IMG/VR virus record: IMGVR_UViG_3300042465_007045
Span: 1-44,428 of that record
Direction: 5' to 3' (one strand)
Length of the DNA stretch: 44,428 nt
From: a virus
Part shown: in pieces, positions 1 to 44,428 of the stretch
How the letters are laid out: each line of letters begins with the position of its first letter
How positions within the stretch are numbered: position 1 is the stretch's first letter
Translations under genes and position numbers: made by a program
Notes under the pieces: generated by a model
Databases searched by the model: none
Told to the model about the DNA's origin: nothing
What the model saw: the letters and a program-made list of their open reading frames with translations, nothing else

Positions 1-154
1 GGTTTGGTTTGGTCGGGCAATTCTCTTTTATCTCATGTGCTTGGGGTGCTTTTGTTTCTTTGTGTTCCTTTGGTCTTTGGTCTTTTGTTCTGGGTTTGTT
101 GGGTTGGTAGGTATTAGATGGGGGATTATCTATGAGTATATAGGAAGGGATTGT

Positions 155-228
155 TGTAGCTACATATGTAAAAATATAATGATTTTTTGTAGCTACATTC
201 AGAATTTTACTATAACTTTGTAGCTACA
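155..228. promoter_or_regulatory. Three-copy palindromic operator TGTAGCTACA
   Basis: The perfect palindrome TGTAGCTACA occurs at 155-164, 188-197 and 219-228, at 33 and 31 bp spacing, about three helical turns. The second copy overlaps the candidate -33 element and the third overlaps the end of the -7 box and the likely transcription start. This arrangement is typical of a repressor-controlled promoter. The regulator is not identified; the RHH-like protein at 1343 and the HTH protein at 8602 are candidates. Confidence 0.65.
186..220 (+). promoter_or_regulatory. Bacteroidota-type promoter of the early operon
   Basis: A -33 TTTG at 186-189 and a -7 box TAACTTTG at 213-220 (consensus TAnnTTTG) are separated by 23 bp, within the known 17-23 bp range. 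The first gene starts 30 bp downstream at 251. Confidence 0.65.
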
Positions 229-250
229 AACTAAAAATAACAAAATAACT

Positions 251-523
251 ATGAAAACAACAATGCAAGAATTAATTGAAGAATTAGAAAAAAGAATGAA
301 AAGCTATTTATCAGTTGATATGGCACTTTCAGCTTCTGCTATTGCAATAACATTAATGGAAGCTAAAAAACTACTTGAAAAAGAAAAGGAGCAGATAATG
401 AATGCTTATTGTGATGGTGCTAAAGGTGGAGCAAATGGTACTAAAGGTCAACACGAGAACGGATGGGTATCTATACAAATGAGAAATAAATATTACAACC
501 AAACCTATAACCAAAACAAATAA
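251..523 (+). CDS. Small helical phage protein, first gene of early operon
   Basis: The function is unknown. The 90-residue product has an amphipathic, Lys/Glu-rich helical first half (about residues 5-50) and ends with a short Tyr/Asn/Gln-rich tail. A Lys/Glu helix followed by a YYNQTY-like end is, as I recall, common among small proteins of Bacteroidota phages, but I can assign no role. It is the first gene after the operator-controlled promoter, and its start follows an A-rich leader, as is usual where Shine-Dalgarno sites are not used. Its last codons and stop belong to the repeated motif that also forms the start of the next gene. Confidence 0.8.
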   Translation: MKTTMQELIEELEKRMKSYLSVDMALSASAIAITLMEAKKLLEKEKEQIMNAYCDGAKGGANGTKGQHENGWVSIQMRNKYYNQTYNQNK

Positions 524-529
524 CCTATG
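509..529 (+). repeat. Repeated gene-junction/leader motif, copy 1
   Basis: The motif ACCAAAACAAATAACCTATG spans the end of one gene (residues QNK and TAA) and the ATG of the next. Further copies lie at 794-814, 986-1006 and, without the ACC, at 2523-2539. A diverged version (AAATAACTTATG) precedes the gene at 4615. Confidence 0.8.
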
Positions 530-808
530 AGATACCATAGACTAAAAACATTAGCACCATATTGGGAAAGAGTTCAATCAGGAGAAAAAACATTTGAAAT
601 AAGAAAAAACGATAGAGATTTCCAAGTTGGAGATATACTTGAATTAGAATATTATGACCCAAAAGAACCAGTAGTACAATTAGCATACAACTATAACCCT
701 CCAATGATAATTAGAACAGAAATTAAATACATTTTTAATGGAGGGAAATTTGGATTAGATGTTGATTATTGTGCAATGGCAATTGAAATTATTAACCAAA
801 ACAAATAA
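527..808 (+). CDS. ASCH/DUF3850-family protein
   Basis: This 93-residue protein matches the DUF3850 branch of the ASCH (PUA-like, RNA-binding) fold. It opens with the HxLKT pattern, then has GEKTFEIRKNDRDFQVGD, the family signature, followed by a beta-strand with LELEYYD and a final GLDVDYCAMAIEI strand. ASCH domains are thought to bind RNA or modified bases; here I infer a small RNA-binding role during early infection. It begins 3 bases after the previous stop, inside the repeated junction motif, and is full length for the family. The family call is firm, the role is not. Confidence 0.85.
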   Translation: MRYHRLKTLAPYWERVQSGEKTFEIRKNDRDFQVGDILELEYYDPKEPVVQLAYNYNPPMIIRTEIKYIFNGGKFGLDVDYCAMAIEIINQNK

Positions 809-814
809 CCTATG
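794..814 (+). repeat. Repeated gene-junction/leader motif, copy 2
   Basis: This copy is identical to the one at 509-529 over ACCAAAACAAATAACCTATG and again encodes QNK plus stop, then the next ATG. Confidence 0.8.
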
Positions 815-1000
815 GATGAAAGAAATGATTATAATTCAATAGCGATACAACCTATTGATAAAGTAACAAGATTTGAAGTAATAGACCATACTAAAAAACA
901 AAGGGGCAGAATAGTTGTAGAGTATGGGATTAAGGTTGAAGTATCTATTCAAGATGATGGTAAAACAATGAAAGTATTTATAACAGACCAAAACAAATAA
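812..1000 (+). CDS. Small beta-rich phage protein
   Basis: The 62-residue product is of unknown function. Its sequence (RFEVIDHTKKQRGR, then GIKVEVSIQDDGKTMKVFITD) predicts four or five beta-strands, like small domains I recall from many phage early regions. It starts in copy 2 of the repeated junction motif and ends in copy 3. It lies between the ASCH gene and another unknown gene in one plus-strand operon, so it is probably expressed early. Confidence 0.75.
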   Translation: MDERNDYNSIAIQPIDKVTRFEVIDHTKKQRGRIVVEYGIKVEVSIQDDGKTMKVFITDQNK

Positions 1001-1006
1001 CCTATG
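986..1006 (+). repeat. Repeated gene-junction/leader motif, copy 3
   Basis: ACCAAAACAAATAACCTATG joins the 62-residue gene to the next gene and again encodes a QNK ending. Confidence 0.8.
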
Positions 1007-1339
1007 AAAAATGAAGAAAAAAAACTTTTGGAAAGAGATTATGATATTTTATTACCAAAAGACGATACAGTATCACCATTGAAAATAGTGGCTGAACAAT
1101 TAAATAAAATTGGCATAACCAATGTTTTAATAAATACAGATTCTAAAACAAAAAATAAAATAAGATGCAATATTAACTGGGAGTTTGCTTGGCATCGTGA
1201 TCCTATTAATTACCCATTAAATAATAATCCAAATGTAGATGTAAAGTTTAGTTTATCAGGCGTTAATTTTATTATAGTATCTGAACCAGAACCTAAAAAA
1301 GAGCATTACCCAAGTGATGAAAATACCCCAAATAAGTAA
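1004..1339 (+). CDS. Hypothetical early protein
   Basis: I do not recognise this 111-residue product. It has a charged N-terminal helix, a middle segment with alternating strands, a WEFAWHRDP motif near residue 60 and a Pro/Glu-rich, probably disordered C-terminus. It starts in copy 3 of the repeated leader, and the next gene follows after 3 bases, so it is part of the early operon. Confidence 0.7.
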   Translation: MKNEEKKLLERDYDILLPKDDTVSPLKIVAEQLNKIGITNVLINTDSKTKNKIRCNINWEFAWHRDPINYPLNNNPNVDVKFSLSGVNFIIVSEPEPKKEHYPSDENTPNK

Positions 1340-1342
1340 AAA

Positions 1343-1693
1343 ATGGCAAAAAGCAAACCAATTGGAGTTAGATTTGACTTAGATAAATTAGAAACAATTC
1401 AAAAAGAGCAAAATTTCACATCTACACAAGCTGTGGTAAATTTTTTAGTAGATAGATACTTTGAAAATAAAGTAAATACTATTTTAATGACTCCTTTTGG
1501 AGATATGATTGCTTCAGATGGCCGTAATATGCGTAAAAAGAAGTTCAAATTAGACGATTCTTTCGTAAAGGCTATGGAAGATACCAAAAATGAATTAAAT
1601 GCCTTAGAATCGCTTAAAAATAGCAATCCTGAACCTCCAATTGGACTTAAAGGAATAGATTTAACCATTTGGAAGTCTGAAAATTGGAAATAA
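1343..1693 (+). CDS. Ribbon-helix-helix-like small protein
   Basis: The first 45 of 116 residues look like a ribbon-helix-helix DNA-binding unit: a strand (KPIGVRFDLD), a helix (KLETIQKEQ), a turn and a second helix (STQAVVNFLVDRYFE). The remainder is basic, then acidic and Pro-rich, with no motif I recognise. RHH proteins bind palindromic operators as dimers, so this is one candidate regulator for the palindromes at 155-228; that link is inference. The start is an ATG 3 bases after the preceding stop. Confidence 0.7.
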   Translation: MAKSKPIGVRFDLDKLETIQKEQNFTSTQAVVNFLVDRYFENKVNTILMTPFGDMIASDGRNMRKKKFKLDDSFVKAMEDTKNELNALESLKNSNPEPPIGLKGIDLTIWKSENWK

Positions 1694-1708
1694 TTCGTAA
1701 ATTAGCGT

Positions 1709-1858
1709 ATGAGTAAATTAAAAATGATGAAAAGAGCTGACGGATCATCATCCAAACATGGATTATGGGATTCAATTCGTGAAAATAAAGGAAGTGGCAA
1801 GAAACCAACTCCTGAAATGCTAAAACAGGAGAAAAAGATTAAAGCTGAAAGCAAATGA
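1709..1858 (+). CDS. 49-residue basic phage protein
   Basis: A 49-residue Lys-rich product starts at ATG 1709 with SKLKMMKRADGSSSKHGLWD and continues with SIRENKGSGKKPTPEMLKQ. I recall this RADGS...GLWD.IR...GSGKKPT pattern as a widespread small protein of Bacteroidota and crAss-like phages, with unknown function. The TGA overlaps the ATG of the next gene (ATGA at 1855-1858), which suggests translational coupling. Confidence 0.8.
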   Translation: MSKLKMMKRADGSSSKHGLWDSIRENKGSGKKPTPEMLKQEKKIKAESK

Positions 1859-2058
1859 TCTTTGAACCAAATAATCGGGTAGAGGTTACAACGCCAAAAG
1901 GAGATGGAATTATATGGTTAGTTTTAGATTATGGACACGAAACGGATACGATTTATACAATTATAATAAACGATACTGGTGAGTTTTGGCAATTTGCCCA
2001 TAAAGACATCAGAGCAAAATCAAATATAACTTATGGCAGAAGCTTGGCAAAGATCTGA
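1855..2058 (+). CDS. SH3-like small phage protein
   Basis: The 67-residue product reads as a small beta-barrel: NRVEVTTPKGDGIIWLV resembles SH3/KOW-like strands, followed by DTIYTIIIND and an aromatic strand with EFWQFAHKD. The function is unknown. The gene is coupled at both ends, by a 4-base ATGA overlap with the 49-residue gene and a 26-base overlap with the DUF6321 gene, so the three are probably translated together. Confidence 0.75.
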   Translation: MIFEPNNRVEVTTPKGDGIIWLVLDYGHETDTIYTIIINDTGEFWQFAHKDIRAKSNITYGRSLAKI

Positions 2059-2320
2059 AGGTAAAAATTTAACAGGTGGCGGTCTAAACCAAAAAGGTCG
2101 TGATTCATATAATCATGCTCATGGTGGTCATCTTAAAGCTCCTGTTAAGTCTGGAGTTAATCCTCGTAGAGTTTCATTTGCAGCTCGCTTTTCTGGTATG
2201 TTAGGTGCTATGAAAAAACCTAATGGTGAGCCAACTAGAAAAGCACTTGCTTTAAAAGCTTGGGGATTTGGTAGCGTTGAAGCAGCTCGTAAGTTTGCTA
2301 ATACACATAAAAAATCTTAG
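2033..2320 (+). CDS. DUF6321-like protein
   Basis: This 95-residue, Gly/Lys/Arg-rich protein fits the DUF6321 pattern. It begins AWQRSEGKNLTGGGLNQKGR, then has LKAPV, RRVSFAARFSGM and a basic helical end. The function is not known; its basic character suggests nucleic-acid or virion association. It starts within the preceding gene (26-base overlap), and a clear terminator follows 30 bases after its stop, closing the early operon. Confidence 0.8.
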   Translation: MAEAWQRSEGKNLTGGGLNQKGRDSYNHAHGGHLKAPVKSGVNPRRVSFAARFSGMLGAMKKPNGEPTRKALALKAWGFGSVEAARKFANTHKKS

Positions 2321-2350
2321 TTCTACACCATTAATAGTATTTTTGGCCTG

Positions 2351-2379
2351 ACGCTTCTTAATTGAAGCGTTTCTTTTAT
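2351..2379 (+). terminator. Rho-independent terminator of the early operon
   Basis: ACGCTTC (2351-2357) pairs perfectly with GAAGCGT (2364-2370) around a TTAATT loop, and a T-rich run follows (2371-2379). Confidence 0.8.
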
Positions 2380-2416
2380 TAATTGTCCAGTTTTTGATAT
2401 TAAAAACTTGACATTT

Positions 2417-2520
2417 GCCAAAGTCGGTAATTATTTTCAGCCAAAGTCCAAATTAGTGTCACAAATTTTAAAATAATTGTGAGGTTTGTCACTTATTTGT
2501 CACAAAATATATTATCTTTG
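2417..2520 (+). promoter_or_regulatory. Repeat-rich promoter of the endonuclease VII-like gene
   Basis: GCCAAAGTC is repeated at 2417-2425 and 2440-2448 (23 bp apart). TTTGTCAC is repeated at 2485-2492 and 2496-2503 (11 bp apart); the second copy sits in the near-palindrome TTTGTCACAAA. TGTCACAAA also occurs near 2458. An exact -7 box TATCTTTG lies at 2513-2520, 16 bp before the ATG. This looks like a promoter with operator repeats. Confidence 0.6.
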
Positions 2521-2522
2521 TA

Positions 2523-2539
2523 AAAACAAATAACCTATG
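2523..2539 (+). repeat. Repeated leader motif, copy 4 (no upstream gene)
   Basis: AAAACAAATAACCTATG is repeated here directly after a -7 box, with no gene reading into it. The motif is therefore kept as an untranslated leader and is not explained by coding of the upstream C-terminus. Confidence 0.75.
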
Positions 2540-2944
2540 AAGAAATGTAGCAAGTGTAGAAAAGTAAAGCTATTAAATGAATATAATAAGTCAAAGTCAG
2601 GAAAATTTGGAGTTCATCATTATTGTATGATATGTCTTCGTGAAAATAAAAAAATTCATTATAATCATGATAAAGCCAAATTTCGGTTTATTCAAAATAA
2701 ATATAAATTAAATGAATTAGAATTAAATGAAATGTTTATTTCACAAAATAAAAAGTGTAAAATATGCCAAACTAAATACGATTTATTATCAAGGCACAAT
2801 GGGTTGTATATAGACCATTGTCATAAAACAGGTAAAGTAAGAGGGTTGTTATGTATGAGTTGTAATAGATTATTAGGTAATTGTAATGATAATATTGATA
2901 TTTTAAAATCATCTATCTTGTATATAACCGAATTCGATGCGTAA
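2537..2944 (+). CDS. Recombination endonuclease VII-like nuclease
   Basis: The 135-residue protein carries the endonuclease VII/HNH signature. A zinc-binding CKIC pair (C74, C77) precedes YIDHCHKTGKVRGLLC (active residues D93, H94, H96), then CMSCN (C106, C109, N110) and a short helical tail. An extra CSKC/CMIC zinc ribbon sits at the N-terminus (C4, C7, C30, C33). T4 endonuclease VII resolves branched DNA before packaging; stand-alone relatives can also be homing endonucleases. The gene has its own promoter and sits alone between a terminator and a long AT-rich spacer, which fits a mobile or separately controlled gene. Confidence 0.88.
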   Translation: MKKCSKCRKVKLLNEYNKSKSGKFGVHHYCMICLRENKKIHYNHDKAKFRFIQNKYKLNELELNEMFISQNKKCKICQTKYDLLSRHNGLYIDHCHKTGKVRGLLCMSCNRLLGNCNDNIDILKSSILYITEFDA

Positions 2945-3164
2945 TTATCCCATTATCTGTGACATAGTAGGGGTTAATTCGGTTATATCTTGTAACATAT
3001 AATAGGTAAAAAGTAGTAGTATTACTACCTAAAGCATATAAAATCTTGTTGTACCTAAATTATAAAATGTTGCATATAATGCTATATAATTGTATATCAT
3101 TTAAATTAAATTAATTTAATTAATCTAATTATATTATATATATTTGTGGATAAATACATAATAC
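2945..3164 (+). other. AT-rich intergenic spacer
   Basis: I see no gene here. There is a small hairpin near 3015-3032 (GTAGT-ATT-ACTAC), a very AT-rich run with TTAAATTAATTTAATTAAT-type inverted repeats around 3100-3130, and a -7 box near the end. Confidence 0.5.
3139..3146 (+). promoter_or_regulatory. -7 promoter box TATATTTG
   Basis: The box is an exact match to TAnnTTTG, 18 bp upstream of the ATG at 3165, in the AT-rich spacer. Confidence 0.6.
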
Positions 3165-4172
3165 ATGGGAGCAAACCAAGGTCAATCAGCACTCGCAAGA
3201 ACGTACAGAAAAAACAATAAAAGTATGCCGACTTCTAAACTAGCTCGCATCATGTACAATGAAAATAAATTATTATTTAAAAACGAAGAAAGTGCAAGAT
3301 CTACACTTAGATATGTAGAAGGTAAACTTGGAATAGCTTCAAGAGTTTTTGCAGAAAGAGTAGATCCTGATTTAATAATGAAAGAATCAAGACCATCAAA
3401 TCCTTATAATTTACCCTCATCTGACGAAACTATTTTTGAACCATTTGTGGTAAGTGGTCATAAAAAAATTGCAATATTTTCAGACATTCACGTCCCTTAT
3501 CATAATATAGATTGCATTACAGCTGCAATTCAGTATTGCAAAAAAAGTAAGCCAGACGCGCTTTTGCTAAATGGTGATACCATTGATTGTCATAGATTAA
3601 GTAGATTTATAAAAGATCCTAAAAAACGTAATTTTAAATTAGAATTAGATACTTTTAAAGCATTATTTGATGTATTTGAAAAAGAACTAAAATGTAAAAT
3701 TTATTTTAAAATAGGCAACCACGAAGAAAGATATGAGCATTTTCTTTATGAAAAAGCAGGTGAACTAGTTGGTATAGAAGAATTTGAATTTGAAAATATA
3801 ATAAAAGCAAGAGCAAGGGGAATAGAAATTATTGGAGATAAACGTCCAATGAAATTTAATAACCTTTGGGGTATTCATGGTCACGAATATGTTGGCGGTA
3901 TTTCTGCTCCAGTAAACCCAGCAAGGGGATTGTTTTTAAAATCTAAAGTAAGTTGTTTCCAAGGACATAATCACCAAAGTTCTGAACATACAGAGCCTAC
4001 CCTTACTGGTAAAATGGTAACTACTTGGTCACTGGGTTGTATGAGTGAACTACATCCAGCTTATATGCCATTAAACAAATGGAACCATGGATTTGCTGAA
4101 GTGGAGTTAGATCCAAATGGAGAAGATTTTGAATTTACAAATAAGCGTATATTTAAGGGTAAAATAGTTTAA
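3165..4172 (+). CDS. Calcineurin-like metallophosphatase
   Basis: The 335-residue enzyme has all motifs of the two-metal phosphoesterase fold: SDIH (D107, H109), GDTID (G137-D138), GNHEER (N185, H186, E187), HGHE (H238, H240) and GHNH (H268, H270). The first 90 residues form a separate basic helical domain with a helix-turn-helix-like stretch (SKLARIMYNENKLLFKN), so it probably acts on nucleic acid. Phage members of this family are usually called DNA phosphoesterases or nucleases. It heads a three-gene plus-strand unit with the peptidase-like and SPFH genes. The fold is certain, the substrate is not. Confidence 0.92.
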   Translation: MGANQGQSALARTYRKNNKSMPTSKLARIMYNENKLLFKNEESARSTLRYVEGKLGIASRVFAERVDPDLIMKESRPSNPYNLPSSDETIFEPFVVSGHKKIAIFSDIHVPYHNIDCITAAIQYCKKSKPDALLLNGDTIDCHRLSRFIKDPKKRNFKLELDTFKALFDVFEKELKCKIYFKIGNHEERYEHFLYEKAGELVGIEEFEFENIIKARARGIEIIGDKRPMKFNNLWGIHGHEYVGGISAPVNPARGLFLKSKVSCFQGHNHQSSEHTEPTLTGKMVTTWSLGCMSELHPAYMPLNKWNHGFAEVELDPNGEDFEFTNKRIFKGKIV

Positions 4173-4173
4173 T

Positions 4174-4611
4174 TTGAAAGCAATACTTTACATATTTACA
4201 TTTTTAATAGCAATATTGCTAGCGTATGCTTTGAAAAATAGAATAAAAAAAGTAAGCCCTACTGGAAGTCAATTTATCATTCCCGGCGGTCAGTTTGATA
4301 TGGATGTTAAGGTTATTATTACAGAAGATACAGCTTACGCATTGAAATATGTAAAAGAAAATCTAGATTCTACAGCTAAATCAGAGGATTTTAATAGCAG
4401 GGGGACTACATTTACAAGTATTGGAGGAAAAAGCCCTATTATATGGATTCCAAATACAAATGATATCTCTATAATAAACCATGAACTGCTACATGTTACT
4501 ATTAATATAATGGCATGGGCTGGTGTTCCATTAACAGAAGATACCGAAGAAGTATATGCTTATGAGTTGCAATATTTATCTAAGCATTTTTATGACCATA
4601 TAAATAAATAA
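4174..4611 (+). CDS. Membrane-anchored HELLH metallopeptidase-like protein
   Basis: Translation appears to start at TTG 4174, one base after the phosphatase stop, because no ATG precedes the hydrophobic segment (about residues 3-20, ILYIFTFLIAILLAYAL). That segment looks like a membrane anchor or signal. The body contains NHELLH (H103, E104, H107), the HExxH zinc-peptidase motif. EEVYAYEL (E125, E126, E131) follows 18-24 residues later and could supply the third gluzincin ligand. It is shorter (145 residues) than most peptidases, so activity is unproven. The SPFH gene follows 3 bases after its stop. Confidence 0.75.
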   Translation: MKAILYIFTFLIAILLAYALKNRIKKVSPTGSQFIIPGGQFDMDVKVIITEDTAYALKYVKENLDSTAKSEDFNSRGTTFTSIGGKSPIIWIPNTNDISIINHELLHVTINIMAWAGVPLTEDTEEVYAYELQYLSKHFYDHINK

Positions 4612-4614
4612 CTT

Positions 4615-5136
4615 ATGTTAGATGGTTTAATTAAATTATTTGAATGGATAGGGGAATTCTGGCGCGAGTCTGTTTCGCCAATTGTTATCTTAAAAACATA
4701 TGAAGCTGGTGTTTTATTAAGACTCGGAGTATACAAACACGATCTTAAAGAAGGGGTTAATTTTAAATTTCCATTAATAGATTTAATTCATACAGCTAAT
4801 AAAGCAATAGATACATTTCACGTTTCCCCTGTAGATATAACTACATTAGATGGTAAACAAGTAAGTGTAGAGCCTATTATAAAGTTTGATATAGTTGATC
4901 CTAAAAAGTTTTTACTTGATGTCAATAATGGGTCTGATAACCTACATGACATTTCTAGGGGTATAATAGCCGATTATTTAAGCGATTGCAACTGGGACGA
5001 TATAAAGGAAAGGAAAACACTAACTGCCATTAAAAACGCTTTAAAAAGCGAATGTGATGAATTAGGAGTAAAAGTGTATAGGGTTTACTTTGGAAGAATA
5101 GTAACTACTAGAATGTTTACCGTATTCAAAGAGTAA
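4615..5136 (+). CDS. SPFH/band-7 domain protein
   Basis: The 173-residue protein is a compact SPFH (stomatin/prohibitin/HflK) domain. After an amphipathic Trp-rich N-terminus come EAGVLLRLGVYKHDLKEG and FKFPLID, then the beta-strands with VDITTLDGKQVSVEPIIKFD, and a helix-rich end with ALKSECDELGVKVYRVYFG. SPFH proteins form ring-like membrane microdomains and often partner with membrane proteases. This one has no long coiled-coil tail and no clear transmembrane helix, and it lies directly behind a membrane-anchored peptidase-like gene. The leader (AAATAACTTATG) is a diverged copy of the early-operon junction motif. Confidence 0.88.
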   Translation: MLDGLIKLFEWIGEFWRESVSPIVILKTYEAGVLLRLGVYKHDLKEGVNFKFPLIDLIHTANKAIDTFHVSPVDITTLDGKQVSVEPIIKFDIVDPKKFLLDVNNGSDNLHDISRGIIADYLSDCNWDDIKERKTLTAIKNALKSECDELGVKVYRVYFGRIVTTRMFTVFKE

Positions 5137-5141
5137 TTTGA

Positions 5142-5211
5142 TGCTGAACATGGATTCGAACCATGAATAAATGCTCCAAAAGCACTTGTGTTGCCGTTAC
5201 ACTATTCAGCA
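5142..5211 (-). tRNA. tRNA-Gln (anticodon TTG)
   Basis: Read on the minus strand this is a complete 70-base cloverleaf. The acceptor stem is TGCTGAA/TTCAGCA, the D arm GTGT-AACGGCA-ACAC, the anticodon stem AGTGC/GCATT with loop TTTTGGA (anticodon TTG at 5177-5179), the variable loop TATT, and the T arm CATGG-TTCGAAT-CCATG. U1-A72 is typical of tRNA-Gln. CCA is not encoded. It decodes CAA, a common glutamine codon in this genome. It lies at the end of the minus-strand operon, 5 bases from the convergent SPFH stop. Confidence 0.93.
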
Positions 5212-5223
5212 TTTTATAAATTC

Positions 5224-5709
5224 TTATTTATTTTTGGCTTCTTCTAGTATTGCCTTTCCCTTATCTGTTAACTCTCTTGAAAATAGCCTTAATTTCTTAC
5301 CAGTGTTTGGGCACATAAACACAAGCCCAGCATCTACAAAAGATCTTATTGTCAATTCTAGTACGCCTGCCGCGTCTGGACTAGCTCCTACAACTATCGG
5401 TTCGTCATAATCAAATTGCATGCAAAAGTCGCATCCGTCTAAAATTTTACTATTAACAGGTATTTTAGCTAATGCTTCTTCCATCATAGTATCTTGTTCT
5501 TTTACATCTACTTCTTTTTTCTTACTTTTTGCCATTGTTTTATTTCTTTGTTGGTTAGTGATTACTGGTTTATTCATTTTTTCTCTTCCTTTGTCTGTTA
5601 GATATAACATTTGTAAATCAAAATGAAAATCTTCTTTATCATTACGAGTTAAATCTGGATGAGTTTTAATTCTATGCATTACTTCTGCTTCTGTTATATA
5701 TGTTTCCAT
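5224..5709 (-). CDS. Hypothetical protein, last gene of minus-strand operon
   Basis: I do not recognise this 161-residue protein. Residues 1-50 are a charged helical region with a winged-helix-like LTDKGREKM end. A Lys-rich linker follows (near residue 59, where an internal Met could be another start), then a C-terminal domain with CDFC and CPNTGKK motifs that could bind zinc, and a final LTDKGKAILEEAK helix. The repeat of the LTDKG motif suggests two related segments. Its ATG shares one base with the stop of the upstream zinc-ribbon gene. Confidence 0.75.
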   Translation of the reverse strand: METYITEAEVMHRIKTHPDLTRNDKEDFHFDLQMLYLTDKGREKMNKPVITNQQRNKTMAKSKKKEVDVKEQDTMMEEALAKIPVNSKILDGCDFCMQFDYDEPIVVGASPDAAGVLELTIRSFVDAGLVFMCPNTGKKLRLFSRELTDKGKAILEEAKNK

Positions 5710-5885
5710 TATCTTTCTACTTTTGTCATTTTATTGCAATATGGACATTCAACTTCTTCTATATGTCTTATTTCTTTTTTATCACCCCAATCAATCATAT
5801 CAGTTTCTATTACAGAAACATGATATTTTCTACATATTTCACACGTAATTTCAGCTACTTCGTATATAACACTAACTAATATCAT
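5709..5885 (-). CDS. 58-residue zinc-ribbon protein
   Basis: Reading from ATG at 5885 to TAA at 5709 gives a 58-residue product with two CxxC knuckles, CEIC (residues 15-18) and CPYC (residues 47-50), as in a small zinc ribbon. It overlaps the upstream gene by 14 bases and its stop overlaps the next start (TAATG), so it fits the tightly coupled operon. The function is unknown; it may bind nucleic acid or partner the nuclease. Confidence 0.72.
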   Translation of the reverse strand: MILVSVIYEVAEITCEICRKYHVSVIETDMIDWGDKKEIRHIEEVECPYCNKMTKVER

Positions 5886-6219
5886 TTATATCTACTATTT
5901 TTACTTCCTCACCTGCAAGCATTGCGTCTATAGTATCTTCTATCATTTCTCTTTGACTTGGACTTAATAATGCCGCTTTTTCTGTTATTGCCGAAACAGC
6001 AAACACATCGCTTGATAATTCTTTTTTAATACCTACTTTTACTTCTTCAGAAATAGAAGGATGTGTTAATATATCTGTTGAAATCCATTGTATTTTATTT
6101 ACATAAGATTTAAATAATCTAGATCCAGCAGAATCCGGGTATTCTCTTACAAAATCTTCGTAATGCTCTTGAGCCATTTTTAAATGATGAATAGCAGATA
6201 TTATATTTGATCCTTTCAT
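5872..6219 (-). CDS. Small helical protein next to the nuclease
   Basis: The 115-residue product is mostly helical: IHHLKMAQEHYEDFVREYPD, then LFKSYVNKIQWISTD and LLSPSQREMIEDTIDAMLAGE. I recall similar proteins beside the nuclease genes of other Bacteroidota phages, but the function is not known. Its start overlaps the nuclease stop by one base (TTAATG), so a role with the nuclease is a reasonable guess. Confidence 0.78.
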   Translation of the reverse strand: MKGSNIISAIHHLKMAQEHYEDFVREYPDSAGSRLFKSYVNKIQWISTDILTHPSISEEVKVGIKKELSSDVFAVSAITEKAALLSPSQREMIEDTIDAMLAGEEVKIVDINDIS

Positions 6220-6962
6220 TAATTATTAAAATTTAAATGTTTTAATTCTATTTCTGATAAAAACTCTCTTGCCATTTCCACTTTGTGTTGAATTTTTAAT
6301 ATAAAATCTTCATCTCTATCAATATTAAATAATAATACTCTTTCTTTTATATCAATATCATCGAATTTCATGTTAAATTCTAATTTTAAAGATTCTTTTA
6401 TAAATTCTGGACTTTCTTCAGAAATAACATTCATGTTTTTAAGTAAATAATACTTTTCTTGTTGAATAATACTTTCTGGAGTATTAGATAAACAATATGC
6501 TATTATACCCTTGGTTGCACCAGTAAGCCACATATATGATTGTATTTGAGCATAATACAATGAATCTAATTTATCTGGCAAGTTCCCTAAAAAAGTCCAC
6601 AAATCATAGCTAGATTTTATATCTATAATAGCTTCTGCATTATGTATATCAGATCCTTCAAATATATCAGGAAGTCCTGTTATAAAATCATTTGTCACCC
6701 TTATTTCATTTTTATTAAATGGCTTTTTAAGATATAATGAAAGCAAATCAATAGATTCATTTTCTACCTCTATGCCTTTCTTCATTTGCTTAGTTTGTAT
6801 ATCTTTTCTTCTTCCGTATTTCTCATAAACATATACTTCTAATAAATGTTTTTGAGCTGTTTTAGATAACTTACCAGCTTCTTTATCTGCTTTTAATTGA
6901 GGCTCGCTCATTAAATATCCCACAGAGCTTGATCTTATTTTTGTTTTAGAAAAGTCCATCAT
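6219..6962 (-). CDS. PD-(D/E)XK (lambda exonuclease/RecB-like) nuclease
   Basis: The 247-residue protein has the layout of YqaJ/lambda-exonuclease-type nucleases. KGIEVEN (E67) is an early acidic residue, GLPD (D99) and IIDIKSS (D114-x-K116) form the catalytic core, and a Q motif follows in YYAQIQSYMWLTG (Q139). Such phage enzymes degrade one strand of duplex DNA for recombination with a single-strand annealing partner. I do not see a RecT, Erf or Beta homologue nearby; the 120-residue protein upstream is the only candidate partner. It sits in the middle of the minus-strand operon, coupled to its downstream neighbour. Confidence 0.85.
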   Translation of the reverse strand: MMDFSKTKIRSSSVGYLMSEPQLKADKEAGKLSKTAQKHLLEVYVYEKYGRRKDIQTKQMKKGIEVENESIDLLSLYLKKPFNKNEIRVTNDFITGLPDIFEGSDIHNAEAIIDIKSSYDLWTFLGNLPDKLDSLYYAQIQSYMWLTGATKGIIAYCLSNTPESIIQQEKYYLLKNMNVISEESPEFIKESLKLEFNMKFDDIDIKERVLLFNIDRDEDFILKIQHKVEMAREFLSEIELKHLNFNN

Positions 6963-6963
6963 T

Positions 6964-7326
6964 TTATTTATTTTTTAGTATTTGCAATTTATCATTATAA
7001 TATTCTTTTAATTCCGGCTTGCCCTTAGCCATAAAAAACCAAGCTTTTAATTCTTCTTCATTAGTACAAGCATCTATAAACATTTTTGTTTTTTCTATTA
7101 ATGTTTGTGGAGTTTGGGTTTGTATTATTTGAGCAGGCTCTTCAAATCCAATTTCTGGAATATTTTTTACGCTTTTCAAATGATATTCTTCAACTAATCC
7201 TTTAGCAATATTTAATGCTTTATCAGCGGATTCTCCTTGATGAAGGCAAACTTCTACTCCTATTTTTTCAGAACTATAATTACCTAAATTAAATGTTTTT
7301 GTGTAGCTAATTGTTTGAATATGCAT
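6964..7326 (-). CDS. Hypothetical protein upstream of the nuclease
   Basis: The N-terminal half of this 120-residue product (KTFNLGNYSSEKIGVEVCLH, then a helix KALNIAKGLVEEYH) resembles a small alpha/beta domain I recall next to recombination genes in Bacteroidota phages. A Gln/Thr/Pro linker leads to a helical C-terminal part. The function is unknown; a single-strand DNA-binding or nuclease-partner role is inferred from position only. It is separated from the nuclease by one base. Confidence 0.75.
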   Translation of the reverse strand: MHIQTISYTKTFNLGNYSSEKIGVEVCLHQGESADKALNIAKGLVEEYHLKSVKNIPEIGFEEPAQIIQTQTPQTLIEKTKMFIDACTNEEELKAWFFMAKGKPELKEYYNDKLQILKNK

Positions 7327-7332
7327 TGTTTA

Positions 7333-7530
7333 TTATTTTCTTCTTGTAACGGTTGTAGCGTTATTTACAACGTGTATTTTAAATATCTTATCTCTATGCT
7401 CTGGTTTTTTTCTTAATAAAGAAACCATAACCATTACAGATGTGTAAGGATTTTGGAATGTAATACTTTGATCTTCTTTTAATTCTGCAACTTTTGTTGA
7501 TACTGAATCAGGGCTTTTGCTTCTTGGCAT
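7333..7530 (-). CDS. Small basic protein, first gene of minus-strand operon
   Basis: The 65-residue, Lys/Arg-rich protein begins PRSKSPDSVSTKVAELKEDQ and ends with strongly basic residues (TVTRRK). The MxRSKxPxSVS start is familiar from small phage proteins of unknown role, perhaps DNA-binding. It is the first gene after the promoter at 7545-7552 and leads the nuclease operon. Confidence 0.75.
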   Translation of the reverse strand: MPRSKSPDSVSTKVAELKEDQSITFQNPYTSVMVMVSLLRKKPEHRDKIFKIHVVNNATTVTRRK

Positions 7531-7544
7531 ATTTTTTGTTTTGC

Positions 7545-7552
7545 CAAAGTTA
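7545..7552 (-). promoter_or_regulatory. -7 promoter box (TAACTTTG) of nuclease operon
   Basis: On the minus strand the sequence reads TAACTTTG, the same box as in the early-operon promoter, 14 bp before the ATG at 7530. No clear -33 TTTG is visible, but the upstream region is a dense set of AATT/TTAA inverted repeats (7551-7592). Confidence 0.6.
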
Positions 7553-7605
7553 ATTTAATTAATTTAATTAAAAAAATAAATTAAATTAATTTATAAAAAT
7601 TTTAT

Positions 7606-7613
7606 TATATTTG
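7606..7613 (+). promoter_or_regulatory. -7 promoter box TATATTTG facing a terminator
   Basis: TATATTTG preceded by AAAAATTTTATTA matches the promoter at 12528-12535 closely. It points along the plus strand into a 60-base gap that ends in a terminator, against the direction of the flanking genes. Confidence 0.5.
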
Positions 7614-7618
7614 CATTG

Positions 7619-7676
7619 ATTCATAGATTAACGGTTAACAGGTTTCCCCCCTTTCTTTCTAGTTAGGGGGCTTTTT
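7619..7676 (+). ncRNA. Candidate small RNA of about 55-60 nt
   Basis: A plus-strand promoter box (7606-7613) and a strong plus-strand terminator (7646-7676) bracket a stretch with no open frame. The transcript would contain TTAACGGTTAAC, a near-palindrome, then a pyrimidine-rich run and the terminator hairpin. Both neighbouring genes are on the other strand. Expression and function are inference. Confidence 0.4.
7646..7676 (+). terminator. Rho-independent terminator, plus strand
   Basis: CCCCC near 7647-7651 pairs with GGGGG at 7666-7670, followed by CTTTTTTAT. The T run lies only on the plus-strand side, so this terminator does not serve the minus-strand HNH gene that ends at 7676. Confidence 0.7.
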
Positions 7677-8188
7677 TATATTTCATGTTCAAGATATTCT
7701 AAAAGAATAGATGGTATTCTTCGTTTTTCTTCTTTTGCAATACTTGGATACATATCTGCAAACTTTTCTATTATTTCATCAAAGCAATGCATATCAACAA
7801 TATCAAGTGTTTTATTATCCATATTTGTATGACATGAATTACCATAAAAACAAAGTTCTATAAAGTTTTTAGGATGATTAGCAACAGACGGGAAATATGC
7901 TTTTGGTAAAATATGAGCTATGCTAAAATGAAATTTTTCATCATCATTTTTAGAAGAAGGGTTACCACAATGGGAACATATTCCTTTCATTTCTTTTCTT
8001 CGTTCTTTAAACCAATCCCATAATTCTTCTTTACTTCCATCTATAGATTCGTTTCTATATTTAATAACTCTTTTGGCAGTATCTTCAATGGTAGCATGAG
8101 CCTTACACCTTCCTTTGCTAAAATTATAATCAAAACATCCGCATAATAATTTTTTCTTTCTAGTTATTATTGTACTGTTATATGCCAT
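7676..8188 (-). CDS. HNH-type endonuclease-like protein
   Basis: The 170-residue protein has a zinc/HNH core: CSHC (C71, C74), then IAHILPK (H92) and ELC (C113) followed by NSCHTNMD (C119, H120). An extra Cys/His cluster sits at the N-terminus (CGC...C...H, residues 16-31). The layout matches HNH proteins of Bacteroidota phages, sometimes annotated as NinG-like. A nicking or recombination role is inferred. The gene lies upstream of the nuclease operon on the same strand, separated from it by the non-coding gap at 7531-7675. Confidence 0.75.
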   Translation of the reverse strand: MAYNSTIITRKKKLLCGCFDYNFSKGRCKAHATIEDTAKRVIKYRNESIDGSKEELWDWFKERRKEMKGICSHCGNPSSKNDDEKFHFSIAHILPKAYFPSVANHPKNFIELCFYGNSCHTNMDNKTLDIVDMHCFDEIIEKFADMYPSIAKEEKRRIPSILLEYLEHEI

Positions 8189-8197
8189 ATTTTTAAT

Positions 8198-8374
8198 TTA
8201 TTCGTAATAATCAAATGCTATTATTTCTTCTTTTTCGTTTCTTTTATTTTTAATATATTCTGCAAAACATTTTTTACACCTAGCGACCCTACCATCAGAT
8301 GATCTAACATCTCTGCTGTAATCAGTTATTTTCTTTATTGTCTTGCATTTTGTGCACTTCTTTTGCATCTTCAT
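8198..8374 (-). CDS. 58-residue zinc-finger protein
   Basis: From ATG at 8374 to TAA at 8198 the product is a 58-residue basic protein with CTKC (residues 7-10) and CKKC (residues 33-36). This double-knuckle ribbon resembles the N-terminal zinc ribbon of the endonuclease VII-like protein at 2537. It may bind DNA or be the separated zinc module of an HNH enzyme. It overlaps the upstream gene by 53 bases and ends 9 bases before the HNH gene start. Confidence 0.65.
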   Translation of the reverse strand: MKMQKKCTKCKTIKKITDYSRDVRSSDGRVARCKKCFAEYIKNKRNEKEEIIAFDYYE

Positions 8375-8495
8375 TTAATTTGTGTAATTTTTTATTTATG
8401 TATTTATATTTACCAATATATTTGCCTTCCTTTGTAACCTCAATAATCATATTAAGCCTTTCAGCCATTTCATATATGAGTTTTTTATTTTCCAT
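8322..8495 (-). CDS. 57-residue helical protein
   Basis: The frame from ATG 8495 to TGA 8322 encodes a 57-residue, Lys/Glu-rich, probably helical protein (LIYEMAERLNMIIEVTKEGK and a coiled segment after it). No family is recognised. It would be the first gene of the minus-strand block. The -7 box sits only 4 bases upstream of the ATG, so the mRNA would be nearly leaderless unless Met10 is the true start. Confidence is moderate because the frame is short and overlaps the zinc-finger gene by 53 bases. Confidence 0.5.
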   Translation of the reverse strand: MENKKLIYEMAERLNMIIEVTKEGKYIGKYKYINKKLHKLNEDAKEVHKMQDNKENN

Positions 8496-8499
8496 TTTA

Positions 8500-8507
8500 C
8501 AAAATTA
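8500..8507 (-). promoter_or_regulatory. -7 promoter box (TAATTTTG), minus strand
   Basis: On the minus strand TAATTTTG fits TAnnTTTG and would start transcription at about the ATG of the 57-residue gene. Confidence 0.45.
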
Positions 8508-8522
8508 TATTAATATTTTTAA

Positions 8523-8542
8523 ATAAACAAAACTATGTTTAT
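8523..8542. promoter_or_regulatory. Candidate operator: 7-bp inverted repeat
   Basis: ATAAACA and TGTTTAT form a perfect inverted repeat around AAACTA, between the divergent minus-strand block and the Cro-like gene. Its size and placement suit a dimeric HTH regulator. Confidence 0.45.
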
Positions 8543-8576
8543 AAAAAATAAATTTTATTATATAAACTTTTATCAC

Positions 8577-8584
8577 TTACTTTG
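8577..8584 (+). promoter_or_regulatory. Candidate -7 box (variant TTACTTTG)
   Basis: TTACTTTG differs by one base from TAnnTTTG and lies 17 bp before the ATG at 8602. It is weak evidence on its own, but it is the only candidate for the replication operon. Confidence 0.3.
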
Positions 8585-8601
8585 CTTCAAACAAACAAAA
8601 T

Positions 8602-8802
8602 ATGAAAAAGGACAGCAACATAAAGGATCATATCCTTATGCACTTACAAGAAATAGAAAGACCAATGAGTTGGTTATCAAGGAAAACCGAAATACCATAT
8701 GGGACTTTGTATGCCATATTCATACAAAGAATTATGAATTTATCAGATAAGTATTTGGTGAAGATTAATAAGGTTTTAGGTACAGATTTCAATAACGACT
8801 AA
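8602..8802 (+). CDS. Cro/CI-like helix-turn-helix protein
   Basis: The 66-residue protein fits a small XRE-type HTH: a helix (IKDHILMHLQEIER), the HTH pair MSWLSRKTEIPYGTLYAIF, then SDKYLVKINKVLGTDF. Such proteins are phage regulators that bind short palindromes as dimers. It stands at the head of the replication operon, beside a 7-bp inverted repeat at 8523-8542, so self-regulation is plausible. A 71-residue frame at 8535-8750 overlaps it and looks like a shadow. Confidence 0.75.
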   Translation: MKKDSNIKDHILMHLQEIERPMSWLSRKTEIPYGTLYAIFIQRIMNLSDKYLVKINKVLGTDFNND

Positions 8803-8812
8803 ATTAACTTAA

Positions 8813-9592
8813 ATGGCTCGCCCAATTAAAAACTATTGTGATTATTTTCCTCATGATAGAGATATGAGAAATCATAGGAAAGTTAAAGCCATAAGAACAA
8901 AATATGGCATTATAGGATATGCTGTTTGGTCTATGATACTTGAATATTTAACAGGAATAGATGGTAATGTTTTTGAGTATTCAGACGTAGAATTAGAATT
9001 AATGGCCGGTGACTTCGGAGTTTCTGCTACAGAAATACGGGACGTACTGGATTACTGTATCAAACTGGAGATGCTATTCCTAAATAACGGGTTTATTAGC
9101 TCAGAATCGCTTGATGAAAGGTTAAAACCGGTATATGAGAAAAGAGGCAAGAGTAAGGATATCTGCAAGAAACAACTCCGTATAAACGGTAAATTTACTA
9201 TCAGTAATACCGTTACTAACGGAGTTTCTGTAGCAGAAACGCCGCAAAGTAAAGTAAATAAAAGTAAAGTAAATAAAACTATAGTAAATGTTGAATTTTC
9301 TTCTTTTTGGGAATTGTACGACAAAAAGGTTGGAGATCGAGAGAAATTGGAAAGGAAATGGAATTCATTTACAGATCAGGAAAGACTTGAAATTATGGAA
9401 TATATTCCCAAGTACAAGCTTGTGCAGTCAGAAAAAAAATTCAGAAAAGATCCTCAAACTTTTTTTAATAACAAATCATGGCAGGATGAACTTGTTGGAT
9501 TTAAGCCAGATTTGAAGGAAAATATTTTCAAAAGGCAGAATACTGAATTTGAAGAATACAAAGCGAGGATGATTGAGATTCAAAATAAATAA
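8813..9592 (+). CDS. DUF4373/DnaD-like replication initiator
   Basis: The N-terminal 110 of 259 residues match the Lin1244/Lin1753 (DUF4373) domain: ARPIKNYCDYFPHDRDM, then KVKAIRTKYGIIGYAVWSMI and a winged-helix region with GDFGVSATEIRDVLDYCI. A Lys/Ser/Asn-rich linker joins it to a C-terminal helical domain (FWELYDKKVGDREKLERKWN and FRKDPQTFFNNKSWQDEL), as in phage replication proteins that recruit helicase. It lies directly before the primase-helicase gene, which supports an initiator or helicase-loader role. No origin was identified inside it. Confidence 0.85.
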   Translation: MARPIKNYCDYFPHDRDMRNHRKVKAIRTKYGIIGYAVWSMILEYLTGIDGNVFEYSDVELELMAGDFGVSATEIRDVLDYCIKLEMLFLNNGFISSESLDERLKPVYEKRGKSKDICKKQLRINGKFTISNTVTNGVSVAETPQSKVNKSKVNKTIVNVEFSSFWELYDKKVGDREKLERKWNSFTDQERLEIMEYIPKYKLVQSEKKFRKDPQTFFNNKSWQDELVGFKPDLKENIFKRQNTEFEEYKARMIEIQNK

Positions 9593-9603
9593 AAATTAAA
9601 ACG

Positions 9604-11460
9604 ATGATAGCTACTATTTACAAAACCATATTTTCTAAAGAACAATTTTATATAAATGTTGAAGATGCGTTAAAGCGTATTCAAAATGGCAAAAGCAAAA
9701 TTCTTGTTGAAGAAATCAGAAGCACGTTAGACAAGGAAAAAGCAAGTAAGCTAAAAGCAAATTTACCATCCGTATGTTTCAGTGGTAAGTTTGGACCAGA
9801 TCGAAAAGATGAACAACTTATCGAACATAGCGGATTTTTGGTTCTAGATTTCGATAACATTTACGAATTGAGGGAAAAGCAAACTGAAATAATTTCAAAA
9901 GATTTTATTTTTGCTTGTTGGATTAGCCCATCTGGGAATGGATTAAAAGCTTTGGTAAAAATTGCAGATGGCACAAAGCACAGAGAGCATTTCCAATCAT
10001 TGCAAGAAGTTTTCCCTGAAATCGACAGAAGCGGAATTAACGTAAGCAGGGTTTGTTACGAAAGTTATGATCCTGAAATTTACATAAATCACAAAGCTGT
10101 AGTATTCACAAAAGCTAAAAAAACCGAGAAGCAAATTGTAACTCAAGTTCAAAATTTAGATGACTCCGAAAACTTTCGTAGAATTTTAAAGTGGCTTACG
10201 AATAAAAACGATGCTTTTGTGACTGGTGAACGTAATTCTTACATTTTTAAGCTTGCATCTGCGTGCTCTAGATTCGGAATCGACGAGGAGGCCGCTTTAA
10301 GCCTCATAGCTACCGAGTATTTAGTCAGCAATGACTTTACTATGTCAGAGATGAGGAACGCCGTAAAGAGCGGATATAGGGCAAATAGGGGTAGTTTTGG
10401 AACGGCTATCATGCAAAAAGAGAACTTGGTGCATAAAACCACCAGATACGAGATAAATGTAAAACAGGAGTTTACTGAAGAAAAAGATGAAAATTACAGG
10501 GTAGATGATGTTATTTACGGGATAGATGTTAAGGATAAAGCTTTAAGCATAAACGAAAATGGTTTTGAGAGGGTAAATGGCATTGGAGTTCCAGAAATTG
10601 ATTATTTGTTCAAGCCAAAAAGAGGGGAAACAACACTTCTTACTGGTATTGGAAACTATGGTAAAAGTGCTTTTAAAAAGTGGTATATTCTGATGAGAAT
10701 TTTATTATACGGAGAAAAAATAGCTACCTTTTCACCGGAAGATGTTCCGTCTGAAGAATATTTTCATGATTACGTAGAAATGCTTTTAGGATGTGAGTGT
10801 ACACCTTACAATCCTAATAGGCCATCAAATTCTGTTTATGAAGCAGCTTATGATTATCTTTCTAAGCATATTTTTTACATAAGCGCAGAAACATTATCAC
10901 CAACTCCTCAGTACATAAAAGAGAAATTTTTAGAACTAATTATTCAAGAAAAGATAGATTTTTGTTGTATAGATCCATTTAATCAGCTTACGAATGATTA
11001 CAAGGGTTTTGGAGGCAGAACTGATAAATATTTAGAAACATTTTTATCAGATTGTTCCAGATTTGCTCAAAAAAATGACGTGTATTTTTGGATAATTGCG
11101 CATCCAAAACAGATGGATAAAGATTCTACTGGAAACTACAAATGCCCTGATGTATTCGATATTGCTGATGGCGCTATGTGGAATAATAAATTGAGCAATA
11201 TATTGGTTTATCACAGACCTTTTGCGCAGACAGATCCACAGAATCCAATGGCTGATTTATATACTAAAAAGGTTAAGAAAAAGAATGTTGGAAGAAGGGG
11301 ATTTATGTCTATGGAATATGTATGGAAAAGCAGAAGGTTTTTTATTGGTGGTATTGATATTACACAGGTTATTTTAAATAAAATGAATATTGATTTTTGG
11401 AAACAACAAACAGCAAATCAATCATGGATTCCTTATAAAGATGTTGATGATATTTTTTAA
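9604..11460 (+). CDS. VirE/BT4734-type primase fused to RecA-fold helicase
   Basis: The 618-residue protein has two parts. Residues 1-180 match the BT4734/VirE N-terminal domain, an archaeo-eukaryotic primase-like fold: FSGKFGPDRKDEQL, LVLDFDN (D82, D84), ISPSGNGLKALV (from S108) and SRVCYESYDPEIYIN. A helical linker follows. From about residue 320 there is a RecA/DnaB-like ATPase with Walker A GIGNYGKS (348-355), Walker B DFCCIDPF (about 452-459), and WIIAHPKQM as a sensor-like motif. It probably primes and unwinds the phage DNA, with the initiator upstream and SSB downstream (18-base gap). Confidence 0.9.
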   Translation: MIATIYKTIFSKEQFYINVEDALKRIQNGKSKILVEEIRSTLDKEKASKLKANLPSVCFSGKFGPDRKDEQLIEHSGFLVLDFDNIYELREKQTEIISKDFIFACWISPSGNGLKALVKIADGTKHREHFQSLQEVFPEIDRSGINVSRVCYESYDPEIYINHKAVVFTKAKKTEKQIVTQVQNLDDSENFRRILKWLTNKNDAFVTGERNSYIFKLASACSRFGIDEEAALSLIATEYLVSNDFTMSEMRNAVKSGYRANRGSFGTAIMQKENLVHKTTRYEINVKQEFTEEKDENYRVDDVIYGIDVKDKALSINENGFERVNGIGVPEIDYLFKPKRGETTLLTGIGNYGKSAFKKWYILMRILLYGEKIATFSPEDVPSEEYFHDYVEMLLGCECTPYNPNRPSNSVYEAAYDYLSKHIFYISAETLSPTPQYIKEKFLELIIQEKIDFCCIDPFNQLTNDYKGFGGRTDKYLETFLSDCSRFAQKNDVYFWIIAHPKQMDKDSTGNYKCPDVFDIADGAMWNNKLSNILVYHRPFAQTDPQNPMADLYTKKVKKKNVGRRGFMSMEYVWKSRRFFIGGIDITQVILNKMNIDFWKQQTANQSWIPYKDVDDIF

Positions 11461-11477
11461 TATAAAACAAACAAACA

Positions 11478-11876
11478 ATGATCAAAATGCAATTAATTGG
11501 ACATTTGGGCCAAGATGCGGTAGTAAACAATGTAAATGGCAAAACTGTAATTAACTTTTCTGTTGCTCATTCTGAAAAATTTAAAAACAAAGAAGGGGTA
11601 GAAGTAAACAAAAGTGTATGGGTTTCGGCAGCTTATTGGACAGATCGTACAGCTGTGGCTCCTTATTTGAAAAAAGGATCTCAAGTTTATGTAGAAGGAA
11701 GTCCTGAAGCTAAAACTTATAGAAATCAAAATACAAATGAAGTTATGCCTCAATTGTCTTTAAGAGTTACTAGTATTCAGCTAATTGGAGGTTCAAAACA
11801 AAGTAATACAGAGCCTCAAAGTGACTTTATTTCTCAACCAAATGGATTCGAATTAACTGAAGAACAACCTATTTAA
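11478..11876 (+). CDS. ssb: Single-stranded DNA-binding protein
   Basis: The 132-residue protein is a standard bacterial-type SSB. The OB fold begins MQLIGHLGQDAVV, has the typical NFSVAHSEKF strand and the aromatic VWVSAAYW strand, then AVAPYLKKGSQVYVEGSPEAK. A short disordered tail ends in EEQPI, an acidic tip similar to the protein-interaction end of bacterial SSBs but not the canonical DDIPF. Met1 or Met4 could be the start. It follows the primase-helicase gene and closes the core replication set. Confidence 0.95.
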   Translation: MIKMQLIGHLGQDAVVNNVNGKTVINFSVAHSEKFKNKEGVEVNKSVWVSAAYWTDRTAVAPYLKKGSQVYVEGSPEAKTYRNQNTNEVMPQLSLRVTSIQLIGGSKQSNTEPQSDFISQPNGFELTEEQPI

Positions 11877-11877
11877 T

Positions 11878-11955
11878 ATGAATTATTTTGTTAATTATAG
11901 TTGGAGTGGTATATTTACTACTCCAACTTATTCGATAATTATAAAAAAGGTTTAA
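11878..11955 (+). other. 25-codon mini-ORF with internal hairpin between ssb and next gene
   Basis: An ATG one base after the ssb stop opens a 25-codon frame that ends one base before the next ATG. It contains a 9-bp hairpin (AGTTGGAGT 11899-11907 with ACTCCAACT 11920-11928) flanked by TAATTAT/ATAATTA, which could extend the stem. No T run follows, so it is not a normal terminator. It may be a leader peptide/attenuator or an RNA-processing site. Confidence 0.4.
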
Positions 11956-11956
11956 A

Positions 11957-12076
11957 ATGGCAAAGCTTACAAATTCAAGCAAAATTACTTTTGGCAAACA
12001 AAAAACAGGAAGAGCTAAAAAATCTTATAACAAACATAGTCCTAGACCAAAGCCATATAAAGGCCAAGGAAGATAA
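11957..12076 (+). CDS. 39-residue highly basic protein
   Basis: ATG 11957 opens a 39-residue protein very rich in Lys/Arg/Gly and ending PYKGQGR. I recall short basic proteins with a (K/R)xYxGQG(R/K) end as common in Bacteroidota phage genomes, with no known function. It probably binds nucleic acid. It lies in the replication operon and is followed 9 bases later by another tiny basic gene. Confidence 0.75.
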   Translation: MAKLTNSSKITFGKQKTGRAKKSYNKHSPRPKPYKGQGR

Positions 12077-12085
12077 ACATAAAAT

Positions 12086-12226
12086 ATGAATAATAAAGCC
12101 GCTAAAAAGCTAAGAAGATTAGCAGTTACTTTTGCTACTATGAATGGGCAAACTTTAGAGCAGTCAAAAGTTATATACAAAAGATTAAAAGAAGTGCATA
12201 AAGAAAACAAAAAAGCCCCTCGTTAA
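12086..12226 (+). CDS. 46-residue basic helical protein
   Basis: The 46-residue product (NNKAAKKLRRLAVTFATMNG, then a Lys-rich helix) is of unknown function. A similar pattern, with a KLRRLA helix and a Y/KRLK helix, is as I recall common in small phage proteins. Its last codons are part of the terminator hairpin at 12214-12234, which ends the replication operon. Confidence 0.72.
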   Translation: MNNKAAKKLRRLAVTFATMNGQTLEQSKVIYKRLKEVHKENKKAPR

Positions 12227-12234
12227 AAGGGGCT
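12205..12234. terminator. Bidirectional terminator between convergent genes
   Basis: AGCCCCT (12214-12220) pairs with AGGGGCT (12228-12234). On the minus strand the stem is followed by TTTTTTG, a strong terminator for the gene at 12241-12486. On the plus strand the tail is only ATTTC, so termination there is weaker. Confidence 0.8.
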
Positions 12235-12240
12235 ATTTCA

Positions 12241-12486
12241 CTAAGCTAGTGCAGCATTTGCTGCTGTAAGAACTTGGTTAACTGTAGAAGTTACAAGGTA
12301 ACCTGTACTTCTTTGATTTAAACCGCTTGGAGGTACAACGATAAGTGCGTTAGCTTGTACTCCATTTACTTCTTGGTCAACTGGTGAAACCACAATACCA
12401 GTAGATGGTAATGCAAATACTGTTCCTCCTGTTGGTTGCGCATACTGATTTACTTGTAAAACCGTTGCTGCGAAAATGTTTGCCAT
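12241..12486 (-). CDS. Isolated minus-strand virion-like small protein
   Basis: This 81-residue protein is rich in Val, Ala, Thr, Gly and Gln, with beta-strand patterns (FAATVLQVNQYAQPTGG, GIVVSPVD, ALIVVPPSGLNQRSTGYLV). I recall related small proteins in Bacteroidota phages with an LPSTGIVVSPV-like core and no known function; a decoration or other structural role is plausible. It has its own divergent promoter (12528-12535) and a terminator, and is the only minus-strand gene between two plus-strand operons, so it is separately controlled. Low charge and repetitive hydrophobic strands fit a virion protein. Confidence 0.75.
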   Translation of the reverse strand: MANIFAATVLQVNQYAQPTGGTVFALPSTGIVVSPVDQEVNGVQANALIVVPPSGLNQRSTGYLVTSTVNQVLTAANAALA

Positions 12487-12527
12487 TTTTTTTTGTTTTA
12501 ATTGTTATAAATATATGATTGGCATAA

Positions 12528-12535
12528 CAAATATA
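12528..12535 (-). promoter_or_regulatory. -7 promoter box (TATATTTG), minus strand
   Basis: On the minus strand AAAATTTATTATATTTG matches the plus-strand promoter at 7606-7613 over 16 or more bases with one indel. It drives the isolated gene that starts at 12486, with a 41-base leader. Confidence 0.6.
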
Positions 12536-12563
12536 ATAAATTTTATTATGACTTTTAAATCGT

Positions 12564-12571
12564 TAACTTTG
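12564..12571 (+). promoter_or_regulatory. -7 promoter box TAACTTTG of the packaging genes
   Basis: TAACTTTG lies 25 bp before the ATG at 12597 and is divergent from the box at 12528-12535. It is the same -7 sequence as in the two early-type promoters at 213 and 7545. Confidence 0.6.
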
Positions 12572-12596
12572 TTAAATTAATAAAATTAATTAAATT

Positions 12597-13295
12597 ATGA
12601 AATTAATAGCTCCTTCAAATAGGGTTATAGTAAAAGTGGATTTAGAAAGTAAGAATAGCCATACATTTAAAGATGGCACTAAAATAAGATTAGAAAGGGT
12701 GTATGATAATTTTAACATGAGATATGTTAAACCAGTAAACGCAATAGTGGTAAATGCTAAAAATATACCAGAAGGTGCGGAAATATTAATTCATCATAAC
12801 TCTACTCATGACACTTATAGGATTTTTAATTACAAAAGTTTTACGGAAGATGCATCATCTGATATTAAGTATTACTCAATTCCTATGGAAGAATGTTTTT
12901 TATGGAGAAAAAAATCAAAAGATTCTTGGAAGCCATTGAATAATTTTATAACAGCATTAAGAATATTTCAACCTTATACTGGATTTTTAGAAGGAATAAC
13001 TCCTACAGTAATAAAAGATAAATTGTATATTACAAGCGGAGAATTAAAAGGAAATGTTTGCGAAGTTTTAAAAGCTACAGATTATCAGATTATATTTCAA
13101 GGAGATGATGGGGTAGAAGAGAATATTATTAGATTAAGACATTTTGAAGATGGGTATAATGACAGAGAAGAAGTAATAGCTATTAATCATGAATTAACAG
13201 AGATGGTTATTAATGGAAATATATTAGTTGGAATTACACCAGCAGATGCAACAAAATTAGTAACACTTTCAAATCCAAATTTAGTATGTCTTTAG
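12597..13295 (+). CDS. Beta-rich protein upstream of terminase, possibly GroES-like
   Basis: The 232-residue protein has an N-terminal beta-barrel-like half (NRVIVKVDLESKNSHTF, KDGTKIRLERVYDN, VNAIVVNAKNIPEGAEILIH). Its spacing resembles the chaperonin-10 barrel, a small domain that begins with a VIVKV strand and has GAEIL-type turns. A second beta domain follows (residues 130-232). I am not certain of the fold. The last residues overlap the next gene by 10 bases, which suggests a packaging- or assembly-related role. Confidence 0.65.
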   Translation: MKLIAPSNRVIVKVDLESKNSHTFKDGTKIRLERVYDNFNMRYVKPVNAIVVNAKNIPEGAEILIHHNSTHDTYRIFNYKSFTEDASSDIKYYSIPMEECFLWRKKSKDSWKPLNNFITALRIFQPYTGFLEGITPTVIKDKLYITSGELKGNVCEVLKATDYQIIFQGDDGVEENIIRLRHFEDGYNDREEVIAINHELTEMVINGNILVGITPADATKLVTLSNPNLVCL

Positions 13296-13660
13296 AAGAT
13301 AATTTATTAAAACAAGTTGCTTTTTTAGAAGGCAAATTAGCTTTTTATGAAAATGATGGAGTTGGTAAATTATATCATGCTCTTAATAGAAAGGCTAATG
13401 AAATGGCAGATTTACTTAATAATAATGATCTTACTAAAGTTCAAATGGATGAACCTAAAGATAAGACATTTGAAAGGTTGCAAAAAATATGGTCTGATGC
13501 AGAAGGAGTATCAAATGCTATTAAATCACTTGGCGTATTGGCTGGCATAAATCAAGGCCCTATTGATATAAAAAAGGAAATGCAAGTATCTAGAAAGCCA
13601 TTTTCACCAGAAAGTGTTGCAGACGCAGTTGGAGAATTAGCTGGTGGTAAAACAAGATAA
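13286..13660 (+). CDS. Putative small terminase subunit
   Basis: This small (124-residue) helical, charged protein lies directly upstream of the large terminase, overlapping the previous gene by 10 bases and ending 2 bases before TerL. Its helices (ALNRKANEMADLLNNNDLT, then FERLQKIWSDAEGVSNAIKS) resemble proteins in the TerS position of crAss-like phages. The function is inferred from position; there is no sequence motif that proves DNA binding. Confidence 0.6.
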   Translation: MSLEDNLLKQVAFLEGKLAFYENDGVGKLYHALNRKANEMADLLNNNDLTKVQMDEPKDKTFERLQKIWSDAEGVSNAIKSLGVLAGINQGPIDIKKEMQVSRKPFSPESVADAVGELAGGKTR

Positions 13661-13662
13661 TT

Positions 13663-15702
13663 ATGTACGAAAAAATAGAAGGAGGATCAGTTGTTAATAT
13701 TCAAGGACTAGATTGTAATCTACCCCCAGAAGGTTATGTATTTAATATAATCACAAAAAATATTGAATACAGGGGTATTTATGAAAATTCTTCTAAAAAA
13801 GAAGAACAGCATTGGAAACGAATGAATCCTCCATCTTGGTATTCTGAAACTATTAAAAATTGGGATAATTACGAAAAGAAAAGAAAAGAAGAAGATCCTG
13901 AATTTTATGATGATAAATTAGAAGAATTTAAAAAGCAAGAATGGGATAGAAGGTTAAATGGTTTTTGGTATAGAAATAATGGAACACCTGTTTATTTAAC
14001 TGGGATGCATTATTTATATTTGCAATGGTGGAGCATAGATATTGGTTATCCTAAGTTTAGGATGCCTGATTTGGAAAAGTTTTATTTTATGCAATATTGC
14101 ATAGAAGATCCATTGTGCATGGGTATGCTAGAAGTTACAAAAAGACGTTTTGGTAAGTCATTTGTGGCTGGCTTATTTGTTACAGAGTATATATCAAGGA
14201 CTAAAATGACAAATGGAGGTATCCAATCTAAAACAGGATCTGATGCTAAAAAGTTTTTTAGTAAAACAGTTGTGAATCCATTTAGAAGGCTTCCTAAATT
14301 TTTTAGACCAGAATATGACACTTCATTAGGCCCTAATCCTAAGTCTGAAATGCGTTTTCAAAAAACAAACGTAAGGGGTAAGAAGTCAGATGATAGTATA
14401 GATAAAGATGAATTAGGATCTGTAATTGATCATCAATCTGCTGATACAGTAGCATATGATGGACAAAAATTACATAGATATGTGGCTGATGAGTGTGGAA
14501 AGACAACCGAGGTCAATGTGTATGACAGGCACGAGGTTGTGCGTTATTGTTTACTAGATGACGAAGGTCAGATTATTGGTAAAGCTCTTTATACTACAAC
14601 GGTAGAGAAGCTTAGTACCGAAAAAAATGGTGTTCAACAAGCATTTAAGCAATTGTGGGAAGAAAGCAATCAAGAGAAAAAAGAAGATGGAACTACCCCA
14701 AGTGGACTTTATAGATTTTTCATGTCAGCCAAGAAAACTAGAAATTTTAATGATTTTGGTTATCCAGACGAAATAAAGACATTAGATATTATACTAGCAG
14801 ATAGAGCTAAAATTAAAAACCCTAGATCATTATCTGCTCGTATAAGAAAAGAGCCATTAACGATAGATGAAGCATTTAGTACAGATGCTGATGGATGTAT
14901 TTTTAATGTAATTAATATAGGGGAAAGAGAGGCTTATTTAAAGCAAAATCCAGTAATAAAAAGACATGTTTTATTCTATAGAGATATAGACCAAACAGTT
15001 AGATGGAGAAAAATTACAGATAAGGAAGAAGATTTTCATTGGGTTATTACTCAATTCCCAAAACAAGGAGAAGAAAATAAGCATAAATATGACATTAAAA
15101 ATAGAAAGCCGGACAGAACAGAGGATGGCGCAATAGCCGTAGATGGATATAGCAATAGTCAGGGAGGTAAATTTGGATCAAAAGCATCTGCGTGGGTAGG
15201 CAGAAGATACAATATGTTAGATCCAGATAATACAGGAAAGGCAATTGGGCATCTTTATGGTAGACCTCAAGTAAAAGAAACTCTTCATGAACAAGTCATG
15301 CTTGCGGCTGAGTTTTATGGTTATCAGGTATGGTATGAACATAATAGTGATGATTATTTGTCTTATTTCAGAGAAAGGGGAAGAATATTATATTTAGGAT
15401 TGTATCCTATGGGGGTAATAGATCCGACAAAAAGAGATTCAGAGAGGTATAAGGGTTTCCCAACAACTCCTTTTAGTCTTACAAAACAGGCAGATGTTGG
15501 TATAATGTATTTTGAATATCATATAAATTCAATAGATTTTGAAAATTTATTAGAAGATGCTAAAAAATTTGATCCTAATAATAGAACCGAATTTGACCAA
15601 ACTGTATCATTTTTAATGTTAATAGTGTGTTTAATGGAGCCTATTAGGGCAAAAGTTAAAGTAGAGCCATTGGTTAAAAATTACTCTCCTATTTTATCTT
15701 AA
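13663..15702 (+). CDS. terL: Terminase large subunit
   Basis: The 679-residue protein is a crAss-like-type large terminase. The ATPase half has a Walker A-like EVTKRRFGKS (residues 157-166) and a Walker B-like RYVADE (D276, E277), with KTGSDAKKFF downstream of Walker A. The nuclease half has an acidic strand, EDGAIAVDGY (around D494), then a segment with SAWVGRRYNML. It pumps DNA into the prohead and cuts the concatemer. It follows the TerS candidate and precedes the portal. Confidence 0.92.
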   Translation: MYEKIEGGSVVNIQGLDCNLPPEGYVFNIITKNIEYRGIYENSSKKEEQHWKRMNPPSWYSETIKNWDNYEKKRKEEDPEFYDDKLEEFKKQEWDRRLNGFWYRNNGTPVYLTGMHYLYLQWWSIDIGYPKFRMPDLEKFYFMQYCIEDPLCMGMLEVTKRRFGKSFVAGLFVTEYISRTKMTNGGIQSKTGSDAKKFFSKTVVNPFRRLPKFFRPEYDTSLGPNPKSEMRFQKTNVRGKKSDDSIDKDELGSVIDHQSADTVAYDGQKLHRYVADECGKTTEVNVYDRHEVVRYCLLDDEGQIIGKALYTTTVEKLSTEKNGVQQAFKQLWEESNQEKKEDGTTPSGLYRFFMSAKKTRNFNDFGYPDEIKTLDIILADRAKIKNPRSLSARIRKEPLTIDEAFSTDADGCIFNVINIGEREAYLKQNPVIKRHVLFYRDIDQTVRWRKITDKEEDFHWVITQFPKQGEENKHKYDIKNRKPDRTEDGAIAVDGYSNSQGGKFGSKASAWVGRRYNMLDPDNTGKAIGHLYGRPQVKETLHEQVMLAAEFYGYQVWYEHNSDDYLSYFRERGRILYLGLYPMGVIDPTKRDSERYKGFPTTPFSLTKQADVGIMYFEYHINSIDFENLLEDAKKFDPNNRTEFDQTVSFLMLIVCLMEPIRAKVKVEPLVKNYSPILS

Positions 15703-15734
15703 TTAAATTTTTTAATAAATTTCTTATTATTTAG

Positions 15735-15742
15735 TATATTTG
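15735..15742 (+). promoter_or_regulatory. -7 promoter box TATATTTG before the portal
   Basis: TATATTTG lies 21 bp before the TTG start at 15764, in the 61-base gap after terL, and may start a separate structural-gene transcript. Confidence 0.55.
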
Positions 15743-15763
15743 ACCTAATAAAATTGATAAAAA

Positions 15764-18121
15764 TTGTCAGATAGTCCATTATACATAAGCGCAGGTAATA
15801 GTAGTGGTCAGTCAATGAAAGATTTTCAGCTGACTACAGACCTTGCATCCAAATCTGATATTCTATACGGTAAAAGAGTTGCTCAGAACATATATTCAAC
15901 TATTTACGGTAATCAGTCATATTTTTGGATTAGAAATAATCGTTTTAGAAAAAATAGGCAAATTGCAAATGGAAAAATAGACATGAGTGTCTTTTTAGAT
16001 CGTCTTGAATTAAATGGCAAGAATAATTATGTTAATATTAATTGGAAATCAATTATTATTGGTAATACAATTGTAGCAAGATTAGTTGGTTCTTGGATGA
16101 ATAGAAAAGAAAAATTATCTGTTACAGCAGTAGATCCTACATCTGCTAAATTAAAAAAAGAAGCGGCAGATGAAGCCGAGTTTGTTTATGATAATAAAGA
16201 AATGTTATCTCAGTTGGAATTAGAATCTGGAGTTCCAATGATTCCTAAAGATCAATTTGTTGCAGAAGATAAAGATGATTTAGATAGATGGGTTTCTGAA
16301 TTCAATCACTTACCGGAAGAAATAAAATACAGCATGGGCTGTAACAATGTTTTACAGGCTAATGGATGGGATGATATTTTAAAAGAAAGAATATTACACG
16401 ATTCGGCAGAGGTCGGATTAGTTGCAACTTATACTTGGATGGATGAAGAAGGTGAAATTCATGTTCAATGGCTTAGACCAGAGAATGTTATTTATTCTTA
16501 TTCAGATTATCCTGATTTTAGAGATACAACATACAGAGGACATATATCTTCAATAAAGATTAGCGAATTAAGAGCTAAATATGGTAAACAGGCTGGTGGT
16601 ATTTTGACAGAAGAGGAGATTTTTAGAATTGCACAATTTTCGAAAGAATATCAATTGACTGATAAGATTAAATGGATGCAAGACTGGAATATTGCATATT
16701 TGCGTCCTTATGATGAATGGAATATTGATTTAATGAATTTTGAAATTAAAACATTAGATTCTGATGGATACACAGTTACAAAAACTAAAAAGAACGGAAG
16801 CACTATCATTAGAAAGGGCAAGCCAGAAAAATTAGACGAGAATCAGGAATATTTAGAAGAAAAAAAATGGAATATATATAGAGGCGTTTATTGTCCAGTT
16901 ACTCAAGATATGTTGAGTTGGGGAATAAAAAAGAATATGATTCGCCCTCAAGATCCAAAGGAATTAGGTAATGCAGAATTTTCTTACAGTTTTTATATGT
17001 ATCAGAATTATGATATGCGTAACGTGGCTGTGCCTGAAAAAATTGAAGAACCTATTGAGCAAATGATTTTGGCGAGATTAAAGATTCAACAACTAGTTGC
17101 TAAAATGAAACCAGCTGGTGCTTCTATTAATGTAGATGCATTACAAGAGCTAGATTTAGGACTAGGAGATACTACTAAGCCTATTGAAATACAAAAGATA
17201 TGGGAACAAACAGGTAATTTATATTACAGAGGCAGAGATGCTGAAGGAAATCAAATACCTATTCCTATTAACGAATTACCTAATACAGGATTTGCACCTC
17301 AATTACAGGCTTTAATACAATTATATCAATTCCATTACCAAGTTTTAAAAGATGAATTAGGTGAAGATCCTAATTTAATGAGTCAAGCTGCAATGCCAAG
17401 AGTTGCTGCATCTAACATAGAAACATCAAGAATATTGGCCAATAATGCAACAGACTACATGTATGAGGCTTATAAGTATGTAATGGAAGAAACTGGTAAG
17501 AAAATAGCTTGTTTATTAAATACAAGTGTTACAAGAGGCGGTAAAAAATATAGAGATATTTTAAAAGAAGAAGAAGTAAAAGATAGAAATTTCGTAGCTA
17601 GAGTAGACATGCTTCCAGATGATTTAGAAGTAGCTAAATTAGAGGCTATGATGAATAATGCAATTACGGCCAATCCTCAAATGATTCTTTATATAGATCC
17701 ATTTAAGATAACAAGAATGGCTAGAGAAAATGTTCAATTAGCTGAATTGTATTTTAGACAGGCTCAGAAGAAATTTATAAAAGCAGAACAAGAAAAAGCC
17801 GCAACAAATAGTCAGCAAAATGCTGAAATACAACAAGCTAGTATGCAAGCTAAAGCTCAGGGAGATAATGCATTATTAGATAAGCAGACTAATGCTAAAC
17901 AAAAAGAAATCTTACTTCAGGGCGTGATAGATTTAGTTAAAGCGAACATACCAATGCCTGCACAATTACAACCATTAATTAATGAGTTATTAGTAAATGT
18001 AGAAATACCATTGACTGCTCAAAATGATCAAATGGAACAAGCGGCAGCTATGGTACAACAACAGCAACAACAACAAGAGCAACAAACACAAGGTCAGGAA
18101 ATGGCCTTAGAACAACAATAA
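15764..18121 (+). CDS. Portal protein
   Basis: The 785-residue protein has the size and sequence style of crAss-like portals. After a short N-terminus come FWIRNNRFRKNRQIANGKID and a segment with NINWKSIIIGNTIVARLVGSWMNRKEK, then a long alpha/beta middle. The start is TTG 15764, right after an in-frame stop; the next Met is residue 18, so either could be used. The C-terminus is Gln-rich (about residues 763-785, seven Q in a row), encoded mostly by CAA. The portal dodecamer at one vertex passes DNA and binds the neck proteins. It follows terL and precedes the head genes. Confidence 0.88.
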   Translation: MSDSPLYISAGNSSGQSMKDFQLTTDLASKSDILYGKRVAQNIYSTIYGNQSYFWIRNNRFRKNRQIANGKIDMSVFLDRLELNGKNNYVNINWKSIIIGNTIVARLVGSWMNRKEKLSVTAVDPTSAKLKKEAADEAEFVYDNKEMLSQLELESGVPMIPKDQFVAEDKDDLDRWVSEFNHLPEEIKYSMGCNNVLQANGWDDILKERILHDSAEVGLVATYTWMDEEGEIHVQWLRPENVIYSYSDYPDFRDTTYRGHISSIKISELRAKYGKQAGGILTEEEIFRIAQFSKEYQLTDKIKWMQDWNIAYLRPYDEWNIDLMNFEIKTLDSDGYTVTKTKKNGSTIIRKGKPEKLDENQEYLEEKKWNIYRGVYCPVTQDMLSWGIKKNMIRPQDPKELGNAEFSYSFYMYQNYDMRNVAVPEKIEEPIEQMILARLKIQQLVAKMKPAGASINVDALQELDLGLGDTTKPIEIQKIWEQTGNLYYRGRDAEGNQIPIPINELPNTGFAPQLQALIQLYQFHYQVLKDELGEDPNLMSQAAMPRVAASNIETSRILANNATDYMYEAYKYVMEETGKKIACLLNTSVTRGGKKYRDILKEEEVKDRNFVARVDMLPDDLEVAKLEAMMNNAITANPQMILYIDPFKITRMARENVQLAELYFRQAQKKFIKAEQEKAATNSQQNAEIQQASMQAKAQGDNALLDKQTNAKQKEILLQGVIDLVKANIPMPAQLQPLINELLVNVEIPLTAQNDQMEQAAAMVQQQQQQQEQQTQGQEMALEQQ

Positions 18122-18144
18122 TAAACATTATAAAATAATAAAAA

Positions 18145-18528
18145 ATGGCAACGGTAAGTAAACTTTTAATCAGACTGCAAAAATTTAGTTCAAAAATTAG
18201 CAAAGTTGTAGATGCAACTGCTTCTTTTAATGCAAATGGCAATTTTTACCAAGATTTATCTGGTTGGGATTCTGCTGTTGTGCAATTTGTAAGTCCATCT
18301 AATGCAATTTCATTTAGTACTACAAATGATGATGGGGCAATTACAGGGCAATTATTGCCAGCTCCAGAAGTTCCTCTTAACTGGGTATCTGTTTTAGGTA
18401 TTAATTTAACAACAAAAACCGATGTAAGTTCTATATCAGCTAGTGGAATAGTTGAATTTGGAATTATTGGTAAATATTTGTTATTACAAGGAACCGCAAT
18501 TGCAACTACAACAACAACAGCACCATAA
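18145..18528 (+). CDS. Small structural protein with Thr tail
   Basis: The 127-residue protein is beta-rich (FYQDLSGWDSAVVQFVSPSN, then ASGIVEFGIIGKYLLLQGT) and ends in a short run of Thr plus AP. The core looks like a small jelly-roll or decoration domain, but I do not recognise the family. The Thr-rich tail relates it to the next gene and the 1321-residue tail protein. The position between portal and scaffold genes suggests a capsid decoration or neck role. Confidence 0.72.
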   Translation: MATVSKLLIRLQKFSSKISKVVDATASFNANGNFYQDLSGWDSAVVQFVSPSNAISFSTTNDDGAITGQLLPAPEVPLNWVSVLGINLTTKTDVSSISASGIVEFGIIGKYLLLQGTAIATTTTTAP

Positions 18529-18552
18529 TATTAATATAAAAAATAACACAAA

Positions 18553-18957
18553 ATGGCAAATTCAGTAGCATATATCCTATCAAAAAATCTATACCCAGAT
18601 GCTTTTCAAGCAAAATATATAGGTGTTGATCAAGGAACTCAAATTGTTTATGCAACAACTAGTACATTAACAACTGCAAATATTCTATATTTAGATAGTA
18701 GATTAACTCAACTTGTATTTGGTAATGGTTACAAATGGCAGGGAATTCAATTATTAACAGATCCATCTGTAGAATATGCCGTTATGATTGATGGTTCTGG
18801 TAATATAGTATTAAATACAGGAACTACTACTACTACGACAACTACTACTAGCACGACAACAACTACAGCTGCACCAACGACAACAACTACAGCTGCGCCA
18901 ACTACTACAACAACAACAGTGGAGCCAACTACTACAACAACAACAGTAGCGCCTTAA
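18553..18957 (+). CDS. Structural protein with long poly-Thr tail
   Basis: Residues 1-90 of this 134-residue protein form a beta-rich domain (SVAYILSKNLYPDAFQAKYI, then WQGIQLLTDPSVEYAVMIDG). Residues 91-134 are almost entirely Thr runs broken by AAP, VEP or VAP, a mucin-like linker. The tail has no domain after it. The protein is probably surface-exposed on the virion, but the fold is unknown. It follows the previous gene by 24 bases. Confidence 0.75.
   Translation: MANSVAYILSKNLYPDAFQAKYIGVDQGTQIVYATTSTLTTANILYLDSRLTQLVFGNGYKWQGIQLLTDPSVEYAVMIDGSGNIVLNTGTTTTTTTTTSTTTTTAAPTTTTTAAPTTTTTTVEPTTTTTTVAP
18824..18954 (+). repeat. Threonine-codon (ACN) tandem repeat
   Basis: An imperfect array of ACT/ACA/ACG triplets encodes Thr runs with AAP/VEP/VAP spacers. 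Two nearly equal units (about 24-27 bases) are visible, including paired copies of ACAACAACTACAGCTGC. Confidence 0.8.
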
Positions 18958-18984
18958 TGAAAATATAAACCAAAATAAGCATTT

Positions 18985-20142
18985 ATGCCAAATAGTAATC
19001 AATCAAGCTCAGTTACGCTTGCAGATGGATTCGATCCGTTTTCGGACGATGGACAACAATTGCCAACAGAATCAACACCTGTTGTAACACCAGATCCGGT
19101 TCCAGATCCAATAGTTCCACAAGGAACACCAGATCCGGTTCCAGATCCAGCACCTCAAAGTTTTGATTCAAATCAATTTTTAAAAGAAAAATTTGGATTT
19201 GATAGTTATGAGCAAGCTGAGCAAGAATTTAAAAGAGTAAAGGAATTTAAAGAACCTGAATTTGATTTTAAGGATGACACTAGTAAAACATTGTTTAACG
19301 CAATCAAGGAAGGTAAAACAGAAGAGGTTTATGATATATTAAACCAACAAAAAAAACTTGAGAAATTAATTACAGGAGAAATTAATGCTAATTTAGCTGT
19401 AGATATTATCAAGACAAACATCGCAAACAAGTATAAAGACTTGAATGCAGATGAAGTAGATCTTTTATTTTATGAAAGTTATTATACGCCTGCAAAACCA
19501 GAGCAAGGGTATGATGAAACGGATGAGGATTATAGCCAAAAGGTTAAAACATGGGAATCTCAAGTAGAATATGCTCAGAAAAAAATGATCATTGATGCTA
19601 AGGTTTATAGACCAGAATTGGCTAAATTAAAAAGTGAATTAGTATTACCGGATATTTATAAAGAGGCCGAGAGAATGGCAGAGTACGAATCTCAATCTAA
19701 AGCAGATTTAGAGTACGAGCAGCAAGCTAGGTCTATTTATGAAAAAGCACTTAATTCTGATTTTAATTCATTTAGCGGGTTTAATGTATCGGTAAAAGAC
19801 GCGGAAGTCGAAATACCTATATCATTTAACGTAGGCGAAGATGAAAGAGTATCAATGAAGAATGAATTGGATGATTTTGACACAGAATCTTATTTTAATG
19901 GAAGATGGTTTACCGAGGATGGGAAGCCAAATATCCAGCAAATAATGGCAGATAAATATCTGTTAGAGAATCGTGATAAAATCTTACAAAAAGTGGCAAA
20001 TGAAGCTGCATCTCAAAGATTGTTAGCTCATTTGAAAAAATCTGGAAATGTTAATTTAAACCCAATCACCCCACAAGGTACACCTACTCAAAATCCAAAT
20101 GCGCAAATGGATTCATTAGCGGACTGGGCTTTTAGTAATTAA
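18985..20142 (+). CDS. Putative scaffolding protein
   Basis: The 385-residue, acidic, mostly helical protein lies directly before the major capsid gene, the classic position for a scaffold. The N-terminus is low complexity, with two copies of TPDPVPDP (a 25-bp direct repeat at 19086-19110 and 19125-19149). The body has long charged helices (YEQAEQEFKRVKEFKEP, KKLEKLITGEI) and ends in a Pro/Thr linker with NAQMDSLADWAFSN, a short tail that could contact the capsid. No protease motif is visible. The function is inferred from position and composition. Confidence 0.7.
   Translation: MPNSNQSSSVTLADGFDPFSDDGQQLPTESTPVVTPDPVPDPIVPQGTPDPVPDPAPQSFDSNQFLKEKFGFDSYEQAEQEFKRVKEFKEPEFDFKDDTSKTLFNAIKEGKTEEVYDILNQQKKLEKLITGEINANLAVDIIKTNIANKYKDLNADEVDLLFYESYYTPAKPEQGYDETDEDYSQKVKTWESQVEYAQKKMIIDAKVYRPELAKLKSELVLPDIYKEAERMAEYESQSKADLEYEQQARSIYEKALNSDFNSFSGFNVSVKDAEVEIPISFNVGEDERVSMKNELDDFDTESYFNGRWFTEDGKPNIQQIMADKYLLENRDKILQKVANEAASQRLLAHLKKSGNVNLNPITPQGTPTQNPNAQMDSLADWAFSN
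19086..19149 (+). repeat. 25-bp direct repeat in scaffold gene
   Basis: The unit AACACCAGATCCGGTTCCAG extends through ATCCA. It occurs at 19086-19110 and 19125-19149, offset by 39 bases (13 codons), and encodes the repeated DPVPDP segment. Confidence 0.8.
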
Positions 20143-20144
20143 CC

Positions 20145-20194
20145 TTAAATATTGCCCCTGGGGAAGGTATTATAAAAACAAAAAAACAAATATT
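20145..20194 (+). other. Major capsid 5' leader with GC hairpin
   Basis: A short GC-rich hairpin (CCCC-T-GGGG at about 20155-20163) sits alone in an otherwise AT-rich leader, before an A-rich stretch that leads to the ATG. It could stabilise or set the 5' end of the capsid mRNA. No -7 box is visible here. Confidence 0.4.
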
Positions 20195-21604
20195 ATGGCA
20201 GGAATACCTACCTCTAATATTCTGCAACCGGGTGCAATTTCGCAACCGTCCCAGAACAGGCAACTTATGGTTGACCTACAATTATTAACTCCTCAGTATT
20301 ACAAAAAGTATACAGAGAAGTACGGAAATGAAGATTTTACATGGTGGTTAGCCGCTCATAGTGGAATGGAAGAAGTAAAAAATCAGAATTTTTTCTGGTT
20401 TGAGAACAGAGGTAAATTAATGCCTGCTGTTACTAATGAATCTACAGTAGCTGCTGGCGTTGGTGCAACTGTTACCTTAACTTTAGGTGCAGAAGCTTAT
20501 TACAACAGTGGTACTGAAACTCCATTAAGAGTTAAAGAAACATTACGTGTCGCTTCATCTAACATTGAGGGTGTTATTTTGTCTATTGACGATACAACTC
20601 CTTATGCTTGGACTTTTGAAGTAGCTCCTAAGATCGTAACTCAAAGGTTTGCTTCAGCTGGTGCAAATAGCTTATTAGCTGGTGAAGTTTTATTATTCGG
20701 TGGTGATGTGGATGCTGGTGAAGCTTCTACTGCTATCAATCCTTTAATCCATTTGGATCAAAGATATGATAACAACATTACTGAAATTCGTGATGGTTGG
20801 AGCAATACCGATCTAGCTCAAATGGCTGATACTTATTATGAGTTCCCTGTTTCTGCCGATATGGCTGCTAATGGTGTTACTGCATTTACTTACAAAGGAA
20901 TGTACAAAACATTACAACGATTCAAGAATAACGTAGAGGCTAAGTTAATGCGTGGTAACAAGCAGAATAACACAGCTATCTCTAACTCAGTAGGAGCTCA
21001 AGGTATTATCCCTAAGGCTTTAGCTGATGGAGAAACTGTAGGTTATACTCCAGGTACTTTAGATATCGCTAAATTACATGAGATCACTCGTATTATGGAT
21101 GTTAACGGTTGTGCTAAGCAATCTGCTTGGTTAACTGACATTTTCCAAAGACAAGATTTCAGTGATGGTATCTTTGCTGCTTACCCAGCTGGTGCTTTCG
21201 TTTATGGATCTGGTGAAAAAACTAAAGAAGCTTCTGTTGCTTATGGTTTCCAAGAGATCTATATTGACGGTTATTTGTTATCTGTTAAGAAGTATCCTCA
21301 ATTTAACTCTGAGGTTACAACTGGTTTAACTCCAAATGTTGATTACTTCCGTAATTTCGGATTAATCTATCCAATGGGTGAAACTAAAGATAGCAAAACT
21401 GCTCAAACATACAAGAACATCACAGTTATGTACCAAGAGCCGCCTAAAGGTGGAACAGTTGGTAACGGAATTCGTGTATGGCAGTATGGTGGTGGTTCTC
21501 CTAATCCTACAGATGGTACAATGACTAATCAAATCGCGATGATCACTTACAGATCAACTCGTGTTTGTGCAGCAAACCAATTCATCGTAGTTCAAGGTGA
21601 CTAG
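20195..21604 (+). CDS. Major capsid protein
   Basis: The 469-residue protein matches the crAss-like major capsid type: an N-terminal arm (GIPTSNILQPG, QPSQNRQLMVDLQLLTPQYY), FTWWLAAHSGMEEVKNQNFF, a beta-rich body, and FKNNVEAKLMRGNKQNNTAI in the central segment. It forms the HK97-fold icosahedral shell. Base use differs from its neighbours: many GGT, GCT, AAC, TTC and ATC codons, as in strongly expressed genes. It ends with TAG and is followed by a strong terminator, so it is probably the most abundant product. Confidence 0.9.
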   Translation: MAGIPTSNILQPGAISQPSQNRQLMVDLQLLTPQYYKKYTEKYGNEDFTWWLAAHSGMEEVKNQNFFWFENRGKLMPAVTNESTVAAGVGATVTLTLGAEAYYNSGTETPLRVKETLRVASSNIEGVILSIDDTTPYAWTFEVAPKIVTQRFASAGANSLLAGEVLLFGGDVDAGEASTAINPLIHLDQRYDNNITEIRDGWSNTDLAQMADTYYEFPVSADMAANGVTAFTYKGMYKTLQRFKNNVEAKLMRGNKQNNTAISNSVGAQGIIPKALADGETVGYTPGTLDIAKLHEITRIMDVNGCAKQSAWLTDIFQRQDFSDGIFAAYPAGAFVYGSGEKTKEASVAYGFQEIYIDGYLLSVKKYPQFNSEVTTGLTPNVDYFRNFGLIYPMGETKDSKTAQTYKNITVMYQEPPKGGTVGNGIRVWQYGGGSPNPTDGTMTNQIAMITYRSTRVCAANQFIVVQGD

Positions 21605-21626
21605 TTCTTAAATTAGTATTTTATCG

Positions 21627-21662
21627 GGTAGCGGCAATTTAATTATTGTCGCTACCTTTTTT
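21627..21662 (+). terminator. Strong rho-independent terminator after major capsid
   Basis: GGTAGCGGCAAT (21627-21638) pairs with ATTGTCGCTACC (21645-21656), a 12-bp stem with one G-T pair, loop TTAATT and a TTTTTT run. Confidence 0.92.
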
Positions 21663-21682
21663 AAACAATTAAAACCCATTTT

Positions 21683-22570
21683 ATGGCAAGTTTAAAGGCA
21701 TCAGGACTATCTCATGTCCATCTTTCTCAACAAGGGGAAGAAATTAGAGAAATTAGACAACAAGAGGAATCAAACTCCGCTTCAGAACATTCGGTTCAAT
21801 CCACAGAGAAATTTCATATTTTTAAGTTATCGGATACTACCAAGAATGGTAAATATCACATGGAAGGCACTGATAACTACTGGGATGGCACTAAAATGAA
21901 GCCAATTAGATTATTAAGGAATTTCCCTAGTATTCATATGGAGGATCAAAAAGGTCTTGAAAAGGCTTTTATTGAGTCTAATAGAAGGACACTTATATTT
22001 GATAAAAGAATTTTAAGAATTGCTGATTATGATACAACAGCCCTTGAATTCTTATCATTATGTAATGCAAACGTAGATAACCCTAACAAAAAAGGAACTA
22101 AGAAATTAACCTTTTTCCAATGGAATCCACAAAGAGTTGCAGAAGTTGAAAGAGCTAAACGAGTTGCTAAAGTTGCTGCGATTAAATTTGCATCAATGTC
22201 TAGTGATGAAGATATGCGTAAACACGCAAATTATTTAGGAATTTTATTCAATGATGAATTGGGTATGCCTAAATCAAATGAAGCGTTAAGGAATGATTAT
22301 GAGCTTTATGCAGAAGCGCAACCTAATAAGTTCATGCAAAGTGCCGGAAGCAAAGAAGTAGATGTCGCTTATGCCATTAAAAGAGCTATTTTAGACAATA
22401 AAATAGACTTAGGTGTTAAGAAAGGTTCTGCTTATTGGTCTGGCGATGGTGGATTTATCTGTAAAATGCCTTCTAACGTAAAAGCACAAGCATATTTAAT
22501 AGAATTTGCTATGTTACCTCAAGATGAAAGTAAAGCTTTCCTTGAGCAATTGAAGAAGTTTAAATACTAA
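21683..22570 (+). CDS. Head-associated structural protein
   Basis: I do not recognise the 295-residue protein by name. It has a Gln/Glu/Ser-rich N-terminal segment (about residues 15-40) and a mixed alpha/beta body (KFHIFKLSDTTKNGKYHMEG, then helix-rich RVAEVERAKRVAKVAAIKFA). Its place just after the capsid gene, on its own unit between two terminators, matches a conserved head protein in crAss-like genomes. No start promoter is seen, so it may be expressed by read-through from the capsid. Confidence 0.7.
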   Translation: MASLKASGLSHVHLSQQGEEIREIRQQEESNSASEHSVQSTEKFHIFKLSDTTKNGKYHMEGTDNYWDGTKMKPIRLLRNFPSIHMEDQKGLEKAFIESNRRTLIFDKRILRIADYDTTALEFLSLCNANVDNPNKKGTKKLTFFQWNPQRVAEVERAKRVAKVAAIKFASMSSDEDMRKHANYLGILFNDELGMPKSNEALRNDYELYAEAQPNKFMQSAGSKEVDVAYAIKRAILDNKIDLGVKKGSAYWSGDGGFICKMPSNVKAQAYLIEFAMLPQDESKAFLEQLKKFKY

Positions 22571-22592
22571 ATCTTCCTCTAAAATAAAAGAA

Positions 22593-22624
22593 GTCCCGTA
22601 GCCTAAAAATTACGGGCTTTTTTG
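22593..22624 (+). terminator. Rho-independent terminator
   Basis: CCCGTA (22595-22600) pairs with TACGGG (22611-22616), followed by C and a T-rich run (22618-22623). Confidence 0.85.
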
Positions 22625-22637
22625 TTTTTGTTTTTCG

Positions 22638-22645
22638 TATATTTG
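22638..22645 (+). promoter_or_regulatory. -7 promoter box TATATTTG of the neck/tail genes
   Basis: The box lies directly after a terminator and 20 bp before the ATG at 22666, so it probably restarts transcription for the neck, tail and ejection genes. Confidence 0.65.
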
Positions 22646-22665
22646 TTAAATATAACACAGAAGAT

Positions 22666-23370
22666 ATGAACATAAATGATATGTACCTTATTTGCCAATT
22701 TGCGATAAATAAAGCGCAAAATGGGTACTTGAGTCCATCACAGTTCAATACGATTATTAATCAAGGTCAAACTTCGTATCAGACTTATTTACTAGGTGAA
22801 TTTCAGCAATATCAATATGGTAGGGCTCAATCAAGAATTGGATATAGCCAAAATGAAAATATAAGACAGCGTTTAACTCCATTAATTACCGAATCAACTT
22901 TAGTAGTTAATGTTGCTACAGGAGAAGCTCCATATCCTGTTGATTATGTTCAGGCGGATGCGATGAGAACTTCTGCGTTTCAAAGAGTAAGATATGTTCA
23001 ACAAGATAGTTTGTATTCTTATTATAATAGCACTATTGATCCAATAGCAACAAATCCAATATACTTAATTGAACCAACTGGGTTTCAGTTTTATCCAATT
23101 ACATTAGCTTCTCCAGTTTTGACATATATTAAAAATGCGCCTACGATGACATGGGCTTATACGTTGGATGCTAATAATAGAGCTGTTTATGCTCCTCCTG
23201 GGCAAGTACAACCTCCAGTTCAAGTTCCAGTTTCAGGTAGTGTAAATCCAGTGTGGGATGATGTGGATTTATTGGAGATTGTGGCTCGTGCGTTAAAATT
23301 AGTTGGATTAAACTTACAAATGGGGCAAATAGAGCAATATGCTAATCAAGTAACTCAACAAGGACAATAA
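22666..23370 (+). CDS. Neck/head-tail structural protein
   Basis: The 234-residue protein has a helical N-terminus (MYLICQFAINKAQNGYLSPS, then FNTIINQGQTSYQTYLLGEF) and a beta-rich middle, with a Pro/Val linker (PPGQVQPPVQVPVSG) and a final helix. The position after the head genes suggests an adaptor or ring protein of the neck; I do not recognise the family by name. It overlaps the next gene by one base (TAATG), so the two are coupled. Confidence 0.68.
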   Translation: MNINDMYLICQFAINKAQNGYLSPSQFNTIINQGQTSYQTYLLGEFQQYQYGRAQSRIGYSQNENIRQRLTPLITESTLVVNVATGEAPYPVDYVQADAMRTSAFQRVRYVQQDSLYSYYNSTIDPIATNPIYLIEPTGFQFYPITLASPVLTYIKNAPTMTWAYTLDANNRAVYAPPGQVQPPVQVPVSGSVNPVWDDVDLLEIVARALKLVGLNLQMGQIEQYANQVTQQGQ

Positions 23371-23996
23371 TGACTAGAAATCAAACTATAGAATTAATAT
23401 TAAGGCAAATATATAATGGCCAACCTAGTGACGATAGTAGTATTACTTTTAGTCAAGTAAATTTATGGCTTAATCAAGCTATCGGGATGGCTGCTAAAAA
23501 GAATTATACAGATAGCATCCAATTAGATGGGATTGCTTATATTAATAATTCATTTTATACTTCATATGTTGGTTTGGCTATTGCACAATTTGATAATAAT
23601 ACATTTCAACTATCATTGCCTCATATACCGTTTGCATTGGGTAAGGATGAGGGTGTATCTACGGTTCAATTTAAAAAAGATAATATACTTTCTTTTACTG
23701 CAATACCAATGTCAGTTAATCAGATTGCATACCAAGAAAATTTAAGACCTATTCAAAATAAAGTTCTTTATTGGCAAGAGAATACCAAAATTTATATTAA
23801 GACGGACATACCAATGACGCAATATACAGCTAGTGTAAGAATGGTAAGTGGAGGTGATAGTACAGATTTAAGCTCAGTATTGAATATGCCGGATGATTAC
23901 ATGCCGATTGTTATTGAATATATTAAGCAACAATTAGCTTTTGAAAGGTCAAGACCAATAGATACATCAAATGATGGAGTAGATAATAATAACTAA
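23370..23996 (+). CDS. Neck/tail structural protein
   Basis: The 208-residue protein begins with a helix (NQTIELILRQIYNGQPSDDS, then FSQVNLWLNQAIGMAAKKNY), a pattern seen in neck adaptor proteins, and continues with beta strands (FQLSLPHIPFALGKDEGVST). It ends with a helix (DYMPIVIEYIKQQLAFERSR). It is coupled to the previous gene and followed 5 bases later by GroES. A role as head-completion or adaptor protein is inferred from position. Confidence 0.68.
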   Translation: MTRNQTIELILRQIYNGQPSDDSSITFSQVNLWLNQAIGMAAKKNYTDSIQLDGIAYINNSFYTSYVGLAIAQFDNNTFQLSLPHIPFALGKDEGVSTVQFKKDNILSFTAIPMSVNQIAYQENLRPIQNKVLYWQENTKIYIKTDIPMTQYTASVRMVSGGDSTDLSSVLNMPDDYMPIVIEYIKQQLAFERSRPIDTSNDGVDNNN

Positions 23997-24001
23997 ACTA
24001 T

Positions 24002-24274
24002 ATGAAACCATTAAGAGATTTTGTTTTAATTAAGCCTATGATGGCAGAAAGTGTTACTGAATCAGGATTATTTATACCTGAATCAGCTCAAGAAAGAAGT
24101 GCAAAGGCTGAAATTGTTGAAGTTGGAAGAGGCACAAGTAAGATAAAAATGGAAGCAAAAAAAGGCGACATAGTATTTCATATAAAAGATGCAGGAGACG
24201 CTTACATTATAAACGATATTGTTTATTATTTAATACGTCAAAACGATATATTAGCTTACGTTTCAAATAATTAA
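24002..24274 (+). CDS. GroES-type co-chaperonin
   Basis: The 90-residue protein is a chaperonin-10. KPLRDFVLIKPMMAESVTES starts the barrel, and a mobile-loop-like stretch with GLFIPESAQERSAKAEI carries a hydrophobic LFI where cellular GroES has IVL. The end has GDIVFHIKDAGDAYIINDIV and DILAYV. Phage GroES proteins (such as T4 gp31) replace the host cap so that GroEL can fold the capsid protein. No GroEL is encoded, so it must use the host one. The gene lies in the neck gene cluster. Confidence 0.93.
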   Translation: MKPLRDFVLIKPMMAESVTESGLFIPESAQERSAKAEIVEVGRGTSKIKMEAKKGDIVFHIKDAGDAYIINDIVYYLIRQNDILAYVSNN

Positions 24275-24276
24275 AA

Positions 24277-25050
24277 ATGGCATCACAAGAAAGAAATTAT
24301 ATAACATTAGATTCTGTAATAAACGATTACATTGATTCAAGTGAACAAAGTATACATAAGTATACCAAATTATATAATATAGCATATAGAGGTATGGAAA
24401 AATTAGGTCTTGATTTTTTTTATAAAATCAAAACTGTAAAAATACCAATTGATACAACTAATTATACGGCAAATCTGCCAAATGATTATATTAGCTATTC
24501 AAAAATTGGAGTTTTAAATTCAAATGGTGAAATTATACCTTTGAAATTTAATAATAAACTTACATTTTATGCTGACCAGCAACCAGATAGACTTGCTTTA
24601 ACTCAAGATAATACTATTACACAATGGTATCAGCAAGGAGCTCCTATATTCTATAATTATTGGGATGGATATGGATTTAATAATATTTATGGTATTCCTA
24701 GCGGATCACCTAATGTAGGTTCTTTTAGCATAGATGATTCTAATGGAGTTATTCTTTTAAATCAAAACTTCTATTATGATTACATTATGATAGAGTATCT
24801 AGCTAGTGCAAATCCGGAAGAAAAATACATGGTTCCTATTCAATTTAGAGAGGCTCTTATAGCTTGGTTAGCTTGGCAGGATATAATTAATATTCCTAGT
24901 ACTAGAAAGGGTAACTTAGGGGACAAGAGGGATAGAAAAAATAACTATTATAATGAAAGAAGATTAGCTAATGCACAATTTAAGCCATTGTATATAATGG
25001 AGGCTTATGAGTGGAATTTAGAAAATCAAAGAATGACCGTAAAAGCTTAA
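24277..25050 (+). CDS. Neck/tail structural protein
   Basis: The 257-residue protein has a helical start (LDSVINDYIDSSEQSIHKYT, then YNIAYRGMEKLGLDFFYK), a beta-rich middle full of Tyr and Asn, and a helical end with AWLAWQDIINIPSTRKGNLG and NNYYNERRLANAQFKPLYIM. This layout resembles tail adaptor or ring proteins of short-tailed phages. It starts 2 bases after GroES and precedes the large tail protein by 7 bases. Confidence 0.7.
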   Translation: MASQERNYITLDSVINDYIDSSEQSIHKYTKLYNIAYRGMEKLGLDFFYKIKTVKIPIDTTNYTANLPNDYISYSKIGVLNSNGEIIPLKFNNKLTFYADQQPDRLALTQDNTITQWYQQGAPIFYNYWDGYGFNNIYGIPSGSPNVGSFSIDDSNGVILLNQNFYYDYIMIEYLASANPEEKYMVPIQFREALIAWLAWQDIINIPSTRKGNLGDKRDRKNNYYNERRLANAQFKPLYIMEAYEWNLENQRMTVKA

Positions 25051-25057
25051 AGACAAT

Positions 25058-28000
25058 ATGCCAATAATAAATAACCCATTTAACGGAAAGCTTAACTTAG
25101 ATGTTGCCGACTATAGGATATCTGGTGGTGATTATATAGATGCTTTAAATATAACAAAAGATTCTGAAGGAACAGGTCAGGATATAGTTATATCTAATAT
25201 ATTAGGAAATTCATTATTGCCATATACGTTGCCTGCCGGTGAAAATAAAATTATTGGATTTTATCCAGACAAAATAAGAAATAAAGCTTATTATTTTTTG
25301 TGGAATAGCAATGGTTATAATACTATATTGTATTATGATGCGAATAACGAAACTGTTGTAAAAGTATTAGAAAGCAAAACAGACAGCGACGGTATTGATA
25401 TTTTGAATTTTAATCCATCTTATAAGGTTTTATCGGTTAATATATTTTATAGAGATGATGAAGGTGATATTTTATTTTTTAATGATGGATTAAATCCACC
25501 TAAAAATATTAATGTAATTGCTACATATAGTCCATGGAAATTAGAATATTTATTGGTTGCAAAAGCGCCACCGGTAATGTCTCCTAAAGTAGTTTATGAA
25601 AATGATACTACAATTACTATTAATAACCTTAGAAATAAATTATTCCAATTTTCATATAGATATGTTTATGATAACAATGAAAAATCTGTATGGAGTTCAA
25701 AGAGTATAGTGCCTTTGCCACAACAGCCAACATTAAGTTTAACGGATAATGTATTTACAGACAACTCTAGAATTTCTGTTTCTGTTTCTACAGGCGGAGA
25801 TCAAGTAAAAGCTATTGAAATTTCTTTTAGAGAAACGAGTAATGGAGTTACTAGCAACTGGTATCTTATCCAATCTTTTATTAAGGAAAATTTATTTATA
25901 TCAAATAATACTTTATACACATATAAGTTCTTTAATGATGGTATTTATTCTCAATTAGATGTAATTGAAGCTACGCAGTTGCAAGATTGGGTTCCTCAAA
26001 AAGCGAATGCATCTGAATTAGCTAATGGAAATGTTTTATTATATTCTGGAATTACAGAAGGGTATGATAAGACAGATATGGAATTATCTATTTCTCAGCC
26101 AATTGGGCAAACTGATTATTTTTATGATCAATGTGGATTGCTTTTTATTGCATCAGTAAATGGTTCAGATCATGGCTCAGGCACAATAATGGATATTTAT
26201 CTTTATGGTACTGGTACAAATGGAATAGATGGAACAGTAACAACACTAAATAACGCAGCAGGTGGATATTATATAAATTCATTCTCATCAACAGGTACTG
26301 ATTTAAGTACATTCTATGAAACTACTGGTTTAACAAGCTCGTATTTAGTTAGCGATTTATTGGACGGAATATCATCTGCAATGCAGTTAAAAGGTTTTAC
26401 GCAAGTATCATTAACCGGCAATCATCTTGTTTTAAATTACGCAAGCGGATTTACGTTATTTTCAAATGGATTTAAAACATTTCCTGCATTAGATTCTGAT
26501 AATACAAGATTTGCAAATGCATGGGATTCTGGTTATCAATATGCTATTCAATACTTTGATGAACAAGGGAGAACTATAGGTGCTCAAACATCGATAAATG
26601 CAACAGCAAATACTTCTTCTCAATCTTTAGTAGATGAATTGCCATTGATATATATATCTATATTAAATAGGCCTCCATTGTATGCAAAATATTATCAAAT
26701 ATTAAGATCAAATAATACTACTTATAATAAAAGATTATATTGGATAAGTGATTCTGCATTTTCTAGCTTAAATGCAACAGATGAACCTAGATATATTTAT
26801 ATAGGAATAAATAATATTCAATCTTATAATGAATCAATAAGTTCTACTCAAAATGTAGTTTCTTATTCTTTTGCAGATGGAGATAGAATTAAATTTTTAA
26901 GAAGATATGATGTAGATAATGTTGCAATACCATTGACTCAATATGATTATGAAATTGTAGGGGTGCAAACGTCTATACAATATAATATAGAATTTCCTGC
27001 TCCATTAACTCCAAACTATAATACTTATACAAGAACAGGAACTTTTTTAAAAATAAAATACCCGACAAATGATATAGGTGATGATTTTAAATTTATAGGT
27101 ACGGAAGATTTTCAGCATTATGAAATATTATTATATAACCTTACTACAAATTCATCTTTAACTCAAAGATTTTTTTATGAATTTGGCAAATGTTATGGAA
27201 TAGGAAATGCAGGAACTAATTTAGATTTTCATTATGGAGAAATAACGCAAAGTGCTACAGATCCTTATAATTATCCTGCTATTGTTTCTTTAATGAATGG
27301 AGATTTATTTTATAGGAAAAGAACAGTTCCTTATAATGATTTTTATGAATCAATACAGTCTAATTTAGTTGAAATAGAAACATCTGCGCCATTTGATAAT
27401 AGAATACAAACATTGAGTCTTACCGTTGATCCTGAAATATCAAATGATTCATATGAATTAAAAACACAACCAATGAATTTTGTTGAATTTGCGGTTGGGT
27501 ATTATCCTGAATTTTCGGATATAGGTTATTTTTTTTATAATAAATCAGCTAATTCCAGAATTGTTAGTTTGAAAGGAACAGTACCTGTTTTTTCTGATGG
27601 AACATCTAAATTTTCTATGTATGCAATTGTATGTAATGCATCTGCAAATCCTAAATATAAAATTAACTTATTACCTATAGAAATTAACACTATAGTTCAA
27701 TTTGCTGCAGGAGGCGTAAATGTAGAATATGAATTAGATAAAAAAATAACCATACCAGCAAATTCAAAAGTTTGGATAGTTGCTGAATCTACAAATGATT
27801 CTATTGGAACAAATCGTATTTTTATAAATCCTTTTTCTCTTGATTTTGCAGTAATAAAAAATTCTACAATATCAATAATAGAATCAAGTTTTAGTGATAA
27901 TTACAATTTAATTACAAATAGTAATGGTAGAGAATCAGTTGTAGATGAAAATGCAAAACAAGTTTATTTTCCAACTTTAATAAGATTTGGTCAAGCATAT

Positions 28001-29023
28001 CAATCAAATACAAATATAAATAATATTAATAGATTTTATTTTGAAAATTTTGACGAATATGATAGAAGTTTTGGTGATGTTATGAGATTACATGTAAGGG
28101 ATAGGTATTTAAAGGTTTATCAAAAATTTAAAGTGGGGAATGTGCCTATTTTGACTCAGATTGTAAAAGACGTTACAGGGAATCCATTGCAAGCAAATAG
28201 TGATCAGCTAATTAACAAAATTCAATATTATGCAGGTGATTATGGCATAGGTGACGCTTCGACAAGTCTTGCATGGAATAATTTTGCAGATTATTTTGTA
28301 GATAATTATAGAGGAGTAGTATGTAGATTAAGTCAAGATGGTATAACTCCAATAAGTATAACAAATCAAATGAATTCATTTTTTGTTAAAAACTTGGCCG
28401 CTTATAGACAAGAATTAAATAATGGTGCTACATTGAATGATACTGTTTATAAGGGTAATCCTTGTATTTATGGTGTATTTGATGCTTATACAAATAAGTA
28501 TATTATAGCTATGGAAGAAATTAATAGATATACTGTTCCTACTACAACTACGACTACTACAACTACTACAACTACTACTACAATTGCTCCAACTACGACT
28601 ACTACGACTACAATTGCTCCAACTACGACTACTACGACTACAGCTGGCCCTACAACTACTACAACAACAGTTGCACCAGTATCAATAAGTTGGTATGTAG
28701 GTAATCAATCTGGAGGAAACTTGAAAGTTTTGAGTAATACAGGAGGCACTTTACTTGATATTACATCTTCAATAAGTGGTATTCAAAGTGGGTTTTTAAG
28801 TGTTTATTCTTATCAACAGCCATATACAATTAGAGGAAGCTGGGTATCAGGAAGCGGAAATGTAATTAAATATAGAGTTTGCGAAGGAATAAGTGAATTA
28901 TATCTTAGTCCAGATATAACAGCAGCTAGTTCTATAGATGAATTTATTCCTATGCCGGTGCCATTAAGTATATCAGTTGCATTAACGGCTCAAAGTGTAT
29001 CACCTCCTTCTTGTGCTCCATAA
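25058..29023 (+). CDS. Large tail hub/stabilisation-like protein with Thr-rich C-terminus
   Basis: This 1321-residue protein begins PFNGKLNLDVADYRISGGDY, a start shared by tail stabilisation (P22 gp10-like) proteins of crAss-like phages. The body is beta-rich, as in propeller- or hub-like proteins, for about 1150 residues. At about residues 1160-1207 there is a poly-Thr linker broken by IAP, AGP and VAP. A final 110-residue beta domain follows (VSISWYVGNQSGGNLKVLSN, ending VSPPSCAP), probably Ig-like. The Thr linker would hold that domain off the tail. The function is inferred from position, size and N-terminus. Confidence 0.72.
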   Translation: MPIINNPFNGKLNLDVADYRISGGDYIDALNITKDSEGTGQDIVISNILGNSLLPYTLPAGENKIIGFYPDKIRNKAYYFLWNSNGYNTILYYDANNETVVKVLESKTDSDGIDILNFNPSYKVLSVNIFYRDDEGDILFFNDGLNPPKNINVIATYSPWKLEYLLVAKAPPVMSPKVVYENDTTITINNLRNKLFQFSYRYVYDNNEKSVWSSKSIVPLPQQPTLSLTDNVFTDNSRISVSVSTGGDQVKAIEISFRETSNGVTSNWYLIQSFIKENLFISNNTLYTYKFFNDGIYSQLDVIEATQLQDWVPQKANASELANGNVLLYSGITEGYDKTDMELSISQPIGQTDYFYDQCGLLFIASVNGSDHGSGTIMDIYLYGTGTNGIDGTVTTLNNAAGGYYINSFSSTGTDLSTFYETTGLTSSYLVSDLLDGISSAMQLKGFTQVSLTGNHLVLNYASGFTLFSNGFKTFPALDSDNTRFANAWDSGYQYAIQYFDEQGRTIGAQTSINATANTSSQSLVDELPLIYISILNRPPLYAKYYQILRSNNTTYNKRLYWISDSAFSSLNATDEPRYIYIGINNIQSYNESISSTQNVVSYSFADGDRIKFLRRYDVDNVAIPLTQYDYEIVGVQTSIQYNIEFPAPLTPNYNTYTRTGTFLKIKYPTNDIGDDFKFIGTEDFQHYEILLYNLTTNSSLTQRFFYEFGKCYGIGNAGTNLDFHYGEITQSATDPYNYPAIVSLMNGDLFYRKRTVPYNDFYESIQSNLVEIETSAPFDNRIQTLSLTVDPEISNDSYELKTQPMNFVEFAVGYYPEFSDIGYFFYNKSANSRIVSLKGTVPVFSDGTSKFSMYAIVCNASANPKYKINLLPIEINTIVQFAAGGVNVEYELDKKITIPANSKVWIVAESTNDSIGTNRIFINPFSLDFAVIKNSTISIIESSFSDNYNLITNSNGRESVVDENAKQVYFPTLIRFGQAYQSNTNINNINRFYFENFDEYDRSFGDVMRLHVRDRYLKVYQKFKVGNVPILTQIVKDVTGNPLQANSDQLINKIQYYAGDYGIGDASTSLAWNNFADYFVDNYRGVVCRLSQDGITPISITNQMNSFFVKNLAAYRQELNNGATLNDTVYKGNPCIYGVFDAYTNKYIIAMEEINRYTVPTTTTTTTTTTTTTTIAPTTTTTTTIAPTTTTTTTAGPTTTTTTVAPVSISWYVGNQSGGNLKVLSNTGGTLLDITSSISGIQSGFLSVYSYQQPYTIRGSWVSGSGNVIKYRVCEGISELYLSPDITAASSIDEFIPMPVPLSISVALTAQSVSPPSCAP
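28538..28678 (+). repeat. Threonine-codon (ACN) tandem repeat
   Basis: ACT/ACA/ACG runs are interrupted by ATTGCTCCA, GCTGGCCCT and GTTGCACCA. The unit ACTACGACTACTACGACTAC recurs three times, and the array resembles that at 18824-18954. Confidence 0.85.
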
Positions 29024-29035
29024 AATATAAAATAA

Positions 29036-29584
29036 ATGGCAAATACATTAACATATCATCAAGATCCATATACCATATCCTTTGACGAGATAGGCAATGG
29101 TTTTGAGTCGTTTTATTCATATTATCCAGAAATGATGGGCTGTTTAAATACAACATTATTTACTTTTAAATCAGGTGAAATATGGAAGCATAAGAGTTCC
29201 GTTTATTGCAATTTTTATGGAATTCAGTACAGCGCTTTTATAAAAACAGTGTTTAATTCAAGTAGTCTAGATAAAAAAACATGGATTTCTATAATGGAAA
29301 CCGGTAATGGTATCTGGAATTGCCCTGTTATTTATACTCAAATGAATAGTTATGGCTCAATAAGACAGGAAAGTATCCTAATTGATGCAGATTTTGAAGT
29401 GCTAGAGTCGGAATATCATGCATCATTTTTAAGGGATGTAAATAGCATAGGTGGTATATTAGAAGGGTCAGCTTTGAAGGGTAATTACATAGTTGTAAAA
29501 TTTGAGAAATCTAATGCAAATTCTTTCGTATATTTGAACAGCGCAACGGCCAAATACATTAATTCACCATTGAATAATAGATAA
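29036..29584 (+). CDS. Tail protein of the Bacteroidota phage type
   Basis: The 182-residue protein matches a tail-protein domain I know from crAss-like and Bacteroidota phages: GFESFYSYYPEMMGCLNTTL, FTFKSGEIWKHKSSVYCNFYG and KKTWISIMETGNGIWNCPV. The N-terminus is short, and the C-terminus is a small helix/strand segment with SALKGNYIVVKF. The role is unknown but conserved next to large tail proteins. It sits 12 bases after the 1321-residue gene and overlaps the next start by one base. Confidence 0.75.
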   Translation: MANTLTYHQDPYTISFDEIGNGFESFYSYYPEMMGCLNTTLFTFKSGEIWKHKSSVYCNFYGIQYSAFIKTVFNSSSLDKKTWISIMETGNGIWNCPVIYTQMNSYGSIRQESILIDADFEVLESEYHASFLRDVNSIGGILEGSALKGNYIVVKFEKSNANSFVYLNSATAKYINSPLNNR

Positions 29585-30078
29585 TGATTTTAAGGGAAAA
29601 TGATGACATACTGGACGAATTAGAGGTTTCTATGTTAGAGAACCTTCAGCCAGTTTATTGTCTTACCACCCATAAGTTTACAGAAGGGATGTATATAAGA
29701 GAGATATTTATGCCTGCTGGATCTTTGATAACAAGTAAAATACATAAAACAGAACATCCATATGTAATATCGTATGGTAAAACAGCTGTTTCTATAGATG
29801 GTGATGAATGGAATGAAATAACGGCTCCTTATACTGGAATAACAGTTCCAGGAACAAGAAGAGTTTTATATATACTAGAAGATTGTATTTGGACAACATT
29901 TCATAAAATAGATGGAATGACTTCTGAATATAATAAATTAAGTGATGAAGAAAAAGAAGAAATAGTGAAAAAAATTGAAGAAAAAATATTAGAACCACAT
30001 TTAAATTATTTGACAGGAACTGATATCAAAGATGAATATATTAAAAAATTAGAAGAAACTAAAAAAATAGAATTATGA
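29584..30078 (+). CDS. Cupin-fold protein in tail cluster
   Basis: The 164-residue protein has a cupin-like barrel in residues 20-110: YIREIFMPAGSLITSKIHKT, EHPYVISYGKTAVSIDGD, then YTGITVPGTRRVLYILEDCI. H54, H58 and H107, with E57, are possible metal ligands. The C-terminal 50 residues are a Lys/Glu-rich helix that may mediate assembly. Related small cupins occur next to tail genes in other phages, possibly as assembly factors. It overlaps the next gene by 4 bases, so it is coupled to the ejection-protein genes. Confidence 0.78.
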   Translation: MILRENDDILDELEVSMLENLQPVYCLTTHKFTEGMYIREIFMPAGSLITSKIHKTEHPYVISYGKTAVSIDGDEWNEITAPYTGITVPGTRRVLYILEDCIWTTFHKIDGMTSEYNKLSDEEKEEIVKKIEEKILEPHLNYLTGTDIKDEYIKKLEETKKIEL

Positions 30079-30830
30079 GTTTCATAGCAATAGGAACAGC
30101 TTTAGGAGCAACAGCAGCAACAGCAGCAGTTACCGGAATAGCAGCAGTCGGTACCGCAGCCACCGTAGGTATGGGGGCGGCTGGTATGATCTCAGGAAGC
30201 AAACAGCAAAAAAGAGCACAGCAAGCACTAGAGCAGCAAGCTAGGAATAGTCCTTTATACAAGCCTAGTAAAGAAATAGGAGATTATTATCAAGAAGCTT
30301 TAAATAGATATAAGGAAAGCCCTTATCAATCACAGCAATATCTTGTAGGAAAACAAAATATCCAAAGAGCTACTGCTCAAGGGTTATCTGCATTGCAAGA
30401 TAGAAGATCTGCTATTGGTGGTATCTCCAGATTAGCAGGGGCTCAGTCACAGGCATTAACAAATTTAGGAGCTCAAGCAGAATCTCAAAAAGGACAAAGA
30501 TTATCACAATTAGGTCAAGCTACTCAAATGATGAGTGGAGAAAGTGCAAAAGAATTTGATATTAATAAGATGACTCCTTACAATAGAAGACTTCAATTAG
30601 AACAAATGAAAGCACAGGCAGCAGGAGAGCAATATAATGCAGGAATGCAAATGCTAGGGTCTGGATTAAGTAATGCTGCCTCATTGGGTGTTTCTAGTGC
30701 ATTTAATTCTCCCACTAATGTTAATGCAGTTCCGTCAATAAGTGGTTTTGATTCAAAAGTGCCTGGTGACCCATATGGTAAATTTAAAGTTAATACCAAT
30801 TTTAATCAATACTGGAAACCAACAAAATAA
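30075..30830 (+). CDS. Internal virion (ejection) protein, small
   Basis: The 251-residue protein has an Ala/Gly-rich hydrophobic N-terminus (residues 3-40, TALGATAATAAVTGIAAVG), followed by a Gln-rich helical body (KQQKRAQQALEQQARNSPLY and LERQ/LGQA-type repeats). This is the pattern of small podovirus ejection proteins (compare P22 gp7/gp20, T7 gp14), which enter the cell envelope and help form the DNA channel. It is the first of three internal protein genes in a row. Confidence 0.72.
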   Translation: MSFIAIGTALGATAATAAVTGIAAVGTAATVGMGAAGMISGSKQQKRAQQALEQQARNSPLYKPSKEIGDYYQEALNRYKESPYQSQQYLVGKQNIQRATAQGLSALQDRRSAIGGISRLAGAQSQALTNLGAQAESQKGQRLSQLGQATQMMSGESAKEFDINKMTPYNRRLQLEQMKAQAAGEQYNAGMQMLGSGLSNAASLGVSSAFNSPTNVNAVPSISGFDSKVPGDPYGKFKVNTNFNQYWKPTK

Positions 30831-30839
30831 AATATTAAA

Positions 30840-32189
30840 ATGGCTTCAACAGGATTATTGGGAATAAATCCCTACAAAAGGGGAGTTGCGATAGATATAT
30901 CATCTAAGCCAACTCAGATGCTTATTCAATTGCAGCAAAAAGAACAAGCTAAAAACGAAGCATTGGACAAGTACTTCATGGATTATGATAAAAACATAAC
31001 TCCAGCTGGTATGCGTAATCAAGATATCGAGGGCTTGATGAGAAGAAAAAATGAAGCTAAGCAGTATTACTTTCAAAATAAAGAAGCAATAAGAAGACCA
31101 GAATTAGATAATGGTAAAGCTTATTCTCAGTTTATGGGAATGAATACAGACCAATTGGGTTATGTAACCAAATCCAAGGAGCAAACAGGTAAGGCAAAAG
31201 CACTTTCAACAGCAATGATGGATGCTCAAAAAAGAAAAGAAATTGCAGAAGATGGTGTAGCTCAGGGAATAGCTTTAAATGAATTGGCACTAGATGATCC
31301 AAAAAGAGTAGATTTTGACATAGCTAATTTTAGGACATACTCGCAACACGATCCTATTAAATATCAACAAGATATTTATGGAAGATTAAGACCAGATCTT
31401 GAAACAGAAAAAGAAGTATTTAATAAAGCAACAGGTAAATATGAATTAATAAAAACAAAGGATATTACCAAGAATGCGTTAAATAGAATAACAACAGATG
31501 TTTATGGTACTTATGATAGAGATAGAGGATTACAAGTTGCCGTAAGGGATATCGCTTCTGATATTAATAAAGTAAATGAATTAGCTTCTATATATAAGGA
31601 TTTTACAGGCAAAGATATGCCTAGAACAGAAAAAGATATTGCAGTTGCTTATACTATTGCAATGAAACCAGCGGCAGAAGTAAGTACAGAAATAAGTGAT
31701 TGGAGAGATAGGCAGAATAGACAAGACGCATTAGCTAGAAGTAGGGCTGATTTAAAAGCGCAGAATATGCCTAAAATGAAGAATTTATTTGATATGACAG
31801 GTTCTGGCGGAGTTCCGGTAAAATTAGGAAGCACAGGATATGAAATTGTAGCTGGAAAGGTATTAGATAAAGAAGGGAAACCTGCTACCATTAATTTAAA
31901 AGATGTTTCAGGATCAAATTTTCAACCTGAATTTTATAGTGCTTTAGAAAACTACGGAATAGACTTGAGGTCAAGGGATAAATATAAATTAGTTGCTAAA
32001 GACGGTATAATACAAAGTATTACTAGTCCTAAAAATAAAGTAATAACTAGAACTACAATTATGAATGCTCAAAAGAAATTTGATACAGAAAGAAAGGGAG
32101 AATCTCCATTATATTCATATGAAGAAGAAGTTGAAGATGTGGTAACTCCGGGAGGCGTTGATTTGAATAAATTTTTAAAAAAGCAATAA
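30840..32189 (+). CDS. Internal virion/ejection protein
   Basis: The 449-residue protein is helical and charged (LQQKEQAKNEALDKYFMDYD, then IEGLMRRKNEAKQYYFQNKE), with no enzymatic motif. The C-terminal half is more mixed (SGGVPVKLGSTGYEIVAGKV). The position between two ejection proteins and the long helices suggest an internal head protein. The start is ATG 30840, 9 bases after the previous stop; the next gene follows after 3 bases. Confidence 0.68.
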   Translation: MASTGLLGINPYKRGVAIDISSKPTQMLIQLQQKEQAKNEALDKYFMDYDKNITPAGMRNQDIEGLMRRKNEAKQYYFQNKEAIRRPELDNGKAYSQFMGMNTDQLGYVTKSKEQTGKAKALSTAMMDAQKRKEIAEDGVAQGIALNELALDDPKRVDFDIANFRTYSQHDPIKYQQDIYGRLRPDLETEKEVFNKATGKYELIKTKDITKNALNRITTDVYGTYDRDRGLQVAVRDIASDINKVNELASIYKDFTGKDMPRTEKDIAVAYTIAMKPAAEVSTEISDWRDRQNRQDALARSRADLKAQNMPKMKNLFDMTGSGGVPVKLGSTGYEIVAGKVLDKEGKPATINLKDVSGSNFQPEFYSALENYGIDLRSRDKYKLVAKDGIIQSITSPKNKVITRTTIMNAQKKFDTERKGESPLYSYEEEVEDVVTPGGVDLNKFLKKQ

Positions 32190-32192
32190 TTT

Positions 32193-35100
32193 ATGCCAGA
32201 TATAGATTTTGATTTAGTAGGAGCTAGAAAAGCAGGGGCAAAGCCTTCTGAATTGTCAAGTTACTTTAAAAGTAAATTTAATTTAGATTTTGATTTTGAT
32301 GGAGCTTATAAATCAGGCGCATCTGACAATGATGTATTATCTTTTTTGAATCAAAGTTATGCAGATTTAAAAAAAAAAGGAGTTTCTGGAACAGAATATG
32401 GCCCTATACCATCAAAATTACCATCAAAAAACGTTCTTGAGCAGGGGGCTGAATTTGCTCAGAAAGGTTTTACTATACCTCAAGCTAAAGTAGAAAGACC
32501 TACAGAAATTATTGTAGAAAAACCTACAGCGGAGCCTGTAGAAAAACAAGGCTGGTTATTAAATACTGTATCTGCATTAGACAAAGGATTTGCAAAAGGA
32601 TTTATTAGTAGTCCTACTAAAGCTCTAGGTACAGCTCTTCAAGGGGCAACCAAAAAAGTTATGGGTGGTTCTGGGAAAGGTTTTGCAAGTGATGCATTAA
32701 TTAAATTTGGCGATTATTTAAACAATGCAATAGACGAATTAACTCCTCAAGACGAGGAGTTTAAAGGTACATTATCAGATCAAGTTGCTCAAGCTTTTGG
32801 ACAAGTAGGTTCTTTGGTGCTTACGGGCGGCCTTACGGGCGCGGCAGGAAAGGGTGCCGCATTAGTTGCTCAAGCTCCTAAAGGAGCAGTTATAACAGCA
32901 GCTAAAACGCTTGGTTCACAATTAGCTACGCCTACGGCTGTAAGTGCCGGACTTTCTATGGGGCAATCTGAATTTGATAGAGCCAAGGATGCAGGGGCTA
33001 CTGATGACCAAGCATTTGAGGCTTTTTATAAAAATGCAGCAGTAGGATCAGTATTAGAAACGATTCCTGTAATGCAATTTTTCAAAAGATTTAATAATTC
33101 AACAGGAGGAAGTGTAGCTAATTACATTAAAACAAAAGGTGTAGCTGGTCTTACAGGTGGTATTGAAGAAATGACCACAGAAGTAATGCAGCAGTTGTAT
33201 GCTAATAAAACAGCAAAAGACATATATAACATCAATCAGTCTATCATGGATGGGGTAGGCACATCTGGTGGAATTGGATTTGGCGTTGGCTTTTTACTTA
33301 ACGCTATGGGTGCTAATGCTAAGATTTTAAGAAAACAAGGTAAGCAACAAGAAGCGGATGTTTTAGAGAATCAAATTAAGCAATATGAAGATAATTTAGA
33401 AAACCCTAAAATAACTTCTGGTAATGAAGTATCTGCTAAAGATATTGTTACACAAGGAGTTGAGGTGGGTACTCAAAAGGCGGTTCAAAATTTAGACAGA
33501 GATTTAGCTAATAATGTTATTACTCCAGAACAATATCAAGAAGGCATTGCTTTTACAGAAAAGGCAGCACAGGTAGTAGATAAAATACCTCAAACAGTAA
33601 CAGGCGAAAGCAAGGTTAAATCAATTGAGCTATTGGTTGAAAGAAATGACATAAACCAAGCTAATCAAAATCTATTACAGCAAAAACAAGCAACAGATGT
33701 AGCTTATCATGCAGGTATAGATCAAGAAATAAAAAACAACGAAGAAAGAATTAAAAAAATAGATGCAGAAGTATATAATATTGCAAAGAAGCCATCAAAA
33801 GAATTTGGTGGTAAAAAATACATAGTAGATGGAGAGGAAGTAAGTCAACAAGAATTTGAAGCGTTGCAACCTAAGCCTACCGAAGTTGAAGTAACTGAAG
33901 AAGTAATCAAGCCAACTGAAGTAATCAAGCCAACTGCTCCAACTTTAGAAGAAGAATATAATAGTAAAAGTGTAGATGAATTAATTGCATTAAAAAAGAA
34001 ATTATATCCAAGTCCAGATATTGAAACTCCAATGACTAAGGAGGAAAAGCTTTTAGACAGAGTAATTTCTAAAAAGTTTAGCGATAAGCAACAAGAAATT
34101 ATAGAAAAAAGGAAAATAGCAGAAGAAGCTCCTCGTTTTCCGTCTTATGATGATGCTCAAGAATGGATAAAATCAAAATCAAAAGAATATAAGAGCAAAA
34201 ATGAGTTTTTGGCGTCACAAGAATATAAAGATGCGCTACCCGATATAAATGCTTTATTTAAGGTAGAAAAAGCTGATTACTCAAAGAAAGCAAAATCAGC
34301 AATGCAAGAATCAGGCGTTAAGATTGGAGATAGAGTTGTGTATGATTATGTAACGCCTATAGGTTTAAAAACTTATTCAGGTGAGATAGTAGATAGGCAA
34401 GGTGTCCCATTTGTTAGATTTGATAATGGTCAAAAAACAATAAGTGGTAAGCAAAGTGTTAGGTGGCATAAAGGCTTTATTAAAGAACCTGCGCCAGAGT
34501 CTGTTGTTGAACAAATTAAACCAACTGAAGTAGAAGCAGAGCCTAAAAAAACATATCAGGAAGTATTAAAAGAGAAGCAAGAAGCAGAAAAAAAGATAAA
34601 TAGAGAAATTGGAGCAGAAAAAGCAGTTGTTACGAAAGAATTGTATCGAAAAGTAAAAGAAATGCCAGCACCAGCTGGATCTGGTGAAATCGGTGCAGCA
34701 GAGGTTGCATTGAGATATTTAGCAGATGGAGGCAAGGTTAGTGAAGAAGCTGTAAATGATGCATATGGAAGTGTAAAAGGAGCAGAATTGAATGTGCCTC
34801 GTAGAAAAAAAATATCTGAAGAAGTTAAGTTGAAAGATTTTGTAGGTGGCAATGAAACTTTAAACGATTTGGCACATAGGTTATGGGAGGTAAATAAGCA
34901 AAGAATTTCAGAAAGGGATATTAAAGATAAATTAATAGCTGAAATTGGCAATAATAATACCAGAATAGAAGCAGCCGAGGCCTATTTAGAGCAATATAGC
35001 CCAGAATATATGGCGGAAAAGCAAGCAATGAGAATTGCAGAGCAATATGAAGCCGAATTTTTAGAAGAACAAGAGAAGTTAGAAAAACAATTAAGAGAGC

Positions 35101-35381
35101 CACTTGACGAACAGATTGAAGGAGAAGACTCGGAAGATCATATAAACAATTTAATTAAACAATATGAAGCAGAAATTAAAGCAGAAGATCAACAACTTAG
35201 ACCCAAGGGTGAGGGAGAAATTGATAAAGAGGCTGGCGGCAGATCAAGTGCAAAGGAAATTACTAAAGAAACCTTAGTACAAGATTATAAAGATCTTACC
35301 AGAATTGAGAAAAGAAAGATAATTAATAGTAAATTTGATGAATTACTCAAAGAACTTAAAATAGAAAAAATATGTCCATAA
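32193..35381 (+). CDS. Large internal virion (ejection) protein
   Basis: The 1062-residue protein starts with two short repeated segments (GARKAGAKPSELSSYFKSKF and GAYKSGASDNDVLSFLNQSY). It then has Gly/Ala-rich hydrophobic stretches at about residues 205-260 and 350-370 (for example GIGFGVGFLLNAMGAN) that could insert in a membrane, and a long charged helical tail. An SH3-like segment (KIGDRVVYDYVTPIGLKTYS) lies near residue 710. This fits the second or third ejection protein of a podovirus-like phage. Its last 10 bases overlap the ferritin start, so the two are translationally coupled. Confidence 0.68.
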   Translation: MPDIDFDLVGARKAGAKPSELSSYFKSKFNLDFDFDGAYKSGASDNDVLSFLNQSYADLKKKGVSGTEYGPIPSKLPSKNVLEQGAEFAQKGFTIPQAKVERPTEIIVEKPTAEPVEKQGWLLNTVSALDKGFAKGFISSPTKALGTALQGATKKVMGGSGKGFASDALIKFGDYLNNAIDELTPQDEEFKGTLSDQVAQAFGQVGSLVLTGGLTGAAGKGAALVAQAPKGAVITAAKTLGSQLATPTAVSAGLSMGQSEFDRAKDAGATDDQAFEAFYKNAAVGSVLETIPVMQFFKRFNNSTGGSVANYIKTKGVAGLTGGIEEMTTEVMQQLYANKTAKDIYNINQSIMDGVGTSGGIGFGVGFLLNAMGANAKILRKQGKQQEADVLENQIKQYEDNLENPKITSGNEVSAKDIVTQGVEVGTQKAVQNLDRDLANNVITPEQYQEGIAFTEKAAQVVDKIPQTVTGESKVKSIELLVERNDINQANQNLLQQKQATDVAYHAGIDQEIKNNEERIKKIDAEVYNIAKKPSKEFGGKKYIVDGEEVSQQEFEALQPKPTEVEVTEEVIKPTEVIKPTAPTLEEEYNSKSVDELIALKKKLYPSPDIETPMTKEEKLLDRVISKKFSDKQQEIIEKRKIAEEAPRFPSYDDAQEWIKSKSKEYKSKNEFLASQEYKDALPDINALFKVEKADYSKKAKSAMQESGVKIGDRVVYDYVTPIGLKTYSGEIVDRQGVPFVRFDNGQKTISGKQSVRWHKGFIKEPAPESVVEQIKPTEVEAEPKKTYQEVLKEKQEAEKKINREIGAEKAVVTKELYRKVKEMPAPAGSGEIGAAEVALRYLADGGKVSEEAVNDAYGSVKGAELNVPRRKKISEEVKLKDFVGGNETLNDLAHRLWEVNKQRISERDIKDKLIAEIGNNNTRIEAAEAYLEQYSPEYMAEKQAMRIAEQYEAEFLEEQEKLEKQLREPLDEQIEGEDSEDHINNLIKQYEAEIKAEDQQLRPKGEGEIDKEAGGRSSAKEITKETLVQDYKDLTRIEKRKIINSKFDELLKELKIEKICP

Positions 35382-35866
35382 AGTCATTACTTAGCCCAAG
35401 CATGAAAAAGGGCCTACAAAGTGCTCTTCAAGTTGAGCTATACCAATCAAATCTATGGAAAAGCCTAGCTAATCAATTGCAAAGAATTGGTTATTTTGGT
35501 GGTCAAAAGTACTTTTTAGCAGAAAGTGCAGAAGAATTAGGCCATTATCAGATTATAGTAGATTTCATGAATGATATGGGAGATTGCGCAGATGTGCCTA
35601 AAATAGAAGCAATTACTGATAAAGTAAGTGATTTAGGGGAAGCATTGGAATTAGGTTATCAAACAGAATTAGATGTATATAACCAATACAAGGAATTGTA
35701 TGAAAAAGCAGAAGATGAAGATTGCACAGTTGGTATATTTTTACAACAATTTGTAACAATACAAGTAAAAGCAGTTGGTCATTATGGTGATTTATTAGCT
35801 AAATACAAAATTGCAGAAGCAACTAAAGAGTTACTAGAATTTGACCAACACATCAATGATTTATAA
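35372..35866 (+). CDS. Ferritin-like iron-storage protein
   Basis: This 164-residue four-helix protein aligns well with bacterial ferritin. QVELYQSNLW supplies E22 (E. coli E17). AESAEELGHYQIIVDFMNDM supplies E54, E55 and H58 (E49, E50, H53), followed by DVPKI like the FtnA loop. YQTELDVYNQ supplies E99 (E94) and FVTIQVKAVG supplies Q131 (Q127). So ligands of iron sites A and B are kept, while the site-C residues E126, E129 and E130 are I, K and A here, and Tyr24 is Trp29. Ferroxidase activity is plausible but unproven. The gene is embedded between two ejection-protein genes and overlaps the first by 10 bases. Confidence 0.88.
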   Translation: MSIKSLLSPSMKKGLQSALQVELYQSNLWKSLANQLQRIGYFGGQKYFLAESAEELGHYQIIVDFMNDMGDCADVPKIEAITDKVSDLGEALELGYQTELDVYNQYKELYEKAEDEDCTVGIFLQQFVTIQVKAVGHYGDLLAKYKIAEATKELLEFDQHINDL

Positions 35867-35868
35867 TA

Positions 35869-38800
35869 ATGGCAAAAAATCCATGCAAATATCTTTTTGA
35901 AATAAGTAAAGGTGAATTTAAAGAATTTACTGAAGCGGAACTTAAAGATTACCTCGTAGAACAAGATTTATCAAAGTTAAAACCTATACAAGATGCCATA
36001 CAAGAGCGAGGCGCAGAGGAAATTCTTCAACGTGAACAAGCAGGAGCTAGAAAAGCAAGGGGTGGACGTGAAGGAGTGGAACCAAGCAAGCAAAGGGAAA
36101 AAACTTCCATTGAAGGTGAAGTCGATGAAAAAACTGAAAAAATAAGGTCTGTATATAGACAGCTTATAAATAGATCTACAGAATTAACAGAAGATCAGAA
36201 GTCTATATTAGAAAATGATCCTAATGCAATTTATACAGTAATGCCACCTGCACAAGCTAGGGAATTTGCATTGGATTTAATTAAGCAAGTAGGAGTAGAA
36301 AATGCAGTATTAGAAGCAACAAAGTCTAATTTAGAGCCAGTTGAGAGAGTTATGATATTAGGCGCTGCTATGGATTATTATGCAAAATTAGGTAGGCAAC
36401 AATTCGCAGAGGGTAAATCTACAACCGAGTCGGTAAATGACGAAATCGATGCAAATGAAAAATTAAAAGAAGTAACAGCTGAATTAGGTAAATTAGGAAC
36501 TGCTTATGGTAGAGCTATAAACATTCACAAGGAAATATATAAACTTTCTGGACTGGCGCTTATTAAGAAATTGCAAAATACAGTAGAGGAATTAAATGAA
36601 GTAAGAGCAAAAGATGCTACCGATCAAGCAAAGGTTATTATTAAAATAATAAAAGAAGAAGCTCAGTCTATTGATCAAGCTGCAAAAGAATTAACAGAGT
36701 CTGATTTAGAGGGAGAGTCTAGTGTAAATAAAAATATTTCTCAATTAGAGAAAGAGATAATAAATTTAAAAAAGCAAATAGCCGAGAGAGATAATGCTGC
36801 AAAGGGGACTAAAAAGAATCCATTATCTATAAAAAGAATCACAAATGACACAGAATACGATAGGAGGTTAAAAGACTTTAATCAAAGAGCAAGAAGTATT
36901 GCATCTAAGGATGATTTAGTAGATCTTACTTATTTTGGATTATATCATATAGAAAATGGATTAACAAATTTTGCAGATTGGTATAAGGTCATGTCTTCTA
37001 AGTTTAAAGGATTCAAAAAAGAACTTAAGGGAATATATAATGGCGTTAAAGACAAGGCTGTGCAAAATGGAGCAGATGAAAAATTATTTGATAGCGAAGA
37101 AAAAGTGCAGTCTTATTTAGATGGATTACAAGATGAAAGTGATGCAAAGAAAATGCTTCAAGCCACAAAGAAGTCGGCTATAGCTAAGTTGAAAAAAGAA
37201 GAAGATAACAATCCCGAGAAAGCTAGAAAAATAGCTCCTAGGATGGCAGCTGAAAGAATAAGGAAAGATGCAGAAAGTAATTTAGGAATGGCATCTACCA
37301 AAGAAGAGCAAACATATCTTAAAAAACTTGTAAAAGTAGTGTCAAATAAGGCTAAAGAATATTATGCAAGCAAAAAAGAAAATGTTAGTAATGTAAACGA
37401 TATGCTTTCTTTTGCTATAGCAAATGGTAAAAAGGATTTTGCTATATGGGAAAACACAAAAGAAGAATTAGACGTTTTAATAGATGAAGATGAGAATCTT
37501 ACAGATGATCAAAAAGAAGATATAAAAGATTTCTTAGCAGATTATACTGATAGTATATTTGAAACATTATTAACTAAAAATCAAATTAGCAATGCTATAA
37601 GAGAGAAGTTAATAAGTGCTGGTTATTTTACTGAAAAGGTTATTGATAATAAATCTGTAAAATCAGTTGATTGGTCTAAGGTTATAGGAAAAGCATCAAA
37701 TATATTAGACGCTAAGGAAAAGATTACAAAATCAATATTAGATTTAGGATTTACTCTTGAACAAGCTAAGCCTGAAATAAATGCTATATTAGATCAATTT
37801 GATTCTAAAGTTGCGGATATAAAGACAAAAGAAATAAATAGGTTTTTAAATAAGGGAGCTTTAAATAAAATAAAAACTGCTCTTGGTAAAAAAACTCCTG
37901 TTACAAAGGTGTCTAGGTTAATAGAGATGAACAACAAGGGGTTATTGACTAATGACAAAGTAAAAGATGCATTAGCGAAAGAACTTGGATTAGTAACATT
38001 GACTAATCAGGATATAGAAGCAATGCAAAACTTGTCTGATAAAATAGATGATCCGAATATACCGTTTTTCATGAAAAAGCAGGCAGAGGAGCAAATGCAA
38101 TATATTATGGATTTAAAGGGCGGTAATATAGATTATCTAGAAAATAGAGAAGCCATGATGGCTAATAGGCTTTCTAGTGTATACAATCAGATACAAAACT
38201 CTACTGGATTTTTTAGAACAATATCTACTTTAATTACAGTTGCTACAAAAACGGGCAAGCCATTTGAGGCGGCTAAGGTTTTTGGAAAAGAATTTATGAA
38301 CTCGCTAAACGATGCTAAAAGCATATTGTTAAGAGGTAGAGTTAGTAGAGGTAGTTCTTTTGCTGATTTAACTAGGGTTTCCGAAGGGGAAGCTAGAGTT
38401 AGATATTTGGAGCAAGGAATTGGTAAATTTATGGGAGGAAAAGCAATAGGCAAGCCTATGTATGTAGAAATAAAAGGCAAAAAGATGGATTTGAATCCTT
38501 TAAATGCAGCTTATTCTAAAGTAAAATATATTCAAAGATTATTAGAGGCTGTAGATACTCCAAGTTCTAATATAGTTTCTGGACTTACTCAGTTTTGGCA
38601 AATAAATAGAGAGATAAATAAATTTTATCCAGAATTAAGCGCTAAAGACAAGAGCCAGAAAGTTTATGATATAATGTATAGTCTAAATAGAGATGCAGAA
38701 GCAATAAAAGCTATTTCTGATTTAAAATCAGCTGGCGTTTCAGATCCAAAATCATACGAAATAAATAGAACTATAAACGAAAGGGTAGAAAGAGCTAGAA

Positions 38801-40398
38801 ATGAAGAATTATCAAAAGAGTTTTATAAAACATTAGATTCATTAAAGACAATTGCTGAAACTAAATTAAAAGCTGATGGGGTAAGCGATTATACCAATGA
38901 AGATATATTAAACGAAGCCTATAAAATGATAGGCGGAACCTCTCCATTAGACGTAGTTGCAAGAGGTGAAAGACAAGCTGGAAGGGAAACTGGCAAAACT
39001 ACAACAACTGGGTTAACTTCATTATTATTGCTTCCGGTTGATTTAATTCAAAAGGGTATAAGTGGATGGGTTAAGAAAAGTAAAACAAAAACAGGAGTGG
39101 CTTTGGCTAACACTTCAGATATGGTATTTTCTCAATTATTCCCATTTGCTCATTCTATAGGAAGATGGATAGAAATGCAGATAGAGCTTACTCCTTATGG
39201 AGCAATAAAAGGAATAGCTTATAAGGGATATGCAAAATTTGCAGAAGATGGTAAAACTGAAATATCCAACGATGAATATAATGAATTGGGGGACGATTAT
39301 ATTATTAGATCTGTTATAGGTGCTGGCTATACAACAGCAGGCATGTTTGTTATAGGAATGGCGAAATCCTTAGCTGGAGATGATGATGAAGCTGAAGACG
39401 CAATAGTAGGCACATCTGAAGCGGAAAAATTTACCCAAGAAAGAGTTAAAAGCGTAGGAAAGCCTAAGCAAACGGTAAAAATAGGAGGTTATAATATACC
39501 ATTACAATTAGCTGGAAACACTGGTATAGTGCTTGGTATGTATGCTGATTATGTTTCCATGAATAAAACTCCTGAAAATTCAGAAAAAGGACTACTTTAT
39601 ATTAGCTCAATAGTAGCAATGAACTCAGTAATAGATGCTACATGGTTTAGTAATGCATCTAAATACGGTAATTTGGCTTCATCAGTATTCAAGGGTAAAG
39701 AAGAGAAATTTGCACCCGGATTAGGCAGAATAGCTGGGGGAATATTAGGATCTCAAATACCATTTAATAGAGCTCAAGTTGAATTTGCTACTTTAATGAA
39801 TCCACAATCTCAGCAATCTGTTGATTTTGGAACTAACGTATTAAATCAAATGAGTATATTAAAGTCATTCCAAACAGGTAAACCAAGTTTTGATTATAGA
39901 GGAAGAACTTATGACTATGGAGATATATATGCAAATAGTGCTGATGGAGTGAAAAAGATGTTTAGTAAAGCAAAATATGGTGATGAAATAGATACTTTTT
40001 TAAGTAAAATTAATTTTGCAGCTACTGATGCATATAGAGAATCTAGAGAAGTTGATAATTATAAATTTTCTATATTAAACCAAGATGGTACTAAAAGATA
40101 TATGACAAATGATGAATATTATGAATTTAAGCGTATAACTGGAGTTACATTTAATGATTATTTAAAGGAAGATTATAAGGATATTAAGACAGAAGTTATA
40201 GAAGATGACCAAATGGCTACAAGTAACCTTCAAAAAGACATTATTTCTCAGATATTATCAGATTCAAAAGCAGAGGCATTTGTTAAAATACAGGAAGCAA
40301 CTGGATTTGATGATCCACAGTATTTGAAGCAATTAGCCAAAGAAAAGGCTAAAGATCAAAAGGCAATATCTAAGATTAAAAAATACTACAAAAAATAG
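35869..40398 (+). CDS. Very large internal virion (ejection) protein
   Basis: At 1509 residues this is the largest protein of the ejection cluster. Residues 1-800 are charged helices and coiled coil (KNISQLEKEIINLKKQIAER). The C-terminal 500 residues contain hydrophobic segments (TSLLLLPVDLIQKGISGW, VIGAGYTTAGMFVIGMAKSL, GLLYISSIVAMNS) that could span a membrane. No RNA polymerase, lysozyme or protease motif was found. The size and layout resemble the last ejection protein of short-tailed phages, which forms a channel through the envelope. It starts 2 bases after the ferritin stop. Confidence 0.7.
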   Translation: MAKNPCKYLFEISKGEFKEFTEAELKDYLVEQDLSKLKPIQDAIQERGAEEILQREQAGARKARGGREGVEPSKQREKTSIEGEVDEKTEKIRSVYRQLINRSTELTEDQKSILENDPNAIYTVMPPAQAREFALDLIKQVGVENAVLEATKSNLEPVERVMILGAAMDYYAKLGRQQFAEGKSTTESVNDEIDANEKLKEVTAELGKLGTAYGRAINIHKEIYKLSGLALIKKLQNTVEELNEVRAKDATDQAKVIIKIIKEEAQSIDQAAKELTESDLEGESSVNKNISQLEKEIINLKKQIAERDNAAKGTKKNPLSIKRITNDTEYDRRLKDFNQRARSIASKDDLVDLTYFGLYHIENGLTNFADWYKVMSSKFKGFKKELKGIYNGVKDKAVQNGADEKLFDSEEKVQSYLDGLQDESDAKKMLQATKKSAIAKLKKEEDNNPEKARKIAPRMAAERIRKDAESNLGMASTKEEQTYLKKLVKVVSNKAKEYYASKKENVSNVNDMLSFAIANGKKDFAIWENTKEELDVLIDEDENLTDDQKEDIKDFLADYTDSIFETLLTKNQISNAIREKLISAGYFTEKVIDNKSVKSVDWSKVIGKASNILDAKEKITKSILDLGFTLEQAKPEINAILDQFDSKVADIKTKEINRFLNKGALNKIKTALGKKTPVTKVSRLIEMNNKGLLTNDKVKDALAKELGLVTLTNQDIEAMQNLSDKIDDPNIPFFMKKQAEEQMQYIMDLKGGNIDYLENREAMMANRLSSVYNQIQNSTGFFRTISTLITVATKTGKPFEAAKVFGKEFMNSLNDAKSILLRGRVSRGSSFADLTRVSEGEARVRYLEQGIGKFMGGKAIGKPMYVEIKGKKMDLNPLNAAYSKVKYIQRLLEAVDTPSSNIVSGLTQFWQINREINKFYPELSAKDKSQKVYDIMYSLNRDAEAIKAISDLKSAGVSDPKSYEINRTINERVERARNEELSKEFYKTLDSLKTIAETKLKADGVSDYTNEDILNEAYKMIGGTSPLDVVARGERQAGRETGKTTTTGLTSLLLLPVDLIQKGISGWVKKSKTKTGVALANTSDMVFSQLFPFAHSIGRWIEMQIELTPYGAIKGIAYKGYAKFAEDGKTEISNDEYNELGDDYIIRSVIGAGYTTAGMFVIGMAKSLAGDDDEAEDAIVGTSEAEKFTQERVKSVGKPKQTVKIGGYNIPLQLAGNTGIVLGMYADYVSMNKTPENSEKGLLYISSIVAMNSVIDATWFSNASKYGNLASSVFKGKEEKFAPGLGRIAGGILGSQIPFNRAQVEFATLMNPQSQQSVDFGTNVLNQMSILKSFQTGKPSFDYRGRTYDYGDIYANSADGVKKMFSKAKYGDEIDTFLSKINFAATDAYRESREVDNYKFSILNQDGTKRYMTNDEYYEFKRITGVTFNDYLKEDYKDIKTEVIEDDQMATSNLQKDIISQILSDSKAEAFVKIQEATGFDDPQYLKQLAKEKAKDQKAISKIKKYYKK

Positions 40399-40410
40399 CT
40401 TAAAATTTCT

Positions 40411-40418
40411 TATATTTG
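40411..40418 (+). promoter_or_regulatory. -7 promoter box TATATTTG before the tail-tip genes
   Basis: AAAATTTCTTATATTTG is close to the extended promoters at 7606 and 12528. It lies 17 bp before the ATG at 40436. Confidence 0.6.
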
Positions 40419-40435
40419 ATGTAAAATTTAATACA

Positions 40436-40954
40436 ATGCCTTTAGTACCGAATTTTACAGCTAGCCAGTTTAGTGGCACACCATCGGTTATTACTTTAAC
40501 AGATACAAGTACTGGTTCAGATGTCACTATTGCGAAGCGTAGAATTTATCTATTGCAAGCGAATGGTACATTTTTAGTACCTGCTGGTACTCTTACTACT
40601 TATATTGAATGGCCTTTAGCAAATACAAGTATTAGTTTAGATGTATTATCTCAAGATAGTGCATTAAGTATAACTGTTCAATGGTTAACTTCTGCAAATG
40701 CAGTGGTTACATCAAAAACAATTTCATTCGCATTTACTGCATACAATGAAACTTTTTATTACGGTCTTACAGAAAGTCAAGTAGCAAATTCAAATCTAAG
40801 TGCAAGCACGAATTGGTATCAAACAAAGCTAGTTCTAAGGGTTGAGATTGATAGTGCAGACCAAGCAATTACTTTTGCATCTGATATTTATTCAGCACAA
40901 GCTGCACTAAATAGAGCAACATATATTTCTACTAACCAAGCTTTATTCTTCTAA
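40436..40954 (+). CDS. Tail/fibre-associated beta protein
   Basis: The 172-residue protein is almost all beta strands rich in Thr, Ser and Val (SGTPSVITLTDTSTGSDVTI, AALNRATYISTNQALFF). It resembles a beta-sandwich tail or fibre-attachment protein; no named family is recognised. It heads the tail-tip operon, directly after the promoter at 40411, and the next gene starts one base after its stop. Confidence 0.68.
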   Translation: MPLVPNFTASQFSGTPSVITLTDTSTGSDVTIAKRRIYLLQANGTFLVPAGTLTTYIEWPLANTSISLDVLSQDSALSITVQWLTSANAVVTSKTISFAFTAYNETFYYGLTESQVANSNLSASTNWYQTKLVLRVEIDSADQAITFASDIYSAQAALNRATYISTNQALFF

Positions 40955-40955
40955 T

Positions 40956-41483
40956 ATGTTAGATCCACAAACAACGGTATCAATAGCGGAAATTTCACAA
41001 TACTTATGGTGTGATTCAATACCAAAGCAAAATGTTTTATTCAATGGAAGCATTGATCCACGCAAAGCACAACAGCTTTACATGGAAAGAAAAGCATTGC
41101 AATATGGTATTAACCAATCTTTAAGTGGACTTCCGGGAACTTCTAATTATGTTTATGCTCTTTGTGGTTCTAAATTACAATTAGCAATAGAAATATTAGG
41201 AACTGGAACTGGTGGAGGTGGAGTTATACCGGGCGGTGGTGGAAACTTTAGTGTATATGAATATACTACTAATGCAGTGGAAGGGGCTTTTACAGTTACA
41301 TATCCAGAAGCAATTGGAAAAAGATGCATAAACGCATTTAGACAAGGTAATAATATTGGAACAATACTTACAGCAGGAACTCCAACAGGCAATCAAGTTG
41401 TTTGGGATTCAGCAAGTGGTTCTTTAACTGTTGCCGTAGCATTTTATGATGAAGAGTTTGTGCGTGTTATAGTTCAACAATAA
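40956..41483 (+). CDS. Tail-tip protein with Gly-rich hinge
   Basis: Residues 1-85 of this 175-residue protein are a mixed helix/strand domain (AQQLYMERKALQYGINQSLS). Then comes a Gly hinge, GTGTGGGGVIPGGGG, and a C-terminal beta domain (NFSVYEYTTNAVEGAFTVTY, ending VRVIVQQ). A hinge between two domains suits an adaptor joining the tail to the fibre encoded downstream. The function is inferred from position. Confidence 0.68.
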   Translation: MLDPQTTVSIAEISQYLWCDSIPKQNVLFNGSIDPRKAQQLYMERKALQYGINQSLSGLPGTSNYVYALCGSKLQLAIEILGTGTGGGGVIPGGGGNFSVYEYTTNAVEGAFTVTYPEAIGKRCINAFRQGNNIGTILTAGTPTGNQVVWDSASGSLTVAVAFYDEEFVRVIVQQ

Positions 41484-41494
41484 AATAATTTATA

Positions 41495-44428
41495 GTGGCA
41501 ATACAGAATTTAATTTCAGGTGATTTAAAATTAAGAAATGAAAACGGTATTCTTATTGCCGTAAATGGTATTGTTGCAGCAGATACTTCAGGAACTATAG
41601 GAACATCTGGTTCTAGTGGAACATCTGGTTCTTCTGGGACTTCAGGAACAACCGGTACTAGTGGAACTTCAGGTACTAGTGGGACTTCAGGTTCTTCTGG
41701 GACTTCGGGAACATCAGGTACTGATGGCACTAGTGGTACATCAGGGACAACCGGTACTTCAGGTACTACGGGTACTAGTGGAACCTCAGGCACTAGTGGT
41801 ACTGACGGTACTAGCGGAACTTCAGGAACTAGTGGTAGTGATGGAACAAGCGGAACGAGTGGAACAACTGGAACCTCAGGCACTACTGGTACTAGCGGTA
41901 CTAGTGGAACAACCGGCACTTCAGGTACAACAGGTACTAGCGGTTCTAGCGGAACTTCTGCTACTTCTGGCACTTCTGGAACATCCGGAACTTCTGCTAC
42001 TTCTGGAACATCCGGAACTAGTGGATTACAAGGAGATAAATATTTAACTACATCAAATACTTCTTTTACTTTAGGAAATGCAGGAACAATTACAGTTGGG
42101 ACTTCATTAGCTTATTCTATTGCTCAATCAATAGTAATAGCTTATAATGGAAGCAATTTCCAAGAATCAGAAGTTATTGCTTATAATCCTGCAACAGGAT
42201 CATTACAATTTGCTGCACCTACAAGAACAGTAGGAAGTGGTACATACACTTCTTGGACTGTGAATTTAGATGGTGCAAGTGGTGGGGATGGTTCAAGCGG
42301 TACTAGTGGTACTTCTGGTACTTCAGCAACATCCGGTAGTTCTGGGACAACTGGTACTTCGGGAACGACTGGCACTTCAGGGACTTCAGGGACTAGTGGG
42401 ATTGATGGTACTTCAGGAACTTCAGGTTCTACAGGAACAAGTGGTACTAGTGGAACAGATGGAACTTCAGGGACTAGCGGAACTGATGGAACAAGTGGCT
42501 CAAGTGGTACAACTGGCACAAGTGGAACGAGCGGTTCAAGTGGCAGCTCTGGAACTTCAGGAACGAGTGGCTCTTCTGGAACATCAGGTACTACAGGCAC
42601 AAGCGGCTCTAGTGGCACAAGTGGAACATCGGGTACAAGCGGAACGACAGGAACATCTGGAACATCGGGTACAAGCGGTTCTAGTGGATCATCAGGTACT
42701 TCAGGACGCAATGGTATAGATGGTTCTTCTGGAGCTTCTATTGCTAACTGGTATGGTTCTTTTTCTGATAGTACAACGCAACCAATTACAGCAGCAAATA
42801 CACCAACAGCAATAACATATAATACTGTTGAAATATCTAATGGTATAGCAATAAGTGGTTCTCAAATACAATATCAACATGCAGGAATATATGAAATAGG
42901 ATATTCATTGCAAATAGAAAGAACAAGTGGTGGAAGCGCTGTTGATGTAGATATATTTTTAAGATTAAATGGTACAGATATTGTTAGAACAGATTCTATT
43001 CTAGCCATCAATAGTAACAATGCAAAAGCGTTACCATTTGTTTCTAATATTTTACAATTAAACGCTACTGATTATTTAGAAGTATTATTTGCTTCTCCAA
43101 GTGCATCAGTGCGAGTAATAGCAGTACCTGCTCAAACAGTACCTTATGCTCATCCAGCAGCACCTTCTATTATAGTTGTAACAAAACAAGTAGGTATAGC
43201 TGTAGGTACAACTTCAGGGACTTCGGGAACAAGTGGTACTTCTGGTACAAGCGGAACTTCAGGAACATCAGGAACTAGCGGTATAAACGGAACAAATGGT
43301 ACTAGTGGCACAACAGGGACTTCAGGTTCTTCTGGAACTACAGGTACAACAGGAACATCAGGTTCTTCAGGTACAAGCGGTACAACGGGTACTAGTGGCT
43401 CTACAGGTACATCAGGAACATCAGGTACTAGTGGAACAACGGGTACAAGTGGTAGTAGTGGCTCATCTGGAACTTCTGGAACTTCTGGTTCATCTGGAAC
43501 TTCTGGAACTTCTGGCGTTAGCGGTTCATCAGGAACTTCAGGCACAAGCGGAACAGCAGGCACATCAGGTACATCAGTAGCAGTTTCAGGTACTACAAAC
43601 ACAGTAGCTAAATTCACTAGTTCATCTACAATAGGAAATAGTAATATTACAGATACAGGTTCTTTGATTACTTTAGGTTCTAATAGTTATGTTAATGGTA
43701 ATTTAGCGGTTGGTGCTAATTCTGCTCCTTATAGTGAAAGACTTTATATACAAGGTGATGCATCTGCTTCAAATGCGGTTTTAACTACTTCTGCAAATAG
43801 TGGAATTAGTACTTTATCTGTAAATATTGATAAAGGATTACAAGGAGGAGTAAATATTATTGCTGATAAAACCAATCAACTTGCAAGAATTACAGTTAGT
43901 AATTCTGATTTTTGGCCTTTAATATTTCAAGTTCGTGGTGCAGATGGTGTTATTGAACGAATGCGTATTACCAACATAGGTAGTGTAGGTATAGGAGCAA
44001 CGAGCTTAGGACAATATAATTTAAGAATATCCAAAAATATTACAGGTGCTTCAAACTCTTTTGGGGTTGTTGTAGATGGTACAATACAATCTGGTGTTAC
44101 AAATATTGCATATATATTTAGTAGTAATCCATCTACTCAGGCAGCTACATTTAATTTAGGTGCTTTAGTGCATTATAATGCTAGTTTAACAAGCATTGGT
44201 GCAGGGAACACAATAAATAATCAATTTGGATTTCTTGCTGAAAATACATTAATAGGTGCAACTAACAACTTTGGATTTTACGGAAACATAGCAAGTGGCA
44301 CTAACAGATGGAATCTATATATGAATGGTACTGCTAACAACTATATGGCAGGTTCATTAGGGATAGGTAGTACAAGTTTGACAGGATATAATTTGAGAAT
44401 ACAAAAAGCTCTTACTGGTGCAACAAAT
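41495..44428 (+). CDS. Collagen-like/C1q-like tail fibre (3' end beyond window)
   Basis: An uninterrupted frame starts at GTG 41495 and runs 978 codons to the window end. After a 32-residue head come three Gly-X-Y collagen-like blocks (mostly GTS, GSS, GTT, GTD) at about residues 33-178, 263-413 and 571-695. Between blocks 1 and 2 lies a beta domain beginning LQGDKYLTTSNTSFTLGNAG. Between 2 and 3 lies a 150-residue domain like C1q/TNF (NWYGSFSDSTTQPITAANTP, then HAGIYEIGYSLQIER). The end (NTVAKFTSSSTIGNSN, RMRITNIGSVGIG) resembles Bacteroidota phage fibres, which often finish in a chaperone domain. It probably binds the host surface. GTG is used because no in-frame ATG exists near the start. 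Confidence 0.88.
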   Translation, partial: MAIQNLISGDLKLRNENGILIAVNGIVAADTSGTIGTSGSSGTSGSSGTSGTTGTSGTSGTSGTSGSSGTSGTSGTDGTSGTSGTTGTSGTTGTSGTSGTSGTDGTSGTSGTSGSDGTSGTSGTTGTSGTTGTSGTSGTTGTSGTTGTSGSSGTSATSGTSGTSGTSATSGTSGTSGLQGDKYLTTSNTSFTLGNAGTITVGTSLAYSIAQSIVIAYNGSNFQESEVIAYNPATGSLQFAAPTRTVGSGTYTSWTVNLDGASGGDGSSGTSGTSGTSATSGSSGTTGTSGTTGTSGTSGTSGIDGTSGTSGSTGTSGTSGTDGTSGTSGTDGTSGSSGTTGTSGTSGSSGSSGTSGTSGSSGTSGTTGTSGSSGTSGTSGTSGTTGTSGTSGTSGSSGSSGTSGRNGIDGSSGASIANWYGSFSDSTTQPITAANTPTAITYNTVEISNGIAISGSQIQYQHAGIYEIGYSLQIERTSGGSAVDVDIFLRLNGTDIVRTDSILAINSNNAKALPFVSNILQLNATDYLEVLFASPSASVRVIAVPAQTVPYAHPAAPSIIVVTKQVGIAVGTTSGTSGTSGTSGTSGTSGTSGTSGINGTNGTSGTTGTSGSSGTTGTTGTSGSSGTSGTTGTSGSTGTSGTSGTSGTTGTSGSSGSSGTSGTSGSSGTSGTSGVSGSSGTSGTSGTAGTSGTSVAVSGTTNTVAKFTSSSTIGNSNITDTGSLITLGSNSYVNGNLAVGANSAPYSERLYIQGDASASNAVLTTSANSGISTLSVNIDKGLQGGVNIIADKTNQLARITVSNSDFWPLIFQVRGADGVIERMRITNIGSVGIGATSLGQYNLRISKNITGASNSFGVVVDGTIQSGVTNIAYIFSSNPSTQAATFNLGALVHYNASLTSIGAGNTINNQFGFLAENTLIGATNNFGFYGNIASGTNRWNLYMNGTANNYMAGSLGIGSTSLTGYNLRIQKALTGATN
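41591..42030 (+). repeat. Collagen-like GTS repeat block 1
   Basis: Tandem 9-bp-type units encode Gly-X-Y with mostly Thr and Ser. The codons vary between units, so the repeat is clearer in protein than in DNA. Confidence 0.9.
42281..42735 (+). repeat. Collagen-like GTS repeat block 2
   Basis: This is the second Gly-X-Y block, about 150 residues, with occasional Asp (GTD, GID) or Ala. It ends at RNGIDGSSGAS before the C1q-like domain. Confidence 0.9.
43205..43580 (+). repeat. Collagen-like GTS repeat block 3
   Basis: The third Gly-X-Y block, about 125 residues, leads into the C-terminal fibre domains. Block lengths differ, as expected from repeat gain and loss. Confidence 0.9.
43988..44428 (+). 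repeat. Duplicated fibre module (372-bp offset, second copy cut)
   Basis: VGIGATSLGQYNLRISKNIT at 43985 onward recurs as LGIGSTSLTGYNLRIQKALT at 44357 onward, an offset of 372 bases (124 codons). The window ends inside the second copy. Confidence 0.7.

Follow-up and report, generated by a model that had tools for sequence, protein, structure and literature searches.

Why does a tailed phage carry a ferritin gene wedged between two giant genes, and where would the product act? The window analysed here is a 44.4-kb stretch (44,428 nucleotides) from an uncultured aquatic tailed phage, whose terminase, portal and 1,321-residue structural protein are distant kin (about 22–32%) of those of Cellulophaga phi38:1-type and Flavobacterium elemo podoviruses. 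Judged by the hosts of its relatives, the clade of the window probably infects freshwater bacteria of the Flavobacterium type. The genes that concern us lie on the plus strand: the terminase large subunit (13663–15702, phrog_6681), the portal protein (15764–18121, phrog_6547), a virion structural protein that is probably the major capsid protein (20195–21604, phrog_13704) and the 1,321-residue virion structural protein (25058–29023), homologous to phi38:1 gp097 and its elemo counterparts. There follow a 251-residue protein (30075–30830), a 449-residue protein of the same block that carries no functional name (30840–32189), an upstream giant of 1,062 residues (g1062, 32193–35381), the ferritin (164 residues, ATG start, 35372–35866) and a downstream giant of 1,509 residues (g1509, 35869–40398). 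The ORF coordinates confirm the tight packing noted in the preliminary description: the ferritin start overlaps the upstream giant by 10 bases, and the downstream giant begins 2 bases past the ferritin stop. The 251-residue protein, with a hydrophobic Ala/Gly-rich N terminus followed by coiled Gln/Ala-rich stretches, has no significant Pfam or PHROG family and is gp14-like by eye only; proteins that by eye resemble small podovirus internal virion proteins also stand upstream of the giants in loci L098, L125 and L138 (302–387 residues). Two further genes of the window encode GroES-like co-chaperonins: the first (12597–13295) precedes the terminase, as a GroES gene does in relatives of this phage group, and the second (24002–24274) lies within the virion block. 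The minus strand has a tRNA-Gln(TTG) gene (5140–5211).

The protein is a ferritin with an intact di-iron site

The product matches the Pfam Ferritin family PF00210 above its curated cut-off (E = 3.8e-16, 59.7 bits, cut-off 24.5), and its best sequence match among solved FtnA-type ferritins has E = 5.8e-9. The AlphaFold monomer (pLDDT 94, pTM 0.87) has five helices (9–39, 42–68, 88–116, 118–150 and 154–162), predicted to form a four-helix bundle with a retained short C-terminal helix E, and fold comparison gives TM 0.90–0.93 to the A. fulgidus, T. maritima and E. coli FtnA structures. For the ligands we aligned the protein with E. coli FtnA, whose di-iron ligands are E17, E50, H53, E94 and Q127; the matching residues are E22 (codon 35435–35437, plus strand, as are the others), E55 (35534–35536), H58 (35543–35545), E99 (35666–35668) and Q131 (35762–35764). 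E54 aligns with FtnA E49, and I130 and A134 replace E126 and E130, leaving E54 as the sole remnant of the third iron site C (E49, E126, E130) of bacterial FtnA. Site C is also absent in H-type ferritins; its loss is therefore a variant trait that excludes a bacterial FtnA with site C, not a ferritin as such. A bacterioferritin was rejected, the expected fifth and sixth ligands E127/H130 being replaced by Q131 and A134. Structure prediction of the ferritin alone, named beforehand as a check, thus finds the fold intact, and the earlier claims of preserved di-iron ligands and lost site-C acids both hold.

A phage family under strong purifying selection

Relatives were retrieved by protein similarity, blind to genomic context, from viral contigs (43% to 95% identity), the wider alignment round keeping the best 80 of 166 relatives; the set that we read comprises 135 sequences in 24 clusters at 80% identity. 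Not one of the 135 departs from the five di-iron ligands. At position 130 stands I, T, L, V or F and never an acid; 134 members have A or S at position 134, and the remaining one has a gap there. In 13 sampled pairs NG86 dN/dS is 0.008–0.10, and the gene is therefore under strong purifying selection. The family shares its fold, di-iron ligands and helix E with the bacterial and archaeal non-heme ferritins (FtnA, A. fulgidus, T. maritima); it differs from them in the lost site-C acids, in sequence (22–26% identity) and in its occurrence in these searches, which is almost only in phage-like contigs and inside virion blocks.

Two scans of 84,980 genomes, run with short peptide patterns that distant cellular kin could escape, returned one phage-like match, on a 5.4-kb contig of a Rhodoferax MAG, and two Prochlorococcus ferritins. 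The latter (L174 and L175, 30–31%) were set aside as apparently ordinary chromosomal ferritins in cellular surroundings. MT838721 was likewise dropped as a phage relative: it carries aldolase-like and phosphoglycerate-mutase-like genes and is most likely bacterial contamination. Staphylococcus records with 27–28% identity to the ferritin may be of the same kind. None of the cultured phage records searched carries the family.

The ferritin keeps to a few slots among virion genes

Context was read at the same 135 loci. At 85 of them, spread over many backbones, the gene lies between two giants, as in the window, with an upstream giant of up to 2,805 residues, a downstream giant of 542–2,054 residues and gaps of −16 to +12 bases. 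At 42 it lies directly behind a portal gene, counting two loci (L141 and L145) in which one 100-residue gene intervenes. These portal-slot phages use three unrelated portal families (phrog_6547, phrog_12082 and Phage_portal_2/phrog_21): 36 of the loci share one backbone, in which portal, ferritin and a gene of about 380 residues precede a probable capsid gene, and the six others (L102, L111, L141, L145, L162 and L164) have portals of two unrelated families. In L111 the gene after the ferritin matches a head scaffolding family. The remaining loci place the ferritin behind an unsplit giant (L014–L016), flanked by a co-chaperonin-like and a virion structural gene (L160, L161 and L163) or in another large-gene block (L092); at L113 the slot is not readable. 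The virion-morphogenesis block thus houses the gene wherever the slot can be read, at all loci but L113, and no lysis or fibre position is occupied in the loci read. As a separate observation, portal-slot phages carry, between terminase and portal genes, a cassette that includes a glycosyltransferase and a nucleotide-sugar epimerase (L013, 3253–7565).

The ferritin tree has the between-giants slot on each of its deep branches, and at least two changes are required to account for the portal slot. Ferritin genes have thus passed from one phage lineage to another and have again settled among virion genes. Locus L013 and the window, for instance, have ferritins that are 80% identical and portals that are 22% identical. 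The gene order in relatives, by which the preliminary description had proposed to check and possibly refute its link to ejection proteins, supports that link at 85 loci and departs from it at the 42 behind portals and 8 elsewhere; the refuting case that it foresaw thus holds in part, and a dedicated link is not universal. The ejection-gene link is real and widespread, but what holds in general is a place in the virion-morphogenesis block. The recurrence of the same ferritin in the same slots, in many phages that otherwise differ, suggests that some phages build a ferritin into their particles.

A different reading, to which we give perhaps one chance in four, is that the ferritin acts in the infected cell: expressed late, it would sequester Fe2+ or consume peroxide during assembly, protecting DNA or starving host enzymes, and its block position would reflect nothing but late, strong expression. 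Late expression alone could indeed explain the position, the ferritin is intact, and relatives of the Dps type and catalases in gut phages are interpreted in this way (PMC8008677, PMC6669764). What this reading leaves unexplained is the use of two precise slots in unrelated phages, while other late positions (lysis, fibres) go unused in the loci read.

Matched tags on the giants that face the ferritin

At the between-giants loci both neighbours present a conserved edge to the ferritin. The upstream giant ends in a tail of the form NF-DI--L-----I-C (in the window ...IINSKFDELLKELKIEKICP, 35307–35378, plus strand), which all upstream giants of this slot share; the downstream giant starts with a mini-domain of the form M(A)-C-Y-F----FK-YL--G (MAKNPCKYLFEISKGEFKEFTEAELKDYLVEQDL.., 35869–35976, plus strand), conserved directly behind the ferritin. 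Both tags were found at 77 loci and one tag at 8 whose other neighbour lies off the contig, accounting for all 85; at the 50 loci where the ferritin sits elsewhere, neither was found. The upstream giant on the Rhodoferax MAG contig also has the tail.

Tag HMMs trained without the window's clade recover the giants of that clade, the window scoring E = 0.086 for the tail (model trained on other clusters) and E = 1.1e-5 for the mini-domain. In a background of 1,765 ORFs, no ORF that lacks a ferritin beside it reaches an E-value below 0.38 with these HMMs; five further matches first classed as non-adjacent do adjoin a ferritin that a text pattern had missed. An independent scan for the mini-domain found a ferritin directly upstream in 24 of 24 matches, three of them on new contigs (near relatives only). 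Where the genes overlap, the ferritin start codon in part dictates the cysteine of the tail, but this cysteine is also present without overlap (L098, L100 and L125). In L095 and L096, seeming internal repeats of the mini-domain proved to be a linker motif that the two share.

Tags on the flanking giants that occur only beside a ferritin are a second feature for which action confined to the infected cell offers no explanation. The tags and the slots at portal, scaffold and core genes would also suit a structural part, in which the ferritin fold is a symmetric scaffold for assembly, for example a 4-fold hub for core proteins, and iron chemistry is secondary. We regard this as improbable: the five di-iron ligands are strictly invariant in 135 members, which argues that metal chemistry is selected.

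The flanking giants as candidate ejection proteins

The two giants of the window have no significant Pfam or PHROG match, no polyvalent effector or LPD domain by Pfam, no match among 50,697 phage records and no transmembrane segment by a simple hydropathy scan, and an AlphaFold model of g1062 residues 51–560 reaches pLDDT 48. In one portal-slot phage, G001, a single protein of 2,543 residues matches both, g1062 over its N-terminal part and g1509 over its C-terminal part (G001_028; upstream model E = 2.1e-7, downstream model E = 1.8e-51, hhalign 97–99%); they also correspond to halves of the 2,058–2,088-residue giants of L014–L016. The giants are modular and fast-evolving except at the two edges that face the ferritin: between the window and L001, the ferritins are 94.5% identical and the giants 36–45%, alignable over part only.

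The N-terminal half of the upstream giant (window 32193–33872) exists in at least two very different allelic forms in phages with similar ferritins; comparison with L002, L030–L033, L055 and other class-A loci gives 62–80% against 12–20% identity. These forms suggest module swapping.

Relatives of the window giants carry recognizable domains. In L071, where each of the two giants hits a DarB-like PHROG, the upstream one has an InPase domain and the downstream one ART-PolyVal and LPD39; the downstream giant of L138 has ART-PolyVal and a RelA/SpoT-like region. The domains ART-PolyVal, InPase and LPD39 of the giants beside ferritins in L071 and L138 are shared with the polyvalent proteins that Iyer and colleagues inferred to be packaged and injected, in a paper that does not mention ferritin (PMC5512222). 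The position of the window giants is that of phi38:1 gp101, annotated as a structural protein; homology to gp101 or to the elemo 3,694-residue protein was sought by HMM and hhalign, and none was found. An ejection operon is therefore likely, judged from the polyvalent domains of relatives' giants, the window giants having no known domain. The name 'ejection proteins' in the preliminary description thus keeps the support of position and of relatives but is not provable by homology in the window; the window giants are likely ejection or polyvalent proteins (probable internal virion proteins) by position and relatives, not by direct homology.

The split of one giant into two halves bears on a further alternative, that the ferritin belongs to a selfish or moron-like cassette inserting at a giant-gene boundary, with the tags as coding edges of the cassette or as docks that rejoin the giant, and no bond to the ferritin. 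Besides the match of the window giants to two halves of one giant (G001_028, L014–L016), the mixing of slots on the ferritin tree, which implies exchange between lineages, fits such a cassette. Against it, the tags keep their protein sequence in phages whose giants have little else in common, strong purifying selection acts on the ferritin and no nuclease or recombinase lies beside its gene in the window; we hold this account to be very improbable.

A putative iron enzyme at the portal or core

On balance we lean towards a predicted catalytically competent ferritin that is made as a part of the virion and lies most probably inside the capsid, at the portal or internal-core end. The best reading of the protein is a putative virion-associated ferroxidase or iron sink at that site. 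The fuller proposal is about evenly poised: the phages would build a working ferritin into the capsid, hold it at the portal or core through a matched tag pair on two giant ejection proteins, and use it as an iron-oxidising cage that protects or conditions DNA in storage or at entry. The ferritin is encoded in the virion block, packed against its neighbours by overlaps or few-base gaps. Its subunits, probably assembled into a cage or dimers, would bind the tail of the first giant and the mini-domain of the second; where the giant is in one piece, the ferritin would be made beside portal and scaffold and enter the prohead there. In the particle or at entry it would oxidise Fe2+ with O2 or H2O2 and hold Fe3+, and packaged or entering DNA would thereby be spared Fenton cuts.

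The ferritin could be ejected or stay in the capsid. A ferritin cage measures about 12 nm, and a cage of this size is an unusual capsid cargo; because a whole cage cannot pass the tail tube, ejection would need dissociated or unfolded subunits. The ferritins of A. fulgidus and T. maritima dissociate into dimers at low salt, and by analogy such dissociation would solve the size problem. The tags, for their part, could be pieces that rejoin the halves of a split giant rather than ferritin holders.

Ferritin-superfamily proteins have precedents in phages. Gut phages encode Dps and Mn-catalase (PMC8008677) and Lactobacillus phages Dps (PMC6669764), each predicted to protect from reactive oxygen. 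These proteins belong to the same superfamily as the window ferritin and to a different subfamily; the Lactobacillus-phage gene lies near replication genes, unlike the window ferritin, and no ejection or portal link is described in the available text. The Vi01-like phage Sajous1 has a ferritin-like protein, gp217 (Phyre2, 22% identity to the template), in its virion proteome and beside a tail gene; it was read as tail-associated, and the phage is much larger than that of the window (PMC10892097). Among phage records searched by tblastn, gp217 gave no match to the window ferritin. The earlier idea of a new version of iron-receptor hijacking by phage tails finds no foothold here: no neighbouring evidence links the gene to tail fibres, and in the only published trial of such a mechanism in a phage, Sajous1 showed no TonB or FeoB dependence in the single host tested (PMC10892097).

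There is a conceptual likeness to encapsulin cargo, in which an iron-oxidising ferritin-fold protein is carried, possibly tag-bound, in an HK97-type shell. Ferritins of the encapsulated kind are short, have two helices and bring their own targeting peptide at the C terminus; the phage ferritin differs in being full length, with the tags on its neighbours. Among database models, three proteins of uncultured Caudovirales named prohead protease (BFVD A0A6J7WIS1, A0A6J7XDU5 and A0A6J7WPK9) have a ferritin/Dps-like fold (Foldseek E 0.002–0.011), a possible independent link between the ferritin fold and phage head assembly; the database models also include other phage ferritins, and Dps domains fused to proteins of that name.

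In the open-access literature that we searched, neither the tags nor a ferritin family with a fixed place behind portals or between ejection-type giants is described. Phage ferritin-superfamily proteins and a ferritin-like protein in a virion proteome were known; the family in these slots and its tags appear to be new. If the ferritin is in the particle, these phages would take their own redox or iron enzyme along from one cell to the next, the disputed part that iron plays in phage particles would gain a concrete, testable system, and the tags would serve as natural address labels for cargo to be loaded into phage cores. Should the ferritin act in the cell alone, the family would still be a widespread one in phages, unreported in the literature searched and strikingly fixed among virion genes.
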